Positions 1 through 64,000 of a stretch of 64,000 nt of DNA are shown here, in pieces. The notes beneath the pieces are model-generated. The model made no database searches. It saw nothing but the letters and a program-made list of their open reading frames with translations, and had not been told where the DNA came from. A program made the translations under genes and the position numbers. Numbering within the stretch: position 1 is the stretch's first letter; every line of letters begins with the position of its first letter. This stretch comes from Streptantibioticus parmotrematis (GTDB lineage Bacteria > Actinomycetota > Actinomycetes > Streptomycetales > Streptomycetaceae): contig NZ_JAINVZ010000004.1 of NCBI RefSeq assembly GCF_019890615.1, positions 124,001 through 188,000 on the forward strand, in the 5' to 3' direction.

Positions 1-27
1 CGGCCGTCGTCGGCCAGGAGGTGAGCG

Positions 28-558
28 GTGGCTGAGAGCCCTGTGGAGCCGTGGGAGCGGCAAAACGGTGAGTCGTCCCAGGCATTCGAGGCATTCGCCG
101 CGTACCGGGATCTCGGACCCGCCCGCAGCGTCACGAAGGTCGCACAGCAGGTGGACAAATCGCGAACGCTGCTGGGGCGTTGGTCGCGCCAGTACGCGTG
201 GGTGATGCGGGCGACCGCGTACGACCGCGAACAGGACCGGCTGTTCCTCGCCGAGCAGCACCAGGCGCGCCGCGACATCGCCCGCAGGCACGCGAAGCTG
301 GCTCAGGCGTTCCTGGGCAAGGCTGTCGCGCGCCTCCAGTCGCTGGATGCCCGGGAGCTGTCCCCGTCCGAGCTTCTGCGCTTCTTCCAGGTCGCGGCGG
401 AAGTCGAACGCCGGGCTGTCGGTGAGGAGCCAGTCACCGCGGCGGGGGCGCAGACCGCGCCTGGTGGAGACGTGGCGGCGCTGACCGACGAGGAACGGCA
501 CGCCAGGATGGACCAGTTGCGGCGTGAGCTGGAGCGGCGGCTGGCGGAGGAGCGGTGA
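28..558 (+). CDS. small terminase subunit (TerS)
   Basis: This 176-residue protein is read as the small terminase subunit, which binds the packaging site on concatemeric phage DNA and passes it to the large subunit. It lies directly before a clear large terminase, and the two genes overlap by GTGA, the usual TerS-TerL layout. Residues about 34-60 look like a helix-turn-helix (TKVAQQVDKSRTLLGRWS). The remainder is charged and helical, ending in an Arg/Glu-rich tail, as expected of an oligomerising TerS. An AGGAGG lies about 5 nt before the GTG start. The assignment rests on position and fold-like features, because TerS sequences are poorly conserved. Confidence 0.8.
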   Translation: MAESPVEPWERQNGESSQAFEAFAAYRDLGPARSVTKVAQQVDKSRTLLGRWSRQYAWVMRATAYDREQDRLFLAEQHQARRDIARRHAKLAQAFLGKAVARLQSLDARELSPSELLRFFQVAAEVERRAVGEEPVTAAGAQTAPGGDVAALTDEERHARMDQLRRELERRLAEER

Positions 559-2048
559 GCCGGGGCTGGGCGAAGCGCCAGATGATCGAGGACCTGCCTG
601 ATCCGGCGATGATGAGCCTGGAGCAGATGAAGGCCGAGGTCGCCGCCCTGGCGCGTGCCGACGAGATCTCGGCGCGCCGGTGGTTGTGCGACCGGCCGGA
701 CTGCGACGGGCTGCCGCACCAGGGGTGGCTGCACCGGCACGCCCGTTCCTCGCAGCGCCCGCCCACGTGGCTGTGGACGGTGTGGCTGCTGCTGACGGGC
801 CGCGGCTGGGGCAAGTCGCGGACGGCGGCGGAGGAGGTGCGCGAGTGGGCGCGCGCACCGGGGTTGCAGCTCGCGGTGATCGCCAAGAACGCCACGCTGG
901 TGCGCGACATCTGCTTCGAGTCCCCGAAGTCCGGCCTGCTGTCGGTGTTTCCGCCCGAGGAGGTGGCGAAGTACAACTCCAGCCTGGGCGCGACGGTGCT
1001 GGAGCTGACGAACGGCACGGTGATCCGCGGGTTCGGCGCGGAGGCGCCGGACAATTTGCGTGGCTGGGCTTTCGACAAGGCGTGGCTGGACGAGTACGCG
1101 GCCTGGTCTCGGCACACCGCGCAAGAGGTCTACGACATGCTGTGGTTCTGCCTGCGCGAGGCGGAGGCCCCGCAGGTCGTCATCTCCACGACGCCCAAGC
1201 CACTGCCGCACGTCAAGAAGCTCGTCGAGCGCGGACAGGCACAGGAGCAGCGGTACCGCGAGGGCGGGCCGCCACCGCGGGTCGTGCTCACCCGCGGGCA
1301 CATGCGCGAGAACGACGCCAACCTCAGCCCCGCTGCCCGGGAGGAACTGGAGGAGGAGTACGCCGGCACCCGCCTCGGCCGCCAGGAGCTGTCCGGTGAA
1401 CTCCTGGAAGACGTCGAGGGCGCGCTGTGGAAGGGCTGGATGCTGGAGGTCGAGGGCTTCCGGCCCCGGCGCGAGCACCTGCCGGACCTCCAACGCGTCG
1501 TGGTCTCCGTCGACCCGGCGACCAAGTCGCACGAGAACGCGGACATGACGGCCTTCACCGTCGCGGGCCGCGGCTGGCCGGTCGAGACGATGTTCGGCGA
1601 CGACCGCCCACGCGGCTACCTGCTCCACTGCGAACAGGACCGCTACACCCCGACCCAGGCGATGAAGCGCGCCGCCGCGCTCTACCACGAGCACCAGGCC
1701 GACTGCGTGGTCATCGAGGCCAACAACGGCGGCGACTACCTGCCCGCCCTCCTGGAACAGGTGGACCCGACCGTCAACTGGAGAATCGTTCACGCGACTC
1801 GCGGGAAGCGCGCACGCGCCGCCCCGACCGCGCAGCTGTACGAGCAGGCGCGCATCGCGCACGTCGGCCCGCCGCGGGTGTTCGCCGAACTGGAGGCACA
1901 GATGACGACGTTCGTCGGGCTGGGCGAGACGGAGGACTCGCCGGACCAGCTTGACTCGGCGGTATGGGCGCTGTGGGACCTATTTCTGGATCCGACGATG
2001 CCACCTCCGCGGGCAGGAGACGACCAAAGACTCCGTGGCCGTCGCTAG
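555..2048 (+). CDS. terminase large subunit (TerL), ATPase-nuclease
   Basis: This is the 497-residue packaging motor of the phage. It hydrolyses ATP to pump DNA into the prohead and cuts the concatemer. The Walker A loop is GRGWGKS at residues 82-88 and the Walker B is WLDEY with D179/E180. The C-terminal RNase H-like nuclease is marked by SVDPA (D320) and VVIEANNGGDY near residue 390. Length and domain order fit a complete terminase. Translation is coupled to the small subunit by a GTGA overlap. A degraded insertion-sequence end begins about 2 bp after the stop codon, so block A abuts this gene. Confidence 0.95.
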   Translation: MSRGWAKRQMIEDLPDPAMMSLEQMKAEVAALARADEISARRWLCDRPDCDGLPHQGWLHRHARSSQRPPTWLWTVWLLLTGRGWGKSRTAAEEVREWARAPGLQLAVIAKNATLVRDICFESPKSGLLSVFPPEEVAKYNSSLGATVLELTNGTVIRGFGAEAPDNLRGWAFDKAWLDEYAAWSRHTAQEVYDMLWFCLREAEAPQVVISTTPKPLPHVKKLVERGQAQEQRYREGGPPPRVVLTRGHMRENDANLSPAAREELEEEYAGTRLGRQELSGELLEDVEGALWKGWMLEVEGFRPRREHLPDLQRVVVSVDPATKSHENADMTAFTVAGRGWPVETMFGDDRPRGYLLHCEQDRYTPTQAMKRAAALYHEHQADCVVIEANNGGDYLPALLEQVDPTVNWRIVHATRGKRARAAPTAQLYEQARIAHVGPPRVFAELEAQMTTFVGLGETEDSPDQLDSAVWALWDLFLDPTMPPPRAGDDQRLRGRR

Positions 2049-2049
2049 C

Positions 2050-2275
2050 GGGTGTCCCGTAATTGATCTTCGGCGTGCCCGTGTGCTGGTCAGTCGTTGT
2101 GCGTCAGCCGGTGTGGGCGTGGTCGCGCGGCGGGCGTGCCGGAACATCGCGTGGTGGACGCCGCCGCTCTTGAGGTGGAAGTCGCAAAGGATCTTCCAGC
2201 TTCCTTATGGGGGGCGAAGACGTGCTCGACGCGGGCGCGGGCGGGGAGGGATGGCCTGGTTTCGGGAGACGTCGG
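2050..2275 (-). pseudogene. IS5-type transposase remnant (C-terminal end)
   Basis: Read on the minus strand, this stretch encodes RVEHVFA in one frame and then, after a frame change, WKILCDFHLKSGGVHHAMF. These match the pattern of the C-terminal end of IS5-family transposases common in Streptomyces (RVEHVFAR...WKILRD...GVHHAM...). No intact reading frame joins them, so this is a frameshifted fossil. The sequence GGTGTCCCGTAATT at about 2051-2064 looks like an outer IS end. The remnant sits exactly at the junction between the terminase and the amine-oxidation block. Confidence 0.6.
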
Positions 2276-2343
2276 CTCGTTCGGTGCGAAGATTCGATGG
2301 CGGCGGAGAAGCGGGGGATGTGGCCCTGCGCTGAGCCGGGGTG

Positions 2344-4074
2344 TCAGCCGCGCAGGGCACAGGTGATAAGGGCGGGCAGCGCCCTCCAGCGTGGTTGTGC
2401 GGCGAAGCGGGTGAGGAGTTGGCCGGTGCGGGCGGCGGTGGTGTTTCCGACGAACCACGGTGGCTTCGGGGAGATGGAGGTCGTCCCGTGCATCAGCGAT
2501 CGCGGGGCCGGGCGGAAGGGGCCGGTGACGACGGTGCGTTCGGTGTGGTCGAGCAGGAGGGCGTTATGGACGATGCCGATTCCGCTTTGCACGTCGTTGA
2601 GGGTGTGTCCGGGGAAGGCGCCCCAGGTGGCGCGGGGGGTGGCGTAGCCGACGCCGGTCCAGGCGTTGATGGCGATGGTGCCGTAGTGCAGGTCGGCGAT
2701 CGCTGCGCGTAGCCGGTCACCGAGTTCCTGGAGGGTCTTGGGGTGGGCGATGAGGTTGGCGCCGAGGGTTCCTCGCAGACGCCGGTTGGCGGCGGTGACG
2801 GCGGCGTCGAGGAATGCGGTGCCGGTGCCGGGGAGTTCGGCGACGCCGAGGACGGGGCCGAAGTACTCGGTGGTGAAGGCGGTTTCGTTCGGGTCGGTGA
2901 GGTCGAGACCGGCGAAGAGGGTGCGCTCGGGGGTGCCGCCGGGCTTCTCGGCGGTCGGGTGGAGGGTGCACGCCGCGTTGACGCGGGCAGTGCAGCCGGG
3001 GTACCAGGCGGGGCGGGCGGGTGCGGCTTTCAGGGCCTGGCGTACGGCGGTCAGGAAGGCGTCCCTTTGGTCCCAGTCGGAGCTGAGGATGAGGATCTGG
3101 CCGGCGATGCAGTTGCAGCCGCTGTTGTGCAGCCGCATGGTGGCGATGTGCTCGGCCTGGTAACGCAGGTCGGCTGCGGTCCACGGCCCGGGCAGGACGA
3201 TGATCGGGGAGACGCCGCCGAGTTCGCTGGTCATCGGCTTGTCCAGCGTCGGCTTGCCCGTCGATTTGGCGGCGATTGCCTGGTGGCCGGTTCCCCAGAC
3301 GATGGCGTCGTGGGTGGCTTCGCTGCCGGTCATGTGGACGGCGCGGATGCTGCGATGGTGGGCGAGTGCTTGTCCGGTCTCGGGTCCGCCGGTGACGATC
3401 TCGACCAGGTCCCGGTCGGCGAGCGGTTTGAAGACGGTGCGGTAGATATCGGCCAGAGGGTCGCTGGTGGGGTTCAGCTTGAGGACGGCGGTGCGGTTGG
3501 CGGCGTAGAGCTGGTACAGCACGTCGAGTGGGGGGATGGAGAAGATGTTCCCCGCTCCCAGGACCAGGGCCACGCCGCCTGTCTGCCCGGGCGTGCGCTG
3601 CCCCAGACCCGCCGCGGCCCGCAGCTGCGGCTCGGTGATACCGGGGGTCGTCCAGACCTCGGCGTGGAAGCCGCCCAGGAGTAGCTTGTCGTATCGGTCG
3701 TGCGGAAGGACCTGGACGGCGAGGCGGCCGCCTGGGGCTGCGGTGATGCGGGTGCCGGCCAGGACGTCGGCGCCTGTCTCCAGGCGTCGCAGGGTTGCCT
3801 GGAGCGCCTGGCAGTAGGTGATCAGGGCGTACGGGCCGCTCAGCCACTCCTCGCCGACCAGCGGTGAGGAGTCGTCCAGTTGCTTGATTCGGGCGGCGGT
3901 GGCCACCCACCGGTCGGCGATGTCGCCGGCGGCGGCACACACCGCGCGCAGCAGGTCGCATCGCTCGGAGATGGTGGTGCGGGCCCAGCCGCGTTCGCCT
4001 CGGGTGAGCCGCGTTACGAGGGCGTCGAGGCCGGGGCCGGGGTCGGGGTGGCGGGTGGCCGGGGTGGTCGTCAT
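2344..4074 (-). CDS. aldehyde dehydrogenase superfamily protein
   Basis: This 576-residue protein belongs to the NAD(P)-dependent aldehyde dehydrogenase superfamily. The glutamate-containing SELGGVSPIIVLPG segment and the downstream catalytic cysteine region HNSGCNCIAG (about residues 315-325) keep the family order. A cofactor-binding MTGSEATHD motif precedes them. At 576 residues it is longer than the usual 480-500. The start ATG at 4074 is chosen because GAGGAG precedes it; upstream in-frame sequence is Arg/Pro-rich shadow. The gene lies 35 bp downstream of the amine oxidase on the same strand. I infer that it oxidises the aldehyde the oxidase releases, for example an aminoaldehyde. The substrate is not visible from sequence. 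Confidence 0.82.
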   Translation of the reverse strand: MTTTPATRHPDPGPGLDALVTRLTRGERGWARTTISERCDLLRAVCAAAGDIADRWVATAARIKQLDDSSPLVGEEWLSGPYALITYCQALQATLRRLETGADVLAGTRITAAPGGRLAVQVLPHDRYDKLLLGGFHAEVWTTPGITEPQLRAAAGLGQRTPGQTGGVALVLGAGNIFSIPPLDVLYQLYAANRTAVLKLNPTSDPLADIYRTVFKPLADRDLVEIVTGGPETGQALAHHRSIRAVHMTGSEATHDAIVWGTGHQAIAAKSTGKPTLDKPMTSELGGVSPIIVLPGPWTAADLRYQAEHIATMRLHNSGCNCIAGQILILSSDWDQRDAFLTAVRQALKAAPARPAWYPGCTARVNAACTLHPTAEKPGGTPERTLFAGLDLTDPNETAFTTEYFGPVLGVAELPGTGTAFLDAAVTAANRRLRGTLGANLIAHPKTLQELGDRLRAAIADLHYGTIAINAWTGVGYATPRATWGAFPGHTLNDVQSGIGIVHNALLLDHTERTVVTGPFRPAPRSLMHGTTSISPKPPWFVGNTTAARTGQLLTRFAAQPRWRALPALITCALRG

Positions 4075-4109
4075 AAGGGGTCTCCTCACCGGCGGGTCGA
4101 GTTCGAGTG

Positions 4110-5477
4110 TCAGGCCAGCGCGGGGAGGACCGCGGGGAGGATTTCGTGCGCGACGCGGTGCCCGGACTCGGCGGCCCCGTCGATGTAGCCGGCCCACTTG
4201 GTCGCGGTCTCGGTGCCCGCCCAGTGCACGGGACCGACGGGGGTACGCAGGGCGCAGCCGAAGCGGGTCAAAGTGCTGGGCGCGGTGAACGCCCCGTAAC
4301 AACCTCGGCTGTACTCCTCGTCGGCCCAGTCTCGTTCGATATAAGCGATGGGATTGCGGGCTCTCGGGCCGAAGTAGCCGACAAGGTCGTCGATCACCAG
4401 CTCGCGCCGCGCGCCCGTGTCCAGGCGCGCGGCGACGTCGGCGTGCCGGCCTTCGAGGAAGCCGACGAGCACAGCGGGCGAGCCTCCGAACGGGGTGTTG
4501 TCGAAGACGGTACCCAATGCGCGGTGGGTGCTGTTCGCCTGACCGCTCAGGCCCTCGTGACGCCAGAACGGCTCGTCGTAGGCGACGTTGACCTTGATGA
4601 CCCGGCCCATGGGCATCCGCTGAACGAGGTGATCGCGGTCACCGGGAAGGCCCGGGGTGAAGCGGATCCGCGCGGTGAGCGGGGGCGGCACGGCGATCAC
4701 GGCCCGGCGGGCGCGCACCGTCAGGCCTCGGCGGGTGACGACGCGGACCCCCGAAGCCTCCCAGTCAACGTCGGCGACCGGCGCCTCGAGGGCGACACGG
4801 TCCCCCAGTTCCTGCGCCAAGGCGAGTGCGATGCGCTGCGTCCCCCCGACCACGCGGTCCTGCTGGGCTCCGCCCTCGGTGTTGATCAGCGGGTCGAGAC
4901 CGCCTGCGGCGCCCACGTAGAAGGCTGCCCACAGTGCGGACATGTCCTCCGGCTCGGCGGAGAACACCGCCTCGGTCACCAGCCGGAAGAAGGCACGGCC
5001 CGCCGTGGTACGCGCCGTCTTGCGGAGCCAGGTGTCGAACGTCTGGGCGTCCAGCTTCTCGGCGTCGTGAGCCTGCCATGGACCGGCAGCCGCGACTCGG
5101 CGGGCGAGCCGGTCCAGACGGTACTGCGCCTGCCCAATGTCAGCCAGCACGAGCGGGTTCACCCGGGGGATCCGCCCCGTGTAGCGCGAGCGTGACGACC
5201 CGATCTCGGCGATGTGCCGCCCCTCGCCGTAGGTGGGATAGGTGCGCAGGCCCAGCGCCTCGATCAGTCCCAGCGCCCGGTCCTGGCCAGGCCCGACCCA
5301 TTGCCCGCCCACCTCGATCGGCACCCCGCCGGGCAGTTCTGCGTTCAGCAGCCGACCTCCAACCCGGTCCCGGGCCTCCAGGACCAGCACATCAGCCCCG
5401 CCGCGGACCAGGTCACGCGCGGCCACCAGGCCCGCCACCCCAGCTCCGACAACCACCACGTCCACCGACCTGTCCAT
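4110..5477 (-). CDS. flavin monoamine oxidase, putrescine-oxidase-like
   Basis: This 455-residue FAD-dependent amine oxidase would convert an amine to an aldehyde, ammonia and hydrogen peroxide. Its N-terminus has the FAD-binding Rossmann motif [11 protein letters not shown] followed by [10 protein letters not shown]. Then come [13 protein letters not shown] and, near the C-terminus, the flavin-contacting [17 protein letters not shown]. The layout resembles actinobacterial putrescine oxidases. The ATG at 5477 is preferred because GGAAGG lies 9-14 nt upstream; an ATG seven codons earlier is possible. It is the first gene of a two-gene operon with the aldehyde dehydrogenase and is transcribed away from a TetR gene, which likely controls it. 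The substrate is inferred only. Confidence 0.88.
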
Positions 5478-5489
5478 CTTCGGCCACCT

Positions 5490-5544
5490 TCCATACATGA
5501 CGTATCTGGGATTCTTAGCGTATGTGATAACCCTGTCGTATGGA
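5490..5544. promoter_or_regulatory. divergent promoter region with candidate TetR operator
   Basis: Only 62 bp separate the amine oxidase start (5477) from the tetR start (5540). A 7-bp inverted repeat, TCCATAC at 5490-5496 and GTATGGA at 5538-5544, brackets the region, and further ATAC/GTAT half-sites lie inside it. The right arm overlaps the tetR start codon. No Shine-Dalgarno sequence precedes that ATG, so a leaderless tetR transcript is possible. The operator role is an inference from the divergent layout. Confidence 0.5.
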
Positions 5545-6151
5545 ATCGCTGCGCGAGAAGTACGTGGAGAACACGCGCCGGGCCCTGCTCGAAACCGGGA
5601 CACACCTGTTCATCGAGCGCGAGTACGCGGACATCACAGCCGAAGAGCTGGCCCGGGCCGCCGGCCTGACCCGCGGCGCGCTCTACCACCACTTCGACGG
5701 CAAACGCGGACTATTCGAAGCTGTGTTTGAAGACCTTGAAAACCAAGCCGCTCACCGCATCCGGACCGCGATCGACTCCGCCGCAGACCCCCTCGAACGC
5801 GCCAACCGTGGCATCGAAGCGTTCCTCGACGTCTGCTCCGACGACGCCTACCGGCACGTTGTCCTCCTCCAAGGACCTCTTGCCTTGGGCTGGCAGCGAT
5901 GGCGCGAGCTGGACCACCTCCACCTCGGCGGACTCGTCCTCGACGCGGTCCAGGCACTCCTCGACACCGCCGTCATCCAGCCCCGCCCGGCCGAACTGAT
6001 CGCCAGGGCGTTCTACGGCGCCCTCACCGAATTGTCACTGGCGATCGCCGAGACCGAGAACCACGAACACGGCCGCCACCAGGCAGCGAGCCTCATGCAC
6101 GACCTCGTCGGCGGGCTGGTGATCAACACCGAGTCGCGACCCGGCTCCTGA
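5540..6151 (+). CDS. TetR-family transcriptional regulator
   Basis: This is a 203-residue TetR/AcrR-type repressor. Residues about 10-57 form the DNA-binding domain, with the helix-turn-helix signature [21 protein letters not shown]. The C-terminal helices (from about residue 75) would bind an inducer. It is divergent from the amine oxidase and aldehyde dehydrogenase genes across 62 bp, so it most likely represses them and itself, relieved by an amine or its oxidation product. The start was taken at the first ATG of the open frame, where no ribosome-binding site is visible. The family assignment is secure; the ligand is unknown. Confidence 0.9.
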
Positions 6152-6184
6152 CCAGGGCGTCGACTGAATGGTCAAACGGCCAGC

Positions 6185-6480
6185 GGCGAACTCTGGTTTC
6201 AAGATGCCTTCGAGGTCAGCGAGTCAATCCAGCCGACGGCGATGTCGCGCGCGTCGGTGGCGAGGATCGGCTGCAGTGGCTACGCGACGTCGCACGGCAA
6301 GGCGTTGAGGCCGGTGCGGCGGTCGCGCACATGGGTATCGGCGTCGGCGAGGACGTCGAAGACCACGTAAGGCGAGGTAGGGCAAGCCAGCGGGTCGGCC
6401 CGAACGTCGTCCCGCGCTGAGCCCTTGCGGCCGTGTGCACACAGCGGTTGCCAGCTGGCGAAGCGCGGGCACTGAGCGCG
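6185..6480 (-). pseudogene. decayed fragment resembling ATP-dependent DNA ligase
   Basis: The 378-bp gap before the portal gene has no intact gene. On the minus strand, one frame reads PYVVFDVLADADTHVRDR, which resembles the nucleotidyltransferase core of ATP-dependent DNA ligases ((Y/F)VxFDxLxxxGxDxRxR). A second frame continues with LQPILATDARDIAVGW, and a third with DLEGILKP, in the order expected for that family. At least two frameshifts are needed, so this is a relic if the similarity is real. It lies at the right-hand junction of block A. Confidence 0.4.
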
Positions 6481-6529
6481 CGCGGTTAGGCTGGAGCCGG
6501 CGCGGGGCCGATCTTGGGAGGACATCCCG

Positions 6530-8290
6530 ATGGGCCTGCGCCAGCTCGTCATCGACGCGTGGTCGTGGCTGAACTACAAGCCCTTGATGGCGAACGCTGA
6601 ACAGCCGGGGAACCAGGCGTTCCCGGAGCTGGCGTCATCGTGGTTGCCGCCGCGGGATTTGCGCCGCCTGGCCGCGTACAAGATCCTCACGGCCTATGAC
6701 AACAACCAGGTGGGTCAGATCACCGCGGCATCGGGCGACGCCGCGGCGGCGGAGCGCCGCGAGTTGGGCGACGCGGCGAAGCTGGTGGACACGGCGCTGG
6801 GCTACCTGCTGGGCTCGGAGCAGCAGATCACCGTGGACGGGGCCGAGCACGCTGACGGGCAGGCTCCTCCGATCGGCTCGGGTGATGCGGCGGCGATGCA
6901 GAAGCTGCTGCGGCTGTGGGCGGAGAAGGAGCTGCTGCCGCTGCGGATGCAGCAAGTTGAGCGTAACGCGGTCCTGCTGGGCGACGGGGTTTACGTGCTG
7001 GCCTGGGATCCGGCGAAGCAGCGGCCGAGGTGCCGGACCTACGACCCGGGCTTCTACTTCCCGCAGTGGGATGACGACGAGGACGAGGACTTTCCCACGC
7101 GCGTGCACCTGGCCTGGGAGCTGCCGGAAGATCCGGGCGCCGGGCTCAAGGCGCGGGTGCGGCGGGTGACGTACGAGCTGGGACCGATCGCCGGCGGCGA
7201 AGCTGGCCAAGGGCGTCAGTACCCGTGGGAGCCCGGGCGGTATTCGCCGACGACCTGCTTCCTGACGGACGCCGAGTGGCTGCTGGAAGACATCAATCGC
7301 GGGCAGACTTTGGACCAGCTGCCGTTGAACAAGGCGACGTTCCGCGTGCGTTCGGACGGCACGGAGCTGAACCGGCTGGACCTGATGATCGATTTCATCC
7401 CGGTAGTGCACATCACGAATTCGATTCCCGAAGGGAACGAGCACTGGGGCCGGTCGGCGCTGGCCAGAGTGCTCCAAGCCCTGGATGAGCTTGCGGCCAC
7501 CGACTCGGACGCGTCGGCGGCCTCGGCGACGACGGGTACGCCGATCATCGGGCTCGCGGGTGCCCGGCTGCCGGTTGACCGGGCCACGGGCCGCCCCGAG
7601 CAGCTGACCGTACAGGCGGGCGCGGTCTGGCAGCTCGGGGACAGCGGCCGGATGGACGCGCTCGACACCTCGCCTCAGCTGGCGGAGCTGCGGGCCCGCG
7701 TCGAGCACCTGCTGGACCGGATCGCGTCGAACTCGCGGATCACCCCGGCTGGGCTGGGCACCCTCGACGCCACGGAGGTGCCCTCCGGGTACGCGTTGCA
7801 GCTGGCCCTCGGGCCGCTCGACGCGCTGGTGGCCTCGATGAGGCTGGCGCGGGCGTTCAAGTACCGCCTCTTGTTGAAGTTCGTCCAGCGGCTGTACCAG
7901 GCCGGGCGGGCGCCCGGCTGGCCGGCGGGGGATTCGCTGCCCGCCGGTGTCCGGTGGGCACCGCACACCCCGACCGACCGGGCGGCGGTGCTTGAGGAAG
8001 TGGTCCAGGCGTACGGGGCTGAGCTGATCTCCCTGGAGACCGCGATACGGATGCTGGTCGAGGTCGGATACCCGATCGATGACGTGGCGCAGGAAGTCGC
8101 CCGCATCCGCGAGCAGGCCGGTCAGGAAGCGGCTCGCGCGCCCGGGGCGGCAGCGACTCGCGGCGGACCCGATGGCGGCGACGGCAGTGAGCAGGCCGAG
8201 GACGGCGATGGTGGCAGCGCGGGCGAGAGGGCGGATCGGGCGAAGCTGCCCGCTGGCGGACGTGATCGACTTGTCGGAGCCGGTGGTTAG
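6530..8290 (+). CDS. phage portal protein
   Basis: This 586-residue protein is assigned as the portal, the dodecameric ring at the head vertex through which DNA enters and leaves. It starts MGLRQLVIDAWSWLNYKPL and has the mixed helical, acidic composition and length of siphophage portals. It would follow the terminase directly if block A were absent, and it precedes a scaffold-like protein and the major capsid protein. GGGAGG lies about 10 nt before the ATG. The Gly/Asp/Ala-rich C-terminal 60 residues look disordered. The call rests on size, composition and gene order. Confidence 0.85.
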   Translation: MGLRQLVIDAWSWLNYKPLMANAEQPGNQAFPELASSWLPPRDLRRLAAYKILTAYDNNQVGQITAASGDAAAAERRELGDAAKLVDTALGYLLGSEQQITVDGAEHADGQAPPIGSGDAAAMQKLLRLWAEKELLPLRMQQVERNAVLLGDGVYVLAWDPAKQRPRCRTYDPGFYFPQWDDDEDEDFPTRVHLAWELPEDPGAGLKARVRRVTYELGPIAGGEAGQGRQYPWEPGRYSPTTCFLTDAEWLLEDINRGQTLDQLPLNKATFRVRSDGTELNRLDLMIDFIPVVHITNSIPEGNEHWGRSALARVLQALDELAATDSDASAASATTGTPIIGLAGARLPVDRATGRPEQLTVQAGAVWQLGDSGRMDALDTSPQLAELRARVEHLLDRIASNSRITPAGLGTLDATEVPSGYALQLALGPLDALVASMRLARAFKYRLLLKFVQRLYQAGRAPGWPAGDSLPAGVRWAPHTPTDRAAVLEEVVQAYGAELISLETAIRMLVEVGYPIDDVAQEVARIREQAGQEAARAPGAAATRGGPDGGDGSEQAEDGDGGSAGERADRAKLPAGGRDRLVGAGG

Positions 8291-8330
8291 ACTGAGCGAC
8301 GGCGCGGGGGCGCGCACCAGAAGGAGTCGT

Positions 8331-9011
8331 ATGGTCCGGCCCCTGCCGTCCCACAGCCCTGTCGGGTACCGCCGCGATGGACGGCCCGTCTACCCGATCT
8401 GCGGGGCGTCACCGGAAGACGAGTCGAACGAGCAGCTCGACGACGAAGGCACCAGCGAACCGCAGCAGATCACCGTGACGCAGGACCGGCTGGGCAAACT
8501 GCTCACCCGGGAGAAGGCGCAGGGCGAGCGCGCGGCGATACGCCGGTTGCTGGGCACGCTGGGCTTCGACTCCTCCAAGGAGCTGGTCGAGTTCGTCACG
8601 GCGCAGCGCGAGGCGGAACGGTCGGCCCTGTCGGAGGTTGAGCGGCGCGAACAAGCCATCGCTGAGCGCGAGGTGAAGGCGGCCCGGCGCGAGCAGATCG
8701 CAGCGGAACGGGAACGCGCCGCACTGCGGCGAGCGGTGTTGGTGTCGCTCGGCGCCGCGGGTGAAGATCTCGCCGACGCCGAGCGGCTGCTGGCCACCGA
8801 CGACGACGCGGACGAGGCGCAGGTCGCGGCCGCGGCCGAGGCGCTGCGGTCGCGCCGCCCGGAGCTGTTCGGCCAGACACGCACCCCGGTGACGGCGGCA
8901 CCCGGTGGCGCTCCGGCGGGGCGTGCCCCGACGCGTACGGCTCCGGCCCAGCGGCCGGGGGCGGCGGGGCTGGAGATGGCCCGCCGACGCGGCCTCGTTC
9001 CCGTCACGTAG
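8331..9011 (+). CDS. capsid scaffold-like protein
   Basis: This 226-residue protein lies between portal and capsid genes, the usual place for a scaffold or minor head protein. Residues about 55-170 are strongly charged and predicted helical, with repeated Glu/Arg/Gln runs such as EVERREQAIAEREVKAAR that suggest a long coiled coil. Such a helix rod with flexible ends is typical of scaffolding proteins that shape the prohead and then leave. The N-terminus carries YRRDGRPVYPICGASPEDES. The ATG at 8331 is chosen for the AAGGAG just before it; the open frame upstream overlaps the portal gene and is not coding. Confidence 0.72.
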   Translation: MVRPLPSHSPVGYRRDGRPVYPICGASPEDESNEQLDDEGTSEPQQITVTQDRLGKLLTREKAQGERAAIRRLLGTLGFDSSKELVEFVTAQREAERSALSEVERREQAIAEREVKAARREQIAAERERAALRRAVLVSLGAAGEDLADAERLLATDDDADEAQVAAAAEALRSRRPELFGQTRTPVTAAPGGAPAGRAPTRTAPAQRPGAAGLEMARRRGLVPVT

Positions 9012-9128
9012 TCAACCAGTCCTGCGCGAACTGGTGTTGGGGACCACGCCCTTCGATCTCGTGGACGGCACCGCCCCGGCGGGTGGTGCGCGGAAGCCAA
9101 CCGCTACCCGTCCATGGAGACACAGAGC

Positions 9129-9545
9129 ATGTCCATTCAGCCCGTCACCACCACCGAGCACCTGACCGCCAACCGCGAGTGGCTGGCGTCGCTGCACGGC
9201 ACGGACTCGACCGACACGATCACGCTCGACCTGAACCTGTTCACCGACGGCGTGCACTACCAGTGCGGCGACGCCTGCGACCCGTACGGACGGGTGTTCT
9301 CCGGCATCCCGGTCGGCAAGGTCGCCGAGTCCAAGCTGTACGGCCCCTACGACCCCGAGGCCGTGTGCGGCCGGCAGGTACTGCGCGGGTTCGTGTTCAC
9401 CGAGGTGCCCTTCGCGCCGGGCCAGACCCGTATCCCGGCGGCGCTGCTGTGGCACGGTGCGGTCAAGGCGTCGAAGGTCCCCGGTGGCATCGACCTGTCG
9501 CAGTTGTCGTGGCACCCGCGCGGTGCGCAGATCCGGTTCGTGTGA
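9129..9545 (+). CDS. capsid decoration-like protein
   Basis: This 138-residue protein sits immediately before the major capsid gene, where decoration (head-stabilising) proteins are usually encoded. It is beta-rich with many Gly/Pro turns and no recognisable enzyme motif. Four cysteines (in QCGDAC, EAVCGR) are unusual for such a protein. The ATG at 9129 is preferred over that at 9114 because TGGAGAC at 9115-9121 is well placed as its ribosome-binding site; the same leader type recurs in the early region. Function is inferred from position. Confidence 0.6.
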   Translation: MSIQPVTTTEHLTANREWLASLHGTDSTDTITLDLNLFTDGVHYQCGDACDPYGRVFSGIPVGKVAESKLYGPYDPEAVCGRQVLRGFVFTEVPFAPGQTRIPAALLWHGAVKASKVPGGIDLSQLSWHPRGAQIRFV

Positions 9546-9560
9546 GCGGCGGGCTGATCT

Positions 9561-10610
9561 GTGACGATTCAAGACCTGCTGACGGACGTCCAGGTCGCTG
9601 ACCTGACGACGTTCGCCCGCGCCATCCCATCCCCCGCGGACTTCCTGCTCACCCAGACGATCTTCCCCACGCTGGAGATCAACGAGGTCAAGTGGCGCGT
9701 GCGGGACTCCGGCCGCTACGTCAACGTGGCCAAGTACCGGGCCTTCGACGCCTCCGTGCCGTTCGCCACCCGCGAGGCGTGGCAGACCGCCCGCGAGGGC
9801 GCGCTGCCTCCGCTCGGGCAGAAGCTCGTCGTCGGCGAGCAGGAGCAGATCCTGCTGGAGGCCTCGCGCGGCGCGGACCAGGACCGGCTGATCGAGTTGC
9901 TGTACGACGACGTCGAGCGGCACGTCGAGGCGATCCGCTCCCGTCTGGAGCTGGCCGCCGGCAACGTGCTCGCCACCGGCAAGTTCAGCCTGCTCCAGGA
10001 GAACGGGCTGACGCTGGAGGTCGACTGGAGCGTCCCTGCGGTAAACATGCCGGTCGCCCGGGTGCCGTGGTCCGATCCCACCTCCGACCCGATCACCGAC
10101 GAACTGCGGTGGATCCAGCACCTGGACGTTGTCGGGGCGCCGGAGCCGGAGATGGTGATCACCTCCCGCAAGGCGTTCTCCTACCTGGCGGCGAACATCG
10201 CATACCGCGCGGCGTACTACGGGTCGGTGAACCCCTCGACCACGCCGACCGCCTCGCTCACCCCGCAGCAGATCAACGTGGTGCGTGGAAACTACGACCT
10301 GCCGCCGGTCACCTTCTACAAGGCCCAGGTACGGGTGGACGGCACGGCCCGCAAGGTACTGCCGGAAAACCTGTGGTGCCTGCTGCCGCCGAACCGGGAG
10401 AAGTGGGGCCAGACGATGTTCGGCGTGACCGCTGAGGGCCTTGTGCTCTCCCGCGGGTCGAACCCGCAGATCGTGCGGGAGGACGCGCCAGGGATCATCA
10501 TCACCCGAGGTGTCCAGGACGACCCGGTGCAGATCTGGACCAAGGGCGCCGCGGTCGGGATGCCCGTGCTGCACACGCCGGACGCCCACATCGTGGCCAA
10601 GGTGCTGTGA
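9561..10610 (+). CDS. major capsid protein
   Basis: This 349-residue protein is read as the major capsid protein, resembling the phage capsid E type. Supporting features are an N-terminal segment leading into LTTFARAIPSPADFLLTQ, a central region with EASRGADQDRLIELLYDDVERHVEAI, and a C-terminal PGIIITRGVQDDPVQIWTKGAAVGMPVLH. Size and position after scaffold and decoration genes fit. The start is a GTG with only a weak ribosome-binding site. The stop overlaps the ATG of the next small gene (TGATG), so the two are translationally coupled. Confidence 0.82.
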   Translation: MTIQDLLTDVQVADLTTFARAIPSPADFLLTQTIFPTLEINEVKWRVRDSGRYVNVAKYRAFDASVPFATREAWQTAREGALPPLGQKLVVGEQEQILLEASRGADQDRLIELLYDDVERHVEAIRSRLELAAGNVLATGKFSLLQENGLTLEVDWSVPAVNMPVARVPWSDPTSDPITDELRWIQHLDVVGAPEPEMVITSRKAFSYLAANIAYRAAYYGSVNPSTTPTASLTPQQINVVRGNYDLPPVTFYKAQVRVDGTARKVLPENLWCLLPPNREKWGQTMFGVTAEGLVLSRGSNPQIVREDAPGIIITRGVQDDPVQIWTKGAAVGMPVLHTPDAHIVAKVL

Positions 10611-10831
10611 TGCCGCACCTGATCGCCGCCGTGTACGTGCAGGACCCGGACACCCACGAAGACCTCGTGCTCACCCCCGGCGACGAGCCGCCACCGCAGA
10701 TCGCGGTGCTGATCACCAACCGGGAGGCGTGGGACACCCCGCCTGAGGTGGTCGGGGTCATGGTAGAGGAGGAAGTGGACGTCGTCGTGGAGCAGGAGGC
10801 ACCGACGGGCGAGAAGAAGCCGCCAGCATGA
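10610..10831 (+). CDS. small phage protein after capsid, unknown
   Basis: This 73-residue acidic protein overlaps the capsid stop codon by one base (TGATG). It begins MPHLIAAVYVQDPDTHEDLVL and ends in a Glu/Val-rich stretch followed by Lys/Pro. No known domain is recognised. Its place suggests a head-completion or accessory structural role. It is followed at once by a strong hairpin terminator. Confidence 0.6.
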   Translation: MPHLIAAVYVQDPDTHEDLVLTPGDEPPPQIAVLITNREAWDTPPEVVGVMVEEEVDVVVEQEAPTGEKKPPA

Positions 10832-10870
10832 CGCTCACGGTCCTCGGCCTCGTCTGAGTGACCGGTCAAC

Positions 10871-10908
10871 GCGGCCCGGTACCAGGAGGAGTCCTGGTAC
10901 TGGGCCGC
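10871..10908 (+). terminator. hairpin terminator after capsid genes
   Basis: The arms GCGGCCCGGTACCAGGA (10871-10887) and TCCTGGTACTGGGCCGC (10892-10908) form a 17-bp stem with one G-U pair and a GGAG loop. It lies 40 bp past the stop of the small gene and before the next ribosome-binding site. It likely limits transcription after the highly expressed capsid gene. Confidence 0.75.
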
Positions 10909-10932
10909 GCGCGAGTGAAAGGGAGAACGGGC

Positions 10933-11262
10933 GTGGATGAGTTCCAGAGGTCCTGGCTGCGGGCGCAACTCGGCGACGGCAGCGATGACGCCGACTTGGA
11001 ACGGCGCTTCTTCCGGCTCGGCTCGGTCCGGGCCGTGGCACTGGAGGTCCTGGGCGAGCGTCGCGCGAAGCTCCTCAGTGACCCGCTGCGGGTCACCGTC
11101 GACGGCGTGGTGACCATGGACCTCCAGGAGAACCTGCACGGCATCGAACGACAGATTCAAGCCGTGCAACAAGGGCCCTCGCCTGACGACTCTGCTGACG
11201 ACGACGCAGATGGCGACGACCTGATGACGACCTGGATGCTGCCGACCCGTGGCTACCGTTGA
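10933..11262 (+). CDS. phage head protein candidate, unknown
   Basis: This 109-residue protein starts at a GTG preceded by GGGAGA and lies just after the hairpin at 10871-10908. A GTG at 10858 in the same frame is rejected because translation would cross that hairpin. It is helical and acidic, with a Ser/Asp-rich stretch (DDSADDDADGDD) near the end. In related layouts the gene after the capsid often encodes a head-tail connector, but no motif proves this here. It is the last phage-like gene before block B. Confidence 0.55.
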   Translation: MDEFQRSWLRAQLGDGSDDADLERRFFRLGSVRAVALEVLGERRAKLLSDPLRVTVDGVVTMDLQENLHGIERQIQAVQQGPSPDDSADDDADGDDLMTTWMLPTRGYR

Positions 11263-11440
11263 CGGTCTCCGCTGGGCCCATGCGGCAGTGGGCGGATCGG
11301 ATCGCCGGATGCGGGGCGCCCCGCCGATTCCCCTCATAGTCGACAGGTCTCGGAGCGCCAACGGCCTTCTGCGGTAAGGGATGCCGTGTTCGCACCGTAA
11401 CTGCCGGTGTTCTAATGTGGCTGTTCGCGCGTTCCGAGTG

Positions 11441-14182
11441 ATGGAGGACGCTTGTGACCCAGTTAGCTCGAAGCTAGCCGAACAGGCGGGGATGGCTGTG
11501 CAGAGTGTCTTTGTGGACCGTGTCGACTCCATGGAAGAGCTTCGGTCCCTGGTACTGGCTCTCATGGAGGGGAACGGCGGAGGACTGCTTGTCGAGGGTG
11601 TCTCGGGCATGGGAAAGACCTCCCTTCTCGGTGAGTTCTGCCGACGTGTATCCAACCCACAGGGCACAGAACCGGTCTGTCGGGTTGTCACGACACACTG
11701 CCAGCCCGGCATCGGCCCTGGCTTGTTGTACGGCCCGGTCATCGACATCTTGATGAAACTGGATGCGCAGGCACAGCGGTCCGGGCGGGTGAGGCGCTTC
11801 TTCGCCGGTGCCGGGCGAAGCGCGGCGCGCTCGCTGCCGGAGCTGTTGTCGTCGCTGGTGCCTGGGCTCGGCACGGTGCTGACCGTCGGAAGTGAGGCGA
11901 CAAAGGCGGCCTTGGAGTCCGGGTCGATGCCGTTTGATTCGCTGTTGCCCTTCCAGCAAGGAGTCGCGGCCCAGATCGTTGAGGCGCTGCTGGACCTGGC
12001 CGGCTCCGGGGCGCCGGTGGTCGTCGCAATCGACGACGTGCAGAACATCGATCCGAGCAGCCTGCTCGTTCTCGACCGGCTGCTGAGGGAGCTGCCGGGT
12101 TCACCGATGTCCGTCGTCCTGAGCCACGCTGTCGGCGAGGCGCCGGATCTCGCGTCCGAAACCGCGGCTCAGCTGTTGCGGCGGTGGGAGGGCGAGGGGC
12201 TGATCCGCGCGCACGCGCTGGGCGGTCTTCCGGACGACGCGGTCGCCGAACTCGTCCGGGGCCGGTGCCCGGCGGCCCCGGACTCGCTGTCCGCGAGCCT
12301 GAGTCGGCTCACTGCCGGGCACCCGATCTTCGTGCAGCTGTGCCTGGATGAGTGGCAGCCGGACCATGGCGATCGCATCACTCTGCCGGAGAACCTGTCT
12401 CGGGTGGTCGAGGACCGTCTGCTGCGGCTGTCCGACCAGGACCAGAACCTGCTGTGCACCGCCGCGACGCAAGGCACCACGTTCCTGTCCAGCACGGTGG
12501 CCGCGGTCCTGGACCTGCCCCACGAGGACGTCATGGAACGCCTGCGGCGTCTCGCGGGCCCGCACAAGATGATCGCCAAGGCCGATCCTCCGACATGGGC
12601 GATGTACGACGCCGCGGACTGCTACCAGTTCCAGCACCGTGCTCTTTGGGAGGTGCTGTACCGGCGGCAGAGTGATCAGCAGCGCCGCTCGCGTCATGCC
12701 CGCACCGCGCGGGCGCTGGCCGCGACATGCAGCACCGCGCGCTCGCCGCTGGAGCGTCGGCTGGAGATCGCCCGGCATCTTGACCTGGGCGGGCCCGAGT
12801 GCCTGGCGGACTCGGCCGCAGCCCACTATGCCCTGGCCCGGTCCGCCGCGATCGACGGCCTGTCCTTCGCCGAGGCGGAGCGGCACTGTGAGAAGGCCAT
12901 CCACGCGGCGCGCGCCCTGCCCGCCGGAGAACCGGGACGTGACTGCCAGCTTGCCGAGGGCATCGAGCTGCTCCTGTCGCTGACGGAGGTCAGGTGGCGG
13001 GGTGAGTCGGAGTCCGGCGGCGGACCGCGCATCGACACCCTTGCCGCGGAAGCGGAGGAAGCCGCCGCGCGCTGCGCGGCCCCCGGGCTCGTTGCCCGTA
13101 CCACGCTCTTGCGGGGGAAGACCCTCATGGCCACGCGCGGGCTCGTGCCCGGCCTGGACAAGCTTCGGGAAGCGGTCGAGATCGCCCGTCGCCAAGACGA
13201 CCCGGTTGCTTTGTTCGTCGCGAAGGTCGAGTTCGGCCGTCAGGCGTCCAAGCGGAACCTGTCTCATGGACTGGAGCAGCTACGGGAGGCCGAGGAACTG
13301 TATGCTTCGGAGCCCCGGCTCGGTGGCGCTGGCGACCCCGTTCTTCAGCACGCCCGTAACCTGAACGAGATGCAACTGGGCATCACCCTCTTCGACCACG
13401 GTCAGATCGGCGACGCCCTCACCCGTCTCCTGCGCTGCACCGCCCGGTTGAGAGACGAGGCGCTCAACGCTGAACTACCCATCGCGCTGAACTACTTGGC
13501 CCAGGTGCAGGCGGGCATCGGACAGTTCAGCGAGGCTGAGGCGGTCTTGCGGGAGGCTCGAAGGGTCGAGGCCGCCCGCGGTGGTGAGAGCGGCTGGCAC
13601 GCTTACAACACAGCCCTCCTGGCTCAGCTCCTCGCTTCCGATCAACGGCGACGGGGGGAATGCCTCACCTTGATCGAAGAAGCGTGGCAGGAAACGGAAG
13701 CCACCTGGCTGATCAACCTCGTCCCGATCGTCCGGAACCTCGCCGCGCAAGTGCTCCTCGATACGGCAGACGGCGATGTACGGTCCCTGGAGAGGGCACA
13801 CCGGTTGGCATCCGACACCGTACGGGAGACACGCCGGACCGGCATGGTGCGCAGCGAGATCGCCGGCCTGTGCCTGTCCGGCCAGGTCCGCGCGGCGCAG
13901 GGCGACATACCGGCCGCCGCGCGCTACGCACGTGACTCAGTCGCGCTGTTGGACCAGACCGGCGACATGCCCGCCCTCCGCAGCGAGGAAGTGCTGTATC
14001 ACGCCGCGCGCGCCCTGCATGCTGACGGCAGCAGGGCCGAGGCGCGCGAGCTCATCCGGCGAGCCCGCCTGAAGGTGACCGGCAAAGCCGACAGCATCGA
14101 CGACCCAGCCCTACGCCGCAGCTTCCTCGAAGAAATCCCGCTCAACCGGGCCATCATGCTCGGCGAACAGGAGGGTGAGTAA
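11441..14182 (+). CDS. STAND-type ATPase with C-terminal TPR-like repeats
   Basis: This protein of about 913 residues carries an AAA_16/STAND NTPase domain. The Walker A is GVSGMGKT (about residues 53-60) and the Walker B is VVVAIDDVQNID (about 185-196). Residues about 420 to the end form repeated helical pairs of TPR character (for example LNYLAQVQAGIGQFSEAEAV). Such proteins act as signal-dependent switches in regulation, defence or metabolism. No separate DNA-binding or effector domain is obvious. The start is uncertain: ATG at 11441 lacks a good ribosome-binding site, ATG at 11492 follows GGCGGGG, and the frame is open back to 11381. One base separates it from the QueD-like gene, so the two are probably one operon. 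Confidence 0.8.
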   Translation: MEDACDPVSSKLAEQAGMAVQSVFVDRVDSMEELRSLVLALMEGNGGGLLVEGVSGMGKTSLLGEFCRRVSNPQGTEPVCRVVTTHCQPGIGPGLLYGPVIDILMKLDAQAQRSGRVRRFFAGAGRSAARSLPELLSSLVPGLGTVLTVGSEATKAALESGSMPFDSLLPFQQGVAAQIVEALLDLAGSGAPVVVAIDDVQNIDPSSLLVLDRLLRELPGSPMSVVLSHAVGEAPDLASETAAQLLRRWEGEGLIRAHALGGLPDDAVAELVRGRCPAAPDSLSASLSRLTAGHPIFVQLCLDEWQPDHGDRITLPENLSRVVEDRLLRLSDQDQNLLCTAATQGTTFLSSTVAAVLDLPHEDVMERLRRLAGPHKMIAKADPPTWAMYDAADCYQFQHRALWEVLYRRQSDQQRRSRHARTARALAATCSTARSPLERRLEIARHLDLGGPECLADSAAAHYALARSAAIDGLSFAEAERHCEKAIHAARALPAGEPGRDCQLAEGIELLLSLTEVRWRGESESGGGPRIDTLAAEAEEAAARCAAPGLVARTTLLRGKTLMATRGLVPGLDKLREAVEIARRQDDPVALFVAKVEFGRQASKRNLSHGLEQLREAEELYASEPRLGGAGDPVLQHARNLNEMQLGITLFDHGQIGDALTRLLRCTARLRDEALNAELPIALNYLAQVQAGIGQFSEAEAVLREARRVEAARGGESGWHAYNTALLAQLLASDQRRRGECLTLIEEAWQETEATWLINLVPIVRNLAAQVLLDTADGDVRSLERAHRLASDTVRETRRTGMVRSEIAGLCLSGQVRAAQGDIPAAARYARDSVALLDQTGDMPALRSEEVLYHAARALHADGSRAEARELIRRARLKVTGKADSIDDPALRRSFLEEIPLNRAIMLGEQEGE

Positions 14183-14183
14183 C

Positions 14184-14609
14184 GTGCCCCACGAGAACAG
14201 AAGGCCGCTCGCCGATCTAAAGCCCGGCATGGCGGGCGCCCTCACCATCACCAAGGAATTCCACTTCTCCGCCAGCCACCTGCTGGACAAGCTCCCCGCG
14301 TGGCATCAATGCGCCCGCCCGCACGGCCACAACTACATCGTGGTCATGGAACTGTCCGCAGCACCGGACGCTCTGTCGGAGGCCGGGTTCGTCCGTGACT
14401 ACGGGGAACTCGATACGTTTAAGAAATGGGTTGACGAAACCCTCGACCATCGTCACCTGAATGACATCGTCGCGTTCTCCCCCTCGGCGGAGCTCCTCGC
14501 ACTGTGGATCTACAGCCAATGGGCTGAAGAGTACCCAGACCTCGTAGCGGTCTGGATCTCTGAGACGCCTAAGACGTGGGCCATTTATCGGGGAACTGGA
14601 CCCTTCTGA
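14184..14609 (+). CDS. QueD / 6-pyruvoyl-tetrahydropterin synthase family enzyme
   Basis: This 141-residue enzyme belongs to the QueD/PTPS family, which acts on dihydroneopterin triphosphate to give carboxy- or pyruvoyl-tetrahydropterin. The zinc-binding histidines lie in FHFSASHLL and ARPHGHNY. The catalytic cysteine is in HQCARPHGH, the His/Asp relay in LDHRHLND, and the substrate-anchoring glutamate in SETPKTW. All family residues appear present. The GTG at 14184 is chosen because AGGAGG lies 9-14 nt upstream; a GTG at 14175 would touch that site. No QueC or FolE was recognised nearby and the radical SAM enzymes downstream do not look like QueE, so it may not serve queuosine synthesis. Its partner is the ATPase gene just upstream. 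Confidence 0.88.
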   Translation: MPHENRRPLADLKPGMAGALTITKEFHFSASHLLDKLPAWHQCARPHGHNYIVVMELSAAPDALSEAGFVRDYGELDTFKKWVDETLDHRHLNDIVAFSPSAELLALWIYSQWAEEYPDLVAVWISETPKTWAIYRGTGPF

Positions 14610-14723
14610 ACGTGTCCGCTCTTGGGATGCACCTTGATCGGACAAAACCTGGCCGACGCGAGTGGCGATAATGGATGGGTGCACTTCGTAGCCCTAGAAG
14701 CTATATTGACTGGTTTATGGCGG

Positions 14724-14773
14724 CGCCCTGAACCTCGACGGTCAGGTTCGGGGCGGTGCCTCATAGATGAGGC
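14724..14773 (+). terminator. tandem hairpins downstream of the QueD-like gene
   Basis: The first hairpin pairs CGCCCTGAACCT (14724-14735) with AGGTTCGGGGCG (14744-14755), a 12-bp stem with one wobble. The second pairs GCCTCAT (14758-14764) with ATGAGGC (14767-14773). There is no long U tract, which is common for actinobacterial terminators. They probably end the ATPase-QueD transcript. Confidence 0.5.
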
Positions 14774-15869
14774 GTCGATTCATGGGCTGGCCAGGCGTGC
14801 TTGAAGACAGAAAATTCGTGACACTTCGCGATATCGACTAGGATTGGTCCTCCTGCGCGCCGAACGGAGAAGATGAGCGCCTCGCGCGCCGGGAAGTCGG
14901 CGCGGACCATCAGCGTGGTTGATTCTTGATCTCACTTGCAACGATTTCCGGATCGCTGCTTTGTGGTCAAAGCGCATACCCGTGGAAAGTTCTGAGTCGC
15001 AGGCACGCTCCAGGTGTGAGGTTGACGGGTTCGACGTATGTGAGACGTTCATCCGGGAGTAAGACCTTGAAGTAGAACGTAGGTCAGCTTCGTCCTACGA
15101 ACAAGGCTGAACGCGACCACTGTTCGCGCCCACAGGCTCACGCAGAATGGACGCAGAGTCGACGTTGGCGTGGGAACGCTTTGGTCGAAGCGCCCAACGC
15201 CCTCGTGATCACGACCATGCACCCTCTACCCGCCAACAGATCGGCCAGAGCGGGCGCCAGCGCGGAGAAACAAGGATGGGGGCAGCTAAGGCGCGGCGGC
15301 CATTGCCATTTGGTGCTTGGCGCTCTCAACGACTACACGGAGCGTATGTTCCGCATCCAGAGGACGCCTGGGGCTCAGTGTTGGCCTGTGCGCCCTGCCC
15401 GGCGGCCCGCTCATGGGACAGCCGCCCCGATCATCCGGTGCCGTTCGAGGGCGCACAGGGACCAACCGGCGAGCGTCACGGTCCGGGCTTCTGACCGCGG
15501 TGGTCGGGCGCACGAGCGCGGTCGATACCCCGCAGCCCGACATCTGATGATCGGGATGTCGTTGGCATAGGGCTACGGCAGCCCTTACTCTGGCACGTAA
15601 CGCGTTGATGGAGACGAGTAGTCGCGGGCTCACGTGAGCAGAGAGAGCTGCCGGAAGCTGTGAAGGCAGTCTCGCGTCCCGTGGTGAAGACCCTCCTGAG
15701 CGCGGGGAGGAACGACCAGGGATGGTCCAATGCCCCGCCGGCCAGCCCCCGTCATCGGGCCTGAACGAGGCCGTCGCCTAGTCGCGGTGGCGAAGGTGCG
15801 GTGGCACAGCGAGTTGCCCTTCTCGCCCGCACCCCCAAGGGATCACCACGACGCCCTTGGAGGGCCGCG
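14774..15869. other. long gap without a recognisable gene
   Basis: About 1.1 kb between the QueD-like gene and the tRNA synthetase has only short open frames with no recognisable product. Its first half is lower in GC than the flanks. A short plus-strand frame at 15147-15494 and a minus-strand frame at 15286-15633 show no clear motif or ribosome-binding site. It may hold decayed genes and the leader of the synthetase gene. No T-box-like structure was recognised by eye. Confidence 0.5.
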
Positions 15870-17147
15870 ATGATCCACCCTACGACCCGCGTGCTGGCGG
15901 CTGAGCTGCCAGACCACGTCGGTGAGACCCTTGAGATCTCCGGTTGGCTGCACCGCCGCCGCGAACTGAAATCGGTCACCTTCTTGATCCTTCGTGACCG
16001 CTCTGGACTGGCCCAGATCGTCCTGGCCGAGCCGGGCGGGGACTTCCCTGAGGAGACCGTGCTGCGTGTGCGCGGCACCGTGACGGCCAACGCTCAGGCT
16101 CCGGGCGGAGTCGAGCTGACCTCTCCCGAGATCGAGCCGCTGTCGAGCCTGGCTGAGACCCCGCCGTTCGACCTGTACCGGCCAACCGTGCCCGCGGTCC
16201 TGCCGACGATCCTGGACCACGCGCCGGTCACGCTGCGGCACCCGCGGCTGCGCGCGCCGCACCAGATCTCAGCCGCTTCCGTCGCCGGCTTCCGCGCGAC
16301 CCTCGACGCGCTGTCCTTCACCGAGATCCACACTCCGAAGGTGGTCTCCTCGGCCACCGAGTCCGGGGCGAACGTCTTCGCTCTCGACTGGTTCGGACGC
16401 CAGGCGTATCTCGCTCAGTCGCCGCAGTTCTTCAAGCAGGCGATGGTCGGAGTCTTCGAGCGGGTCTACGAGACCGGCCCGGTCTTTCGAGCCGAACCCC
16501 ACGACACCGCCCGGCACTTGGCTCAGTACACCAGCCTCGACGCCGAGATGGGCTTCATCGCCGACCACCGCGACGTGATGGCGGTGGTGCGTGAGGCCGT
16601 CGCCGGTATGGTCGAGCAGGTCGCTTCCCGCGCAGGTGAGGCTGTCCAACTCCTGGGGGTGAAGCTGCCGGAGGTGCCGGCGGAGATCCCTCACATCCAT
16701 TTTGCGGACGCCATGGCCATGCTGGGTACGGACGAGCCTGACCTCGCCCCGGCGCACGAGCGGTACCTGAGTGAATGGGCGCTGCGCGAGCACGGCAGTG
16801 AGTTCCTGTTCGTGACCGGCTACCCGATGACCAAGCGCCCGTTCTACACCCGGCCGGAACCCGGTCGCCCGAGGTACTCGAACAGCTTCGACCTGCTCTT
16901 CCGCGGGTTGGAGCTGGTCACCGGTGGGCAGCGGCTGCATCGGTACGAGGACTACGTGGCCGCGCTTGACGCACGCGGAGAGTCCACGGCCCCGTACGAG
17001 AGCTACCTGTCGGCCTTCGCGCACGGGATGCCGCCGCACGGCGGCTTCGCGCTTGGCCTGGAACGCTGGACCGCCCGCCTCACCGGGGTGGACAACATCC
17101 GCCGCACCACGCTCTTCCCTCGCGACCTCCATCGGCTCACTCCCTGA
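15870..17147 (+). CDS. archaeal-type aspartyl/asparaginyl-tRNA synthetase paralogue
   Basis: This 425-residue class IIb synthetase attaches aspartate (or asparagine) to tRNA. An N-terminal OB-fold anticodon-binding domain (about residues 10-95, with ISGWLHRRRELKSVTFLILRD) precedes the catalytic core. Motif 2 is FRAEPHDTARHLAQYTSLDAE and motif 3 is GFALGLERW. It lacks the large insertion of the normal bacterial AspRS, so it is the compact archaeal or non-discriminating form. Actinobacteria carry a standard AspRS for housekeeping, so this is probably a second copy. The ATG at 15870 follows TTGGAGG. It may confer resistance to an aspartyl-adenylate mimic or supply charged tRNA to a biosynthetic enzyme; both are inference. 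Confidence 0.85.
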   Translation: MIHPTTRVLAAELPDHVGETLEISGWLHRRRELKSVTFLILRDRSGLAQIVLAEPGGDFPEETVLRVRGTVTANAQAPGGVELTSPEIEPLSSLAETPPFDLYRPTVPAVLPTILDHAPVTLRHPRLRAPHQISAASVAGFRATLDALSFTEIHTPKVVSSATESGANVFALDWFGRQAYLAQSPQFFKQAMVGVFERVYETGPVFRAEPHDTARHLAQYTSLDAEMGFIADHRDVMAVVREAVAGMVEQVASRAGEAVQLLGVKLPEVPAEIPHIHFADAMAMLGTDEPDLAPAHERYLSEWALREHGSEFLFVTGYPMTKRPFYTRPEPGRPRYSNSFDLLFRGLELVTGGQRLHRYEDYVAALDARGESTAPYESYLSAFAHGMPPHGGFALGLERWTARLTGVDNIRRTTLFPRDLHRLTP

Positions 17148-17164
17148 CACGCCGACAACGCCGT

Positions 17165-17193
17165 TGTCCGGGCGGCTGACCGCCGCCCGGACA
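17165..17193. terminator. bidirectional hairpin between convergent genes
   Basis: TGTCCGGGCGGC (17165-17176) pairs perfectly with GCCGCCCGGACA (17182-17193) across a 5-nt loop. It lies in the 56-bp gap between the convergent synthetase and DUF89 genes and can serve both. Confidence 0.7.
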
Positions 17194-17203
17194 CGCGTCG
17201 TGG

Positions 17204-18385
17204 CTACAACCCGCCCTGGATGACGGCGTGCGTGCCGCTCGTGCGCCACGCCTCCCCGGTCGTCTCCAGCGCCGCGAGGGTCTCGGCGTCGAGTCCGACG
17301 ATGACATCGGACTTCAGTGTGCGCAGGGCGACGACTGGTCCGGGGAAGTAGCTGGTGCGGTCGGCGAACGAGGCGGTCGCCGGCAGCAGCTGGTCGCCGA
17401 CCAGGCGGCGATAGTTCAGGTCGCCCTTGAAGATGGTGAGCGTGGCCCGCGCGAAGTCGTCGCGCAGGTCCTCGGGCATGTCGGCGTAGGGCAGCGGGGC
17501 GCAGGAGAAGGAGTGGGCCCGGACGGCGAGCCGACCACTTCCCATGGCGTCCCATAGCCGGTCTCCGATCTCACCCGCGCGCCCCGGAGCCTCGGCGACG
17601 CGGCGCAGGTTGTCGATGACGTCGTTCATCGTGGCGTCGGAGACGTAGTACGGGTAGGGCTTGACGTGCAGTACGACGGCGGAGGCGCGGCCGGTGTGCA
17701 GGAGATGGTCGATGAGGACCAGGTCGGGGATCAGCTCGCGCCCGGCGTTGTCCGCCACGAGGTAGACCGTGGCGTTGGGCGAGGCACCCAGGTGTCGCCA
17801 GAGCAGGGCACTGTTGTCCACGATGAGGTTGCCCGCGCCCTCCCTAGCCTCGCCTGAGGAGATGCGGAAGCCGAGGTCCGCTCGGTTTCCCCAGAGGGCG
17901 CCGTGTAGCAAGGCCCGGTCTCGCCCTTCGAGTGGCAGATCGGCGACCTCATCGAGGGCCGCGAGTTCCTCCGCGACGGCGGACCCCCGTAGCTCGGCGC
18001 GTTTGAACGGGGCGAAGGGATCGATCCCTTGCCACGGGCCCCGCTCGAAGTATCCGACCGCTCCGAGAAGCCTGCGGTAGAAGTAGCTTTCCGCCCACAG
18101 GAACGGCACCTCGAACCAGGACCGCCCGAAGTACCCCTGTCCCCACCGAGCCCACGCGCTCTCATCGCGGGTGCCAGCGGGGAGCGGGGCGATGGCGCCT
18201 CCGGTGATCTCCTGGAGCAGGGAGTCGAGCGCCTGGTGTTGCTCCGGGCCGTACGGGAAGGCATCACGGACCTGCTGGATCAAGGCCGGGTGTCGCTTGT
18301 CCAGAACTCCGCGAGCGAAGGATCCTGGCGTCTCACTCGTGATCACGGGCGCGCTGAGCGGCGGCGTGTTGGCTGCTTCGGGCAT
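17204..18385 (-). CDS. DUF89 / ARMT1-type damage-control phosphatase family protein
   Basis: This 393-residue protein has the motifs of the DUF89 metal-dependent family: DNAGREL with a following Asp, HVKPYPYYVSDAT, and FKGDLNYRRLVGD. Known members remove phosphate from damaged or excess phosphometabolites, and human ARMT1 has been described as a carboxyl methyltransferase. Length fits the ARMT1-like subgroup. The start codon is 3 bp after the stop of the large STAND gene, and its GGAGGAAG ribosome-binding site lies inside that gene's end, so the two are translationally linked. Why a metabolite-repair enzyme is tied to a STAND protein is not known. The substrate cannot be read from sequence. 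Confidence 0.85.
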   Translation of the reverse strand: MPEAANTPPLSAPVITSETPGSFARGVLDKRHPALIQQVRDAFPYGPEQHQALDSLLQEITGGAIAPLPAGTRDESAWARWGQGYFGRSWFEVPFLWAESYFYRRLLGAVGYFERGPWQGIDPFAPFKRAELRGSAVAEELAALDEVADLPLEGRDRALLHGALWGNRADLGFRISSGEAREGAGNLIVDNSALLWRHLGASPNATVYLVADNAGRELIPDLVLIDHLLHTGRASAVVLHVKPYPYYVSDATMNDVIDNLRRVAEAPGRAGEIGDRLWDAMGSGRLAVRAHSFSCAPLPYADMPEDLRDDFARATLTIFKGDLNYRRLVGDQLLPATASFADRTSYFPGPVVALRTLKSDVIVGLDAETLAALETTGEAWRTSGTHAVIQGGL

Positions 18386-18388
18386 CGT

Positions 18389-21300
18389 CTACCGACTTCC
18401 TCCGTCTGTCGCCGCTTGGGCGTTGATGGTCAGAGCGACGACGCCGGCCGAACTGCCGACGAGGACTTGTCCCGTCGCGTTGTCGAAGCCCGCGCAGTGG
18501 ATCGAGGCGTCGACGCGTACCTCGGCGATTTGCCGCTGCTCGCTGAGGGACCACAAACGGACCGTTCCGTCAGCGGCCGCGGATACCAGTCCATCACCGT
18601 CATCGGTGAAGCCCAGCATGAGGACACGCCCGGTGTGCCCCGCCAAATGCGCGGTGAACCTGTCACCGGCGATGTCACGGACGGAGATCTCACCGGTCCC
18701 GAATCCCGCCGCCGCCCGATCGCCCGCCGCGTCGAGGGCGACGGTGCGGGCCCATCCGTTGGTGTAGGCGAAACGGCTGACGTGTTCACCGGTCTCCGCC
18801 CGCCAGACGCGCACCGAACCGTCGCCGCCGCAGGCGGCCACGACATCACCGTCACCGTCGAACGCGATCGAGCGCAGCCGCCCCGCGTGGACGTCCCGCG
18901 TCCAGACGAGTTCGCCGGAGGGCAGGTCGAAGCAACGGATGTGACCGTCACCGGTGCTCGCGGCCAGCCACGGTGCGGCACTCCCTAGGGCGACGGCCCA
19001 AGTGCGCGCCACGTCCTCGTTCAGGACCCGGTGCCACTGGGCATCGCGCCATGACCACGCTCGTACACTCCCGTCCCCGCACGCCGCGGCCACGTACTCG
19101 CCGCCGGTCGCCACGGACCAGACCCGCCCCTGGCCCGCCCGCAGCCGCCGGGTGGATTCCCGTGGCGAGACTCTGATCAGCTCGACGGTCCCCGAGCCGT
19201 CGCCGACGACGGCGAGGCGGCCGGCGTCCGCCAGTTGCGTGGACCACACGGCGTCCGAGCCCTCGGTGAGGGTTTCCATCCGCCCGCGCCCGGCCGGGTC
19301 CCACAGGCGGATCGCGCCGTCCTCACATCCGAGGACGACGGATCCATCTCCCGTGCGAGACACGGACCTTACCCAGTCGACACCGGATGGCATCCGTGCC
19401 TCCCCGACTAGCCCGTCGACGCCGAAGGCATGCACTCTCGGCTCCTCCGTCGCGGCGATGATCACGTCCGAGCGTTCGAGCGCGGTGACGGCGCGGACGC
19501 GGGTCTTGAAGTCCTCGATCCGCCGCACGGGGACGAGGCGGCGGCCAGCGGTGTTCCAAACGATGACGGAGCGGTCACCTGATCCAGTGACCAGGGTGGA
19601 TGAATCGGGGGCGAACGCCGTAGCGCGCACCCAGTCGCGGTGCGCCGCTCGTTCGGCGAGCAACTGGCCGGTACGCAGGTCGAAGAGGCGGACGAACTCG
19701 TCTTCGCCGACCGCGGCGACCACCGTGTCGTCGCGTCCGACCGACACCGACCAGACCGGGGTTCCGGCCGTTCTCATCGAGCCGGCGAGCACCATGCGCT
19801 GGATGTCCCAGACGCACACGTGTCCGTCCTCGGCTCCTGAGACCAGGAAGGCACCGGAATCGGAGAACGCCAGCCCCCGAACCCGCCGACTGTGTCCATT
19901 CAGGACTCCGAGGACCGCGCCGGTGTCAGCGCGCCACATCCGGATCGTCCCGTCGTCACCGGCGGAGGCGACGAGATGCCCGTCCCGCGACAGCGCGACC
20001 GCGAAGATCCACCCGGTGTGTGCCCGGTGGGTACGGACAAGGCGGCGCGTCGTGGGTTCCCAGAGTCGGAGCGCGCCGTCCTCCCCGCCCGAGGCGATCA
20101 AAGCTCCCGCGGAGGCGACGCTGACGACGGCTCCAACGTGACCATGGGAAGGATGGCTGTCCGCTGGTCGCACTACGCGCGACCGGAACCCTACGGATTC
20201 GTCCAGAGCGGCCGCGGTGTCCGCGTCGCCCGCCCGCCTCAAGGCGACAGCGAGTGTGCTCGCGACATCGGCTGAGTGCTGAAGTCCGCTCAGCAGGTAT
20301 CCGGCGCCGACCATGCTCCGCGCCGTCGCCCAGGAGCGCCGCCGGGGAGGGTCCGCCGACTGCCACTCGGTCAATGAGTCGAGGACGTTCGCGTCCGACA
20401 CCAGCGCCTGATGCCCAACGAGACTGACCTTGCGGACGACATACGAGGGGAAGGCGAGCATCTCGACCAACTCGTCGTCGAGAGCGGCCTCGTGGAGGTG
20501 ATAGGGCAGGTTCTGCCACAGATAGGTGTGCGTCTTGTCCAGGGCCTCCCATCGTCCGCCCGTCGTCTCGCGATACGACTCGATCAGCGACCGGTGGTGC
20601 GTCGTCCAATCGCTTCCGACCATGTGCCTCATGTAGGCACGGAACACATCGTGCACGGCGATCGCTCCGGGATCGGCGAGGTAGCCGCTGATCAGGGACC
20701 GATCCGCGAGGAGCCGGCAGAACTGCCGCACGGCGGTCGGGGTCCAGCCGTATGCCGTCTGCCACCAGCGCGTCACGACGCTCAGGGGGATGGGCACGGC
20801 GGCCGGGAACACCGAGAGGGAAAGGAATCGCTCGCGAAGCCCGGAAGCCCCGTTGATCACGACGCTGCTGTCGAGATTGCTCAGGCTCGACGCGATGGCT
20901 TGGCCGATCGTCTTCTTTCGCTGGTCGGCGTCCCACACGTCGAACGCTTGCGGGCCTTCCGCTCGCAGCGCGTCGCCCGCTTGGAGCACGGCGAGCTCGG
21001 GGAGGGCGCCGGCCTCCACGTCCTGCGAAACGGTGGAGCCCACAAGGGTGGCCAGCAGCGGCCAGCCGCCACACATGCCAGCCAGCTTCGCTGCGGTTGG
21101 CGGTTCGAGGGCCGTGACGTTCCGGGTCAGCATCTCGCTGATCTCGCCCGCCGACATCGGCCCGAGCCGCACGATACGCGTCGCTGACGGGCAGACGCGG
21201 ACGTTCCTCGTCGTAACAACTCTCACGCAGTCGTTTCCGCCCAGCAGGAACGGCGCGAGGTCGGTCGCGGACCACACGTTGTCGATGACGAGCAGGGCGC

Positions 21301-21916
21301 GACGGTCTTGGAGCAGGCGCGCGAGGTGGAAGCCCGCCTGCTCCGGATCGGTGAGCGCCGGCCGGGTGCCGCTGAGGTGAACGCAGAGATCGGAGATCAA
21401 CTGGACGGTGCGGGCGGCCGTGCATTCCTCGCCGGTCTCGACCCACAGGATCTCGGGGAAGAGTTCGCGAACCCGCGGGTCGTCGCAGACCTGAGTCACC
21501 AGCGTCGTCTTGCCGAAGCCGCCGGGCCCGCAGACGGCCACCGGTACGGTTCCCGTGGTGGCCGACGCCTCCCCAATGACGGAGACGAGGTTCTCGAAAT
21601 CGTCTGACCTGTGAACCAAGGCGGGCTCCGGTGACGGTGCGAGTATGAAGCTGCCCAGCGCGGGTGACGTCGCCGCGGCCGACGCTCCCAGGATCTCCCG
21701 AAACCGCTGCCGGGCGGCCGAGTCGGCCCGTTCCAGGACCGTGTCCAGCAGCGCCTGTGATTCCGGTACGGGCTCGATCTCCTCGCCCCCGGCCTCCCAG
21801 TTGGACACCGTGCGATCGCTGACGCCGAGGTGAGCCGCGAAGCGTCGCAAGCTCATCCGCGTCGCCAAACGTAACGCGCGCGCTTCCCGCCCGGTCCACC
21901 GTTGCACCGCGCTCAC
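18389..21916 (-). CDS. XRE / NB-ARC / WD40 STAND protein
   Basis: This 1175-residue protein has three parts. Residues about 10-60 are an XRE-type helix-turn-helix (MSLRRFAAHLGVSDRTVSNW). Residues about 105-470 are an NB-ARC switch ATPase with Walker A CGPGGFGKTT (129-138), Walker B ALLVIDNVW, the VVTTRN sensor and a winged-helix region. From about residue 590 to the end come roughly a dozen WD40 repeats with DGxxRLW-type ends, forming one or two beta-propellers. Such proteins are ligand-sensing switches. The GTG start follows GGAGGGG. It is divergent from the peptide-modification operon across 312 bp and is co-transcribed with the DUF89 gene, so it is a good candidate for their regulator or sensor. 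Confidence 0.9.
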   Translation of the reverse strand: MSAVQRWTGREARALRLATRMSLRRFAAHLGVSDRTVSNWEAGGEEIEPVPESQALLDTVLERADSAARQRFREILGASAAATSPALGSFILAPSPEPALVHRSDDFENLVSVIGEASATTGTVPVAVCGPGGFGKTTLVTQVCDDPRVRELFPEILWVETGEECTAARTVQLISDLCVHLSGTRPALTDPEQAGFHLARLLQDRRALLVIDNVWSATDLAPFLLGGNDCVRVVTTRNVRVCPSATRIVRLGPMSAGEISEMLTRNVTALEPPTAAKLAGMCGGWPLLATLVGSTVSQDVEAGALPELAVLQAGDALRAEGPQAFDVWDADQRKKTIGQAIASSLSNLDSSVVINGASGLRERFLSLSVFPAAVPIPLSVVTRWWQTAYGWTPTAVRQFCRLLADRSLISGYLADPGAIAVHDVFRAYMRHMVGSDWTTHHRSLIESYRETTGGRWEALDKTHTYLWQNLPYHLHEAALDDELVEMLAFPSYVVRKVSLVGHQALVSDANVLDSLTEWQSADPPRRRSWATARSMVGAGYLLSGLQHSADVASTLAVALRRAGDADTAAALDESVGFRSRVVRPADSHPSHGHVGAVVSVASAGALIASGGEDGALRLWEPTTRRLVRTHRAHTGWIFAVALSRDGHLVASAGDDGTIRMWRADTGAVLGVLNGHSRRVRGLAFSDSGAFLVSGAEDGHVCVWDIQRMVLAGSMRTAGTPVWSVSVGRDDTVVAAVGEDEFVRLFDLRTGQLLAERAAHRDWVRATAFAPDSSTLVTGSGDRSVIVWNTAGRRLVPVRRIEDFKTRVRAVTALERSDVIIAATEEPRVHAFGVDGLVGEARMPSGVDWVRSVSRTGDGSVVLGCEDGAIRLWDPAGRGRMETLTEGSDAVWSTQLADAGRLAVVGDGSGTVELIRVSPRESTRRLRAGQGRVWSVATGGEYVAAACGDGSVRAWSWRDAQWHRVLNEDVARTWAVALGSAAPWLAASTGDGHIRCFDLPSGELVWTRDVHAGRLRSIAFDGDGDVVAACGGDGSVRVWRAETGEHVSRFAYTNGWARTVALDAAGDRAAAGFGTGEISVRDIAGDRFTAHLAGHTGRVLMLGFTDDGDGLVSAAADGTVRLWSLSEQRQIAEVRVDASIHCAGFDNATGQVLVGSSAGVVALTINAQAATDGGSR

Positions 21917-22143
21917 CGAAGCCCCTCCGACCGACTCCCCAACGCTAAACAGCGTAGGGCCCCTTGACCAGCGGCGGAGTCGCTTCGCTGCGACGGCGAT
22001 TCAGCACCGCTGCAGCAGCCCGACTCTGCAGGGTCGACCACTCGCCACCTCGTCGCTCCGTCACCGTGGCAGCGCCAGTGCGGCGGCGGTGCGGCACGCC
22101 GACATCCCCGCCAACCTCCCGCGACCGGCAGCCTTTGGCGGGT

Positions 22144-22189
22144 GACCGCGGCGGGGGACGGTTCTCCCCCTGCCGGGCCCGCCGCGGTC
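22144..22189 (+). promoter_or_regulatory. perfect 12-bp hairpin in the leader of the peptide-modification operon
   Basis: GACCGCGGCGGG (22144-22155) pairs exactly with CCCGCCGCGGTC (22178-22189). The 22-nt loop itself holds G- and C-rich runs that could pair differently. It lies 40 bp before the first gene of the operon and downstream of most of the divergent intergenic region. It could be an attenuator for the operon or a terminator; no U tract follows. Confidence 0.55.
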
Positions 22190-22228
22190 CGCCCGAGCTC
22201 CATAGGCCGAAGGTTAGGAGAAAGGCAC

Positions 22229-22585
22229 ATGCCCACACCTCGCCGTACCAAGACCGACCACTTGATCCACGCGGACGTCGTGGACTCCAAGAGCAAGGCT
22301 GGCGTCTGGATGGGAGAGCGCGCCTCCTTCCAGGACAAGCAGCGCCAGATCCTCGAAGGGCTCAAGGACGCCCTGAACTGGGTACCGCTGGAGGGCGCCA
22401 TCATGGCGATCAGCACCAACCCGGCAGGCATCACGGTCATCGCCCCGAACCCGACTCTCCCGGGCCTGATCGTCCTCGCGGACGGCGGCTCTCCCGCGGC
22501 CTCCGCCCATCTCCAGACCAACGGCGAGGACCTCGTCCGCCAGGTGATGAGCGGCCTCGGGATCGCCGAGGAAGCCGCCGCCTGA
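22229..22585 (+). CDS. small protein leading a radical SAM operon, candidate modified substrate
   Basis: This 118-residue protein is the first gene of the operon, 5 bp before a SPASM radical SAM enzyme. It matches no family I recognise. The N-terminal third is charged (SKSKAGVWMGERASFQDKQR). The middle is hydrophobic and Pro/Asn-rich (STNPAGITVIAPNPTLPG). The end is helical and acidic. SPASM enzymes usually modify a peptide or small protein encoded next to them, so this is the best substrate candidate. It is longer than most RiPP precursors and shows no obvious leader cleavage site. It may instead be a folded carrier or accessory protein. A GGAG lies 8-11 nt before the ATG. Confidence 0.65.
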   Translation: MPTPRRTKTDHLIHADVVDSKSKAGVWMGERASFQDKQRQILEGLKDALNWVPLEGAIMAISTNPAGITVIAPNPTLPGLIVLADGGSPAASAHLQTNGEDLVRQVMSGLGIAEEAAA

Positions 22586-22590
22586 CGATC

Positions 22591-23892
22591 ATGGCAGCTA
22601 CCCGCCTCCTGTGGGGGAAGTACTTTCAGTACGACCGGGACGGCGAGGCCGTCCTCCTCGACCCGGTCACGCTGAACAGCTGCTACCTCGACCGCGGGGA
22701 GGTCACCGACCTCTCCGCGGTCCCCCCGACCGCGACCCATGACGCTCTCTCCGAGCTCGGCTTCACTCCGGACGGCCCCGCCACCGACCGACGCGAAGCA
22801 CTCCGTCGTCAACTCCGCGACCTGGCACTCGACCCGACACCGAACCGCGTCAGCGGCCTGCGAATCGTGCTCACCGACCGGTGCAACATGGCTTGCACGT
22901 ACTGCTTCGTCGACACGAACACCGGCAAGCCGGACATGACCGAGGACGAACTCGCCGAAGGTCTGCGCTACCTCTTCGAGGAGAACGCCGACCGCGACGA
23001 GGTCTCCATCCAGTGGTTCGGTGGCGAGCCCACCATCCGATTCGACCTGATGCGGTACGGCGACGAGCTCGCCGACCGCCTCGCCGCCCAGCACAAGGTC
23101 AAGCGTGTCCGGCGTACCGTCGTCACCAATGGCGCCCGCCTGACCGACGAAGCACTCAACCACCTCGTTCGTCATGAGTACGGCGTCGGGATCTCGATCG
23201 ACGGCCCGCCCGACATCAACTCCGCCAACCGCCTGCTCCTGGGCGGCCGGCCCGCGGACGACCGCATCCGCCGCAACGTGCGGCGCCTGGTCGAGGCGGA
23301 GGAGCTTCACGTCGGCTGCAACCTCACGCCCACCGCGGCCAATATCGGGCGCCTCGCCGAGACCGTCGCCTGGATCATCGACACGCTCGGACTGAAGTTC
23401 ATCTACGTCAACACGCCCATCCCCACCGGCGGGCGCTGGCGTGTGAACGGCCAGGATCTCGCACACGAGCTGTACGAAGCACGCCTGGTGGCCCTCAGCA
23501 AGGGCGGTCTCCTCTTCTCCGTCCTCGACCGCGCGTTCCAGGCCCTCGACACACGACGCCCCATGCTCTTCGACCACATGCAGGGCGACGGAACGCTCAA
23601 CGCCGCTTACCTGCCGGGCAAACGGGTCAGCCTGTGCGACATCAACTTCACCGAGCCGAACTTCCTCTTCACCCTCGACGAACTGCGCTACCACCCCGAG
23701 GTACTCGGCACCGTCACCAAGCGGGTCGCCCCCGTCCCCGCCTGCGGTGACTGCCCCGCCCTCGCCATCTGCGGCGGCCCATCCCGGAATGAACAGCTCC
23801 TCATCGGAGGAGATACCCCCGACCCCGAGATGTGCGCCTTCTACACCGAGACCGTCGACATCGCCCTCTGGGACAACACGGGGGTCCAATGA
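22591..23892 (+). CDS. radical SAM / SPASM peptide maturase
   Basis: This 434-residue enzyme has an N-terminal region that may bind a peptide substrate (about residues 1-90), a radical SAM core and a C-terminal SPASM-type cluster domain. C98, C102 and C105 form the CxxxCxxC site for the SAM-binding 4Fe-4S cluster (DRCNMACTYC), followed by WFGGEPT. The auxiliary-cluster cysteines are in SLCD, PACGDCPALAICGG and EMCAFY. Enzymes of this design install cross-links or other changes in peptides. It is 5 bp after the small-protein gene and overlaps the second radical SAM gene by ATGA, so the three are translationally coupled. The reaction type cannot be told from sequence. Confidence 0.9.
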   Translation: MAATRLLWGKYFQYDRDGEAVLLDPVTLNSCYLDRGEVTDLSAVPPTATHDALSELGFTPDGPATDRREALRRQLRDLALDPTPNRVSGLRIVLTDRCNMACTYCFVDTNTGKPDMTEDELAEGLRYLFEENADRDEVSIQWFGGEPTIRFDLMRYGDELADRLAAQHKVKRVRRTVVTNGARLTDEALNHLVRHEYGVGISIDGPPDINSANRLLLGGRPADDRIRRNVRRLVEAEELHVGCNLTPTAANIGRLAETVAWIIDTLGLKFIYVNTPIPTGGRWRVNGQDLAHELYEARLVALSKGGLLFSVLDRAFQALDTRRPMLFDHMQGDGTLNAAYLPGKRVSLCDINFTEPNFLFTLDELRYHPEVLGTVTKRVAPVPACGDCPALAICGGPSRNEQLLIGGDTPDPEMCAFYTETVDIALWDNTGVQ

Positions 23893-24761
23893 CCGAGCCC
23901 ACGCGCGGGCATCGCTACCGCTCCGCTCTCATCAGCACGGCCGGCCACTGCGCGATCGCCTGCGGTTTCTGCTTCCGCGCCGACCGCGCCCACGGCCTCC
24001 TCAACGTCGACACATACAGCCGAGCACTCTCCCGCCTGAAGGAGCACGGGGTAACGGGTGTCTGCCTGACGGGGGGAGAGCCTACCCACCACCCCGAACT
24101 GCGCCAACTCGTGCGACTGGCCCACCAGTTCGGCATGCCGGTCTCCATAGTCACCTCGGCCCGAGCGGAACCGGAGGTGCGGTGCCTGGAACAGGTGGCC
24201 CACCTCTTGGAGAACGCCACCGTCTCCGCGGACTCGCGCGGGGCGATGCGGCTCGGCCGGACTCTCCGCTCGGTCCGCTCCGCCGCGCACACCCTGCGAC
24301 GAATCGGCGTTCCGAGCGCGGTCCTGCACCTCACCTATTGGAACCTGACCGGCCACGAGTGCCGTGAGATCGCCGATGCCGTTGACAAGACGGGAGCGTC
24401 GCTCCAGCTCAGCCCCATCACCCTGGACACGACCGGGTTGCGTCGAGCCGGCCTCACCCCGAACTCCTACGCGGAGCAGCAACAACGTGACGCCAAGTTC
24501 CTCAGCCAGCACTTCGAACTCGGAACCTGCTTTCAGCGGCACCTGGACGCCCTCAACGAGCTGAACTCCACCGCCGAGCGGCCCTACTGCCGCTCGCCAA
24601 CGCTCTACCTGTCCGCGACCGGCGAACTGCGGCGCTGCCCGTATGGAACCGAAGGCGTCAGCGTGTCAGCCCCGCGTTCCGACATCGCTCGGTTCCTCGC
24701 CGGTCCGCCGACCGAACAAGCTACCGCGGACTGCCTCGCGCTCTGCCGGGCAGCCGCATGA
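23889..24761 (+). CDS. second radical SAM enzyme
   Basis: This 290-residue protein has a radical SAM core with CxxxCxxC at C21, C25 and C28 (HCAIACGFCFRAD) and the GGEP motif in CLTGGEPTHHPEL. Extra cysteines near the C-terminus (ERPYCRSP, LRRCPYG, TADCLALCRA) could hold an auxiliary cluster, a shortened SPASM-like arrangement. The start overlaps the previous stop by 4 bp. Together with the first enzyme it suggests two-step modification of one substrate, or a partner that supplies or recognises a second substrate. I do not recognise a specific subfamily. It does not look like QueE, so a link to the distant QueD-like gene is not supported. Confidence 0.85.
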   Translation: MTEPTRGHRYRSALISTAGHCAIACGFCFRADRAHGLLNVDTYSRALSRLKEHGVTGVCLTGGEPTHHPELRQLVRLAHQFGMPVSIVTSARAEPEVRCLEQVAHLLENATVSADSRGAMRLGRTLRSVRSAAHTLRRIGVPSAVLHLTYWNLTGHECREIADAVDKTGASLQLSPITLDTTGLRRAGLTPNSYAEQQQRDAKFLSQHFELGTCFQRHLDALNELNSTAERPYCRSPTLYLSATGELRRCPYGTEGVSVSAPRSDIARFLAGPPTEQATADCLALCRAAA

Positions 24762-24780
24762 CCTACCGCGAGGCCACACG

Positions 24781-25566
24781 ATGGACAACACCGTAGAGAC
24801 CGCTCGCGACTTCACCTCGCGCTGGCACACACCGCCCAACTTCCGTGTAGCCGCGGGGCTCGTCCCGTTCAAACGCGCCTTCCCCGACACCATCCACGTG
24901 CTTGACGTCGCCCGCCGCGATCCAGAGACCCGGGTCACCATCCTCGGGGGCGGAGACCCCGCCGTCCGCACAGCTCAATCGGCGGCCTTCCGCACCGCCC
25001 CCCTGGACGAGATCACCACCTGGCCATTCCGACTGGCCCACTTCAACCTCGAACGCTTCTACGACGGACTGCTGCGGGATTTCCAGGAGCGGGTCATGAT
25101 CCCCTGGCGCACGTTCATCGCTTCCCAGGGCTTCACCTGGCTGCGTTGCGCCCCGGCTCTCTTCATCTCCAGTCAGGGCAGTAGCTCCACGTACCACGCC
25201 GACAACTCCCACGGCCTCGTCTGGCAGATCGCGGGCACCAAGAGCTTCCACAGCTACAGGGATCCTGACCGCATCACCCCTGTCGAGGCCGCCATCTCCG
25301 GCGAGATCACCGCCGAACAGCCGCCCCCGCACAGCGCGACTGACCGCCACTCCATCAGAATGCGGCCCGGAGACTTGGCATGGAGCCACGTCCTCACCCC
25401 GCACTGGGTTACCAGCGAATCGCCTCTCGCGATGAGCGTCACCATCTCCCACGGGGGCCTCTGCCATCAGGGGTGTTATGCGCACCGGGGGGCCGCCCTC
25501 CGGCGACACTGGGATGCGAACCCCAACGAGGTATGGCTTACTGACCTGCGCAACACACGCTACTGA
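24781..25566 (+). CDS. JmjC/cupin-like Fe(II)/2-oxoglutarate oxygenase candidate
   Basis: This 261-residue protein resembles the cupin_8/JmjC oxygenases that hydroxylate peptides or small molecules. The metal ligands would be H139 and D141 in YHADNSHG and H208 in LTPHWV. MRPGDLAWSHVLTPHW is the typical distal strand. WQIAGTKSFHSY matches the usual Q-x-x-G-x-K-x-(W/F) stretch preceding the acidic loop. It follows the second radical SAM gene by 19 bp. I infer that it adds a hydroxylation or similar oxidative step to the same product. The end of the protein (WDANPNEVWLTDLRNTRY) has no clear role. Confidence 0.75.
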   Translation: MDNTVETARDFTSRWHTPPNFRVAAGLVPFKRAFPDTIHVLDVARRDPETRVTILGGGDPAVRTAQSAAFRTAPLDEITTWPFRLAHFNLERFYDGLLRDFQERVMIPWRTFIASQGFTWLRCAPALFISSQGSSSTYHADNSHGLVWQIAGTKSFHSYRDPDRITPVEAAISGEITAEQPPPHSATDRHSIRMRPGDLAWSHVLTPHWVTSESPLAMSVTISHGGLCHQGCYAHRGAALRRHWDANPNEVWLTDLRNTRY

Positions 25567-25998
25567 CCGCTGTCCGTGCTGGCTTCACGCGTGGGGAGGG
25601 TCATCCATGCGTGTGCCCAAGCTCGGTGGCCCCATCGTGCTGGTCTGGGCACGATACAGCGTGCGTCCTCGCCTCTCGGCCCGCTACCGAGTTCATCGCC
25701 AGAGAACGCCGACCGGTTCAGAGTCTTCCAACTGTCCACCTGTGTACACCGGACTGGACCCGCAATAGGCAACCCGAACCTGGCCGGCATCTGTCTCAAC
25801 GGGGACCGGTTGATCACGAACGACTTGCCGATACCCCCATTCCAGTTGCATGCCAGCCGGGCTCTCACCTGCCAGACGCACGACCGCCTTCGCTCAAGTC
25901 AAGTTGAGTAGCCCGGCCCCAGAGTCATACCCGCGTGGATAATGGGCAGAGCGGCCGCATCTCCTCGTGGTGTGGCGCTTTGAAGGAGGGCGCCGATC
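25567..25998. other. gap after the peptide-modification operon, no gene seen
   Basis: These 432 bp have no convincing gene and are somewhat lower in GC than the flanks. A minus-strand frame contains NWNGGIGKS, which superficially resembles a ParA P-loop, but nothing else of that family follows. The right end holds the promoter and the AAGGAGGG ribosome-binding site for the gene at 25999. Confidence 0.5.
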
Positions 25999-26475
25999 AT
26001 GACGGGGCTGGAGATCGTAGTTGGGGAGTTCCTGGTGGCTTGGGCAGCCCGGAAGGCGCGCAGGGTTGGTAAGCGGGTTGACACCGAGATCGACCAGGCC
26101 CTGGACCTCGGGCTCGACCGCCTGCACGAATTGGTCGCTGGCAAACTCGGTGGGGACCCAGCCCTGGCCAAGCTGGCCGCAGAGATTGAGCAGTCCGGCG
26201 AGGCGTCCTCCCGTACGCAGGAGCGTGTGCGGCTGGCGTTGGAGGACGCAGCGGAGACGGACCCCGGCTTCGCCTCCGACCTGAGGGCTGTAGTCCAGGA
26301 GCTGCAGGGCATGCAGCGCCAGGCTGGCGTCGCTGTAGCTGGACAGCAAGGCGTCGTCGTGTCGGGCAACGTCCAGGCCGACCGTGGCGCGGTGGCGATC
26401 GGCGGTGTTTCTGGCAGCACTGTGTCGATCGGACTCCCGCCGGGCCCTTCCGCGCCGGGCGGGAACAAGGGCTGA
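25999..26475 (+). CDS. small two-part protein, helical plus solenoid-like tail, unknown
   Basis: This 158-residue protein has a helical N-terminal part (about residues 1-110, rich in Arg, Glu and Leu) and a short Gly/Val-rich tail. The tail has the alternating pattern of a beta-solenoid (GVVVSGNVQADRGAVAIGGVSG). Similar small proteins occur in Streptomyces under vague names, but I know of no function. A strong AAGGAGGG precedes the ATG. The next gene follows on the same strand, and its upstream in-frame sequence (GIQAQHNSTAVGVVHG) has the same solenoid look. The two may therefore be functionally paired or once joined. Confidence 0.6.
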   Translation: MTGLEIVVGEFLVAWAARKARRVGKRVDTEIDQALDLGLDRLHELVAGKLGGDPALAKLAAEIEQSGEASSRTQERVRLALEDAAETDPGFASDLRAVVQELQGMQRQAGVAVAGQQGVVVSGNVQADRGAVAIGGVSGSTVSIGLPPGPSAPGGNKG

Positions 26476-26585
26476 CCGCACCCGGCGAGCACTCGCCCAC
26501 CGCGCTGATTGACACGACAAGTGCGCCGGCGTCTGGCATTCAGGCACAGCACAACAGCACGGCCGTCGGCGTCGTTCACGGGCCT

Positions 26586-27893
26586 TTGACGATCTGTTCC
26601 AGGGCTCATCCTGCCACCGACACGGCCACGCGTCCGATCGAGGTCGGAGAGGGCGCTGATCCGCAGACCCGGAGCGAGTTCGAGCGGGCGTTTCATCGCG
26701 CGGGCGGCGAGGCCCGATTGGGCCATCCGACTGCTCGCGTCGCCGAGGATGCGCTGGGCTATGCCCAGCACTTCGCCAGATCCGGCGGCCACTGGTCCGT
26801 GATTTGTGCTTTGGCAGGTGAGGATGCCGTTGCCGTCGCTGGATCCGTGTGGGAGGACGTCACAAACCCGCCAGGGCTGCCAGGCCAGGGTGTTGCCGCT
26901 ATCGGCTACCCGCTCGCGCGGACTGGAGCACCCGATTCGGCAATGAGTAACTACATCACCACTGACGCCGACATAGTCGAAGTGGGCGGCGGATCATGGG
27001 GCCGGGGTGTGCTGCTGCGTCCTCCGGACGGGAGCCGGGCGCGATGGCAGCCGCACCCGCGAATGACCCTGGACGCGCGAGAGGCGCTCCGGATGCCAGC
27101 GGCGGGGGAGGCCGACCTCACGGTACGCGCAATCGCGACACTTCCCTGGCAACTCGACGAGGAAGCACTGGAGATCACGCGGCTGACACGCCAGCGGCTC
27201 GGAATGCTCCTTCCGCGCGCAGAGATCAGCAATGCGATCGCGCTCTTGTCTCAATGGCGAGGGGCCGCGGTCACATCACCGGAGTGGGACCGCGCGACCG
27301 GACCAGGCATACTTCAATCGGGAACGGCCGCCCAGTACGACAGTGTCCTGAAGACTCCCGACGGCGGAGTCGCCGTACGGATCTCCGCTCGCTTGTTCTT
27401 GCCGATCGGCCAGCCACGAGCCGTAAGAGTTCTCATCGAGTTTCAGGCGAACCTCACGGCGTGGCGGTCGACCCTTCTGCGGACGGCCGACGGCGTAGTG
27501 ACTGAGGATTTCAGGGTTACGGCCAACGAGGTCGTGGAGTTGTGGATGGCTGCGTGGGATGCGGCGGCCATGGTGGTACCGCGGGCCCTGGTGAATGATC
27601 CGCAGCTTGTGCCCTTGCTGGCTCCCTCCGAGGTTGAACTGCAGGTCAAGGCGAATGACCGCGTAGTCCAGGCTGCCGCTGGTAGTCAGCGGCTGGTGGA
27701 CGTGTTCGATCTGTCGGTGTTCGGCGAACCGGACGGTGACCCGAGGCCGGATGGGGCGGCCACAGTGATCGCGCCATTGGGATTCGGTCGCGATGACCGG
27801 CGGCGATGGGCAGGCAAGGCTCTGACCCGGTTGGCTCGTGCCTGGACGTTCGTGGAGGCGGACGAGTCTGATCTCGACCGGGTCGTCCGGTAG
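26586..27893 (+). CDS. unknown protein of about 435 residues, start uncertain
   Basis: This protein is read from a TTG at 26586, but the frame is open upstream to the end of the previous gene. The extra residues (GIQAQHNSTAVGVVHGPLT) look protein-like, so a rare start near 26472 or a sequence frameshift is possible. The C-terminal half is beta-rich with many Val, Arg and Trp (VRVLIEFQANLTAWRSTLL). No catalytic motif is recognised. It ends immediately against the convergent stop of the 1092-residue gene, with no bases between. The grouping with its neighbours suggests one accessory system of unknown role. Confidence 0.55.
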   Translation: MTICSRAHPATDTATRPIEVGEGADPQTRSEFERAFHRAGGEARLGHPTARVAEDALGYAQHFARSGGHWSVICALAGEDAVAVAGSVWEDVTNPPGLPGQGVAAIGYPLARTGAPDSAMSNYITTDADIVEVGGGSWGRGVLLRPPDGSRARWQPHPRMTLDAREALRMPAAGEADLTVRAIATLPWQLDEEALEITRLTRQRLGMLLPRAEISNAIALLSQWRGAAVTSPEWDRATGPGILQSGTAAQYDSVLKTPDGGVAVRISARLFLPIGQPRAVRVLIEFQANLTAWRSTLLRTADGVVTEDFRVTANEVVELWMAAWDAAAMVVPRALVNDPQLVPLLAPSEVELQVKANDRVVQAAAGSQRLVDVFDLSVFGEPDGDPRPDGAATVIAPLGFGRDDRRRWAGKALTRLARAWTFVEADESDLDRVVR

Positions 27894-30800
27894 TCACGGC
27901 ACGTCGTCGTGACTGTGGATGTCTCGCAGGTCCAACCCTGAGCGGAGAAGGCGACTGACGATTGTCCGGGTCCGCCCGCAGGCCAGGCGGTCGGTGCTGA
28001 GGTGGCGGCTGGCGAGGAGCACTTCCCGAATGCTGTCTTCGTCGCGGGTGAGAAACCAAAGCGACGGTTCGGTGCGTGCCCACGCTTCGAGGGCGGCGAG
28101 GCTGTCGGCTGGAAACCGCGGAGCGATCGACGCGAGGCGGGTTAGGACGCGGTCGTCGGTGCCCCGCAGCGCCGTGTGGGTCAGAACGTCCCGCAGTCGG
28201 CGCACAGCCCAGCCGTCCTCGAAAGCGCCGGAGGAGAACCACCACCCGAACCCGCGCAGTTCTGTCGCGTCTCCGCCTCCCTGCACCGCGACAAGACGCT
28301 GATCGAGCAACCCGGCCAGCCGGTCTGCGGTGGCCTTCGAGATGTCAACCAGGCCGTACCCCATACGTTCGAGGAGGTGCGCTCGCACGCTGACGGGCGC
28401 GCGGTCGTAGTAGCGGTGCAGGAGCGAGTCTGGACCGGCGAGGTCGATAGAGCCGACGCAATACCGGTGCACCAGATGCCAGCCCAGGTGAGTCGCGAGG
28501 TAGAGCGATTCGTCGTCGGTCGCGTCCGGGTCGAGGCGCTGGAGAGCGACTTCATACTGGCTGTGCAACGCCGACCACACGTCGGGGTCAAGGGTGACTC
28601 GGCCGAGGTAGCCGTTCCACGCTGCTGCCCAGAAAGCGCGGCTGTGGACGTCGAGCGGGAACAGACGGGCGGCGCGGGCGGCTGCCTGCTCGCGATCAAG
28701 CCGAATCAGCTCTGCGAATCGCGCACCCAAGACCCACCTCACCGATCTTGAAGGATCAGCCCAGACCTCCAGGTGTTCATCGACCACCGTGAACAACCTG
28801 GACAAGTCCGCATTCGGGTCGTCGCTCTGTTCCCAGGTACCCCAGTCGATCGCTGCGTTGATCGCCACGGGGCGAACGGTATTCATGGAGACAAATTCGG
28901 GGTGGGTACCTCCACTGACCTGCTGTTCCTCGTCGGCGGGGGTGGGATCGGGGTCTGCAATAGCATGCTGGATGAGCGTCCACAATGTGTCTTGTACGTC
29001 CCGAAGGGAACTAGCGGGCTCGGCCATGCCGAGGCGAACCAACCTCATCACCGATTTGCGAGCCTCTTTCCAGAGTCGAGATCCCGCGATCGGGTCATCG
29101 AGTTCCGCAACCGCTTGTTCATCCGCCCACGCCAACAACGGAACGATGCCTGGCCAATCCAGATCCGTATCCTGCCGGGCCGCGTTCTCCAGACCGCCCA
29201 GGACGGCTGTCACGTAGTGCGCCGGAAGGCCGATGAATGCCGCGGCCTCGGCGGAGCGGCGGCGGGCGTCTTGTTCGATCGCCGTCCGCAGCGGCTCGTC
29301 CAGGGATTCGCCGTCCCATCTGACAGGACCACCAGTCGGTGGCTGCCAGGTCCGCAGATACTCGACGAGTTCGTTAGTTGGCCGGGCTGCGAGGTCGCCA
29401 GCTACGACTGGGGCCGGCGGCACAGAAGCAAACGTCCACACCAGGTTCTGCGGGCGCGGAAGGAGGGGTTCACCGAACTGGGAGACCAGCGTTTCATAAC
29501 GCCGTACCCAGGGGGCGGGCAACACCTCACGGAGCAGCGCGAGACGGTCACGCTGCCAGGTTCCTAGCCAGCTATCACGTTCCGCTTGGGACGGCGGTAT
29601 GCCTGTATTGCTGGTGTACCTGGCCAGTTGGTCGTCGAGATCTGGCCCACTGTCGATGAGCGCAAGCAGTTCAGCCAGCTCTGGCCTGCTCAGCAAGTTG
29701 GCTCGACGCTGGGCGAGGTCGTTGTACTCGGCATCGTGCGCGCGGTTGCGCAGCAGTTTCGGATTGAGTAGCCGATCAGCGACAAGATCGCGTGCCTCAT
29801 CTCCACGCTCGGCCAGCACGTGCAGGGCAATGCGCTGGAAGATCACGCTATCTCCAGCATCCAGCACGCCCAGTACCGTGCCGGAGCTGGCAGGTTCGTG
29901 TTCAACGAGGGCGATGGCGACGTCTCGGACGGCGCTAAACAAGGCATCGGTCGGATCGTGATTCTCGTGCTCCGAGGTGCCCGCGACGCTGGGACGCCAT
30001 GTTGTCGAATACCGCGTCCAACGTCCGTCATCCTCTGTGACGACCTGACGGAGACGATCACGCAGGACGGCCAGCAGCTCTGTCCCGACCGTTTCCACCA
30101 TCGCCGGGACGTGCTTGCGGAGGAGTTCCGCGTAGTACCAGGCCTGCATCGCAGCCGCACGACCGCCTGATGGCACCTTCTCAAGCAGGGCACCGAGTAG
30201 GTCCAGAGCCTTCCGCGAGTAGCCAGCGCCCGCCAACTGAGTCGCTAGTTCGCCGACGGCCAAAGGATTCGTCACGCCGGCACCGGTTCGGATATCGGTC
30301 ACCACACGGTCGACCAATTGCTGGCCGTACTCGGCGGGTACCGCAAGCCCTACCGACACGATGTCACCGTTCACACGGGCGTTCTTCGAATGGGGAATGT
30401 TCATCGCAGCAGTTACCGCTGCCTGTGGCTGATTCGCCGCGATCCGGGCGATGTAAGAGGATTCCGGCCACATGTCCAGCCGCATCAAGCCCCCGTCGCC
30501 GTACGGTTGCGGTGGCAATGGCGCCAGGAAGAACCCGGCTGATACCAGCGGCTCCAGCCACTGCGGGCCGATGCCTCCGAAAAACCGGGATTGGGTGGCT
30601 GGATCCTGGGGCAGGCTCTGGCGGACTTGGCGGGCGTGGGCGACCGTGGGTTGTTCCAGCGCGATGAGCGCATCCACTTGTTGCACGACCTCGTCGTACC
30701 GCGACTCGAATTCCTCCAGCACGCGGTCCAGCAGGATCTCGAAGGCGTTGAAGAAGGACCGGAACTCGTCATCGATTGCATGTGGCGCGCCCAGGCCGTC

Positions 30801-31172
30801 GCGATGCGCCCTGCGCGCCAAGTTGTAACGGCTGTTGGCCCCGGCCATCTCCAGCCACGTCGTGGCAATCGGATCCATGTGATCGATGTCCAGAGCTTGC
30901 AGGACAGCCAGGATGCTCGCCTCATGCCCTGCCACGCCTGGCGCGCGAAACGCGCTGATCACGGCGCGAAGACCGCTCTCGACCTCTCGCAGCAAGTGGC
31001 TGACCAGATGCGTGACGGTCACCCGCGTCGGCCGCTCGACCATCAGTTCGCAGGCATCCCGGAAGAACCAGGCAGGGCCAGGGCCAAGTTGGGTCAGCCG
31101 CATGGCTATGCGTTCCTGCCGTTCAGACAGCACCGTTCTACGACCCGACCTGGGATCTGGGGCGTTCGTCAC
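27894..31172 (-). CDS. large helical protein of 1092 residues, unknown
   Basis: This very large protein has no P-loop, nuclease or protease motif that I can see. Most of it looks alpha-helical with repeated short helices, as in HEAT-like or TPR-like scaffolds (for example ELATQLAGAGYSRKALDLLGALLE). A central stretch holds many Trp and Pro residues. Low similarity to named families, large size, isolation on the minus strand and a place in a phage cargo block are all usual for uncharacterised anti-phage proteins, but that is inference. The GTG start has AAGGA upstream. It converges exactly with the gene at 26586-27893. Confidence 0.7.
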   Translation of the reverse strand: MTNAPDPRSGRRTVLSERQERIAMRLTQLGPGPAWFFRDACELMVERPTRVTVTHLVSHLLREVESGLRAVISAFRAPGVAGHEASILAVLQALDIDHMDPIATTWLEMAGANSRYNLARRAHRDGLGAPHAIDDEFRSFFNAFEILLDRVLEEFESRYDEVVQQVDALIALEQPTVAHARQVRQSLPQDPATQSRFFGGIGPQWLEPLVSAGFFLAPLPPQPYGDGGLMRLDMWPESSYIARIAANQPQAAVTAAMNIPHSKNARVNGDIVSVGLAVPAEYGQQLVDRVVTDIRTGAGVTNPLAVGELATQLAGAGYSRKALDLLGALLEKVPSGGRAAAMQAWYYAELLRKHVPAMVETVGTELLAVLRDRLRQVVTEDDGRWTRYSTTWRPSVAGTSEHENHDPTDALFSAVRDVAIALVEHEPASSGTVLGVLDAGDSVIFQRIALHVLAERGDEARDLVADRLLNPKLLRNRAHDAEYNDLAQRRANLLSRPELAELLALIDSGPDLDDQLARYTSNTGIPPSQAERDSWLGTWQRDRLALLREVLPAPWVRRYETLVSQFGEPLLPRPQNLVWTFASVPPAPVVAGDLAARPTNELVEYLRTWQPPTGGPVRWDGESLDEPLRTAIEQDARRRSAEAAAFIGLPAHYVTAVLGGLENAARQDTDLDWPGIVPLLAWADEQAVAELDDPIAGSRLWKEARKSVMRLVRLGMAEPASSLRDVQDTLWTLIQHAIADPDPTPADEEQQVSGGTHPEFVSMNTVRPVAINAAIDWGTWEQSDDPNADLSRLFTVVDEHLEVWADPSRSVRWVLGARFAELIRLDREQAAARAARLFPLDVHSRAFWAAAWNGYLGRVTLDPDVWSALHSQYEVALQRLDPDATDDESLYLATHLGWHLVHRYCVGSIDLAGPDSLLHRYYDRAPVSVRAHLLERMGYGLVDISKATADRLAGLLDQRLVAVQGGGDATELRGFGWWFSSGAFEDGWAVRRLRDVLTHTALRGTDDRVLTRLASIAPRFPADSLAALEAWARTEPSLWFLTRDEDSIREVLLASRHLSTDRLACGRTRTIVSRLLRSGLDLRDIHSHDDVP

Positions 31173-31445
31173 GACGAATCCTTACGCCGACGGAGTGCAG
31201 GCATTCTATCCGCCAATCCGATGTAACGACCGTTGCCGAGCTGGTATTTGCAACAACAGATGGTCTCACTGTCGGTCACGTCGGATGCGGTCGTGGGCCG
31301 ACCGGGAGTTGGTGCTTCTCGGCTCAGCAGGGGGCGCTCTCGCAGTCCGTTGATGACAGCGTCACAACAGCTTCTGGCTGGGCGGCGACTCGCTGCTCAC
31401 TGCACTTGATCTCGGCTGTCCGACCGTCGGCTTAGCGTCGGTTGT

Positions 31446-31814
31446 ATGGACGACAACCCTGAGTCGCTGCACCAGGTGCGGATCGCAGCGAGGCGCGACG
31501 CGACCGTGATCGAGATCGATGGTCGGCGCGTAGACCCGGATGCCCTGCGCGCCTACAGCGTCAGCCACGTCTTCGGAGAGGACGCGCACGTCGTGCTGCA
31601 CCCCGCCGATTGGGGCCATACCGGCTTCGAGGGGCTGGCGCGGGTGTCTGTCGACATGCCGGCCCCGGGGCCTGCGGCTGAGGAATTCTTGGAGGCGATC
31701 GACGCGGAGGAACTGGAGCGGGCCGCGCTGGCCCGGGCGGATCTCGGATCTGAGCCGGGAAGCTTGACGCGGGCGATGTTGGCCCAGCTCGGGGAGTGGG
31801 CGCGTGGCCTTTGA
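31446..31814 (+). CDS. phage head-tail region protein, unknown
   Basis: This 122-residue acidic protein resumes the rightward phage structural order after block B. It has a beta-rich first half (RDATVIEIDGRRVDP) and a helical Glu/Ala-rich second half. Its end overlaps the next gene by 11 bp, which supports membership of the structural operon. No motif identifies a function. The ribosome-binding site is poor. Confidence 0.6.
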   Translation: MDDNPESLHQVRIAARRDATVIEIDGRRVDPDALRAYSVSHVFGEDAHVVLHPADWGHTGFEGLARVSVDMPAPGPAAEEFLEAIDAEELERAALARADLGSEPGSLTRAMLAQLGEWARGL

Positions 31815-32235
31815 CGTGGAAGGAGTGAGGCGGGTTGTCGGTCGCATTCTGGATGACGAGTTGGAGGTGTGGCGGGACAGCGGCGGGCACGCGGACGACG
31901 TTCTTGACGAGATCACGGGCCGGTTGGTGCCGTCTGCGCCGGATGAGGTTCTGGTGTGGAACGGGCTCGGCGCAGTGATGCCTCTGGGGCGTCCGGCGAT
32001 CACGAAGCCGTTGGACGGGGCGGTCGCGCAGTCACCGCCGACGGCGGACTACCAGGCGGTGCTGCCGGTCGGCGCTGCGCGTCTGCGGCCCGATGACGTC
32101 ATTCGCGTTGCTGGGTCCGTACGTCCGGGTGGGCCGCGCGATCCCCAGTTGGTCGGACGGCGTTTTCGGGTCTCGGACGGGGCGGTCGGCACGTACAGCG
32201 TGGTGCGGATCGTGCGAGTGCAGGTGATCGCCTGA
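31804..32235 (+). CDS. head-tail connector, DUF6093-like
   Basis: This 143-residue protein resembles the small DUF6093-type proteins found between capsid and tail genes of actinophages and thought to close the head. The pattern YQAVLPVGAARLRPDDVIRVAG near residue 85 and a C-terminal beta strand pair (YSVVRIVRVQVI) fit a connector fold. It starts at a GTG inside the previous gene and its TGA overlaps the next ATG (TGATG). The family name is from memory and moderately sure. Confidence 0.6.
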   Translation: MAFDVEGVRRVVGRILDDELEVWRDSGGHADDVLDEITGRLVPSAPDEVLVWNGLGAVMPLGRPAITKPLDGAVAQSPPTADYQAVLPVGAARLRPDDVIRVAGSVRPGGPRDPQLVGRRFRVSDGAVGTYSVVRIVRVQVIA

Positions 32236-32660
32236 TGGCGGCGAACGGTCACCCGAACGCGCACCCGGACGCGGCCGAGTTCCGTGACCCGATCGCGCTG
32301 GCCGCCGCGATCGCCGGGCTCGGACCGGCGGTTCGGGCCCGTACGGCGACGATTACCCGGCACTACGCGATGCTGATGCGGGTGCGGATCCAGAGGAACG
32401 CCTCGGGCCGGCCGGGTCCGAACGTGATCACGGGCCAGTACCGGGCGTCATGGGATGTGCGGATGGCCCCCGGCGGTGGGCAGGTGGTGGCTGAGGTGTT
32501 CTCCGATGCTCCGCAGGCGCGAAGGCTGGAGTACGGCTTCGTCGGCGTCGACGCGATCGGCCGCCATTACCGGCAGCCGCCGTTCCCGCACGTGGAACCG
32601 GCGTTCCGCCGGACTGAGCCGGAGTTTCTGCGGGCGCTCGCGGACGGGATGTTGCCGTGA
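32235..32660 (+). CDS. tail completion protein, HK97 gp10-like
   Basis: This 141-residue protein has the profile of HK97 gp10-type proteins that join head and tail. It has a helical N-terminal part (IAGLGPAVRARTATITRHYAM), a TGQYRASWDV segment, and the typical RRLEYGF followed by PPFPHVEPAFRR, where gp10 proteins carry a P-H-PFLRPA-like end. Order and overlaps with neighbours agree. It would sit at the neck of the particle. Confidence 0.72.
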   Translation: MAANGHPNAHPDAAEFRDPIALAAAIAGLGPAVRARTATITRHYAMLMRVRIQRNASGRPGPNVITGQYRASWDVRMAPGGGQVVAEVFSDAPQARRLEYGFVGVDAIGRHYRQPPFPHVEPAFRRTEPEFLRALADGMLP

Positions 32661-33106
32661 CCGCCGCGCGCCTGCCGGTGACCCGCGCGCTGGCCGCGCT
32701 CATCGCCGAGACGACCGGACGCCCCTGCGGAACCGGTGAACTGCCCCGTGTGCGCCGCGCGTCGGAGGAGTGGGTGGCGGCACCGGTGCCCTACACGATC
32801 CTGGACTCGCTGCCCGGGGAGTTCAGCGGCCCGCCGCTGTGGGACTGGCAGGCGGACGCCGCGTGGTCGTACCAGGTGACGTCGGTCGCCGAGCGCGACG
32901 ACCAGGCTCAGTGGCTCGCCGACCGCGTCCGTCACGCCGTTGTCGGGCGCGTCGGCGACCGTTGGGCCCATGACCTGCCTGTTTCCCAAGCCCGTGTGAT
33001 CGACCGGGAGTTGGCGTACGACGCCGGTGGGGACACGTCGGTGTCGGCGGCAGGCGCTATCGTGTCCTACGTGCAGCGGTTCACGATCACCGTGACCCCT
33101 GCCTGA
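32657..33106 (+). CDS. tail terminator / completion protein candidate
   Basis: This 149-residue protein lies just before the major tail protein, where the tail terminator is normally encoded. It overlaps the previous gene by 4 bp (GTGA). It has a helical start (VTRALAALIAETTG) and beta strands such as AWSYQVTSVAERDDQAQWLADRV, a pattern common in terminators that cap the tail tube. The call is by position and general pattern. Confidence 0.62.
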   Translation: MTAARLPVTRALAALIAETTGRPCGTGELPRVRRASEEWVAAPVPYTILDSLPGEFSGPPLWDWQADAAWSYQVTSVAERDDQAQWLADRVRHAVVGRVGDRWAHDLPVSQARVIDRELAYDAGGDTSVSAAGAIVSYVQRFTITVTPA

Positions 33107-33162
33107 ACGACTTTCCTCACCGCGGAGGCCCGCGCGGACGCTCGGCCCAAGGCCAGGCGAAC

Positions 33163-33182
33163 CCCCTTTGAGTTTCAAGGGG
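33163..33182 (+). other. hairpin before the major tail gene
   Basis: CCCCTTTGA and TCAAGGGG can pair with one bulge across a 3-nt loop, 47 bp upstream of the major tail protein start. It may stabilise or tune the abundant tail transcript, or act as a weak terminator. Confidence 0.4.
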
Positions 33183-33228
33183 CAGGGCCTCGGCACGGGA
33201 CGCTGCCCCAGAAGTGGGAGCGGACCCG

Positions 33229-33822
33229 TTGTCCAAGCCGACGCAGCACCGATTCCTCCGCCGCGGCATTTCCAAGATCTACTGGCTGAAGTCCGTCGCC
33301 GACCGGGACCGGCTGGAGCGCAAGGAACTCGCGCCGCCGAACGCCTTCGAGCTGACCGACGCCGTCAGTGACATCGACGGCTGGGCGCTGGAGAACGACC
33401 CGATCGAGACCCCGGACATGGGCTCGACGTTCAACTCCTCGATCCCCGGCAACGACAAGGCCGACAGCAGCTCGCTGACGTTCTACGAGGACCAGCTGTC
33501 CGACGAGATCGAGCAGCACCAGCCCAAGGGAGCCAAGGGCTTCGTCGTCTTCCTGCGTAAGGGGGACATCCCCGGTTCGAAGTCGGTCGACCTCTTCCCC
33601 GTCCAGATCGCCACCCGCGCCGCGACCTACTCGACCGGCAACGAGGCGGCGAAGACCAAGGTCACCTACACCATCCTCGACGAGCCGTCGCTGGACCTGC
33701 CGGTGCCGGAGGCGCGTATCCGCCCGCTGCCGAAGCCCTCTCGGGGTGTGGAGGAGGACGAGGTGGACATCACCGTGGTCAGCGCGGCCACGGCCTCGGT
33801 CATCGAGCGGGACGAGGACTGA
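33229..33822 (+). CDS. major tail protein
   Basis: This 197-residue protein is taken as the tail tube subunit. It lies before the chaperone pair and tape measure and is beta-rich (KGFVVFLRKGDIPGSKSVDLFPVQ). The start is ambiguous: TTG at 33229 has GGGAG correctly placed, while a GTG at 33214 would overlap that site. The C-terminal residues are acidic and may be exposed. Order and size are typical of siphophages. Confidence 0.78.
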   Translation: MSKPTQHRFLRRGISKIYWLKSVADRDRLERKELAPPNAFELTDAVSDIDGWALENDPIETPDMGSTFNSSIPGNDKADSSSLTFYEDQLSDEIEQHQPKGAKGFVVFLRKGDIPGSKSVDLFPVQIATRAATYSTGNEAAKTKVTYTILDEPSLDLPVPEARIRPLPKPSRGVEEDEVDITVVSAATASVIERDED

Positions 33823-33825
33823 TCC

Positions 33826-34386
33826 GTGTCCCGCCCGTCTGCCAAGAGCCCGTCCCCTCCGCACGGTGACACCACGTCGGCGGAGGGGGCGTGGGCGGCG
33901 AAGATGGAGCGCCTGCGCCGCCGCCCGCGTTCGCGGAAGAAGCTGCGGGTCTGCGACGACGACTCGCTTCGTCGGCGGCTCGAAGAGGCCGAACAGGCCG
34001 CGCGGCGTGCCCGATTCCTCGCCGAGACGTCTCCCGATGACGGGGCGGCAGCAGGGCAGGCCGAGGAGGCTGACGCCGCTGTGGAAGCCGCTCGCGCCGC
34101 GCTGGACGACGCCTCCGACTTCCTGACCTTCCTCGCTCTGCCGCGCCCGGTCCTGGAGGACCTGATCGCCGAGCATCCGCCGACCGAGCAACAGGCGTCT
34201 GGCGGTGCGGGGTTCAACCCGGACACCTTTCCCGCGGCGCTGATCGCGGCGGCGTCCCTCGACGGGATGAGCGAGGCCGAGGCGGCCGAGCTGCTGGCCA
34301 CGTGGTCAGCGCCGGACGCCAACGCGCTGTGGGAAGCGGCGTGGCAGGTTCAGCAGGAGAGCCGGGTCGAGCTGGGAAAAGACTGA
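33826..34386 (+). CDS. tail assembly chaperone, short form (gpG-like)
   Basis: This 186-residue protein, directly before the tape measure region, is the short tail assembly chaperone. It is helical and acidic, with Ala/Glu-rich runs (EEADAAVEAARAALDDASDF). Its last codons contain the slippery heptamer GGGAAAA, at which some ribosomes move to the -1 frame and make the longer product. The G/GT chaperones bind the tape measure and recruit tail tube subunits. The protein starts at a GTG, 3 bp after the major tail protein stop. Confidence 0.8.
   Translation: MSRPSAKSPSPPHGDTTSAEGAWAAKMERLRRRPRSRKKLRVCDDDSLRRRLEEAEQAARRARFLAETSPDDGAAAGQAEEADAAVEAARAALDDASDFLTFLALPRPVLEDLIAEHPPTEQQASGGAGFNPDTFPAALIAAASLDGMSEAEAAELLATWSAPDANALWEAAWQVQQESRVELGKD
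34374..34380 (+). promoter_or_regulatory. programmed -1 frameshift site GGGAAAA
   Basis: In the zero frame the codons are CTG GGA AAA GAC TGA, so the heptamer has the exact X XXY YYZ phase (G GGA AAA). A -1 slip reads on as AGA CTG AGC GCG GAC and opens a frame to 34727. The stop of the zero frame follows two codons later, which suits a G/GT frameshift. Confidence 0.85.
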
Positions 34387-34727
34387 GCGCGGACCCGCGG
34401 CTGCGGGCCGAGCTGGAGCTGTGCGAGACGTTCCGCATCCCGCACTCCCGGTTCCTCGGCGGGGACGGCCGCTGGACAGAGCTGGACCGGGCCAAGGCGC
34501 TGGCCTGGGCCCGGTGGCAGCGGTCGGTGTGCTCCGGGTGCCATACGCGGCTGGAGGAGTGGGACCGCGAGCGCGGTGGTGATCCGCACGCGTACGTCAC
34601 CGGCACGCTGCGCTGTCCCGGCTGCGAGCTGATCGAGCAGGAGCGCGACCGCGTTCCCCAGGACCGCTCCGGATACGGCGTGAAGATCCAGCTGCTGCCG
34701 CGCGACCAGCACCCCGACCACACCTGA
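34380..34727 (+). CDS. frameshift extension of the tail assembly chaperone (gpGT-like)
   Basis: This open frame is reached by the -1 slip at 34374-34380 and adds about 115 residues to the short chaperone, giving a fusion of roughly 300 residues. It encodes ELELCETFRIPHSRFLGG, the usual start of this extension in Streptomyces phages. A zinc-ribbon-like pair of CxxC motifs follows (CSGCH and CPGC, about 30 residues apart). The extension is the part that contacts tail tube subunits in lambda. It is not translated alone: its own upstream frame lacks a good start. Confidence 0.8.
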   Translation, partial: RLSADPRLRAELELCETFRIPHSRFLGGDGRWTELDRAKALAWARWQRSVCSGCHTRLEEWDRERGGDPHAYVTGTLRCPGCELIEQERDRVPQDRSGYGVKIQLLPRDQHPDHT

Positions 34728-34763
34728 TCCACCCCGCACCCACGATGGAAGGAGGCCTGTGCG

Positions 34764-37700
34764 GTGGCCGGGTTCACCCTGACCGTGGCGATGCGCGCCC
34801 AGGTCACCAACCTGATCGCGGGCACGCGCGACGCCGCGGCACAGATGCGGACCTTCGCCGACCGCACCGAGCAGGCGAATCGCTCCCTGGCGCAGCTCGA
34901 CGCCAACAGTGCCCGCACAGCAGCCCAGTTCGCCGCGATCGACCGCAGCGCCCGCGCCGCGGTCACCGGGCTGAACCGGATCTCCGCCAGCGCGGGCCTG
35001 GTACGCGGCGGGCTGCGTGCCGCGGGCGAGGACGGGGAGCGGTCGGTCTCCCGTCTCCAGCGGACGCTCGCCGGGGCCGGCCGATACGGGTCCTCGATGA
35101 CCGGTCTGCTGGCCGGCGGCGCGTTGTTCCTCGGCGGCGAGGAGATGGTCAAGGAGGGCAACCGCTACCAGCAGGAGATGAATACCTTCCGCGCGGCGAC
35201 GGGGGCCACCGCCGAGCAGATGAAGACCGCCTCTTCTGTCTCCCAGCAGCTCGGCAACGACTTGAAGCTGCCCGGGGTGACCGCGGCCGACAGCGCGGAG
35301 GCTCTGGTCGACCTGAGCCGGGCGGGGTTCACCGCCGACCAGTCGCTGGCCGCCGTCCGCGCCTCGGTCCAGCTATCGGCCGCGACGAACGTGAACGCGG
35401 CGACGAGCGCGAAGATCCTCGGCGACACCATGGACCAGTTCGGCCTCGGCGCCGACCAGGCGTCGAAGGCCGCCGACACGCTCGCCGCCACCTCCACCAA
35501 GGCGTCGGGGAACATCACCGACATCTACTACGCGATGCGGTACGCCGGCCCCGTCGCGCACGGCCTCGGCGTTTCGCTGCAAGACACCGCCGCGGGGATC
35601 GCGATGCTCGGCAAGTCCGGCATCCTCGGATCCACGGCAGGAACGTCACTGCGCGGCATGTTCGCCGCGCTGGCGGCCCCGACCCCGCAGTCCGGGCAGG
35701 CGCTGAAGGAACTGGGCATCGACGCCTACGACGCGCAGGGCCGGTTCCTGGGGCTGCGCAACGTCATCGACGGCTTGTCGAAGGCCCAGCGCACCATGTC
35801 GGAAGGCGACTTCACGGCAGCGGTCACCAAGGCGTTCGGCCGCCCGGCGTTGAGCGGCGTGGTCGCGCTGGCCCATCAGGGGGTCCAGTCCTTCGACGCG
35901 CTGTCGATGGCGGTCGACCAGACCGGCACCGCCGCCACGCTGACCGCCGCGCGCGGCCAGGGCCTCAACGGCGCGATGACCCAGCTGCGCACCCAGGCCC
36001 AGCAGACCGGGCTCGCGCTCTACAACGGCATGGCACCCGGCCTGGAGTACGTCGCGCGGCTGCTGACGCGCGGGATGTCCGGCGCGACGCCGTATCTGAC
36101 GAGCGCGTTGCAGTACGGCCGGGAGCTGGCGCAGCTGTACGGGCCGGAGCTGAAGGCCAAGGCGGGCTCGGGGATGGGCGAGTTGATCAACGATGCCCGT
36201 CAGCTACTCGGCCCGCTCAAGGCGATCGGCGAGAACACCCTGGCCGCGGGATTGAACCTGCTGATCAACGCCGCCCGCGCGCTCGGCACCGTGGGGCACA
36301 ACCTGGAGGCGGCCCTGGCGCCGGTCGCCTCCTCGCTGGCGGGGGTCGGCAAGGAGTCGGGCGGTGCCGCGAGCGAGCTGGACATCGTGGTCCTGGCGGT
36401 CAACGGCGCTCTGCACGCGGTGGCCGGGCTGTCCGCCGTCCTGGTGCCGGTCGGCCACGTCGTCGGGGCGCTGGTGAGCGACTTCTCCGAGTTGCCCGCC
36501 CCCATCCAGTCGTCGGTTCTCGCGCTGCTGCTGTTCCGCCGCGCCCAGCCGGCACTCAGCGGCTTCGCCTCCACGGTCTCGGGCCCAGTGCTCGGCGCGG
36601 TGCGGGGCTTCAACGAGGAGATGCAGCTCCAGCGGTCGCTGGCGGAGTCCTCCGGCGTCTCGCTCACCCGCTACGGCGCGGCGTGGGCCGCGATCCAGGC
36701 CCGGGTCGGGTTCCTGGGCAACATGACCAGCGCGTTCCGCAGCGCGGACGGCGCGGGCCGCACGTTCGTGGGCACGCTCGGCGGGGTGACGCGCGCGGCC
36801 GGTTCGGGGCTGAAGTCGGCGATGAGCGGGCTGTCCGGTGCGATGGGCGGCCCGTGGGGTGTCGCTCTGGCCGGGGTGACGGTCGGGCTCGGCCTGCTCG
36901 CCGAGCACCAGCAGAAGGCGGCTGAGGCGGCGGCCGAACACCAGCAGCGGATCTCCACGCTCACCTCCGCGCTGAAGGAATCCGGAGGGGTGATCGACGC
37001 CAACGTCCGCGCGCAGGCCGCGCAGACCCTGATGGACACCAAGGTGCGCGACGGCAAGGACAAGCTCGTCGACGTCATGGAGAAGGCCGGTGTGCCGATG
37101 GCGCGGCTCACCGACGCCTACCTCGGCCAGGGCACGTCGCTGGACGCGCTGCAGAAGCAGCTGAACGCGACCGCGGAGGCGAACACCACGTTCATCGCCA
37201 CCCAGGGCGGGGCGGCGAAGGCGTACAACGACACCGGCCTGAAGGCCGCGGTGGCGGCCGACGCCCTCGGCTCCGTCAAGGGCGAGATGGCCCAGTCGAT
37301 GAAGAACGCCCGCGACCTGGCCGACGCCGAACGCGGTGCCGGGGACGGCACGTCCGCCTACGACAAGCTCAAGGCCGCGGTCGGCGGACTCGCGGACGAG
37401 ACGGCGGACGCCGACCAGCGCACGCGCTCCCTCAAGGACGCCCTCGACCTGCTGTCCGGCGGCCAGATCTCCCTCCAGGCCGCCCGCGCGAAGGTCAACT
37501 CCGCGGTGCTGGACCTGAAGGACAGCGACACCAACGTCGACCGCTCCCAGGGCTACGGCGCCCCTCAGCTGGTCAACTCCGACGACACCCTCAACACCAC
37601 GACGCGGAACGGGCAGCAGCTGTACACCCAGCTCACCGCGCTGTCCGACGCCGCGGCGGACGCCTCGGTGGCCACCTACTCCCTGGCGCAGCAGAATGGG

Positions 37701-39023
37701 GAGACGCTGCCGGCCGCGCTGGCCAAGGCTCGGGACCAGATGAGCCAGGCCCGGGACGCGGCGATCAAGGCCGCCCAAGGCTACGGCCTGACCCGCGAGC
37801 AGGCGGAGAAGGTTGCTGACAGCCTCGGCCTGCTGCCGGACAAGGTCTCGCTCCTGCTCCAGACCAAGGGCATGGACAGCACCCTGGCCGACCTGCTCGC
37901 GGTCCAGGCACAGATCGCCCGGGTGCCGAACGGCAAGACCATCAAGGTCGATAGCCTTTCGGACGGCGCGCAGCAGAAGCTGCGGCAGCTCGGCTTCACG
38001 GTCAAGACGGTGCCCGGCACCCGGCAGATCACCATCACCGCGCCAACTGACCGGGCGCGCAAGGGTCTCGACGCGCTGATCACCAAGATGGGGCAGACGC
38101 CCGGTTCCAAGCACGTTGCGGTCTCGGCACCCACAGCCGCCGCGATCGCGAGCCTCCAGGCCGTCCAGGCGCAGATCCGCGCGACGCCAGGAGCCAAGAG
38201 GGTCACCGTCTCGGCGCCGACTGCCGCCGCGATCAAGGACCTCCAGGCGCTGGGCTTCCAGGTCACCCGAGTACCCGGCTCCAAGAACGTCACCATCACC
38301 ATCCCCACCGGCGGGCCGTCGAAGGCGGTCAGCGCCATCCAGGGGCGTATCAACTCGCTCCAGGGCAAGACGATCTCGATCTTCACCACCTTCGCCCGCA
38401 AGCCCACCTCGTGGGACCAGGACGCCAACGGCATCCCGGACGCCATCCAGAACCCCAACTACAAAGGACTGCCGAAGGCGAACGGCGGCATCGTCACCTA
38501 CTACGCCAACGGCGGCACGACACCACACCGAGAGCAACACGTCGCACAGATCGCCCCGGCGGGATCGTGGCGGATCTTCGCCGAGCCGGAGACCGGGGGC
38601 GAGGCGTACATCCCGCTCGCCGCGTCAAAGCGCGTGCGTAGCAAGGCCGTTGTCGAAGACGTCGTCGGCCGCTTCGGCGGCAAGGTGCAGTGGTTCGCGG
38701 ACGGCGGCCGGACCGGCGCCGGAGCCCGCGGCGGGCGACAGGCCAGCTCGGTGATGGCCGGGGCCTTCCTGCGCTCGCAGAGCGTGGCGGCCATGGCCGA
38801 CGTGGTCCGCCGCTTCGACGTCGCCTCCGGCACCAACCCGGCCCGCACCCGCGTGGTCGACGCCCGTTCCGGCGGCCGGGTCCAAGTCGTCGTCGTACGG
38901 GAGCAGCAGCCGCTGATCGGCACCATGCCGGTCACCGTCTCCGACAGCTCCGCAACTCCTAACCAGATCGGTGCCGAGATGATGCGCAACCTTCGCAACG
39001 CCCAACGCGGCGGGAGGATTTGA
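34764..39023 (+). CDS. tape measure protein
   Basis: This 1419-residue protein sets tail length and is the largest gene of the tail module. It has an alpha-helical N-terminal region, the common TP901-type segment about residues 115-330 (QLSAATNVNAATSAKILGDT), hydrophobic segments near residues 550-600 and 680-730, and a C-terminal part with short repeated units. AAGGAGG lies 9-15 nt before the GTG start. Its stop overlaps the next gene by one base (TGATG). At about 1.5 angstrom per residue it predicts a tail near 210 nm, a rule-of-thumb estimate. Confidence 0.93.
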   Translation: MAGFTLTVAMRAQVTNLIAGTRDAAAQMRTFADRTEQANRSLAQLDANSARTAAQFAAIDRSARAAVTGLNRISASAGLVRGGLRAAGEDGERSVSRLQRTLAGAGRYGSSMTGLLAGGALFLGGEEMVKEGNRYQQEMNTFRAATGATAEQMKTASSVSQQLGNDLKLPGVTAADSAEALVDLSRAGFTADQSLAAVRASVQLSAATNVNAATSAKILGDTMDQFGLGADQASKAADTLAATSTKASGNITDIYYAMRYAGPVAHGLGVSLQDTAAGIAMLGKSGILGSTAGTSLRGMFAALAAPTPQSGQALKELGIDAYDAQGRFLGLRNVIDGLSKAQRTMSEGDFTAAVTKAFGRPALSGVVALAHQGVQSFDALSMAVDQTGTAATLTAARGQGLNGAMTQLRTQAQQTGLALYNGMAPGLEYVARLLTRGMSGATPYLTSALQYGRELAQLYGPELKAKAGSGMGELINDARQLLGPLKAIGENTLAAGLNLLINAARALGTVGHNLEAALAPVASSLAGVGKESGGAASELDIVVLAVNGALHAVAGLSAVLVPVGHVVGALVSDFSELPAPIQSSVLALLLFRRAQPALSGFASTVSGPVLGAVRGFNEEMQLQRSLAESSGVSLTRYGAAWAAIQARVGFLGNMTSAFRSADGAGRTFVGTLGGVTRAAGSGLKSAMSGLSGAMGGPWGVALAGVTVGLGLLAEHQQKAAEAAAEHQQRISTLTSALKESGGVIDANVRAQAAQTLMDTKVRDGKDKLVDVMEKAGVPMARLTDAYLGQGTSLDALQKQLNATAEANTTFIATQGGAAKAYNDTGLKAAVAADALGSVKGEMAQSMKNARDLADAERGAGDGTSAYDKLKAAVGGLADETADADQRTRSLKDALDLLSGGQISLQAARAKVNSAVLDLKDSDTNVDRSQGYGAPQLVNSDDTLNTTTRNGQQLYTQLTALSDAAADASVATYSLAQQNGETLPAALAKARDQMSQARDAAIKAAQGYGLTREQAEKVADSLGLLPDKVSLLLQTKGMDSTLADLLAVQAQIARVPNGKTIKVDSLSDGAQQKLRQLGFTVKTVPGTRQITITAPTDRARKGLDALITKMGQTPGSKHVAVSAPTAAAIASLQAVQAQIRATPGAKRVTVSAPTAAAIKDLQALGFQVTRVPGSKNVTITIPTGGPSKAVSAIQGRINSLQGKTISIFTTFARKPTSWDQDANGIPDAIQNPNYKGLPKANGGIVTYYANGGTTPHREQHVAQIAPAGSWRIFAEPETGGEAYIPLAASKRVRSKAVVEDVVGRFGGKVQWFADGGRTGAGARGGRQASSVMAGAFLRSQSVAAMADVVRRFDVASGTNPARTRVVDARSGGRVQVVVVREQQPLIGTMPVTVSDSSATPNQIGAEMMRNLRNAQRGGRI
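37905..38330 (+). repeat. repeated units in the tape measure gene
   Basis: The encoded protein repeats a unit of roughly 30-50 residues with the pattern SAPTAAAIxxLQAxxxQ followed by xxxPGxKxVTVSAPT. Examples are GSKHVAVSAPTAAAIASLQ, AKRVTVSAPTAAAIKDLQ and a diverged TRQITITAPTDRARKGLD. Such repeats are common sites of length change in tape measure genes. Confidence 0.7.
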
Positions 39024-39934
39024 TGACCACACCCACCCCCATCGAGCTGGCTCCCTGGCAGTTCGAGATCGGCGGCGTCGTCCTCGGCAAGGACACCTCC
39101 GCCCCCGTCGGCGACATCGAAGGGCTCGGCTCGCCCAGCATTCGCGCCCAGGACGAGGACAACCCAGTCGGCGACGGCACCTACCCGGGCCAGGACCTCT
39201 TCGGCCCGCGCACCGTACGCATCGAAGCCGGCATCAAGACCCCCGGCGATCCGACCGCGGCGGCCGACCTGCTTGCGCGCCTGGAGCGCGCCGTCGACAA
39301 CCCGTCCATCCGCACCGAGCCCAACGGCATGGCCGTCCTGCGCGGACGCTGGCCCGGCCACGACACCCGCCGCCTGTACGGGCGGCTGCGTCGGATGGAG
39401 GCCACCAGCACCGCCAACGCGGTCAACGGGTGGATCCCGCTGGACATCGAGTTCGACGCCCTCGACCCGTACTGGCACGCCGACATCGCGTCGCACCTGT
39501 CCCTCGCCCTCGACCAGGCCGCCCGGCCCCGCAACCACGCGGAGAGCGCCCCGGCGCGTGGTCGCGGGGCGTTCGCCGACGCCGGCGGGAGGCCCGGCTG
39601 GATCACCAACGCCGGTGACGCTCACGCCTGGCCCCGCGTGCGCATCACCGGACCCGTAGCCCGGCCCCGGCTGTGGAACACGGTCACGGGCCGAGCTCTC
39701 GAACTGGACGTCCAGCTGCGGGCTGGGGAGTGGGTCGAGATCGAGACCCGGCCCGGAACCCGGTGGGTCCTGCGCAACGGGACGACGAACGAGGCCAACA
39801 GCCTCACGCCCGATTCCCGTCTCGACCACTTCAGCGTTCCGCCCGGCAGGTCCGAGATCGCGTGGACCGCGGAAGACGCCACCGGCACCTGCCGACTCGA
39901 TCTGTCCTGGCGGTCGGCGTACACCGCCTTGTGA
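39023..39934 (+). CDS. distal tail protein (Dit-like)
   Basis: This 303-residue protein follows the tape measure, where the distal tail protein is expected. It begins with a beta-rich part (WQFEIGGVVLGKDTSAPVGDIEG), contains RTVRIEAGIKTPGD and PLDIEFDALDPYWHAD typical of phage tail (gp19.1-like) domains, and ends with a carbohydrate-binding-like or galectin-like beta region. GGGAGGA lies 7-13 nt before the ATG. It would form the ring at the tail tip joining tube and receptor-binding parts. Confidence 0.75.
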   Translation: MTTPTPIELAPWQFEIGGVVLGKDTSAPVGDIEGLGSPSIRAQDEDNPVGDGTYPGQDLFGPRTVRIEAGIKTPGDPTAAADLLARLERAVDNPSIRTEPNGMAVLRGRWPGHDTRRLYGRLRRMEATSTANAVNGWIPLDIEFDALDPYWHADIASHLSLALDQAARPRNHAESAPARGRGAFADAGGRPGWITNAGDAHAWPRVRITGPVARPRLWNTVTGRALELDVQLRAGEWVEIETRPGTRWVLRNGTTNEANSLTPDSRLDHFSVPPGRSEIAWTAEDATGTCRLDLSWRSAYTAL

Positions 39935-39948
39935 ACTGGAGCACCAGC

Positions 39949-40881
39949 ATGACCCTCGTCCAACCCCCGCTGATGGTGACCGGCGCGGCGCCCGCAGCCC
40001 GCGCCGTGCGGCTGATGATCAGCGACCTGGCCCGCGGCGGCCAGGGCATCGCCGCACCAGGCGACCTCAAGGTCAGCCCGCTGGACACCCCCGGGCCGGG
40101 GGTCCGCGTCGGCGACGGATCGGCCGTCATCCACGGCGCCCGGCCCTGGCAGGGCGCCTACACGCAGAGCAACGTCGGCGACGCCCGGGTCGACGTTCCC
40201 GGGACCGGCCCCACGGCCCGCACCGACCTGCTGATCCTCCGGGTCGAGGACCCCGACTACGAGGGCTCGCGCGACCCGCGGCGCGACGACGTCGGCTACT
40301 TCCACCTCCTCCAGGGCGTCGCCGCCGACACCGTCAGCGTGCCGCCCGGAGTGACCGGGATACCCCTGGCCCGCATCACCCAGCCCCGCAACACCGCGGC
40401 GATCACCAGCGGCATGATCACCGACCTGAGGCAGCTGGCGAATCCGCGCACCCAGCGCACCGTCCGGACCATCCGCCCGGCCGCCGCCGAGCTGCCGCCC
40501 GGCGATCACGGCCGCTGGACCACCTGGCCCAAGGACGCCTCATGGGACATCGGCATACCGGCCTGGGCGACGAAGGCCGCCGTCCTGATCACCATGGGGG
40601 GCCTGCGCCTCGACGGCGGCGGCGTCTACGCCGAGCTACGCACCACCCTGGGCGAACTCCACGGCGGGCCGGCCGTCATCGATGACGACCAGGGCAAGAC
40701 CGCCCGCCGCACCGTCACCGTGCTCGCCGACGCCTTCGACGTGCCCGCCCACTACCGCGGCACCCGGCAGCACCTCGGCGTGCAGACCAACCAGAACACC
40801 GCCTACGGTCCCGGGCACCTGGCGACGGCTACCGGCACGACGATCACCTTCGATGTCCAGTTCTCCGAAAGCCCGGTGTGA
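39949..40881 (+). CDS. minor tail protein
   Basis: This 310-residue protein lies in the tail-tip gene cluster. Its first 150 residues (GQGIAAPGDLKVSPLDTPGPGVRVGDGSAVI) resemble the N-terminal attachment domains of actinophage minor tail proteins. The C-terminal 150 residues are beta-rich and may form an adhesin-like domain. A GGAG precedes the ATG at 39949; a GTG at 39931 overlapping the previous stop is an alternative. Host recognition is possible but not shown. Confidence 0.7.
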   Translation: MTLVQPPLMVTGAAPAARAVRLMISDLARGGQGIAAPGDLKVSPLDTPGPGVRVGDGSAVIHGARPWQGAYTQSNVGDARVDVPGTGPTARTDLLILRVEDPDYEGSRDPRRDDVGYFHLLQGVAADTVSVPPGVTGIPLARITQPRNTAAITSGMITDLRQLANPRTQRTVRTIRPAAAELPPGDHGRWTTWPKDASWDIGIPAWATKAAVLITMGGLRLDGGGVYAELRTTLGELHGGPAVIDDDQGKTARRTVTVLADAFDVPAHYRGTRQHLGVQTNQNTAYGPGHLATATGTTITFDVQFSESPV

Positions 40882-40884
40882 GCG

Positions 40885-41997
40885 ATGCCCGACTACCGCT
40901 ACATCGCCGCGCACGCCCTGACGGGCGAGATCCTGCACTGGGACATGCCCCTGTCCGACGTCGAGTTCGGCCCTGAACTGTGCGGCCCCGGCTCGCTCAA
41001 CGCCACCTTGAATCCGACGTTCGGCTGGCCCCTGGACACCATGCTCGACGCCGGCGACACCCTCGTGTTCGCCGAGCGGAACTCCGAACTGCTGTGGGGC
41101 GGCATCCTGTGGCGCGGTGAGCCGCAGGGCGCGAAACTGCCCATCGAGGCGTCGGGATTCACCAGCTACCTACACCGCCGCTTCGACCTGCACGGCAACC
41201 TCGCAGGCCGCGGCCCCTACATCGGTGCCGACCCCTGCCAGGTCATCCGGGACGTGTGGGCCTACGCCCAAGACCAGCCGGACGGCGACCTGAACGTCAC
41301 CGTGGACGACACCCGCTCCAAGGCCAAGGTCGGCACCGCGAAAGCCCCGTACGCCATCAACCGGTGGGAGGCCCGCAACCTCGGCGAGATCGTCGACGAC
41401 ATGGCCCACCAGGACAACGCCCTGGAGTGGAGCGAAGCCGTCGCCTGGCGCCACAGCCGCGCTGAGCGCCGGATTCTCCTCGGCGCCCCGAAACTCGGCC
41501 GACGCCGCGAGGACCTGACATTCACCACCGGTGCCAACGTCCGGGGCGAGCCCGAGGTGGTGCAGAACGCGGACGAGTACGCCCAGTGGGTCGTCGGCCT
41601 CGGCGCGGGCGACGGCCGCAACCGCAAGATCGCCATCGACGGCCAGCGCAACGGCCGCCTGCGCCTGGAAAGCCGGCTGGAGACCAGCGAGAAGGACGAG
41701 AACACACTGCGCCAGCGCACCCGGCGCGAGCGGCAGGCCCGACAGGTCATGGCCACCCTCACCGAGCTGGAGATCGCCGACCACCCGGCGGCCCCGTTCG
41801 GCTCGCTGCGCGTCGGCGACGAAGTGCGCATCCAACTGCACGAGCCGCACACCGAGTTCGACGGATGGCTGCGGATCACCGGCTGGACCCTGAAACCCGG
41901 GCAGGACCAGACCGCAGAGCGCATGACGCTGAAGCTGGAACGCCCGAACAAGCCCGCCGACAGCGCCGACGACCCGGAACCGGAGGAAGACGAGTAG
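40885..41997 (+). CDS. minor tail protein, Gp37-like
   Basis: This 370-residue protein starts 3 bp after the previous gene. It begins MPDYRYIAAHALTGEILHWD and contains WGGILWRGEPQG and LHRRFDLHGN, a pattern I associate with actinophage tail-tip proteins of the Gp37 type. The C-terminal 30 residues are acidic and probably disordered. It likely forms part of the baseplate hub. Function is inferred from family feel and position. Confidence 0.68.
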   Translation: MPDYRYIAAHALTGEILHWDMPLSDVEFGPELCGPGSLNATLNPTFGWPLDTMLDAGDTLVFAERNSELLWGGILWRGEPQGAKLPIEASGFTSYLHRRFDLHGNLAGRGPYIGADPCQVIRDVWAYAQDQPDGDLNVTVDDTRSKAKVGTAKAPYAINRWEARNLGEIVDDMAHQDNALEWSEAVAWRHSRAERRILLGAPKLGRRREDLTFTTGANVRGEPEVVQNADEYAQWVVGLGAGDGRNRKIAIDGQRNGRLRLESRLETSEKDENTLRQRTRRERQARQVMATLTELEIADHPAAPFGSLRVGDEVRIQLHEPHTEFDGWLRITGWTLKPGQDQTAERMTLKLERPNKPADSADDPEPEEDE

Positions 41998-42435
41998 ATG
42001 CCGGACACCATCACCACCGTCACAAACCGCCTCGCTCGCCTCGAACGCAGAGTCAGCAACCTGGAACGCGCCCAGCGCGCCCCCAGGCCACCGTGGCGCG
42101 ACGTACCACTGACCGGCAGCACGTCCATCCCCGATCCCAAACGAGCTCCCCAGGTGCGGGAGAACCCGTGGGCCATGCTGGAGTTCAGCGGACGGATCGG
42201 ACTTCCCGAAGGCCGCGCCGCCGACGGCACGGTGATCGCCCTGCTGCCGGAGGACTACTGGCCCGCCGTGCCCCGGACCGTACCGGTCGCCTCTGACGCG
42301 CGCCGTGAGCTGTACTTGGAGATCGACACGACCGGGCGCGTCACGCTGGCTGTGCAGAACGGCGGCTCGGTGAAGGCGAGCTGGATCAGCCTGGACAGCG
42401 CCTCGTGCCGGACCGAAGACGAGGATGACGAGTGA
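41998..42435 (+). CDS. small tail-tip protein with N-terminal coiled coil
   Basis: This 145-residue protein begins directly after the previous stop. Its first 30 residues form a heptad-like helix (VTNRLARLERRVSNLERAQR), then a Pro-rich linker and a beta-rich domain. This is the design of small trimeric tail proteins. It is the last phage structural gene before block C and converges with a minus-strand regulator 6 bp away. Confidence 0.6.
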   Translation: MPDTITTVTNRLARLERRVSNLERAQRAPRPPWRDVPLTGSTSIPDPKRAPQVRENPWAMLEFSGRIGLPEGRAADGTVIALLPEDYWPAVPRTVPVASDARRELYLEIDTTGRVTLAVQNGGSVKASWISLDSASCRTEDEDDE

Positions 42436-42441
42436 AGAGGA

Positions 42442-43239
42442 TCAGCTAAGGAAGCGCGCGGCGGCCACCGGGCGGCCGTAGCCGTCCCACGAGTACTCAG
42501 CCACCGCAGCGTACTCGTTGAACAGCGCCTCATACGCCGCGATACCCGTGGTGCTCCTGACGACCTCCGGGCCGGGGGTCAGTACCAGATGGACTTGCTC
42601 GTCATCGATGATGGTGAACGGCTCGGTCCGCCACCGTGTGGTCCGGTCCGTCTCCCTGGGGATCACCCCCAGCCGGATACGGTGCGACGCGGCGAGCGAC
42701 AGCAGGTGCTCCACCTGACCGGCGAGCACCGCGGCGTCACCGATCCTCCGGGTGATCGAGTCCTCCTCCACAATCACATGGATGTCAGCGTGGTCGGGGA
42801 GAGCCTGTGGGACTACCGATGCGTCGGCGGATGAGAGCGAGGGTAGAACGGCCCTGTGGTAGGCGGCGGTTCGCAGGCATTCCGGCACGATCGATGGAGC
42901 GTACAGCCGCAGTGAACGTGCCTTCTGCCAACGAGCGTTACCCGCCCCGGGGCGGGCCCAGCGGTGCCTGGCCTGGTCACGCTCGATCGCCCGAGCCTTT
43001 CCCAGCAGCTCGTCGGCGCGGTCTTCGGCCCCGCATAGCAAGATCCAGGCCCGTATGTCGGCGGGCTGTGGCAAGCTACGCCCGTTCTCGAGGCGGCTGA
43101 CCTTGGACTCGTGCCAGCTGGCCGCGGAGGCCAGCGACCGGCCCGTCATTCCAGAGTTCTTCTGCACTTCCCGCAGGTCCTGACCGAGCATCCGCAGAGC
43201 CTCCGCAGCCTGAAGGGCGAGGTTGAAGGAGCCGGACAT
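42442..43239 (-). CDS. XRE-family regulator with DUF5753 domain
   Basis: This 265-residue protein has an N-terminal helix-turn-helix (MTGRSLASAASWHESKVSRLENG, about residues 30-52) and the DUF5753 region common in Streptomyces regulators, with IVPECLRTAAYHRAVL and EDSITRRIGDAAVLAGQVEHLL. Members such as WhiJ-like proteins take part in development and often pair with DUF397 proteins. The ATG at 43239 has GGAGG upstream. It is convergent with the tail operon. Confidence 0.88.
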   Translation of the reverse strand: MSGSFNLALQAAEALRMLGQDLREVQKNSGMTGRSLASAASWHESKVSRLENGRSLPQPADIRAWILLCGAEDRADELLGKARAIERDQARHRWARPGAGNARWQKARSLRLYAPSIVPECLRTAAYHRAVLPSLSSADASVVPQALPDHADIHVIVEEDSITRRIGDAAVLAGQVEHLLSLAASHRIRLGVIPRETDRTTRWRTEPFTIIDDEQVHLVLTPGPEVVRSTTGIAAYEALFNEYAAVAEYSWDGYGRPVAAARFLS

Positions 43240-43950
43240 TGGGGCGTACCTCCGTAACGGGTCGGGGTTGGTCCTCCGTACGGTTGCCGCTTCGGCCTCT
43301 CGTGGGAATGACCTTGCGCGAACTTGCGTCGGGGCCCCCGGAAGTGCACGGTTCTCCTGTCTTGATGAGCACAACGGACTTACCAAGCGGTGTGCTTGGG
43401 TGACACAGCGGTGCTACGAACGTGCCATGATGTGCGGTTCCGGTCGGGTCACACGCGCCAGTCGTCAGATCACCCCCTCCCCACGCCAGGCGCAACGAGC
43501 CGACAGCCACAAGATCCCGGACCCTGCGTAGCAGGGGTTCCCCGGGGGTACAAGGTGTCTAGCTGTTGCCGAATGGCAGCTCTTACCAGCCGCACGGCTC
43601 AATCATCAAGCCCACCAGCCGGATTCCGCCCTAACGAGTGACACTCTTAGTGGTGACGCGTAGTCACTTTCAGGATGACGCGCAGATTTTCAGACCACAG
43701 GTGATCGAGTTCTTTCGCCTGTGCACGATTACTTTGGCTCGCTGGTAGAGGTGCGACATTGAGCCGGTCAAAACGGACCCGATTTGCGGAGCGGCTTGTT
43801 CCGCTTTCACGCCAGAGGCTCGTTCTGTCGGATCTCATCGCGGCTAGTGTCCAGGGGAAGGCGCGGAAAAGAGGCCCCGATTTTGGTTGGCGTCAGCATC
43901 GAGGCCTCTTGTACCCGCGCCGGACCAGCACTCGACCTGAGGAGAAGCGA
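43240..43950. other. intergenic region without a supported gene
   Basis: About 700 bp between the regulator at 42442 and the small gene at 43951. The left end holds the regulator promoter. No intact gene, DUF397 partner or tRNA could be recognised. The stretch about 43630-43860 is lower in GC than its surroundings. An open frame runs into the next gene from 43759 but its first 64 residues have no good start signal. Confidence 0.5.
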
Positions 43951-44217
43951 ATGATCCAGCACGTCCGCCGAAAGCTCGCGAGCGCCCTTCCGGCGGTGCC
44001 CGAGGTTACCATTCCGATTTCATACGCCCTGCAAACCGCTGTGAAGAGTGTTCTTCTGCTGCGGATTCGCCTCAGTGGGGTGCTCTCCGCCGGGGTGACC
44101 GCCGTGTCCCTGGTCAGGTCCGAGTCACTCGCCACACACATCCTGCTCGCCGTCTCGATCGCTCTCTGCTCTGACAGCAGTGGCCTGGTGTTCTGCAAGA
44201 TCAGCCGTTACCGCTGA
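43951..44217 (+). CDS. small hydrophobic protein, unknown
   Basis: This 88-residue protein starts at an ATG preceded by GAGGAG and ends just before a strong hairpin, which supports it as a real unit. It begins with a basic helix (MIQHVRRKLAS) and is hydrophobic from about residue 24 on (SVLLLRIRLSGVLSAGV, THILLAVSIALC). It could be membrane-associated. No family is recognised. Confidence 0.45.
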   Translation: MIQHVRRKLASALPAVPEVTIPISYALQTAVKSVLLLRIRLSGVLSAGVTAVSLVRSESLATHILLAVSIALCSDSSGLVFCKISRYR

Positions 44218-44228
44218 CCCGAGACTCG

Positions 44229-44264
44229 TGCCGGCCACCGCACCCGTTGGCGCGGTGGCCGGCA
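44229..44264 (+). terminator. perfect 13-bp hairpin terminator
   Basis: TGCCGGCCACCGC (44229-44241) pairs exactly with GCGGTGGCCGGCA (44252-44264) across a 10-nt loop. It begins 12 bp after the stop of the small hydrophobic gene. Confidence 0.7.
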
Positions 44265-44353
44265 GGCAACTCCCTTGTGCAACAGCACGGTTGCTCTCTG
44301 CCCGCCCCGAACACGCTGCCCGGGAGTCGCTTTGACGCCGACCGGGGAGCGAG

Positions 44354-44869
44354 GTGACGACGATGCAGTACCAGACCATCCGGCCACGGCCGAGCCCAGA
44401 AGATGAGCACGAGTACTGGCTGTGCGAGCTCACCGGCCAACACCCCGGTCGTCGCTGCGCCGAGGCCGCCTACTCGGCCTTCTGTCGTGAACGCCTCCCG
44501 CTTTACTCGCAGTTCGCGTCGGCCGCCACCGGCAGCGCACTGGCCGGGCAACATCTGGCACGTGCCGTCCTGGAGGGGCTGGCGGCCCAGTGGCTTGTCG
44601 CGCTGCGCAGCGCGTCGCCTGCGGCCTTCGCGTGGGCCCTGCTGACGCAAGCCATCACTCCGTATCGAACAGACAGTGTTCGAACGCTGTACCGCGGGCT
44701 ACGCGCGGGAGAAGCGGACGCGCTGCTTCTGCGCCACCGGCTCGGGTGCTCGGTGGCGGCGGGTGGCCGGGTCATGGGGATGTCACCGGACGCGTTCGAG
44801 CTGTTGCGTCGCCAGGCCCTGGCCAACATCGCCAGTGTTCGGCATATGCCTGTGGCCGATGCGATCTGA
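44354..44869 (+). CDS. sigma-factor-like helix-turn-helix protein
   Basis: This 171-residue protein has a C-terminal part (about residues 115-165, LLLRHRLGCSVAAGGRVMGMSPDAFELLRRQALANI) with the pattern of a sigma-70 region 4 helix-turn-helix. The N-terminal part is helical with a cysteine pair region (YWLCELTGQHPGRRCAEAA) and lacks an obvious region 2. Short sigma-like proteins of this kind are frequent in Streptomyces beside DUF397 and XRE-DUF5753 genes. GGGGAG precedes the GTG start. It probably modulates transcription, but the target is unknown. Confidence 0.6.
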   Translation: MTTMQYQTIRPRPSPEDEHEYWLCELTGQHPGRRCAEAAYSAFCRERLPLYSQFASAATGSALAGQHLARAVLEGLAAQWLVALRSASPAAFAWALLTQAITPYRTDSVRTLYRGLRAGEADALLLRHRLGCSVAAGGRVMGMSPDAFELLRRQALANIASVRHMPVADAI

Positions 44870-44985
44870 CGTGAATTGGTGTGCGCCGGAGCACATCGCC
44901 TCATGTCGATGACAGATCTGCTCCCAAGCGGGTTTCGCCCGTTGGTGGCTTTGGGTAGCCCTGGAGGAGAGCTTCCTCCTAGCAT

Positions 44986-45876
44986 GTGATCTCTACCTTT
45001 CGAAGAGCCGCCGTACTCCCAGGGGAGACGTGCGGCCGGGAGCGTGGGGAGCCTCTCATCCTTGACTTCAGCAAACCCAGCGTCGCGAGAATGTACGACT
45101 ATCTGCTCGGTGGGACTGACAACTACAAGGTAGATCGAGAAGCCTGCGCGGAACTGCTGAGAATGGCACCGAGTACCCGCGAACTTGCTCTGGTTAACAG
45201 GGCATTTCTCGTCCGGGCTGTCCGATATCTCGCGCAGGAACGCGGGGTACGCCGGTTCCTCGACCACGGCTCGGGGCTGCCCACCAGCCCGAACGTCCAC
45301 GAGGTCACCCAGGCGGTGGACCCGTCGTGCGAGGTCGTCTACATCGACAACGACCCTGTCGTGGCCGCGCACGGGAGGATGGGTCTGGCCGAGGACCCAT
45401 CGACAACCGCCGTCCTGGAGATGGACATGCGGGAAACGGACAAGATCTTCGAGTCCCCCCGGGTGAAGCATCTGCTGCGGGATGATCAGCCGGTGGCGGC
45501 GCTCTTCATTTCCGTGCTGCACTGCATCCGGAACGACGATGACCCGTGGGATCTGGTCCGCCGGGTTGCTGCCCGGCTGCCCGCGGGCAGCTACATGGTG
45601 GTCTCCCAGCTCGCCAGCGACGACCCCGATCTCCGCAACGAGATCACCGAGTTCATGGACACGGTCACCGGCGGCAACTGGGGGGAAGTCCGCTCCCTGG
45701 ACGAGGTGAACCGCTTCTTCGCGAGGCTTGAGCTGCTGGAGGTCAAGGAGCAGAAGCCGGTCGAGGTGTCCCTCTGGCATCCTGACAGCGACCTGGCCCC
45801 CCGTCAGAGAAGCAAGGAGTGGATCGAGTACGGGGGCGTCGCACTCGTGAAACCGGCTGCGGAGTCGTCGGCTTAA
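44986..45876 (+). CDS. SAM-dependent methyltransferase, DUF574 family
   Basis: This 296-residue protein carries the DUF574 (Methyltransf_19) signature. PSVARMYDYLLGGTDNYKVDR lies near the N-terminus, DHGSGLPTSPNVHEV is the SAM-binding loop, and EVVYIDNDPVVAAHGR is the second Rossmann strand. Many Streptomyces genomes hold numerous copies, often next to XRE-DUF5753 and DUF397 genes as here. The substrate is not known for the family. The start at 44986 has GGAGGAG about 20 nt upstream, which is far; the exact N-terminus is uncertain. The 3' end overlaps the convergent regulator by 4 bp. Confidence 0.88.
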   Translation: MISTFRRAAVLPGETCGRERGEPLILDFSKPSVARMYDYLLGGTDNYKVDREACAELLRMAPSTRELALVNRAFLVRAVRYLAQERGVRRFLDHGSGLPTSPNVHEVTQAVDPSCEVVYIDNDPVVAAHGRMGLAEDPSTTAVLEMDMRETDKIFESPRVKHLLRDDQPVAALFISVLHCIRNDDDPWDLVRRVAARLPAGSYMVVSQLASDDPDLRNEITEFMDTVTGGNWGEVRSLDEVNRFFARLELLEVKEQKPVEVSLWHPDSDLAPRQRSKEWIEYGGVALVKPAAESSA

Positions 45877-46838
45877 TCGCTCAGCTGGTCGATGTAGTGC
45901 TGGAGCACCTTCATGGTCTCCACCTTGTCGCAGGCTTCGAGCCAGAGGTTGTTCAGCGATTTCATGTAGGCCTCGATCTCGTCCTCATCGGTGATCAGCT
46001 CGCCGCCACGGTTGCGGTTCTCCAGGTAGACCAGTCGGCCCTTCTCCTCGTCGAACGGCTTGATCAGGGTCATCGCGTTGTGAAGGGCCGACCCCGCGCT
46101 GGGGGCCGAAAAACGCAACACACGAAGACGGACCCTGGGCTTGTTCTCCGCCACGTTGTACAGGTGACGTAGCTGCTCGCGATGGACACGCCTGCCGCCG
46201 CGTTGCAGCTGCAGAACCGACTCAGCGATCACTGCCTCGTACAACGGGGCTTTGTCCCCGTCAAGCAGAGTCTGACGCCGCATCCGGAACTCCAGGCGCT
46301 CATCCACCTCCTCCTGGCGCTTCCCCTGCTGACCGCCGAGGGGCGTCTGGCTGAAGTCCCGCATGAGCGCCTTGGCGTAGGCCCGGGTCTGGAGCATGCC
46401 GGGAACGTTGGACTCCTGGTAGACCCTGATCATCTTGGCGCGCGACTCCACCGCGAACAGCGCCCTGAACGCCTCGGAGGAGTCGGCTGGCGGCGTCCAC
46501 CCCGGCGACTGCTTCGCCCGGCTCAGGCACTCCACGGCCTCGTCGATATCCTTCTGCGGGGCACCGTAAGAGCGAAGCAGCGCCACGACCTTCTCGGGCT
46601 TCATCTCGACGCCTGCGTTCTCGTAGCGACTGAGCGTCGGCACGGAGCCGATCTCCGGAACCGCGGCGACGACCTCGGCCTGCGGCGTGCCGGCGCGGAA
46701 CTGCTGGAGCATGTCAGCGACGGCCCGCTCCAGAGGATGAGCGGACCGTCGCGGCCTCTTCCCTTCCGGGCTCGGCAACGGGCTGAGATGACGAGGCAAG
46801 TCCAACTCCCTGAGCACGCGAGGCGTTTTACAGCCCAT
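45873..46838 (-). CDS. XRE-family regulator with DUF5753 domain (second copy)
   Basis: This protein of about 321 residues has an N-terminal helix-turn-helix of the XRE type (VVAAVPEIGSVPTLSRYENA) and a DUF5753 region (VESRAKMIRVYQESNVPGMLQTRAYAKALM). It lies just downstream of a DUF397 gene on the same strand, the typical WhiJ-type pair. The start is uncertain between ATG 46838 and GTG 46868, neither with a clear ribosome-binding site. Its stop overlaps the convergent methyltransferase. Confidence 0.85.
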   Translation of the reverse strand: MGCKTPRVLRELDLPRHLSPLPSPEGKRPRRSAHPLERAVADMLQQFRAGTPQAEVVAAVPEIGSVPTLSRYENAGVEMKPEKVVALLRSYGAPQKDIDEAVECLSRAKQSPGWTPPADSSEAFRALFAVESRAKMIRVYQESNVPGMLQTRAYAKALMRDFSQTPLGGQQGKRQEEVDERLEFRMRRQTLLDGDKAPLYEAVIAESVLQLQRGGRRVHREQLRHLYNVAENKPRVRLRVLRFSAPSAGSALHNAMTLIKPFDEEKGRLVYLENRNRGGELITDEDEIEAYMKSLNNLWLEACDKVETMKVLQHYIDQLSD

Positions 46839-46893
46839 GTAATCAGAGGATGGACAGCCCGATGTCACGTCCGCAACCCGTGGCCGAGTTTTT

Positions 46894-47127
46894 TCAGACA
46901 GTCATGGAGTCGAACTCCCCGTCCTTGGACCCGGCTACGAACGCGGCCAGCTCGGATCGTGTGAAGATCAAAGCCGGGCCCAGGGGGTCGCGTGAATTGC
47001 GCATCGCCACGTTCTCACCGAGGTCCGCAAGTTCGACGCAGTCATCCCTGCCGTCACTCGCAGACGCCTTCACCCACCGCGCACCGACCAGAGACCCCGC
47101 GGCCACCCCGTTGTGGACACTCTGCAT
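46894..47127 (-). CDS. DUF397 protein
   Basis: This 77-residue protein matches the DUF397 pattern: ARWVKASASDGRDDCVELADL, then NVAMRNSRDPLGPALIFTRSELAAFVAG. DUF397 proteins are small partners of XRE-DUF5753 regulators and are thought to act as antagonists in a toxin-antitoxin-like or regulatory pair. The ATG at 47127 follows GAGGGG. It is upstream of the regulator on the same strand. Confidence 0.88.
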   Translation of the reverse strand: MQSVHNGVAAGSLVGARWVKASASDGRDDCVELADLGENVAMRNSRDPLGPALIFTRSELAAFVAGSKDGEFDSMTV

Positions 47128-47673
47128 TCTCGATCCCCTCTTTCCCTGCCTGACCAGCACCAACAGTCTGGCCGTACGTACCGGCGCCCAGATAGGGCGC
47201 CCCACTTTCACCTCACCGTGAAAATTTCACCGACCGGCGAGAATGAAAGGAATGCTAGACCGACGAGGGCGGGTACCGCCGTCCCTCGAAAGGGTGTTCT
47301 CGGTGAGATTGAAAGCCTAAGTATGATGAACGTATTTCAAGACTTTGACGTGACGAAGGATGACCGGAGATGTTCTACAGCCAGGACTGATTTCTGAGAA
47401 CAACCTCGCGCCCCGGCAGGTCAAAATACAATCCCCGGCCTGCTCGACCTCGGCCGCCCGCCCTGCTCGCGGGCAACCGTCAGCTCCAAAGGCTCTCGGG
47501 GCATCGGTCTGGGATCAACGGAGTCGATACGCAGATGACCAGCGCGTGATCACCAGGCTCGGTACCATGAGCATCGGGTGACCCTCCGCCCTCGCGCTCT
47601 ACCCCCGAGGGACCAGCCGGCGAACGTCCGGCGCGGCCGTCTGCCGAAAGGCATGGGGAGAAAGCGCACCTCT
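47128..47673. other. intergenic region before the lysis gene
   Basis: About 550 bp with no supported gene. The left part serves the DUF397 promoter. The middle is lower in GC and the right part must hold the lysis promoter or late-operon leader. In-frame codons upstream of the endolysin (47578 on) read as Arg/Pro-rich sequence and are judged non-coding. Confidence 0.45.
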
Positions 47674-48906
47674 GTGGCGACACCACTCAGTGCGGACCAG
47701 TTCCTTGGCGCGTTGAAGCACGCCGGGCTCGGCGTGGTCGAGGTTGGCAACTGGCGTACGCACAACCGCGATACGCACGGCCCGTGGGGGCCCGTGCACG
47801 GCGTCGTGATCCATCACACGGGCCCGTACTCCTCCGAGTCGGACATGGTGGAGCTCTGCCGCACGGGCTACAGCGAGCTGCCGGGCCCGCTCTGTCACGG
47901 CGTTATCGACCGCTCGGGCACCGTCCATCTGGTCGGATACGGGCGCACCAACCACGCCGGCCTCGGTGATGCGCGGGTGCTGGCCGCGGTCACCGCGGAG
48001 CGGCACATCCCGCACGACCAAGTGGCTGACACCGACGGCAACAAGGTCTTCTACGGGTTCGAGTGCATCAACAACGGCACCAGCCAGGACTGGCCGACCG
48101 CCCAGCTCAACGCGATGGCCGAGGCGGCGGCTGCGGTGTGCCGGGCACACGGCTGGAGCGAGCGGTCGGTGATCGGCCACAAGGAGTGGCAGCCGGGCAA
48201 GCCGGACCCCGACTTCGACATGGACGCCTTCCGCGCCCGTGTGGCCACGCATCTGAAGGACGGCACCAAGCCGCCTGCCAAGCCGAAACCCAGTCCGAAG
48301 CCCGCCCCGGTGCCGCGCCCGGAACCCGGGCCGAAGCCGTCCCCGACGCCGGAGCCCGTATCTGCGCCGTACCCAGGCAAGGACTTCTTCCACGACGGCC
48401 GGTCCTCGCCGGTGATCGAGGCGATGGCGGTCCGGCTGGTCGCGGAGGGCTGCGACTCCTACGACACGCGCCCGGGGCCCGTGTGGTCCGACGCACACCG
48501 CCGTTCGTACGCCGCCTGGCAGATGAAATGCGGCTACCACGGAGCCGATGCCGACGGCATCCCCGGACCGCAGAGCTGGGCCAAGCTCCGCGTCCCCCAT
48601 CAACAGGGCACTGACCCTTCGCCCGTTGAGAACTCACCCGTACAGGAGAAGCCCGACACCATGCCGCAGGCCCTCGCTGACGTCGCCGAACGCACCCTTG
48701 CCACCTACCTCCAGGCCCTGCTCGGCCTGGTGATCGCCTCGGGCACCACCCACCTGGTGTCCCTGTCGACCTGGCAAGCAGCCGCAGTGGCGGCGATGCC
48801 CGCAGGGCTGTCTGCCCTGAAGTCGGCTGTCGGCACGATCGTTGGGCGGCGCGGCACCGCCTCCTGGCTGCCGGCCAAGCGCGATCCGGCCACCCCCCGC
48901 TACTGA
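47674..48906 (+). CDS. endolysin: amidase, linker, PG-binding domain and C-terminal holin-like segment
   Basis: This 410-residue protein is an N-acetylmuramoyl-L-alanine amidase. The zinc ligands are in HGVVIHHTG and SVIGHKEWQPGKPDPDFD. A Pro/Lys linker follows (KPKPSPKPAPVPRPEPGPKP), then a peptidoglycan-binding-like domain (SPVIEAMAVRLVAEGC to GIPGPQSWAKL). After a further linker the last 81 residues resemble an r1t-type holin (QALADVAERTLATYLQALLG...). Fusion in one frame is unusual. The GTG at 47674 is chosen for GGGGAGAAAG upstream; ATG 47653 is possible. It cuts peptidoglycan at the end of infection. Confidence 0.88.
   Translation: MATPLSADQFLGALKHAGLGVVEVGNWRTHNRDTHGPWGPVHGVVIHHTGPYSSESDMVELCRTGYSELPGPLCHGVIDRSGTVHLVGYGRTNHAGLGDARVLAAVTAERHIPHDQVADTDGNKVFYGFECINNGTSQDWPTAQLNAMAEAAAAVCRAHGWSERSVIGHKEWQPGKPDPDFDMDAFRARVATHLKDGTKPPAKPKPSPKPAPVPRPEPGPKPSPTPEPVSAPYPGKDFFHDGRSSPVIEAMAVRLVAEGCDSYDTRPGPVWSDAHRRSYAAWQMKCGYHGADADGIPGPQSWAKLRVPHQQGTDPSPVENSPVQEKPDTMPQALADVAERTLATYLQALLGLVIASGTTHLVSLSTWQAAAVAAMPAGLSALKSAVGTIVGRRGTASWLPAKRDPATPRY
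48661..48906 (+). CDS. internal in-frame start for a separate holin-like protein
   Basis: Inside the endolysin frame, an ATG at 48661 is preceded by AGGAGAAG with 9-10 nt spacing, a full ribosome-binding site. Translation from it gives an 81-residue protein with two hydrophobic segments (LATYLQALLGLVIASGTTHLV and AAAVAAMPAGLSALKSAVG) and a basic tail, the size and layout of an r1t-type holin. The phage may thus make both a fused and a free holin. An ancestral stop may have been lost. It is an inference that the internal start is used. Confidence 0.6.
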   Translation: MPQALADVAERTLATYLQALLGLVIASGTTHLVSLSTWQAAAVAAMPAGLSALKSAVGTIVGRRGTASWLPAKRDPATPRY

Positions 48907-48940
48907 CCCGCCATGCTCCGCTTCCGGAAGGAGGAGCCCT

Positions 48941-49186
48941 GTGCCTGACGGAGAGATCGCCCTCGCGCTCGCCGAGCTGCGTAAAGCTCTCGAAGTCGGC
49001 CTGGCGCGCATCGACGGGCAGCTCGCGCTCCTGGTACAGCGCAGCGACCAGACCGACAAGGCGGTCGAGGAACTGGAACAGCGAGTTGGCGCGCTGGAGC
49101 GGGCACGCTGGCCGCTTCCGACGATCGCGGTGCTCGCCAGCGTGACCGCGGTGGTGCTGACGCTGCTGTCCTTGACCCGGAGATGA
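48941..49186 (+). CDS. small lysis-associated protein: coiled coil plus C-terminal membrane segment
   Basis: This 81-residue protein has a helical heptad region (LALAELRKALEVGLARIDGQ, then AVEELEQRVGALERA) and a single C-terminal membrane segment (PTIAVLASVTAVVLTLLSL) ending in two Arg. The layout resembles haemolysin XhlA-type or second holin proteins found after endolysins. AAGGAGGA lies just before the GTG. It follows the endolysin by 34 bp and likely helps in membrane disruption or its control. Confidence 0.7.
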   Translation: MPDGEIALALAELRKALEVGLARIDGQLALLVQRSDQTDKAVEELEQRVGALERARWPLPTIAVLASVTAVVLTLLSLTRR

Positions 49187-49197
49187 GGCGGGCCGTG

Positions 49198-49458
49198 TCA
49201 GTCGGAGTCGGGCGAGTTCTCCCTCACCCACTCCTGCGCGGCCTTGAGGTTGTCCGCGATCCCGGCGGGAACGTAGGCGAAGCCGTCCCAACGCTTCAGC
49301 CACCTGCGCTCGCCGGGACGAACGTGGCGGGCACCGCCGCCGACGGGTTCGTGGATACGGACTCGGCCATCGGGCGGCTGCCGACGTGCCAGGTAGGGCG
49401 CCAGCGGGTCGGCGGGGTCGACGCCTGGCGTGACTCGGGGGCGATTGTGCTTACCCAT
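49198..49458 (-). CDS. small basic protein, DUF6087-like
   Basis: This 86-residue minus-strand protein reads MGKHNRPRVTPGVDPADPLAP at its start, later GGGARHVRPGERR and WDGFAYVPAGIADNLKAAQEWVRE. This pattern recalls a small Streptomyces family named DUF6087, of unknown function. The start ATG at 49458 has a poor ribosome-binding site. It faces the lysis gene end-on. The family call is from memory. Confidence 0.5.
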   Translation of the reverse strand: MGKHNRPRVTPGVDPADPLAPYLARRQPPDGRVRIHEPVGGGARHVRPGERRWLKRWDGFAYVPAGIADNLKAAQEWVRENSPDSD

Positions 49459-49665
49459 GGTCGCGATCGTCTCAGAATCCCCTGCGGGAGAGTGGCGGTA
49501 TCCGGGCAGTCGCGAGCCTCGAACTTCGCCGATCAACCCTGCCAGAGCGGGGTGGAGCCGTGGTGTGAGGCCCGCGATCCGCGTGCGGGCGTGGTCAACG
49601 CGCGGTTCCGCCAACGCATGTCCGGCGTGAGCGGACTACCGATCATATGAGGGATGCCGGACGAG

Positions 49666-49693
49666 AACAGCCCCCGCCGAGGCGGGGGCTGTT
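49666..49693. terminator. perfect 13-bp bidirectional terminator
   Basis: AACAGCCCCCGCC (49666-49678) pairs exactly with GGCGGGGGCTGTT (49681-49693), giving a tight CGAG-type loop. It separates the late region from the early region. Confidence 0.8.
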
Positions 49694-49805
49694 GAGGTCT
49701 TGGAGACCGCGTTCATCGTACCAGCGGCAGACTGCGGGCGGGCGCGGGCGCTCACGCCGCTACTGTTCGCACTGCACCCGCACGCGATGTACCGGAGGAC
49801 GGGGA

Positions 49806-50366
49806 ATGGTCCGCAGGCCGTACTTGGTCGGACACCAGGAGTTCGCCGCGCTGTACGACGTCAGGGCTCAGATGGTGCAGCAGTGGCTGAACCGCGGTGT
49901 CCTCGATCCCGGCACCGCCGTGGTCGTCTCCGGCGTACGGTACTGGCCGCTCGGGTTCGCGTGCCGGTTCGGCGAGACGACGCCGCGGCCCAAGGCGCTG
50001 AACGCGGCGGTGAAGCAGCGCCTCATGGAGGCGCAGGGCGAGGGCTGGCTCGCCGAATCTCCGGGCGAGCTGCCCGCGATCGTCGGCCAGCAGGAGATCG
50101 TCGCGCTCTTTCACCTGCCGGCTCAGGGCAACGTGGCGACCACGATCGCCACCGGTCGTTTTCCCGCGAGCGACTGGGTGTTGTCAGGGTCGGGGTTGTG
50201 GCTGCTCGATACGGTGCTCGGCGCCGTGGACGACCTGCGCAAGAGCGCGCGCAGTCTGGCCTGGGAGGCGGACGAACAGGTCGCCGCCGCGCTCCGCGAC
50301 GGTACGTACGACGGTCCCGGCTCTGCCGTGCTGACCCGTGGCCGCTACGCCCGAAAGGCGCTCTGA
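49806..50366 (+). CDS. protein with two tandem MerR/AlpA-like helix-turn-helix domains
   Basis: This 186-residue protein repeats one unit twice. Unit 1 is LVGHQEFAALYDVRAQMVQQW with YWPLGFACRF (residues about 6-55). Unit 2 is IVGQQEIVALFHLPAQGNVAT with WLLDTV (about 92-140). Each looks like an excisionase or MerR-type winged helix with the helix-turn-helix first and a W/Y-containing wing. The remainder is helical. It probably binds DNA, perhaps as an early regulator or at the replication origin. GGAGGA lies before the ATG. Confidence 0.68.
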   Translation: MVRRPYLVGHQEFAALYDVRAQMVQQWLNRGVLDPGTAVVVSGVRYWPLGFACRFGETTPRPKALNAAVKQRLMEAQGEGWLAESPGELPAIVGQQEIVALFHLPAQGNVATTIATGRFPASDWVLSGSGLWLLDTVLGAVDDLRKSARSLAWEADEQVAAALRDGTYDGPGSAVLTRGRYARKAL

Positions 50367-50380
50367 CCTGCGCTTATTCC

Positions 50381-50416
50381 TGGACGCCGCGCCCTTTTGC
50401 GATTAAGATATACGTA
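50381..50416 (+). promoter_or_regulatory. promoter with TAAGATATA core (copy 1)
   Basis: TGGACG (50381-50386) and TAAGAT (50404-50409) are spaced by 17 bp, and the -10 continues as TAAGATATACGTA. It drives the gene at 50464 and is followed by a short hairpin (ACCCC TTC GGGGGT). The same TAAGATATA core recurs at 54953 and 61944. Confidence 0.6.
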
Positions 50417-50463
50417 TACCCCTTCGGGGGTGGGCATCTTTCATCGCGCAAACAGGAGGCGGA

Positions 50464-50688
50464 ATGCGGATCACGAACACCCCCAGTGGCGACGTTGTCG
50501 CCGTCATGGAGGGCAAGGAGCTGGTACTGACCGAGAGCGCGCTCATGCACTACCTGGCCGGGCCCGGCGTCGACTCCAACCTGGCGGCGCGCATGATGAC
50601 CGCGGTCAGCGCGGCGAACGAGGACCGCCAGCGTCGCGAGGAGGCCGAAGCGGCGGACCGCGAGGCGGATTCGGGCACCGTGGCCTGA
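50464..50688 (+). CDS. small early phage protein, unknown
   Basis: This 74-residue protein has a beta-rich start (MRITNTPSGDVVAVMEGKEL) and a helical acidic end (EDRQRREEAEAADREA). An AGGAGG precedes the ATG and the promoter at 50404 lies just upstream. No family is recognised. Confidence 0.65.
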   Translation: MRITNTPSGDVVAVMEGKELVLTESALMHYLAGPGVDSNLAARMMTAVSAANEDRQRREEAEAADREADSGTVA

Positions 50689-50734
50689 TCTACGCGGCTC
50701 GAAATCACCCCCGTGGAGACGGGTTGATCATCTG

Positions 50735-50778
50735 CCGCTCACACTCCAAGATAGGTTGCAATCTTGGAGTGTGAGCGG
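50735..50778 (+). other. perfect 18-bp inverted repeat
   Basis: CCGCTCACACTCCAAGAT (50735-50752) pairs exactly with ATCTTGGAGTGTGAGCGG (50761-50778) across the loop AGGTTGCA. The loop plus flanks contain TAGGTTGCAAT, close to TAGGTGGCAAT found at 55299 and 59673. The repeat could be a terminator for the previous gene, an operator, or an RNA switch that hides the ribosome-binding region of the next gene. Confidence 0.7.
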
Positions 50779-50790
50779 GGGTGGTTGGCT

Positions 50791-51135
50791 GTGGCGGCTG
50801 TCCAGGAGGAGATACCGGGCCTGCTCGTCCAGCTGGTACGGCAGCCCGACGAGCAAGGCGTGTCGATCCAGCAGCAGTTCGAGGAGTTCCACCGGCTCAA
50901 CCCGTGGGTGCTGCGGGCGCTGGAGAGCCTGACGGCCGACTACCTCGACCGTGGTGCCCGGCGCGTCGGCATCGGAATGCTCTTCGAGGTCCTGCGCTGG
51001 CGCTACGCCGCCGCCACCGAAGGAGACGATTTCCGCCTCAACAACAACTTCCGCAGCCGGTACGTGCGGCTGCTCATCCAGCGGCACCCGACGTGGGCCG
51101 CTGTCTTCGAGGTGCGCACGCTGCGCACCGACTGA
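50791..51135 (+). CDS. early phage protein, unknown
   Basis: This 114-residue protein lies between the 18-bp inverted repeat and recT. It is helical with aromatic residues (VLRALESLTADYLDRG, LFEVLRWRYAAAT, RYVRLLIQRHPTWAAVFE). I recognise no family with confidence. The GTG at 50791 is preferred; a TTG at 50764 would begin inside the repeat. Confidence 0.62.
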   Translation: MAAVQEEIPGLLVQLVRQPDEQGVSIQQQFEEFHRLNPWVLRALESLTADYLDRGARRVGIGMLFEVLRWRYAAATEGDDFRLNNNFRSRYVRLLIQRHPTWAAVFEVRTLRTD

Positions 51136-51156
51136 ACCACCGTCTTGGAGATCACC

Positions 51157-52122
51157 ATGACCGAACCGACCGAACCGGAGCCGACACCGCCGACCGCTGT
51201 GGTCGATGACGCACCGGCGGACAAGGCCGTCCCGGCCGCCGCGGGCAGCGTGATCGCGCTGCGGGCGGACCAAGAGGAGTTCGACCACAAGCAGTTGAGC
51301 ACGCTCGCGCTGATCAGCCCCGGCCTGGCGAAGGCGCCGCGCGGGCACCTGGCGATGTACTTCCACTACTGCGTCAAGACCGGGCTCGACCCGTTCGCGC
51401 GCCAGATCTACCTGATCGGTCGCAAGAACTGGAAGGCCGAGAACGACCCGGACGAGCCGGAGATGACGTGGACGATCCAGACCGGTATCGACGGGTTCCG
51501 CGCGACCGCCCACCGCGCTGCCGCGCGAACGGGCGAGAGCATCTCGTATGAGGACACGCTCTATTTCGACGCAGAGGGCAAGGAGTACAAGGTCTGGGTC
51601 CAGCCCGGCCCACCGGCCGCGGTCCAGGTCACCGTTCTGCGCGGGCAGAGCCGGTTTCCCTTCATCGCCCGCTGGGCGGAGTTCGCCCCCGTGTACTGGG
51701 ACAAGAAGCGCAACGAATACGTCCTGGCTTCGATGTGGCGGCAGATGGGATCGCACATGCTGCGCAAGTGCGCGGAGGCCGGGTCGCTGAGGATGGCGGC
51801 GCCGCACGATCTGTCCGGCATGTATGTGGACGAGGAGATGGCGCAGGCGGACGCCGAGGCTGTCGCCGGTGTCGCTGAGGACCACGCCCGACGCCTGCGC
51901 GCCGCCGCTGGCCTTGAGGCAGATGAGCAGCAGGGTGAGGAGCCGACTGGCGTGGGTGAGCAACCCGCGAAGGCGACGGCACCGCCTCGGCGGCGGAAGA
52001 AGGCGGCCTCGTCCGAGGAGCCGCGGCCAGCTGCGGCAGAAGAGGTGCCGAAGCGGCCCCGCAAGCGTGCCGCCAGCAAGAAGGCGGCTGCTGCGGACCG
52101 TTCGCCCACCAGCAAGTCCTGA
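51157..52122 (+). CDS. recT: RecT-family single-strand annealing protein
   Basis: This 321-residue protein matches the RecT family: ALISPGLAKAPRGHLAMYFHY, TGLDPFARQIYLIGRKNW, and WTIQTGIDGFRATAHRAA. RecT binds single-stranded DNA left by a 5'-3' exonuclease and anneals homologous strands. The core spans about residues 35-230. The C-terminal 80 residues are low-complexity, Lys/Arg/Ala-rich and probably bind DNA or other proteins. The ATG follows TTGGAGATC. A Cas4-like nuclease two genes downstream is its probable partner. Confidence 0.92.
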   Translation: MTEPTEPEPTPPTAVVDDAPADKAVPAAAGSVIALRADQEEFDHKQLSTLALISPGLAKAPRGHLAMYFHYCVKTGLDPFARQIYLIGRKNWKAENDPDEPEMTWTIQTGIDGFRATAHRAAARTGESISYEDTLYFDAEGKEYKVWVQPGPPAAVQVTVLRGQSRFPFIARWAEFAPVYWDKKRNEYVLASMWRQMGSHMLRKCAEAGSLRMAAPHDLSGMYVDEEMAQADAEAVAGVAEDHARRLRAAAGLEADEQQGEEPTGVGEQPAKATAPPRRRKKAASSEEPRPAAAEEVPKRPRKRAASKKAAAADRSPTSKS

Positions 52123-52136
52123 GCGGCGGGACAGAC

Positions 52137-52718
52137 ATGAACAGCAACACGGACACGCAGACCGTGGTCAGGAACATGTTCATCGGCTGCCTCGACAGGC
52201 GTACCCAGTGGGACGAGCCGCCTGAGATCCTGATCGTCACCCAGGCCCCCGGTGGCAACCTGATCATGGGGCAACTGCCGCTTCCCGCAGGGCTGTGGGA
52301 AGTCGCACCCCCACCGTTCGTGCTCGCCAACTACGCCCATCTGGCCCACGCCACCCGCGTGCGCCCGGTTCGGGGGCTGGTGGCGGTGGCCTTCCGCTGC
52401 GAGGCGTTCGCCATCTCGCCCGACGTCAGCCCTGAGGCAGCCGAGGCGCTGCGGCGCAGGAACGCGGGCGGCTCGGCGCCGCCCAATAAGGACATTCCCG
52501 GGCGCGTTGAGCAGCGCGTCATCTCCGCCGTCGACATCGAGGGCCACGACTACATGATCACGGCCGACCGCCGTGACGACGGCACGGCGACGGCCGCGGT
52601 CTGCACCATGCACCGCCACGGTGCACGGCACACCGGGCGCGTCCCCGACGCGGTGAACAGCCTCCTCGCCGCTCTGCGACCGCGCCCGGCCTCCGGCCAG
52701 GACCGCCTGTACTACTGA
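52137..52718 (+). CDS. early phage protein between recT and nuclease, unknown
   Basis: This 193-residue protein is mostly beta-rich (EILIVTQAPGGNLIMGQLPLPAG) with a helical end (VPDAVNSLLAALRP). It lies 14 bp after recT and before a strong hairpin, so it belongs to the recombination unit. I recognise no family. Confidence 0.62.
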   Translation: MNSNTDTQTVVRNMFIGCLDRRTQWDEPPEILIVTQAPGGNLIMGQLPLPAGLWEVAPPPFVLANYAHLAHATRVRPVRGLVAVAFRCEAFAISPDVSPEAAEALRRRNAGGSAPPNKDIPGRVEQRVISAVDIEGHDYMITADRRDDGTATAAVCTMHRHGARHTGRVPDAVNSLLAALRPRPASGQDRLYY

Positions 52719-52733
52719 CGACCCGCTACTGAT

Positions 52734-52773
52734 CCGGGTGTCGCCCGACGCCGTGGTGTCGGGCGACACCCGG
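52734..52773 (+). terminator. perfect 16-bp hairpin
   Basis: CCGGGTGTCGCCCGAC (52734-52749) pairs exactly with GTCGGGCGACACCCGG (52758-52773). It ends 5 bp before the TTGGAGAC leader of the next gene. Confidence 0.75.
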
Positions 52774-52790
52774 TCTTCTTGGAGACCGAA

Positions 52791-53921
52791 ATGACCATGA
52801 CGGCCGAACGCCCCGTCAGCCTGTGGCCCGCGGCCCACGCGGCCGACGCGCGGCGGCCCCGCTCGCTGCAAACGAAGATCGGTGCCAGCGACACCGTGTG
52901 TGCCCGCCGCGCCGGATATCTGCTGCACGGGCGCACCCCCACCGACGGAGGGGAGAAGCGCAAGGCGATCCTCGGCACGTGGCTGCACGCCGGTGTTCTC
53001 GCCGCCGCCCGCGAGGAGTTCGGGTGGATCATCGAACGCCGCGTCGAGGACGAGACCCTGCGCGGCCACATCGACGCCGTCCAGCTCGACCGCGACACCG
53101 CGGCGCGCCTGCCACGTCGGCTGCGACCGAGCCTCCCGGCCGAGGAGACGACCGTCGAGGACGTGAAGACGAAGTCGACGTACCAGTGGGACAGCGTCCT
53201 GCGGTACGGCGCCAGCGAGGCGGAGATACGCCAGGTGCTGCTGTACGCGGACTTGCTGCGCACCGGCGGGTTCGCCGACATCAAGGGACAGCGGCAGCTC
53301 GCCCGCCTCGGGCCGCTGCGCGTCGGACGGGTCCGTTTCCGGTTCATCAACCGGGACGCGGGCGACGAGCACGTCCAGGAACTGTCCTTCGACGCGCGGC
53401 GGGCGAAGCCGGCGCGCTGGTGGGTGCGCCAGGTGCGCAAGGCCGCCTCGCCCGAGGAACTCCCGCGCACCTTCGAGGGCCCGGGACTGTCCGCGATCTG
53501 CGACAACTGCCCTTTCAGGACCGCCTGCTGGGGATCTGTCGCGGCGGGGCGCCGCCCGCAGAGCGTCCTGATCCACGACGACGCCCAGCGCGCTGAGGTG
53601 CTGGCGGAGTACGCGGAGGTCACCGCGAGGATCAAGCCGCTGCGGGAGCGGCAGAAGTTCCTTCGGGCCCAGCTCGACGGCTCCGAGCCGGGCGTGTACG
53701 GCGACAACGCGCTGTCGTGGAGCGGCGGCAATCCCACGAAGGTCGACGACGTCGAGACCATGGCGGCGCTGTACCGGAAGGCCGGTGTGGAGGTGCCGAT
53801 GGCGCCGGACGCGGCGGCTATGAAGGCCCAGCTGAGCGCCCAGGGCATTCCGGTGCCGGTGCGGCTGGACTTCGAGCGGTGCACCCCGGTGAGCATCAAC
53901 GTCACCCCGCGCAAGCCCTGA
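52791..53921 (+). CDS. Cas4/RecB-like PD-(D/E)XK nuclease with Fe-S cysteines
   Basis: This 376-residue protein is a PD-(D/E)XK exonuclease of the Cas4/AddB type. C37 and the trio C237, C240 and C246 (CDNCPFRTACW) form the C...CxxCx5C set for a 4Fe-4S cluster. Catalytic acids are D95 in GHIDAV and the D124-V-K126 pair in VEDVKTK. Such enzymes chew DNA ends to make single strands for RecT. The last 100 residues carry helical and charged sequence of unknown role. The ATG follows TTGGAGACC. It is placed as the recombination exonuclease. Confidence 0.85.
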   Translation: MTMTAERPVSLWPAAHAADARRPRSLQTKIGASDTVCARRAGYLLHGRTPTDGGEKRKAILGTWLHAGVLAAAREEFGWIIERRVEDETLRGHIDAVQLDRDTAARLPRRLRPSLPAEETTVEDVKTKSTYQWDSVLRYGASEAEIRQVLLYADLLRTGGFADIKGQRQLARLGPLRVGRVRFRFINRDAGDEHVQELSFDARRAKPARWWVRQVRKAASPEELPRTFEGPGLSAICDNCPFRTACWGSVAAGRRPQSVLIHDDAQRAEVLAEYAEVTARIKPLRERQKFLRAQLDGSEPGVYGDNALSWSGGNPTKVDDVETMAALYRKAGVEVPMAPDAAAMKAQLSAQGIPVPVRLDFERCTPVSINVTPRKP

Positions 53922-53933
53922 TCCGGAACGGCA

Positions 53934-53968
53934 GCGGGTGCGGGGCCGCGCGTCGGCCCCGCACCCGC
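53934..53968 (+). terminator. perfect 15-bp hairpin
   Basis: GCGGGTGCGGGGCCG (53934-53948) pairs exactly with CGGCCCCGCACCCGC (53954-53968) across CGCGT, just after the nuclease stop. Confidence 0.75.
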
Positions 53969-54014
53969 CCCAGTGTGCCCCGGACCGGACGGCGATGCGG
54001 AGAGGTGCTGGCTG

Positions 54015-54908
54015 GTGAGCATCCAGCTGATGGTGGTGGCGGCGTACCTGCCGAAGGAGATGATCAACCAGACACAGAAGCTCGTCTTGATGAAACTCGC
54101 GGACAGCGCGGACGACCAGTCGCGCGTCGCCCGGCCGGGGCTGGAGCGGATGATGGCCTGGGCCGGTGTGGGCGAGAAGCAGGTCGTCACGGTCGTCACG
54201 CAGCTCGTCGGCCTCGGCCTGGTCGAGCGGGTCGAGGTGGGGCGGGCCGGCAGCCGGGCGGAGTACCGCGTGTTCCCGTACGGCGTGCCGCCGATCCCAT
54301 CGAGCGAGGAACTGGCCGAGCGGCGGCGCACCGCGCGAGGTGCCCCGCGCAATCCTCGCCTGGCGAGACCGGAGACAACGCGCCGCAGACCGGCCGCGCC
54401 GGCGCGAACCCAGCAGGACGTGACAGCGCGTGAGGACGCCCGCCTTGCCCGGGGTGGGTTGCCCGAGGGAAACCCACCTCGGCAGGCGTCGAGGGTTGCC
54501 CCAGGGGAACCCAGCGGGTTTCCGTGGGGCGACCCTAAGGGTTCCCCCAGGGGAACCCCTTCTCTTCCTGCTTCTTCCTCTCCCCTTCCTTACCCCCCTA
54601 CCCCCCGGGACGGGAACCCGGCGGAGGCGGACGCGAAGCCACCGCGGCGGCCGGGCTGCTTTCGGCATAAGCGTCCGGTGGCGAACTGCCGGGCGTGCGG
54701 CACCAATCCTCGCTCCGGTCGGCAGGAGGCCCGGCGCGAGGTGGAGGAGGCCGCCCGCCAGTCCCAGCGCGAGTGGCTGGCGGAGTTCCTCGCCGAGCAG
54801 CGGCGCAGGGTCGCCCAGGCGGACCCCGAGGCAGTGGCCAGAGCCCGCCAGCAGGCCCTTGAAGCGGCGCGTCGACCCGCCCGGCGCTCCAACTCGGCTC
54901 CTCCGTAG
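54015..54908 (+). CDS. winged-helix replication initiator candidate carrying the origin
   Basis: This 297-residue protein begins with a winged-helix domain (about residues 1-90; MAWAGVGEKQVVTVVTQLVGLG then LVERVEVGR), as in phage replisome organisers. A long low-complexity linker follows. Its end (about residues 215-290) is helical and charged, with a CxxC pair (RPVANCRACGTNP). The linker-coding DNA holds four palindromic repeats of a likely replication origin, the same design as lambda O with its internal ori. The GTG at 54015 has GGAGAGG upstream. No helicase loader or helicase was seen in this window. Confidence 0.65.
   Translation: MSIQLMVVAAYLPKEMINQTQKLVLMKLADSADDQSRVARPGLERMMAWAGVGEKQVVTVVTQLVGLGLVERVEVGRAGSRAEYRVFPYGVPPIPSSEELAERRRTARGAPRNPRLARPETTRRRPAAPARTQQDVTAREDARLARGGLPEGNPPRQASRVAPGEPSGFPWGDPKGSPRGTPSLPASSSPLPYPPTPRDGNPAEADAKPPRRPGCFRHKRPVANCRACGTNPRSGRQEARREVEEAARQSQREWLAEFLAEQRRRVAQADPEAVARARQQALEAARRPARRSNSAPP
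54456..54558 (+). repeat. four 20-bp palindromic iterons, candidate replication origin
   Basis: Units are at 54456-54475, 54493-54512, 54516-54535 and 54539-54558, with the last three spaced exactly 23 bp start to start. The consensus is GGGTTNCCCNNGGGNAACCC, an imperfect palindrome. Units 2-4 therefore face the same side of the helix. A polypyrimidine tract (about 54558-54606) follows, as a possible unwinding site. All lie inside the initiator candidate gene. This matches the lambda O/ori design by inference. Confidence 0.7.
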
Positions 54909-54930
54909 GGCTGTTCTGGAGCCGCCGACA

Positions 54931-54965
54931 TTGACGCCCCACCGCATGCGACTAAGATATAAGTA
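54931..54965 (+). promoter_or_regulatory. promoter with TAAGATATA core (copy 2)
   Basis: TTGACG (54931-54936), 16 bp, then TAAGAT (54953-54958), continued as TAAGATATAAGTA. This is a housekeeping-type promoter by consensus. It drives the gene at 55008 after a short leader. Confidence 0.7.
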
Positions 54966-55007
54966 AGAAATTCGGAAGCCCCGACCCAGACCCCAGGAGA
55001 GAGACCC

Positions 55008-55292
55008 GTGACCCACACGCACCCCGAACCGGCCGGATACCTCGTCGTCGCCGAACCTGTCTTCGGCGGCCCGTCGGCCCCGGTCCGCGGCCGGCTGCTG
55101 CACGCCAGCGCCGACTGCGCGCAAGGTGAACTGCGCGAGCTGACCATCGACCTGGCCCGAGGCGGCGGTTACGTCCTCCTCGGCCGCCACCTGGACATGC
55201 CCGTCGGCGTGGCGATCACCCGCGACGGCGTCATGTGGGCCGCCGAAATCCACCCCGCCACAGAGGTCCACCTCGAATTCAGCCACCCCTAA
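55008..55292 (+). CDS. early phage protein, unknown
   Basis: This 94-residue beta-rich protein (LVVAEPVFGG, GGYVLLGRHLDMPVGVAIT) starts at a GTG preceded by AGGAGAGA. It follows the promoter at 54953. Its fold is unknown; the strand-turn pattern suggests a small barrel or sandwich. No family is recognised. Confidence 0.6.
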   Translation: MTHTHPEPAGYLVVAEPVFGGPSAPVRGRLLHASADCAQGELRELTIDLARGGGYVLLGRHLDMPVGVAITRDGVMWAAEIHPATEVHLEFSHP

Positions 55293-55309
55293 AAGTAGGT
55301 GGCAATTTT
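55293..55309 (+). repeat. TAGGTGGCAAT element (copy 2 of 3)
   Basis: The sequence AAAAGTAGGTGGCAAT begins just after the gene at 55008 and recurs as AAAAAGTAGGTGGCAAT at about 59668-59684, with a variant TAGGTTGCAAT inside the 18-bp inverted repeat at 50752. Each copy is followed within a few bases by TTG or ATG. It may be a ribosome-binding variant or a protein-binding site. Confidence 0.45.
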
Positions 55310-55363
55310 GAAAAATGACTGCTCGTAATGGGCCGTCGCCTGTAGCACCCCTTGGAGACCGCA

Positions 55364-55996
55364 ATGCCCTTCGCACCTCTGCCCGACCACAACCGCACCG
55401 ATGATCCGCTATGGAGGCGGCTCTTCCACGGCTACCGCCACGTCGTCACCCCGCTGCGTGCCAACGGCTGGACCACCGACATCGAGCTGTGCGGCGGCGA
55501 GCACCACATCCGCGCCGACCTCGGCGACGGCACCGAACTGGTCATCGCCTCCGTGCACCCGCTCTCGGCCGACCTGAACGAGGTCGACGGCTGGAAAGCG
55601 GTGCGTCAGGAGACCGGCGGCTCGGGGACGCACACCTGCGTGTACGACTCCACCCCGGGCGGTGCCCAGCGCCACCACGGCACGGGGCTGGTCCCACTGT
55701 TCGCACGTCTGGCGGAGCTGGAGGTGCGCAGGACCACGGCGCGGCTGATCGTCTCGGCGACCCACACCAACTCGTTCGGCGCCAACCACAACCAGACCGC
55801 CGGCATCGAGGCGGCCGGTGTCGCGCTCGCCCGCTACTTCGACTGGTGCCAGCTCCTGGTGACCGAGGCGTACCGCCCGGTGTGGGAGCGCCCCGAGTAC
55901 GAGGGGTACCCGCTGGCGCTGTTCGAGAAGGCCGGGGGCATCAGCACGGTCCGCGTGACGCCCTGGCACGGCGACGGACCGCGCCGCTGGCCGTGA
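55364..55996 (+). CDS. early phage protein, unknown
   Basis: This 210-residue protein starts after TTGGAGACC. It has mixed alpha/beta character (YRHVVTPLRANGWTTDIELC, VEVRRTTARLIVSATHTN) and a conserved-looking THTCVYDST. No family is recognised. It overlaps the next tiny gene by GTGA. Confidence 0.6.
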   Translation: MPFAPLPDHNRTDDPLWRRLFHGYRHVVTPLRANGWTTDIELCGGEHHIRADLGDGTELVIASVHPLSADLNEVDGWKAVRQETGGSGTHTCVYDSTPGGAQRHHGTGLVPLFARLAELEVRRTTARLIVSATHTNSFGANHNQTAGIEAAGVALARYFDWCQLLVTEAYRPVWERPEYEGYPLALFEKAGGISTVRVTPWHGDGPRRWP

Positions 55997-56103
55997 TCTG
56001 GCTGGTCGGCGTCTGCGTCCTCGGCCTGTTGGCGTTCATCGCCCTCGGCGTCGAGGACAGCCGCCACCACCGCGCCCGTCGCGAGCGCGACGAGATGCCC
56101 TGA
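55993..56103 (+). CDS. 36-residue single-span membrane microprotein
   Basis: This tiny gene overlaps the previous stop (GTGA). It encodes MIWLVGVCVLGLLAFIALGV as a membrane helix followed by a basic tail (SRHHRARRERDE). Size and design fit a phage membrane microprotein. It is followed by a perfect hairpin. It could act on the membrane or be a superinfection factor; no function is proven. Confidence 0.55.
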   Translation: MIWLVGVCVLGLLAFIALGVEDSRHHRARRERDEMP

Positions 56104-56108
56104 CCATC

Positions 56109-56139
56109 GGCTGCCCGGCCCCGCGCGGGCCGGGCAGCC
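56109..56139 (+). terminator. perfect 13-bp hairpin
   Basis: GGCTGCCCGGCCC (56109-56121) pairs exactly with GGGCCGGGCAGCC (56127-56139). The TTGGAGAC leader of the next gene starts at 56145. Confidence 0.75.
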
Positions 56140-56157
56140 TCCCCTTGGAGACAACCC

Positions 56158-57657
56158 GTGCCCCGATCCATCCACCTCCTCTGCGGAGCAGGCGGGGATG
56201 CCACCGGCCTGCTCGAAGCAGGATTCGATCCCATCCTCGGCATCAACCACTGGCAGACCGCCGTCGACACCTTCGCCGCCAACCACCCGGCCGCGGCGGC
56301 GCGCTGCGCTGACATCCAGAACTACCCCATGCGCTGGCTCCCGAAGGCCCTCGTGCTGTGGGGCTCGATCATCTGCACCGAGGTCAGCCCCGCCGGTGGG
56401 CGAAAGCGCCCCGACCCCGCGCAGGACGCCCTGTTCGAGGAAGAGGAGCAGTGGCGCGAACTGCCCCCGGAGGCGTTCGAGATGACCCGGGTGACCGCCT
56501 GGTGCGTGCTGCGTGCCGCTGAGGCGAAACGGTTCCCCTGCGTCGTCGTGGAGAACGTCACGGAGTTCGTGACCGACTGGCTGCTGTTCCCCGAGTGGAT
56601 CCGCGCGATGAAGAAGCTGGGCTACCGGGTCCAGATCGTCTCGGTGTCCTCCGCGCACATCGGCTCGGAGACCAACCCCTACGCACCGCAGTGGCGCGAC
56701 CGGATCTACCTGGTCTTCACCCTGACCGGGATACGCCGCCCCGACCTCGCGCCGCGCCCGCTGGCGTACTGCGTGGTATGCGGCCGGGACGTCAACGCCC
56801 GGCAGAGCTGGCGCAATCCGAAGGTCCGCGTCGGCAAGTACCAGGCCCAGTACGACTACCGGTGCCCGAACAGCCGCTGTGGTCACGCGCTGGTCGAGCC
56901 GTACGTGCGGCCCGCGGCCGACGTGATCTTGTGGGACGACATCGGTCAGCGCATCGGTGACCGCCCCCGGCCGCTGGTGCCGAACACCATGCGACGGATC
57001 GAGGCCGGGCTGGCCAAGTTCCCGTACGAGCCCAGCGTCATCACGCTGACGCATGGCAAGGACGGAACGGACCGCGCCTTCGATCCGTACGACCGCCCGC
57101 TGCCCACACGCACCGCGAAGCTGGGCGAGGCGCTGCTGGTGCCGGTCGGCGGCTCGTGGAACGACACCGCGACGTCGGTCGCTGAGCCGATGCGCACCCG
57201 GATGACCCGCGAGAGCGAGGCCCTGGTCACCGTCGACCCGGCGCCGTTCATCGTGGAGTTCCGCAACCATTGCGACGCCGCGCCGGTCGGCAACCCGCTC
57301 AGCACGATCAGCACCGCCAGGCACCACGGGCTCGTGGTCCCGGACGGCACCGTGCGCGACCGCGCTCGCAACACCCTGGTCATCCCGTACCGCCGCGGCG
57401 GCGCGCCCAAGACGGCGACTGACCCTCTGCACACGCTCAGCACCAGGGATTCGGCGGCCGTCGTGCACACCGCTCCGCGCGTCGAGGACTGCTACTTCCG
57501 CATGTTGCAGCCGCGCGAGCAGCTGGCCGCGCAGCGGTTCCCCGAGGACTACCAGGTCATCGGCTCCAAGGCCGCCCAGACCATGCAAGCCGGAAACGCG
57601 GTGTCGGTGAACGTCGCCCGCTGGATCGGCGAACGCCTCAAGCCCGTCCTGGCCTGA
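56158..57657 (+). CDS. C5 cytosine DNA methyltransferase, atypical motif IV
   Basis: This 499-residue enzyme has the C5-methyltransferase order: motif I LLCGAGGDATGLLEAGF, motif VI VVENVTEF, motif VIII QWRDRIYLVF and motif X QAGNAVSVNVARW. The catalytic cysteine would be C73 in GSIICTEVSPAGG, so the usual Pro-Cys is replaced by Ile-Cys. A zinc-ribbon-like pair (CVVCGRD and CPNSRCGH) lies in the target-recognition region. It probably methylates or otherwise alkylates cytosine in phage DNA and protects it from host restriction. The GTG follows TTGGAGAC. Confidence 0.82.
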   Translation: MPRSIHLLCGAGGDATGLLEAGFDPILGINHWQTAVDTFAANHPAAAARCADIQNYPMRWLPKALVLWGSIICTEVSPAGGRKRPDPAQDALFEEEEQWRELPPEAFEMTRVTAWCVLRAAEAKRFPCVVVENVTEFVTDWLLFPEWIRAMKKLGYRVQIVSVSSAHIGSETNPYAPQWRDRIYLVFTLTGIRRPDLAPRPLAYCVVCGRDVNARQSWRNPKVRVGKYQAQYDYRCPNSRCGHALVEPYVRPAADVILWDDIGQRIGDRPRPLVPNTMRRIEAGLAKFPYEPSVITLTHGKDGTDRAFDPYDRPLPTRTAKLGEALLVPVGGSWNDTATSVAEPMRTRMTRESEALVTVDPAPFIVEFRNHCDAAPVGNPLSTISTARHHGLVVPDGTVRDRARNTLVIPYRRGGAPKTATDPLHTLSTRDSAAVVHTAPRVEDCYFRMLQPREQLAAQRFPEDYQVIGSKAAQTMQAGNAVSVNVARWIGERLKPVLA

Positions 57658-57688
57658 CCCCACCCCCATGAAGATGAAGGAGAAGTCC

Positions 57689-58408
57689 ATGTCCACGATG
57701 CTTACGCACCTGGCCGAGATGGGCCGCCGCCGTCAACAACTCGCCGCCGAGCGGCGCCAGGCGGAGAAGGCGCACGCCCTGGCCGTTCTCGATCACCTCG
57801 CCGCCTACGTCCGCGACACCTGCCCGCAGGCCGCGTACGTCGCGTTCGCCTACCACGGCAGCACCCGCACGCTGGACCTGCAAGGAGTGCTCGGAGCACA
57901 GCCCGCTCCGCTCAGCGCGCTGCCGTGGCTGTGGGACACCAACGACGCCGAGCACCCGCTGGCCATGTGCGGCGAAGCCCTGGAACAGGACCTCCAGACC
58001 GCGCTGGAGCCCTGCTACTCCCCGGCCTGGGCAACGGTCAGCGTCAACAAGGCCAGCGACGGCAACAGCTGGCTGCTGGAGCTGCCCCCGCCCGACCGGC
58101 ACGCCCGCGTGTCCGAGCTGGTTCGCCACCACCACCCGGCCGCGACCGCGGTGGTGGTCGACGGGCGCAGCGCCGGGGGCCGGGTGATCGAGGTCATCGA
58201 ACCCGCCGCCGACAGCGGTGAGACGCGCGCGAAGCCCCGCTGGTCGCCCGAGTGCGACGAGACCGTAGCGCGCCTGGTGGCCCAAATGACCGTGCTGCCC
58301 GCCCTGCGAGAGCAGCACCTAAGGCCGGTCGGCGCCGACTACGCCCATCCGCACGGCGTCAGCACCAGCGATCTCATACGCGTGATGCCGTTGCGCCCCG
58401 CGCAGTAG
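57689..58408 (+). CDS. early phage protein with helical start, unknown
   Basis: This 239-residue protein begins with a charged coiled-coil-like helix (MGRRRQQLAAERRQAEKAHA) and continues as an alpha/beta region (AAYVAFAYHGSTRTLDLQGV). No catalytic motif is recognised. AAGGAGAAG precedes the ATG at 57689. It is next to the WhiB-like gene. Confidence 0.6.
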   Translation: MSTMLTHLAEMGRRRQQLAAERRQAEKAHALAVLDHLAAYVRDTCPQAAYVAFAYHGSTRTLDLQGVLGAQPAPLSALPWLWDTNDAEHPLAMCGEALEQDLQTALEPCYSPAWATVSVNKASDGNSWLLELPPPDRHARVSELVRHHHPAATAVVVDGRSAGGRVIEVIEPAADSGETRAKPRWSPECDETVARLVAQMTVLPALREQHLRPVGADYAHPHGVSTSDLIRVMPLRPAQ

Positions 58409-58414
58409 CCGGCG

Positions 58415-58846
58415 GTGGATGGCGCCTGGTGGACGGACGCGCCCTGCGCAGGCGACCTGCGGTTCGCGCCTCCCGAGGCGGAACAGGCCGCGGCCTTCCT
58501 CCGGTCGCCGCTGGCCCGGCAGCTCCTGGCCACCTGCCAGGACTGCCCATTCCGCTCGGCCTGCATCTCACGCGTTCTGCCGCGCAAGTCGGGGTTCGAC
58601 GGCATCTGCGGCGGACGGCTGTGGATCGACGGCCAAGTCCAGGCCGAGTGCGCGGACGCCGACCCGGGCGAACTCGCCGAGCACGGTTCGTACATCCCGC
58701 ACGGCACCGAGTCCGGCGCTCGCGCGCACAACCGCCGGGGAGAGCCCGCTTGCGCATGGTGCCGCGAGGCCGGACGGCGCGCCCAGGCCGACCGCCGAGC
58801 GCGCAGGCGAGCCGCCCGGCCCGATCCCAGCTCACCAACTCACTGA
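58415..58846 (+). CDS. WhiB-like iron-sulfur transcription factor
   Basis: This 143-residue protein has the WhiB cysteine set C11, C41, C44 and C50 (CQDCPFRSAC) with the usual 29-residue first gap. The turn motif appears as GICGG (residues 63-67), where most family members have GVWGG. WhiB proteins bind sigma factor region 4 and DNA and sense redox state. The C-terminal half is basic with another Cys pair (ACAWC) and an Arg-rich end. Phage WhiB genes can alter host transcription or sporulation. The GTG start at 58415 has a weak ribosome-binding site. Confidence 0.85.
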   Translation: MDGAWWTDAPCAGDLRFAPPEAEQAAAFLRSPLARQLLATCQDCPFRSACISRVLPRKSGFDGICGGRLWIDGQVQAECADADPGELAEHGSYIPHGTESGARAHNRRGEPACAWCREAGRRAQADRRARRRAARPDPSSPTH

Positions 58847-58857
58847 AGGAGAAGACG

Positions 58858-59676
58858 TTGTTCACCCTCGACGCGGACGACCTGTCCGCCATCATCGACA
58901 AGGTCGCCTGGCACTGCCCCGAACGACCTGGCCTCGATGTCATCCTGCTGGATTGCACGCCGACCTTCCTGCACGCCGTGGCCGGTGGCGGACGGACTCT
59001 CGCGGTCGCCCGTACCCGGGTGAGCGAGGGACGGCGCTGGACTGCTCCGCTGAGCAGGCCCGACGCCGCGGCGCTGTCGTGGTGGCTGGACGCCGCCGAG
59101 CACGTCAGCGTTGAACACGCCCTGGCCGGTGGCCGCGCGCTGCTGCGGTTCGCCGAAGGGGCGGCACAGCTGACCGTGCCGATCGCCACCCAGGCGCCCA
59201 TCCTGCCTTGGCGGAAGCTGCTGCGGTCCGCCGCCCAGGAGCAGGGCGACGGCGAGAACCGCTCCGGCGGGCCGCTCAGCCTGACCAGGGACGAGCTCGC
59301 GTTGTGGGCGCACGCGGGTGACCGGATCGCGTTCAGCCCGCCGCTGCGGAACGGACCGGTGCTCGTCAGGGCCGGGGCGGACTTCATCGGCCTGCACATG
59401 CCCGGCACCCCGCGTCCCTTCCTCCCCGCGAGGACTGAGGGGTGGAAGGACTCGGCGCGCTCCTGGCGGTTCGTCTACGCGGGCGAAGTCTACGAGATGG
59501 GCCGCCTGTACTGGGATGAGGCGGGAACACCGTGGCGGGTGCTGGCCGCGCCCGAGCCCGGCGAGGAGCCCACACTGGTGCTGGCCAACGGCTCCGGAGT
59601 CGCCCTGCCGCTGTCCACCGTGCAGCTGGCCGGAGGCCGCCCCCGCAGCCGCAGGCCCGACCACCGCAAAAAGTAG
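58858..59676 (+). CDS. early phage protein, unknown, sliding-clamp-like pattern possible
   Basis: This 272-residue protein starts at a TTG with AAGGAGAAG upstream. Its first half (FTLDADDLSAIIDKVAWHC, LHAVAGGGRTLAVARTRV) has the alternating strand-helix look of DNA-clamp domains, but no decisive motif. The C-terminus is basic (RPRSRRPDHRKK) and may bind nucleic acid. It follows the WhiB-like gene. Confidence 0.5.
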   Translation: MFTLDADDLSAIIDKVAWHCPERPGLDVILLDCTPTFLHAVAGGGRTLAVARTRVSEGRRWTAPLSRPDAAALSWWLDAAEHVSVEHALAGGRALLRFAEGAAQLTVPIATQAPILPWRKLLRSAAQEQGDGENRSGGPLSLTRDELALWAHAGDRIAFSPPLRNGPVLVRAGADFIGLHMPGTPRPFLPARTEGWKDSARSWRFVYAGEVYEMGRLYWDEAGTPWRVLAAPEPGEEPTLVLANGSGVALPLSTVQLAGGRPRSRRPDHRKK

Positions 59677-59682
59677 GTGGCA

Positions 59683-59865
59683 ATGATGGAAGCTACCTCT
59701 GCCGTACCGGCCTCGGTCCCCGCTGAACAGGACGACGACAGCCAGTTCCTGGGCCTGGTTCCGCTGCCCGCCGCGTGGCAGGCCCGGCCCGCCTCCAGCG
59801 CCGCGACGCGGGGCGGGACCGCGCCCCGCCCGGGGGCGCGGCCTGAGGTACGGCCGAGCGCATGA
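59683..59865 (+). CDS. small early protein, uncertain
   Basis: This 60-residue frame begins after the TAGGTGGCAAT element and ends before a hairpin. It is Ala/Pro/Ser-rich (SSAATRGGTAPRPGARPE) and may be unstructured or not translated. AGGTGG would be its ribosome-binding site. Confidence 0.4.
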   Translation: MMEATSAVPASVPAEQDDDSQFLGLVPLPAAWQARPASSAATRGGTAPRPGARPEVRPSA

Positions 59866-59880
59866 ATCCCCCCGCACGCC

Positions 59881-59913
59881 GGTGCCGCTCCGACGCAGAG
59901 TCGGGGCGGCACC
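59881..59913 (+). terminator. 13-bp hairpin
   Basis: GGTGCCGCTCCGA (59881-59893) pairs with TCGGGGCGGCACC (59901-59913), with one wobble, just downstream of the small gene. Confidence 0.65.
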
Positions 59914-59930
59914 TCTTCCGAAGGAATCCG

Positions 59931-60425
59931 ATGATGAGTACCCCGCTGGGGACGGAAGTAGAGTCCACCGCCGCGTGGCTGGAAGAACGCTCGGCGCATG
60001 GCGCCGCCGCGCTGCTGCGCCGGATCGCGGCTCAACGTGACCGCGCGCTGCGGACGTTGGCCGCCGCGACCGCGGGCGACGCCTCCGGTGACGCGACGCA
60101 CGCGGACGGCGGCGAGGCCGCCCGGGCCACCACGGCGGTTCTCCGCACTGAGCTGGCACGCTTGCAGGCTCACGCCGAACGGGCCGGCTGGGTGGCCGAT
60201 GGCGACGGGCGCCGCCTGTGGCGCTGGCGGGGCGGCTGGTGGGAGCTGAGCCACCTCAAGAGGAATCCGAAAGACGGCTACCACGACACCGGCTGGTACC
60301 TGTGGGGCCCGGCCAGCGCCGGGCACTTCGGCACCTGGACCGCCCGGCGCAGAAACGAGGCGACGGTTGAGGCCGACCGGCTGATCACCAAGCACCTCAC
60401 CCTCATACGGGAGGCGCGGGGATGA
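59931..60425 (+). CDS. early phage protein, unknown
   Basis: This 164-residue protein is helical at the start (AAWLEERSAHGAAALLRRIAAQRDRALR) and ends in a Trp-rich beta part (LWRWRGGWWELSHLKRN, WYLWGPASAGHFGTW). It overlaps the next gene by 4 bp (ATGA). No family is recognised. Confidence 0.6.
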   Translation: MMSTPLGTEVESTAAWLEERSAHGAAALLRRIAAQRDRALRTLAAATAGDASGDATHADGGEAARATTAVLRTELARLQAHAERAGWVADGDGRRLWRWRGGWWELSHLKRNPKDGYHDTGWYLWGPASAGHFGTWTARRRNEATVEADRLITKHLTLIREARG

Positions 60426-61252
60426 ACCGGCAACTCCACTTGCTGTCCGCCCGTGATCTGCTGACCGCCGAGCCCGTGCCCGACCTCGCCGCCGCTGATG
60501 TGATCGTGGCGAGCCACAGCGGCGGCAAGGACAGCATGGCCGCCCTCGACGAGACCGTGCGCCGCGCCGAGGCGGCGGGCGTGCGCGACCGCGTTGTGGT
60601 TCTCCACTGCGATCTAGGCGTCACGCCGCGCGGCCACACCGTCGAGTGGCCCGGCGCCGTCGACCTCGCCCGCCGCCACGCCGACTTCTACGGGCTGCCC
60701 TTCGAGGTCCGCCGGTCGGCCAGGTGGCCGTCGCTGGTGCACCGCATCCGAGACCGCGGCCAGTTCCCGGGGCTCTTCACGCGCTACTGCACTTCCGAGA
60801 TGAAGTACGCCGTGGCGCGGAAGTTCATCACCGAACAGGTCGCCACGCTCGGCGTCACCGGTCGCCCGGCCCGCGTCGTGCTGGTCCTGGGACTGCGCGC
60901 CGAGGAATCCCGCGACCGCGCGGCCAAGCCCACCGTCGAGCTCGACCGCCGCTCCAGCAGCGGGCGTCGCACCATCACACTGTGGTACCCGGTGCTGCGC
61001 TGGAGCACGGCCGAGGTGTGGGACCGCGTCCGGGCCACCGGCCTGCCGCACCACCCCGCCTATGACCAGGGCATGTCCCGGCTCTCGTGCAGCTTCTGCG
61101 TCCTGGCGTCCATCCCGGACCTGATCTGCGCCGCTCGCCTGCGCCCCGAACTCGCCGACGAGTACACGCGGTTGGAGGCGGACATGGGATCGCCGTTCCG
61201 TCGCGAGCTGCCGATGTCCGAGGTCATCCGGCGCGCGGGGAGGGCGGCGTGA
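60422..61252 (+). CDS. PAPS-reductase-like adenosine phosphosulfate / PP-loop protein
   Basis: This 276-residue protein has the PP-loop motif ASHSGGKDSMAAL (about residues 30-42) and the FTRYCTSEMKYAVARKFI and LSCSFCVLASI cysteine elements of the phage PAPS-reductase-like family. Such proteins activate sulfur or other groups by adenylation. In DndC they serve DNA phosphorothioation. No DndD/E or cysteine desulfurase was seen here, so its role is open; it may modify phage DNA or RNA. It overlaps both neighbours (ATGA and GTGA). Confidence 0.72.
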   Translation: MNRQLHLLSARDLLTAEPVPDLAAADVIVASHSGGKDSMAALDETVRRAEAAGVRDRVVVLHCDLGVTPRGHTVEWPGAVDLARRHADFYGLPFEVRRSARWPSLVHRIRDRGQFPGLFTRYCTSEMKYAVARKFITEQVATLGVTGRPARVVLVLGLRAEESRDRAAKPTVELDRRSSSGRRTITLWYPVLRWSTAEVWDRVRATGLPHHPAYDQGMSRLSCSFCVLASIPDLICAARLRPELADEYTRLEADMGSPFRRELPMSEVIRRAGRAA

Positions 61253-61875
61253 CCGGGCGGCAGCAGAGCGCGCCGGTGACCCTGCCGAGTGTCCAGCGCG
61301 CGGGGGAATGGCAACCGCGCGTCATCGGCCTCGACCTCTCGCTCACCTCGACCGGCGTCGCGGGGGCGGACTGGGCGCGGGCGTTCCGGCCCGGCCGGCG
61401 CCGCGGCCACGAGCGGATGGAGTGGCTGTGCGGGCACGTCGCCACCGCGGTGGAGGACGCTGATCTCGTGATGGTCGAAGGCGCCGCCTACGCCCAGGGC
61501 GGTCAGGCCGGTCACCACGAACTCGCCGGGCTGTGGTGGCTGATCACCCAGCACCTGTGGCGCCGCCGTGTCCCGTACGCGGTCGCGAACCCGCATCACC
61601 GCACGATCTACGCCACCGGACGCGCGAACCCGGCCCAGGAGTGGCCGCAGGCGCAGCGATCGCGGGTCGCCAAGGGGATGGTCCGCTCGGTCGTCGTCGA
61701 GCGGTACGGCGTCGAGTGCGAGGGGCCCGGCCGCTACGACCAGGCCGACGCCACGGTGCTCGCCGCGATGGGGCTCGACTGGCTGGGCTACCCGACGGTG
61801 CCGGTGCCCGACACCCACCGGCGGGCGCTGGAGGCGGTGCGTTGGCCCGACCTCATCCCGCCGGTGGCGAATTAG
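61249..61875 (+). CDS. RuvC-like Holliday junction resolvase
   Basis: This 208-residue protein has the RuvC catalytic pattern: GLDLSLTSTGVAG, DLVMVEGAA and YDQADATVLAA, with acids for two metals. It would resolve branched DNA before packaging. It starts at a GTG overlapping the PAPS-reductase-like stop (GTGA). Confidence 0.82.
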   Translation: MTGRQQSAPVTLPSVQRAGEWQPRVIGLDLSLTSTGVAGADWARAFRPGRRRGHERMEWLCGHVATAVEDADLVMVEGAAYAQGGQAGHHELAGLWWLITQHLWRRRVPYAVANPHHRTIYATGRANPAQEWPQAQRSRVAKGMVRSVVVERYGVECEGPGRYDQADATVLAAMGLDWLGYPTVPVPDTHRRALEAVRWPDLIPPVAN

Positions 61876-61921
61876 GGAAAGGAATTCCATGGAGTAAATC
61901 AGGCTCCAAGTCGGGCGTAAC

Positions 61922-61956
61922 TTGCATTTGAGGTATTTGCAATTAAGATATAAGTA
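61922..61956 (+). promoter_or_regulatory. promoter with TAAGATATA core (copy 3)
   Basis: TTGCAT (61922-61927), 16 bp, then TAAGAT (61944-61949), continued as TAAGATATAAGTA. It drives the microprotein gene at 61995, which is closed by its own hairpin at 62115-62140. Confidence 0.7.
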
Positions 61957-61994
61957 AGGAATTCGGGAAATTCCCGCCTTGAAAGGAGGAGGAA

Positions 61995-62096
61995 ATGGAT
62001 ACGGGAAACGGCGCTCCGCGATGTCCGTGTGAGTGCAACCGAACAGGGTTCTGCGGCGGCTGCGGACACGCCGGATGCGGCGGACGCCGCCGCTGA
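61995..62096 (+). CDS. 33-residue six-cysteine microprotein
   Basis: This tiny gene encodes a protein with six cysteines in 33 residues, in the pattern CPCEC and later CGGCGHAGC. It is too short to be found by ordinary gene calling. An AAAGGAGGAGG lies just before the ATG, a strong promoter lies 46 bp upstream and a perfect hairpin lies 19 bp downstream, so it is a complete transcription unit. The pattern suggests a zinc or Fe-S microdomain. I know of no family. Confidence 0.62.
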   Translation: MDTGNGAPRCPCECNRTGFCGGCGHAGCGGRRR

Positions 62097-62114
62097 GCAG
62101 CACCTCACACCACC

Positions 62115-62140
62115 GCGCCCCCGGCTCGCGCCGGGGGCGC
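62115..62140 (+). terminator. perfect 11-bp hairpin
   Basis: GCGCCCCCGGC (62115-62125) pairs with GCCGGGGGCGC (62130-62140) across a 4-nt loop. It closes the microprotein unit. The TTGGAGAC leader of the next gene starts at 62163. Confidence 0.7.
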
Positions 62141-62177
62141 ACCCATACGCGACAGCGCCATCTTGGAGACCAACCCC

Positions 62178-62804
62178 ATGACCCACTCTCGCGGAGTTCA
62201 GCACCTCGCGGACGAACTCGGCGTGGAGGCCGAGCACGTCGCCCGCGCTTTCCGCACCGCATCCCACGCCCACGCGGCCATACGCGCGGTGAAATACACG
62301 CACCTGACCGATGAGCAGTTCCGCCGGCTCATCGACAACGACCGCTACACCATCGCCGTCGTCGCCAACCTGGCCATGCGCTTCGCCGGACGCACCGAGG
62401 ACGCACGCCTGCTGACGGACATCTACAAGGCCGCCTCAGGCAAGACCGCCCACCGCCCCGTCATCCGCCGCGGCGTCGGCACCCTGCGCGACCACCACGA
62501 CCACGACGTGGTCCAGCAGGCCATCCGCATCCTGCAGGCGGCCGGTCTGCCGCCCATCGAGACCGACGGCACCCGGGCCCTGCGCGACGGATTCCAGGTC
62601 CTGCCCGGCTGCGACGAACTCCCCGGCTGGGTGTTCATCGCCCCCGACCCCGACTGCGCGCACCGCGGTGGCTTCGCCGGAGGCCGCGACGGCTATCCGA
62701 CCGTCATGAAGTGGGCCGGATGGGGCGTCATCCCCGAACCGCTCGCCGAGGGACTGTTCGCCGCCGTTCACCCCGACCACCGGGACCAGCCCTTCCCCTC
62801 CTGA
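62178..62804 (+). CDS. early phage protein, unknown
   Basis: This 208-residue protein starts after TTGGAGACC. The N-terminal half is helical (VQHLADELGVEAEHVARAFRTA, LIDNDRYTIAVVANLAMRF). The C-terminal half has Gly/Trp-rich loops (DELPGWVFIAPDPDC). No family is recognised. Confidence 0.6.
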   Translation: MTHSRGVQHLADELGVEAEHVARAFRTASHAHAAIRAVKYTHLTDEQFRRLIDNDRYTIAVVANLAMRFAGRTEDARLLTDIYKAASGKTAHRPVIRRGVGTLRDHHDHDVVQQAIRILQAAGLPPIETDGTRALRDGFQVLPGCDELPGWVFIAPDPDCAHRGGFAGGRDGYPTVMKWAGWGVIPEPLAEGLFAAVHPDHRDQPFPS

Positions 62805-62866
62805 CCCACCTCGCGGTCGGCGCGCTCACCGGCGCGCCGGCCGCCCTCCCGAAAGGCTCTCCGCAC

Positions 62867-63166
62867 GTGAAGTTCCCGGTCGACGACACCATGCTCACCG
62901 CCTGGTCCACCCTCCTCGGCCTGACCGACCAGCAGCGCGACGACGTACTCGGCGAGATCGAAGCCACCCTGCGCCGCGGCTACACCCTGCGCCCACTCGC
63001 GATACGCCACCTCTCCTTCGAGCAGGCGACCGCCGACATGGACCCCGACGAACTCGCCCTGATCTTCCTGGAGACCGGCCTGCGCCGCGCCGGGCACCCG
63101 GACGCGGCCGACGCCGTACTCCGCCGCGGCCTCCTCGCACAACTCCACGCCGCACACGCCGACTGA
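62867..63166 (+). CDS. small early helical protein, unknown
   Basis: This 99-residue protein starts at a GTG with GAAAGG upstream. It is helical and acidic (LLGLTDQQRDDVLGEIEATL). No family is recognised. Confidence 0.55.
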   Translation: MKFPVDDTMLTAWSTLLGLTDQQRDDVLGEIEATLRRGYTLRPLAIRHLSFEQATADMDPDELALIFLETGLRRAGHPDAADAVLRRGLLAQLHAAHAD

Positions 63167-63192
63167 CCTGCACCCCACTTCCCATCACTCCG

Positions 63193-63224
63193 CCGCCCCG
63201 GCCGCGCACCGCGCACCGGGGCGG
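63193..63224 (+). terminator. 9-bp hairpin before the methyltransferase
   Basis: CCGCCCCGG (63193-63201) pairs with CCGGGGCGG (63216-63224). It lies between the small helical gene and the N6 methyltransferase. Confidence 0.5.
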
Positions 63225-63254
63225 CCCCATGCGCGCAGAAAGGTACGCAGACCG

Positions 63255-64000
63255 ATGTCCACCGACGACGTGCCATTCCTCCCACGGGCGGCCACCGTCA
63301 CCACCTCGCGCACGGCGCCATCCTGGGCCAAGAAGACCCCGCCCGCGCCGAAGGCGTCCGCACGGCCAAGGGTCACCGCACGGAAGTTCAACGCGCCGCG
63401 CGATCCCCACGAGCACGCCCGCAAGATCGCGGAGAATGTCCTCGACGCCTGGTACCGGTCCTTCGGCGGCAGCAGCATCGACATCCCTCTCGGCACCGTC
63501 GCCGGGCTCTCCCTGCTGCGCAACGTCCCCGGCCTGGCGGACTGGGTGCTCAACCTCCAGCCCGAAGAACTCCCTCAGCTGCTCAAGGAGATCTACCTCG
63601 GACACTGGATCAACCGCCCCGATCTCATTAACCGAGCGATACGCCTGCACGACTGGGCCTGGAACCCCGCCCCGGACAAGCAGCAGCTCCGCGCAGTCCA
63701 CGCCGTCGCCTGCGCGGCCATCGACACCGGCTTGCTCGACCTCACCGGCCATGACGACCCAGGGCAACGCTCCGAGGCCGACGTGCTCAGCCCGCTGCTC
63801 ACCGGCCTGCGTCACAAGAGCGACAAGAAGTGGCGGGGCGAGTACCACACGCCGGCGTCCGTCACCGACCTGATGGCCAACGTGACGGTGGACAAGGAAG
63901 TCGTCAAGCCCGGGATGGCCTTTCGCGAACCCGCCGTCGGCTCCGGCGGCATGTTCCGCTCCGTAGCCCAGCGCCTGCGCGAACTCGGCCTCAGCCCGCA
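63255..64000 (+). CDS. N6-adenine DNA methyltransferase (partial, runs off right edge)
   Basis: The open frame is cut by the window end after about 248 residues. It has GEYHTPASVTDLMA followed by FREPAVGSGGMFRS, the SAM-binding motif I of type I-like (HsdM) N6-adenine methyltransferases. An N-terminal helical domain precedes it. The catalytic NPPF/Y motif is not yet in view. The ATG at 63255 is preceded by AGAAAGG. It likely protects phage DNA from host restriction. Confidence 0.78.
   Translation, partial: MSTDDVPFLPRAATVTTSRTAPSWAKKTPPAPKASARPRVTARKFNAPRDPHEHARKIAENVLDAWYRSFGGSSIDIPLGTVAGLSLLRNVPGLADWVLNLQPEELPQLLKEIYLGHWINRPDLINRAIRLHDWAWNPAPDKQQLRAVHAVACAAIDTGLLDLTGHDDPGQRSEADVLSPLLTGLRHKSDKKWRGEYHTPASVTDLMANVTVDKEVVKPGMAFREPAVGSGGMFRSVAQRLRELGLSP

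Follow-up and report, generated by a model that had tools for sequence, protein, structure and literature searches.

The window, the whole stretch of 64,000 nucleotides analysed here, is prophage and carries a four-gene operon with the look of a RiPP pathway together with an extra aspartyl-tRNA synthetase (AspRS). Tentatively, at a likelihood somewhat short of even, we read this as a mobile, here prophage-borne, RiPP-like unit whose product inhibits AspRS, the extra AspRS providing self-resistance. That it stands for an undescribed class of gene-encoded synthetase inhibitors, spread by prophages with a matching resistant synthetase and with variants against AspRS and glycyl-tRNA synthetase (GlyRS), we regard as possible but doubtful. 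In the proposed pathway RS1, perhaps with RS2, would act on the conserved disordered tail of PRE (residues ~11-30), which the folded PRE domain (27-118) would present in the manner of a built-in leader. CUP would hydroxylate or oxidise the product. The finished product, either modified PRE or a fragment released by a host protease, would inhibit AspRS, and the linked archaeal-type AspRS, which shares only about 34% identity with the housekeeping copy, would be insensitive and let the carrier survive. The target would have shifted in the distant cassettes, whose tailoring enzymes differ, and in two of the four it would probably be GlyRS. The features of the window are:

555..10610, + strand, prophage head module (terminase large subunit 555-2048, portal 6530-8290, major head protein 9561-10610)
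15870..17147, + strand, accessory archaeal-type AspRS of lineage a (PRK05159, 526 bits), presumed self-resistance copy
17204..18385, - strand, ARMT1-like (PF01937) protein, next to the cassette in L002 and L063 too
18389..21916, - strand, NB-ARC/WD40 protein, oriented divergently to PRE, present in L002 and L063 as well
22144..22189, + strand, perfect 12-bp hairpin in the PRE leader (arms 22144-22155/22178-22189)
22229..22585, + strand, PRE, 118-aa conserved small protein, presumed substrate/carrier
22591..23892, + strand, RS1, SPASM-type radical SAM enzyme, 433 aa
23889..24761, + strand, RS2, second radical SAM enzyme, 290 aa
24781..25566, + strand, CUP, cupin/JmjC-like presumed Fe(II) oxygenase, 261 aa
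32235..39934, + strand, prophage neck and tail module (neck 32235-32660, major tail 33214-33822, tape measure 34764-39023, distal tail 39020-39934)

PRE, RS1, RS2 and CUP are intact frames in a tight operon (22229-25566). The preliminary description had all of them linked by 5-bp gaps or ATGA overlaps, which is so for PRE and RS1 (5 bp) and for RS1 and RS2 (a shared ATGA) but not for RS2 and CUP, 19 bp apart. All four genes occur together at each of the 29 Streptomycetaceae D-type loci compared. The expected co-occurrence of the small protein with the redox enzymes across genomes is thereby borne out and a chance grouping excluded; RiPP pathways have this arrangement, in which maturase genes accompany a short gene for the precursor and the set is conserved together. 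No exporter or protease family recurred near the cassette at 22 loci. Besides the four genes and AspRS, every neighbour family occurred at six loci or fewer, counting frames of at least 70 aa called by a simple script, and one of the six-locus families is amino-acid-permease-like by eye.

The cassette lies in the interval between the major-head and neck genes in the window, as it does in G325 and G434, which makes it phage cargo at these places. No phage genes of this type were found in the 52-53 kb examined around five other D-type loci. Neither the prophage nor the linked synthetase was part of the preliminary description. The window cargo also includes a 1092-aa protein matching PADLOC Dsr1 (4e-18). 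The N-terminus of the NB-ARC/WD40 protein reads by eye as helix-turn-helix, and this protein is possibly a regulator. PRE is patchily distributed, with matches in 13 of 391 genomes of an order-wide sample and 6 of 297 family genomes; among 394 genomes of the class only the source genome had one, and none was found in plasmids or named phages. RS1 matched 66 loci in viral contigs. Three matches are full-length (79%), on the same three contigs as PRE, and the remainder are partial at 21-38%. Among the papers listed by searches of the open-access literature (PMC), none has a title or visible abstract that describes such a cassette.

The leader of PRE contains the perfect 12-bp hairpin reported earlier, exact over both arms, and the window leader folds better than its shuffles (z -3.4). 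Of the nine relatives whose leaders were folded, L013 alone shares this behaviour (z -3.9), using other stems, and the leader of the closest relative, L002, folds no better than shuffles (z -0.6). Rfam gave no match at gathering score within 14500-27000. We rejected the hairpin as a conserved regulatory element because it is not conserved among these relatives; it is probably incidental.

PRE scores below every cutoff of Pfam, NCBIfam and PHROG, and a sequence search of the PDB gave it no clear relative (best E 0.11), in agreement with its first description as a protein of no recognised family. Residues 1-26, which include no Phe, are predicted to be a disordered tail, and residues 27-118 to fold as helix-four strands-helix. 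Foldseek returned a best E of only 0.13, and VIA-align superposed 91 residues on the C-terminal portion of a phosphomannomutase at a Z of 9.3 (rmsd 3.8) and gave Z of 6-8 for Roco, BamC, KA1 and TBP chains. We read these as a common arrangement rather than as kinship. Across 26 distinct D-type sequences 17 of 20 positions are fixed in residues 11-30 versus 29 of 88 in 31-118. We infer that PRE is the substrate and that the tail may hold the modified residues. PRE has neither cysteine nor a hypervariable C-terminal core. All 32 D-type rows have Asp at position 19; L033, L034 and L054 have Gly there, and L053 has Ala. A correspondence between residue 19 and the linked synthetase was rejected, as L053, with Ala, is GlyRS-linked and two of the Gly cases have no GlyRS.

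RS1 and RS2 are radical SAM proteins by family match (E 4.5e-15 and 3.3e-9). The RS1 cysteines C98/C102/C105 and C385/C388/C394/C415 are conserved in at least 35 of 36 aligned sequences, and the predicted fold of RS1 is closest to CteB, ChlB, TigE and anSME. The nearest solved folds to this model are peptide- or protein-modifying radical SAM enzymes, including the RiPP maturases CteB and ChlB, and with its conserved cysteines RS1 has the character of a SPASM peptide-modifying maturase. It reaches no cutoff among the 25 listed of 73 matched family models. We also looked in RS1 for the RRE pattern of three strands and three helices. Residues 1-77 are predicted as four strands then three helices at a block-mean pLDDT of only 46-66, and the structural alignments listed begin at residue 62 or later, except one at 35. 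In RS2, C21/C25/C28 and two further cysteines, C234 and C250, are conserved in at least 34 of 35 aligned sequences. CUP scores 18.9 bits with Cupin_8, under the cutoff of 27.4, and a PDB search gave it nothing at an E of 1 or below; the iron-ligand motif first noted in it (HxD...H; H139, D141, H208) is identical in 33 of 33 aligned sequences, three of them repeat records. The proposal that three redox enzymes serve one product is partly supported, by the co-occurrence and the maturase-like RS1. It does not extend to three of the four distant cassettes, which have no CUP within the stretches examined.

The window AspRS is the second of its genome; the bacterial-type AspRS sits on another contig and is 34% identical. 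An extra, divergent AspRS linked to the pathway, with a housekeeping copy elsewhere, is the pattern expected of a self-resistance gene. An archaeal-type AspRS is present at 28 of the 29 D-type loci, and the contig of the remaining one (L005) ends about 40 bp past CUP. At 26 of the 28 it belongs to lineage b, convergent with CUP and 55-912 bp from it. In the other two it is of lineage a, 7.6 kb from CUP and beyond PRE. Lineages a and b are 36-41% identical while PRE between those loci is 68-77% identical. In the order-wide sample all nine D-type PRE genomes have an archaeal AspRS versus 28 of 391 overall (Fisher 1.3e-11, treating related genomes as independent). The window copy looks like a replacement, because L063 shares its ARMT and NB-ARC/WD40 neighbours yet carries a lineage b AspRS at the CUP end.

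In three decayed cassettes (L096, L097 and L098) the adjoining AspRS has no internal stop. L125 is the opposite: its AspRS stretch has two stops, and its RS1 (72-433), RS2 and CUP pieces have none. Motifs 2 and 3 and the QSPQ and RPFY stretches look intact in both lineages, judged from sequence. A Glu to Gln change in motif 2 of the window AspRS was rejected as a resistance change since it is also in the five cassette-free lineage a copies compared. Archaeal AspRS without the cassette is common: 78 of the 297 family genomes have an archaeal AspRS, and six have PRE. A tree was built from 19 free copies, 3 relics and 24 of the 28 linked copies; free lineage b copies are placed among linked ones at several points in it. 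Lineage a also occurs cassette-free (L110, L111, L113 and L114), and G134 carries both lineages about 33 kb apart, so the window AspRS may be separate cargo.

Four distant (G-type) cassettes, L033, L034, L053 and L054, lack the linked archaeal-type AspRS. Two of them encode a second GlyRS instead, an alpha-beta fusion 3.5 (L033) and 0.3 kb (L053) from PRE; L034 and L054 had no alpha-beta GlyRS match anywhere in either genome. Among 197 genomes from the order, 14 have this GlyRS type, and G271 is the only one of these with a PRE match. Within the stretches examined, the three distant cassettes without CUP have two PhyH-type oxygenases and an aldo/keto reductase in its place. SARP-type regulators (by eye) and P450 also occur in the distant cassettes, and YcaO/TfuA genes in one. 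An S9 peptidase adjoins L053.

In arriving at AspRS inhibition with self-resistance, we weighed in favour the four-gene unit, the AspRS/GlyRS linkage, the swapped AspRS lineages, the stop-free AspRS in relics, the place of free lineage b copies in the tree, the intact-looking synthetase motifs, the maturase-like RS1, the conserved disordered tail and the precedents AcmD and SbzA, and against it the lack of a recurrent exporter or protease, the cassette-free AspRS, the two G-type cassettes that have no matching synthetase, the other synthetases near some loci, the missing hypervariable core and L125. Those other synthetases are TyrRS (L012) and MetRS (L014, L021 and the PRE remnant L055), with GluRS and SerRS adjoining the cassette-free AspRS of L126, and the linkage may therefore partly reflect an accessory island. 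PRE could be a subunit, structural or enzymic, in which a protein-derived cofactor is formed, as happens in quinohemoprotein amine dehydrogenase, with the synthetase hitchhiking in a synthetase-rich island. Consistent with this, PRE is highly conserved and mostly folded, and RS1 matches the quinohemoprotein maturase model TIGR03906 at 2.4e-27, below cutoff and as one match among many. We consider it unlikely, however: besides the cassette genes and AspRS no partner enzyme recurs, the cassette is patchy, and AspRS holds a nearly fixed position at 26 loci whereas the other synthetases are found at few.

The accessory synthetase might itself be biosynthetic and, like EpmA with EF-P, activate an amino acid or transfer it to PRE or to an intermediate. 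The gene set is indeed like the EpmA/EpmB/EpmC trio. Between its P450 and PhyH genes L053 encodes a 385-aa protein whose match is confined to the class II D/K/N catalytic core (PF00152, 1.7e-13); models of AspRS and EpmA match it weakly. SbzA is described as both a resistance and a biosynthetic enzyme in the visible part of PMC12945691. The accessory AspRS nevertheless retains its OB-fold anticodon domain and the tRNA-synthetase motifs, lies on the opposite strand at 26 of 28 loci and upstream at the other two, outlasts the cassette in three relics, and has been swapped for a distant lineage, or for GlyRS in two distant cassettes; all of this makes a biosynthetic role improbable. It is equally improbable that the unit is a prophage defence or toxin-immunity system, in which modified PRE would block AspRS intracellularly during infection by a rival phage with the accessory AspRS as antidote: its place among head-tail cargo, the Dsr1-matching and NB-ARC/WD40 proteins of the window and the lack of a recurrent exporter would fit, but the only defence models that cassette genes matched are those of viperin, through the radical SAM cores of RS1 and RS2, such phage genes were not found in the 52-53 kb around the five other D-type loci, and the SARP-type regulators, P450 and YcaO/TfuA of the distant cassettes have the look of secondary metabolism.

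The linked synthetase and small protein/redox set hint at an undescribed protein-synthesis inhibitor with its own resistance gene. If the AspRS-inhibitor reading is true, a ribosomal-peptide pathway would be tied to AspRS and GlyRS inhibition, with a direct self-resistance pair. To our knowledge few natural inhibitors of AspRS and GlyRS are known, and few RiPP substrates, as far as we know, would resemble a folded, conserved protein modified in its N-terminal tail. The presence of the unit in prophages further suggests a cargo site in phages through which genes for biosynthesis and translation are spread among Streptomyces.

Like radical SAM/SPASM RiPP maturases of the ranthipeptide/sactipeptide type (CteB; ChlB, TigE and SuiB), RS1 has the core and SPASM cysteines, and a small protein heads the operon. 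Unlike the precursors in those systems, PRE is conserved, mostly folded and 118 aa long, with no cysteine or hypervariable core. EpmA, EpmB and EpmC are a class II synthetase homologue, a radical SAM enzyme and a hydroxylase that modify EF-P. The likeness is in such enzymes gathered around one small protein; unlike EpmA, the AspRS here has full tRNA-synthetase domains and stands apart from the operon, and PRE had no EF-P match in family and PDB sequence searches. The biphenomycin pathway, as outlined in the accessible part of PMC12707348, likewise uses a JmjC-type hydroxylase and a radical SAM enzyme, there B12-dependent, on one ribosomal precursor. Compared with that outline, the four-gene operon lacks genes for an MNIO and for a TldD-type protease, neither radical SAM enzyme has a B12-binding family match, and the PRE tail is without Phe. 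The closest parallel for the synthetase is with ascamycin (AcmD, an extra AlaRS, with AcmF) and SB-203208 (SbzA, an extra IleRS), where, from what is visible of PMC12945691, a divergent second synthetase linked to biosynthetic genes acts in self-resistance. As described there, the products of those pathways are small molecules that carry an aminoacyl group, not peptides encoded by genes, and the synthetases here are AspRS or GlyRS.

The four genes studied here form a cassette in a compact operon, which runs in the window as follows:

22229-22585, + strand, PRE, the 118-residue presumed substrate and first gene of the operon
22591-23892, + strand, RS1, a SPASM radical SAM protein
23889-24761, + strand, RS2, a second radical SAM protein
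24781-25566, + strand, CUP, a presumed oxygenase with a weak cupin/JmjC-like match

The coordinates, residues and hairpin of the preliminary description were correct on rechecking. Its linkage of the genes by 5-bp gaps or overlaps also stood, except for CUP, which is preceded by a 19-bp gap. The presumed iron ligands of CUP (H139, D141 and H208) are identical in all 33 aligned sequences. The nearest folds to the predicted structure of RS1 are CteB, ChlB, TigE and anSME, and its N-terminus, though poorly predicted, is possibly a recognition domain.

PRE passed no Pfam or NCBIfam cutoff and had no PHROG match. AlphaFold predicts a tail at residues 1-26 (pLDDT under 50) followed by a helix-four-strand-helix domain, with a mean pLDDT of 74.6 overall. 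Among 26 distinct sequences from the main Streptomycetaceae (D-type) cassettes, 17 of the 20 positions at residues 11-30 are fixed and codon changes there are mostly synonymous (non-synonymous share 0.17). We infer that the tail is the part read by the cassette enzymes. Residues 65-90 are likewise conserved (0.25); elsewhere the share is 0.48 (2-10), 0.74 (31-64) and 0.64 (91-117).

A PRE pattern scan of genomes from 84,980 species gave at least 21 loci, every one from Streptomyces or Streptomycetaceae. Whole-genome sampling found PRE matches in 6 of 297 genomes (family), 13 of 391 (order) and 1 of 394 (class); the single class match comes from the genome that holds the window. One of the 13 order matches, L055 in genome G470, is a remnant in which PRE residues 1-55 continue into an RS1-like stretch. 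We compared 29 D-type loci (the window, L002-L022, L035, L037, L058-L061 and L063), some of which may be separate assemblies of one species; L036, L056, L057 and L062 were left out as repeat records because their contigs have the same lengths as others. All 29 encode PRE, RS1, RS2 and CUP together, RS2 being in two pieces in L016.

Neighbour clustering revealed one further near-universal gene, an archaeal-type aspartyl-tRNA synthetase (AspRS), found at 28 of the 29 loci. Among the first 21 loci it is present at 20; in the remaining one, L005, the contig ends. Of the 28 linked copies, 26 belong to one lineage (b) and face CUP convergently at a distance of 55-912 bp. The window and L002 instead carry lineage a, 36-41% identical to lineage b, 7.6 kb from CUP and beyond PRE on the opposite side. 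The window genome also encodes a bacterial-type AspRS (34% identical). As L063 shares ARMT1-like and NB-ARC/WD40 genes with the window, yet has lineage b adjoining CUP, the window locus seems to have exchanged its synthetase. Counting against such a swap, some genomes have lineage a but no cassette, and genome G134 has both lineages. There is a strong association in the order sample, where archaeal AspRS is encoded in 9 of 9 D-type genomes versus 28 of 391 overall (Fisher 1.3e-11, uncorrected for kinship). The association is weaker in the family sample (4 of 4 versus 78 of 297; Fisher 0.0045) because several other genera bear archaeal AspRS independently. A QueD-like gene (14175-14609; TIGR03367 just under cutoff) lies near the accessory AspRS of the window, and QueC- and QueE-like genes were seen by eye near the AspRS of L099.

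In L096, L097 and L098 a stop-free AspRS stretch adjoins decayed cassette genes, whereas two stops interrupt that of L125. In a tree of 46 AspRS copies, including 24 of the 28 linked ones, free lineage-b enzymes are interspersed among linked ones at several places. These relics and the tree are what would be expected if a resistance gene outlived its pathway or if AspRS was recruited repeatedly. TyrRS, MetRS, GluRS and SerRS were also found near some loci (L012, 2987-4513; L014, 13139-14932; L021, 13278-15065; L055, 15677-17455; L126, 1213-2625 and 12513-13910), possibly reflecting accessory-synthetase islands in Streptomyces.

Four distant (G-type) cassettes have PREs 47-51% identical to that of the window: L033 (genome G271), L053 (G432), L034 (G026) and L054 (G357). 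L033 and L053 encode RS1, RS2, an aldo/keto reductase, two PhyH-type oxygenases and a P450, with a YcaO/TfuA pair additionally in L033. Both have a fused alpha-beta GlyRS near PRE (3.5 kb in L033, 0.3 kb in L053). It is absent from the L034 and L054 loci, with no match anywhere in either genome, and in L034 RS2 is mostly missing. This GlyRS type is encoded by 14 of the 197 order genomes searched, so it is uncommon without being unique. Three cassette-free copies are 58-62% identical to the L033 enzyme, versus 85% for that of L053. L053 also codes for a 385-residue class II D/K/N synthetase core within the cassette (5885-7039, - strand), lacking an anticodon domain match, that may be an aminoacyl-transfer enzyme. 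Large proteins adjoin the cassettes of L034 (2441-4624, - strand) and L054 (12474-14369, - strand); neither matched Pfam or NCBIfam, and no mutual relatedness was detectable.

By PHROG matches, phage genes occupy 555-10610 and 32235-39934 of the window, including terminase, portal, major head, neck, major tail, tape measure and tail-tip genes. The major head and neck genes flank the cassette, together with about 21 kb of cargo. Prophages of this type in genomes G325 and G434 (identity 85-86% for major head and 86-87% for terminase) have the cassette in the same interval, but there it runs in the opposite direction to the phage genes. G079 harbours a less closely related prophage (major head 55%) in which a cassette relic occupies this interval, and in three viral contigs PRE adjoins such tail genes. 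No such phage genes were found in the 52-53 kb examined around the D-type cassettes of G354, G475, G326, G348 and G508. The interval (10610-32235 in the window) is a large cargo site in this Streptomyces prophage family, of about 21 kb in the window, 27 kb in G325 and 42 kb in G434. A 1092-residue protein adjoining the window cassette (27897-31172) matches PADLOC Dsr1 (4e-18, model positions 502-1026) and is possibly a defence gene.

The linked, divergent and exchangeable synthetases suggest, by analogy, a putative self-resistance function. With the peptide-type radical SAM enzymes, they suggest that the cassette would make a synthetase inhibitor by a ribosomal route. No recurring exporter or protease was found with the cassette, the accessory AspRS often stands alone, other, possibly accessory, synthetases occur near some loci, and the partner synthetase is missing in half of the G-type cases. 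Given these doubts, we give slightly less than an even chance to the reading as a whole, a RiPP-like pathway to a synthetase inhibitor with the linked synthetase as self-resistance. As precedents for self-resistance synthetases, passages of PMC12945691 give AcmD and SbzA.
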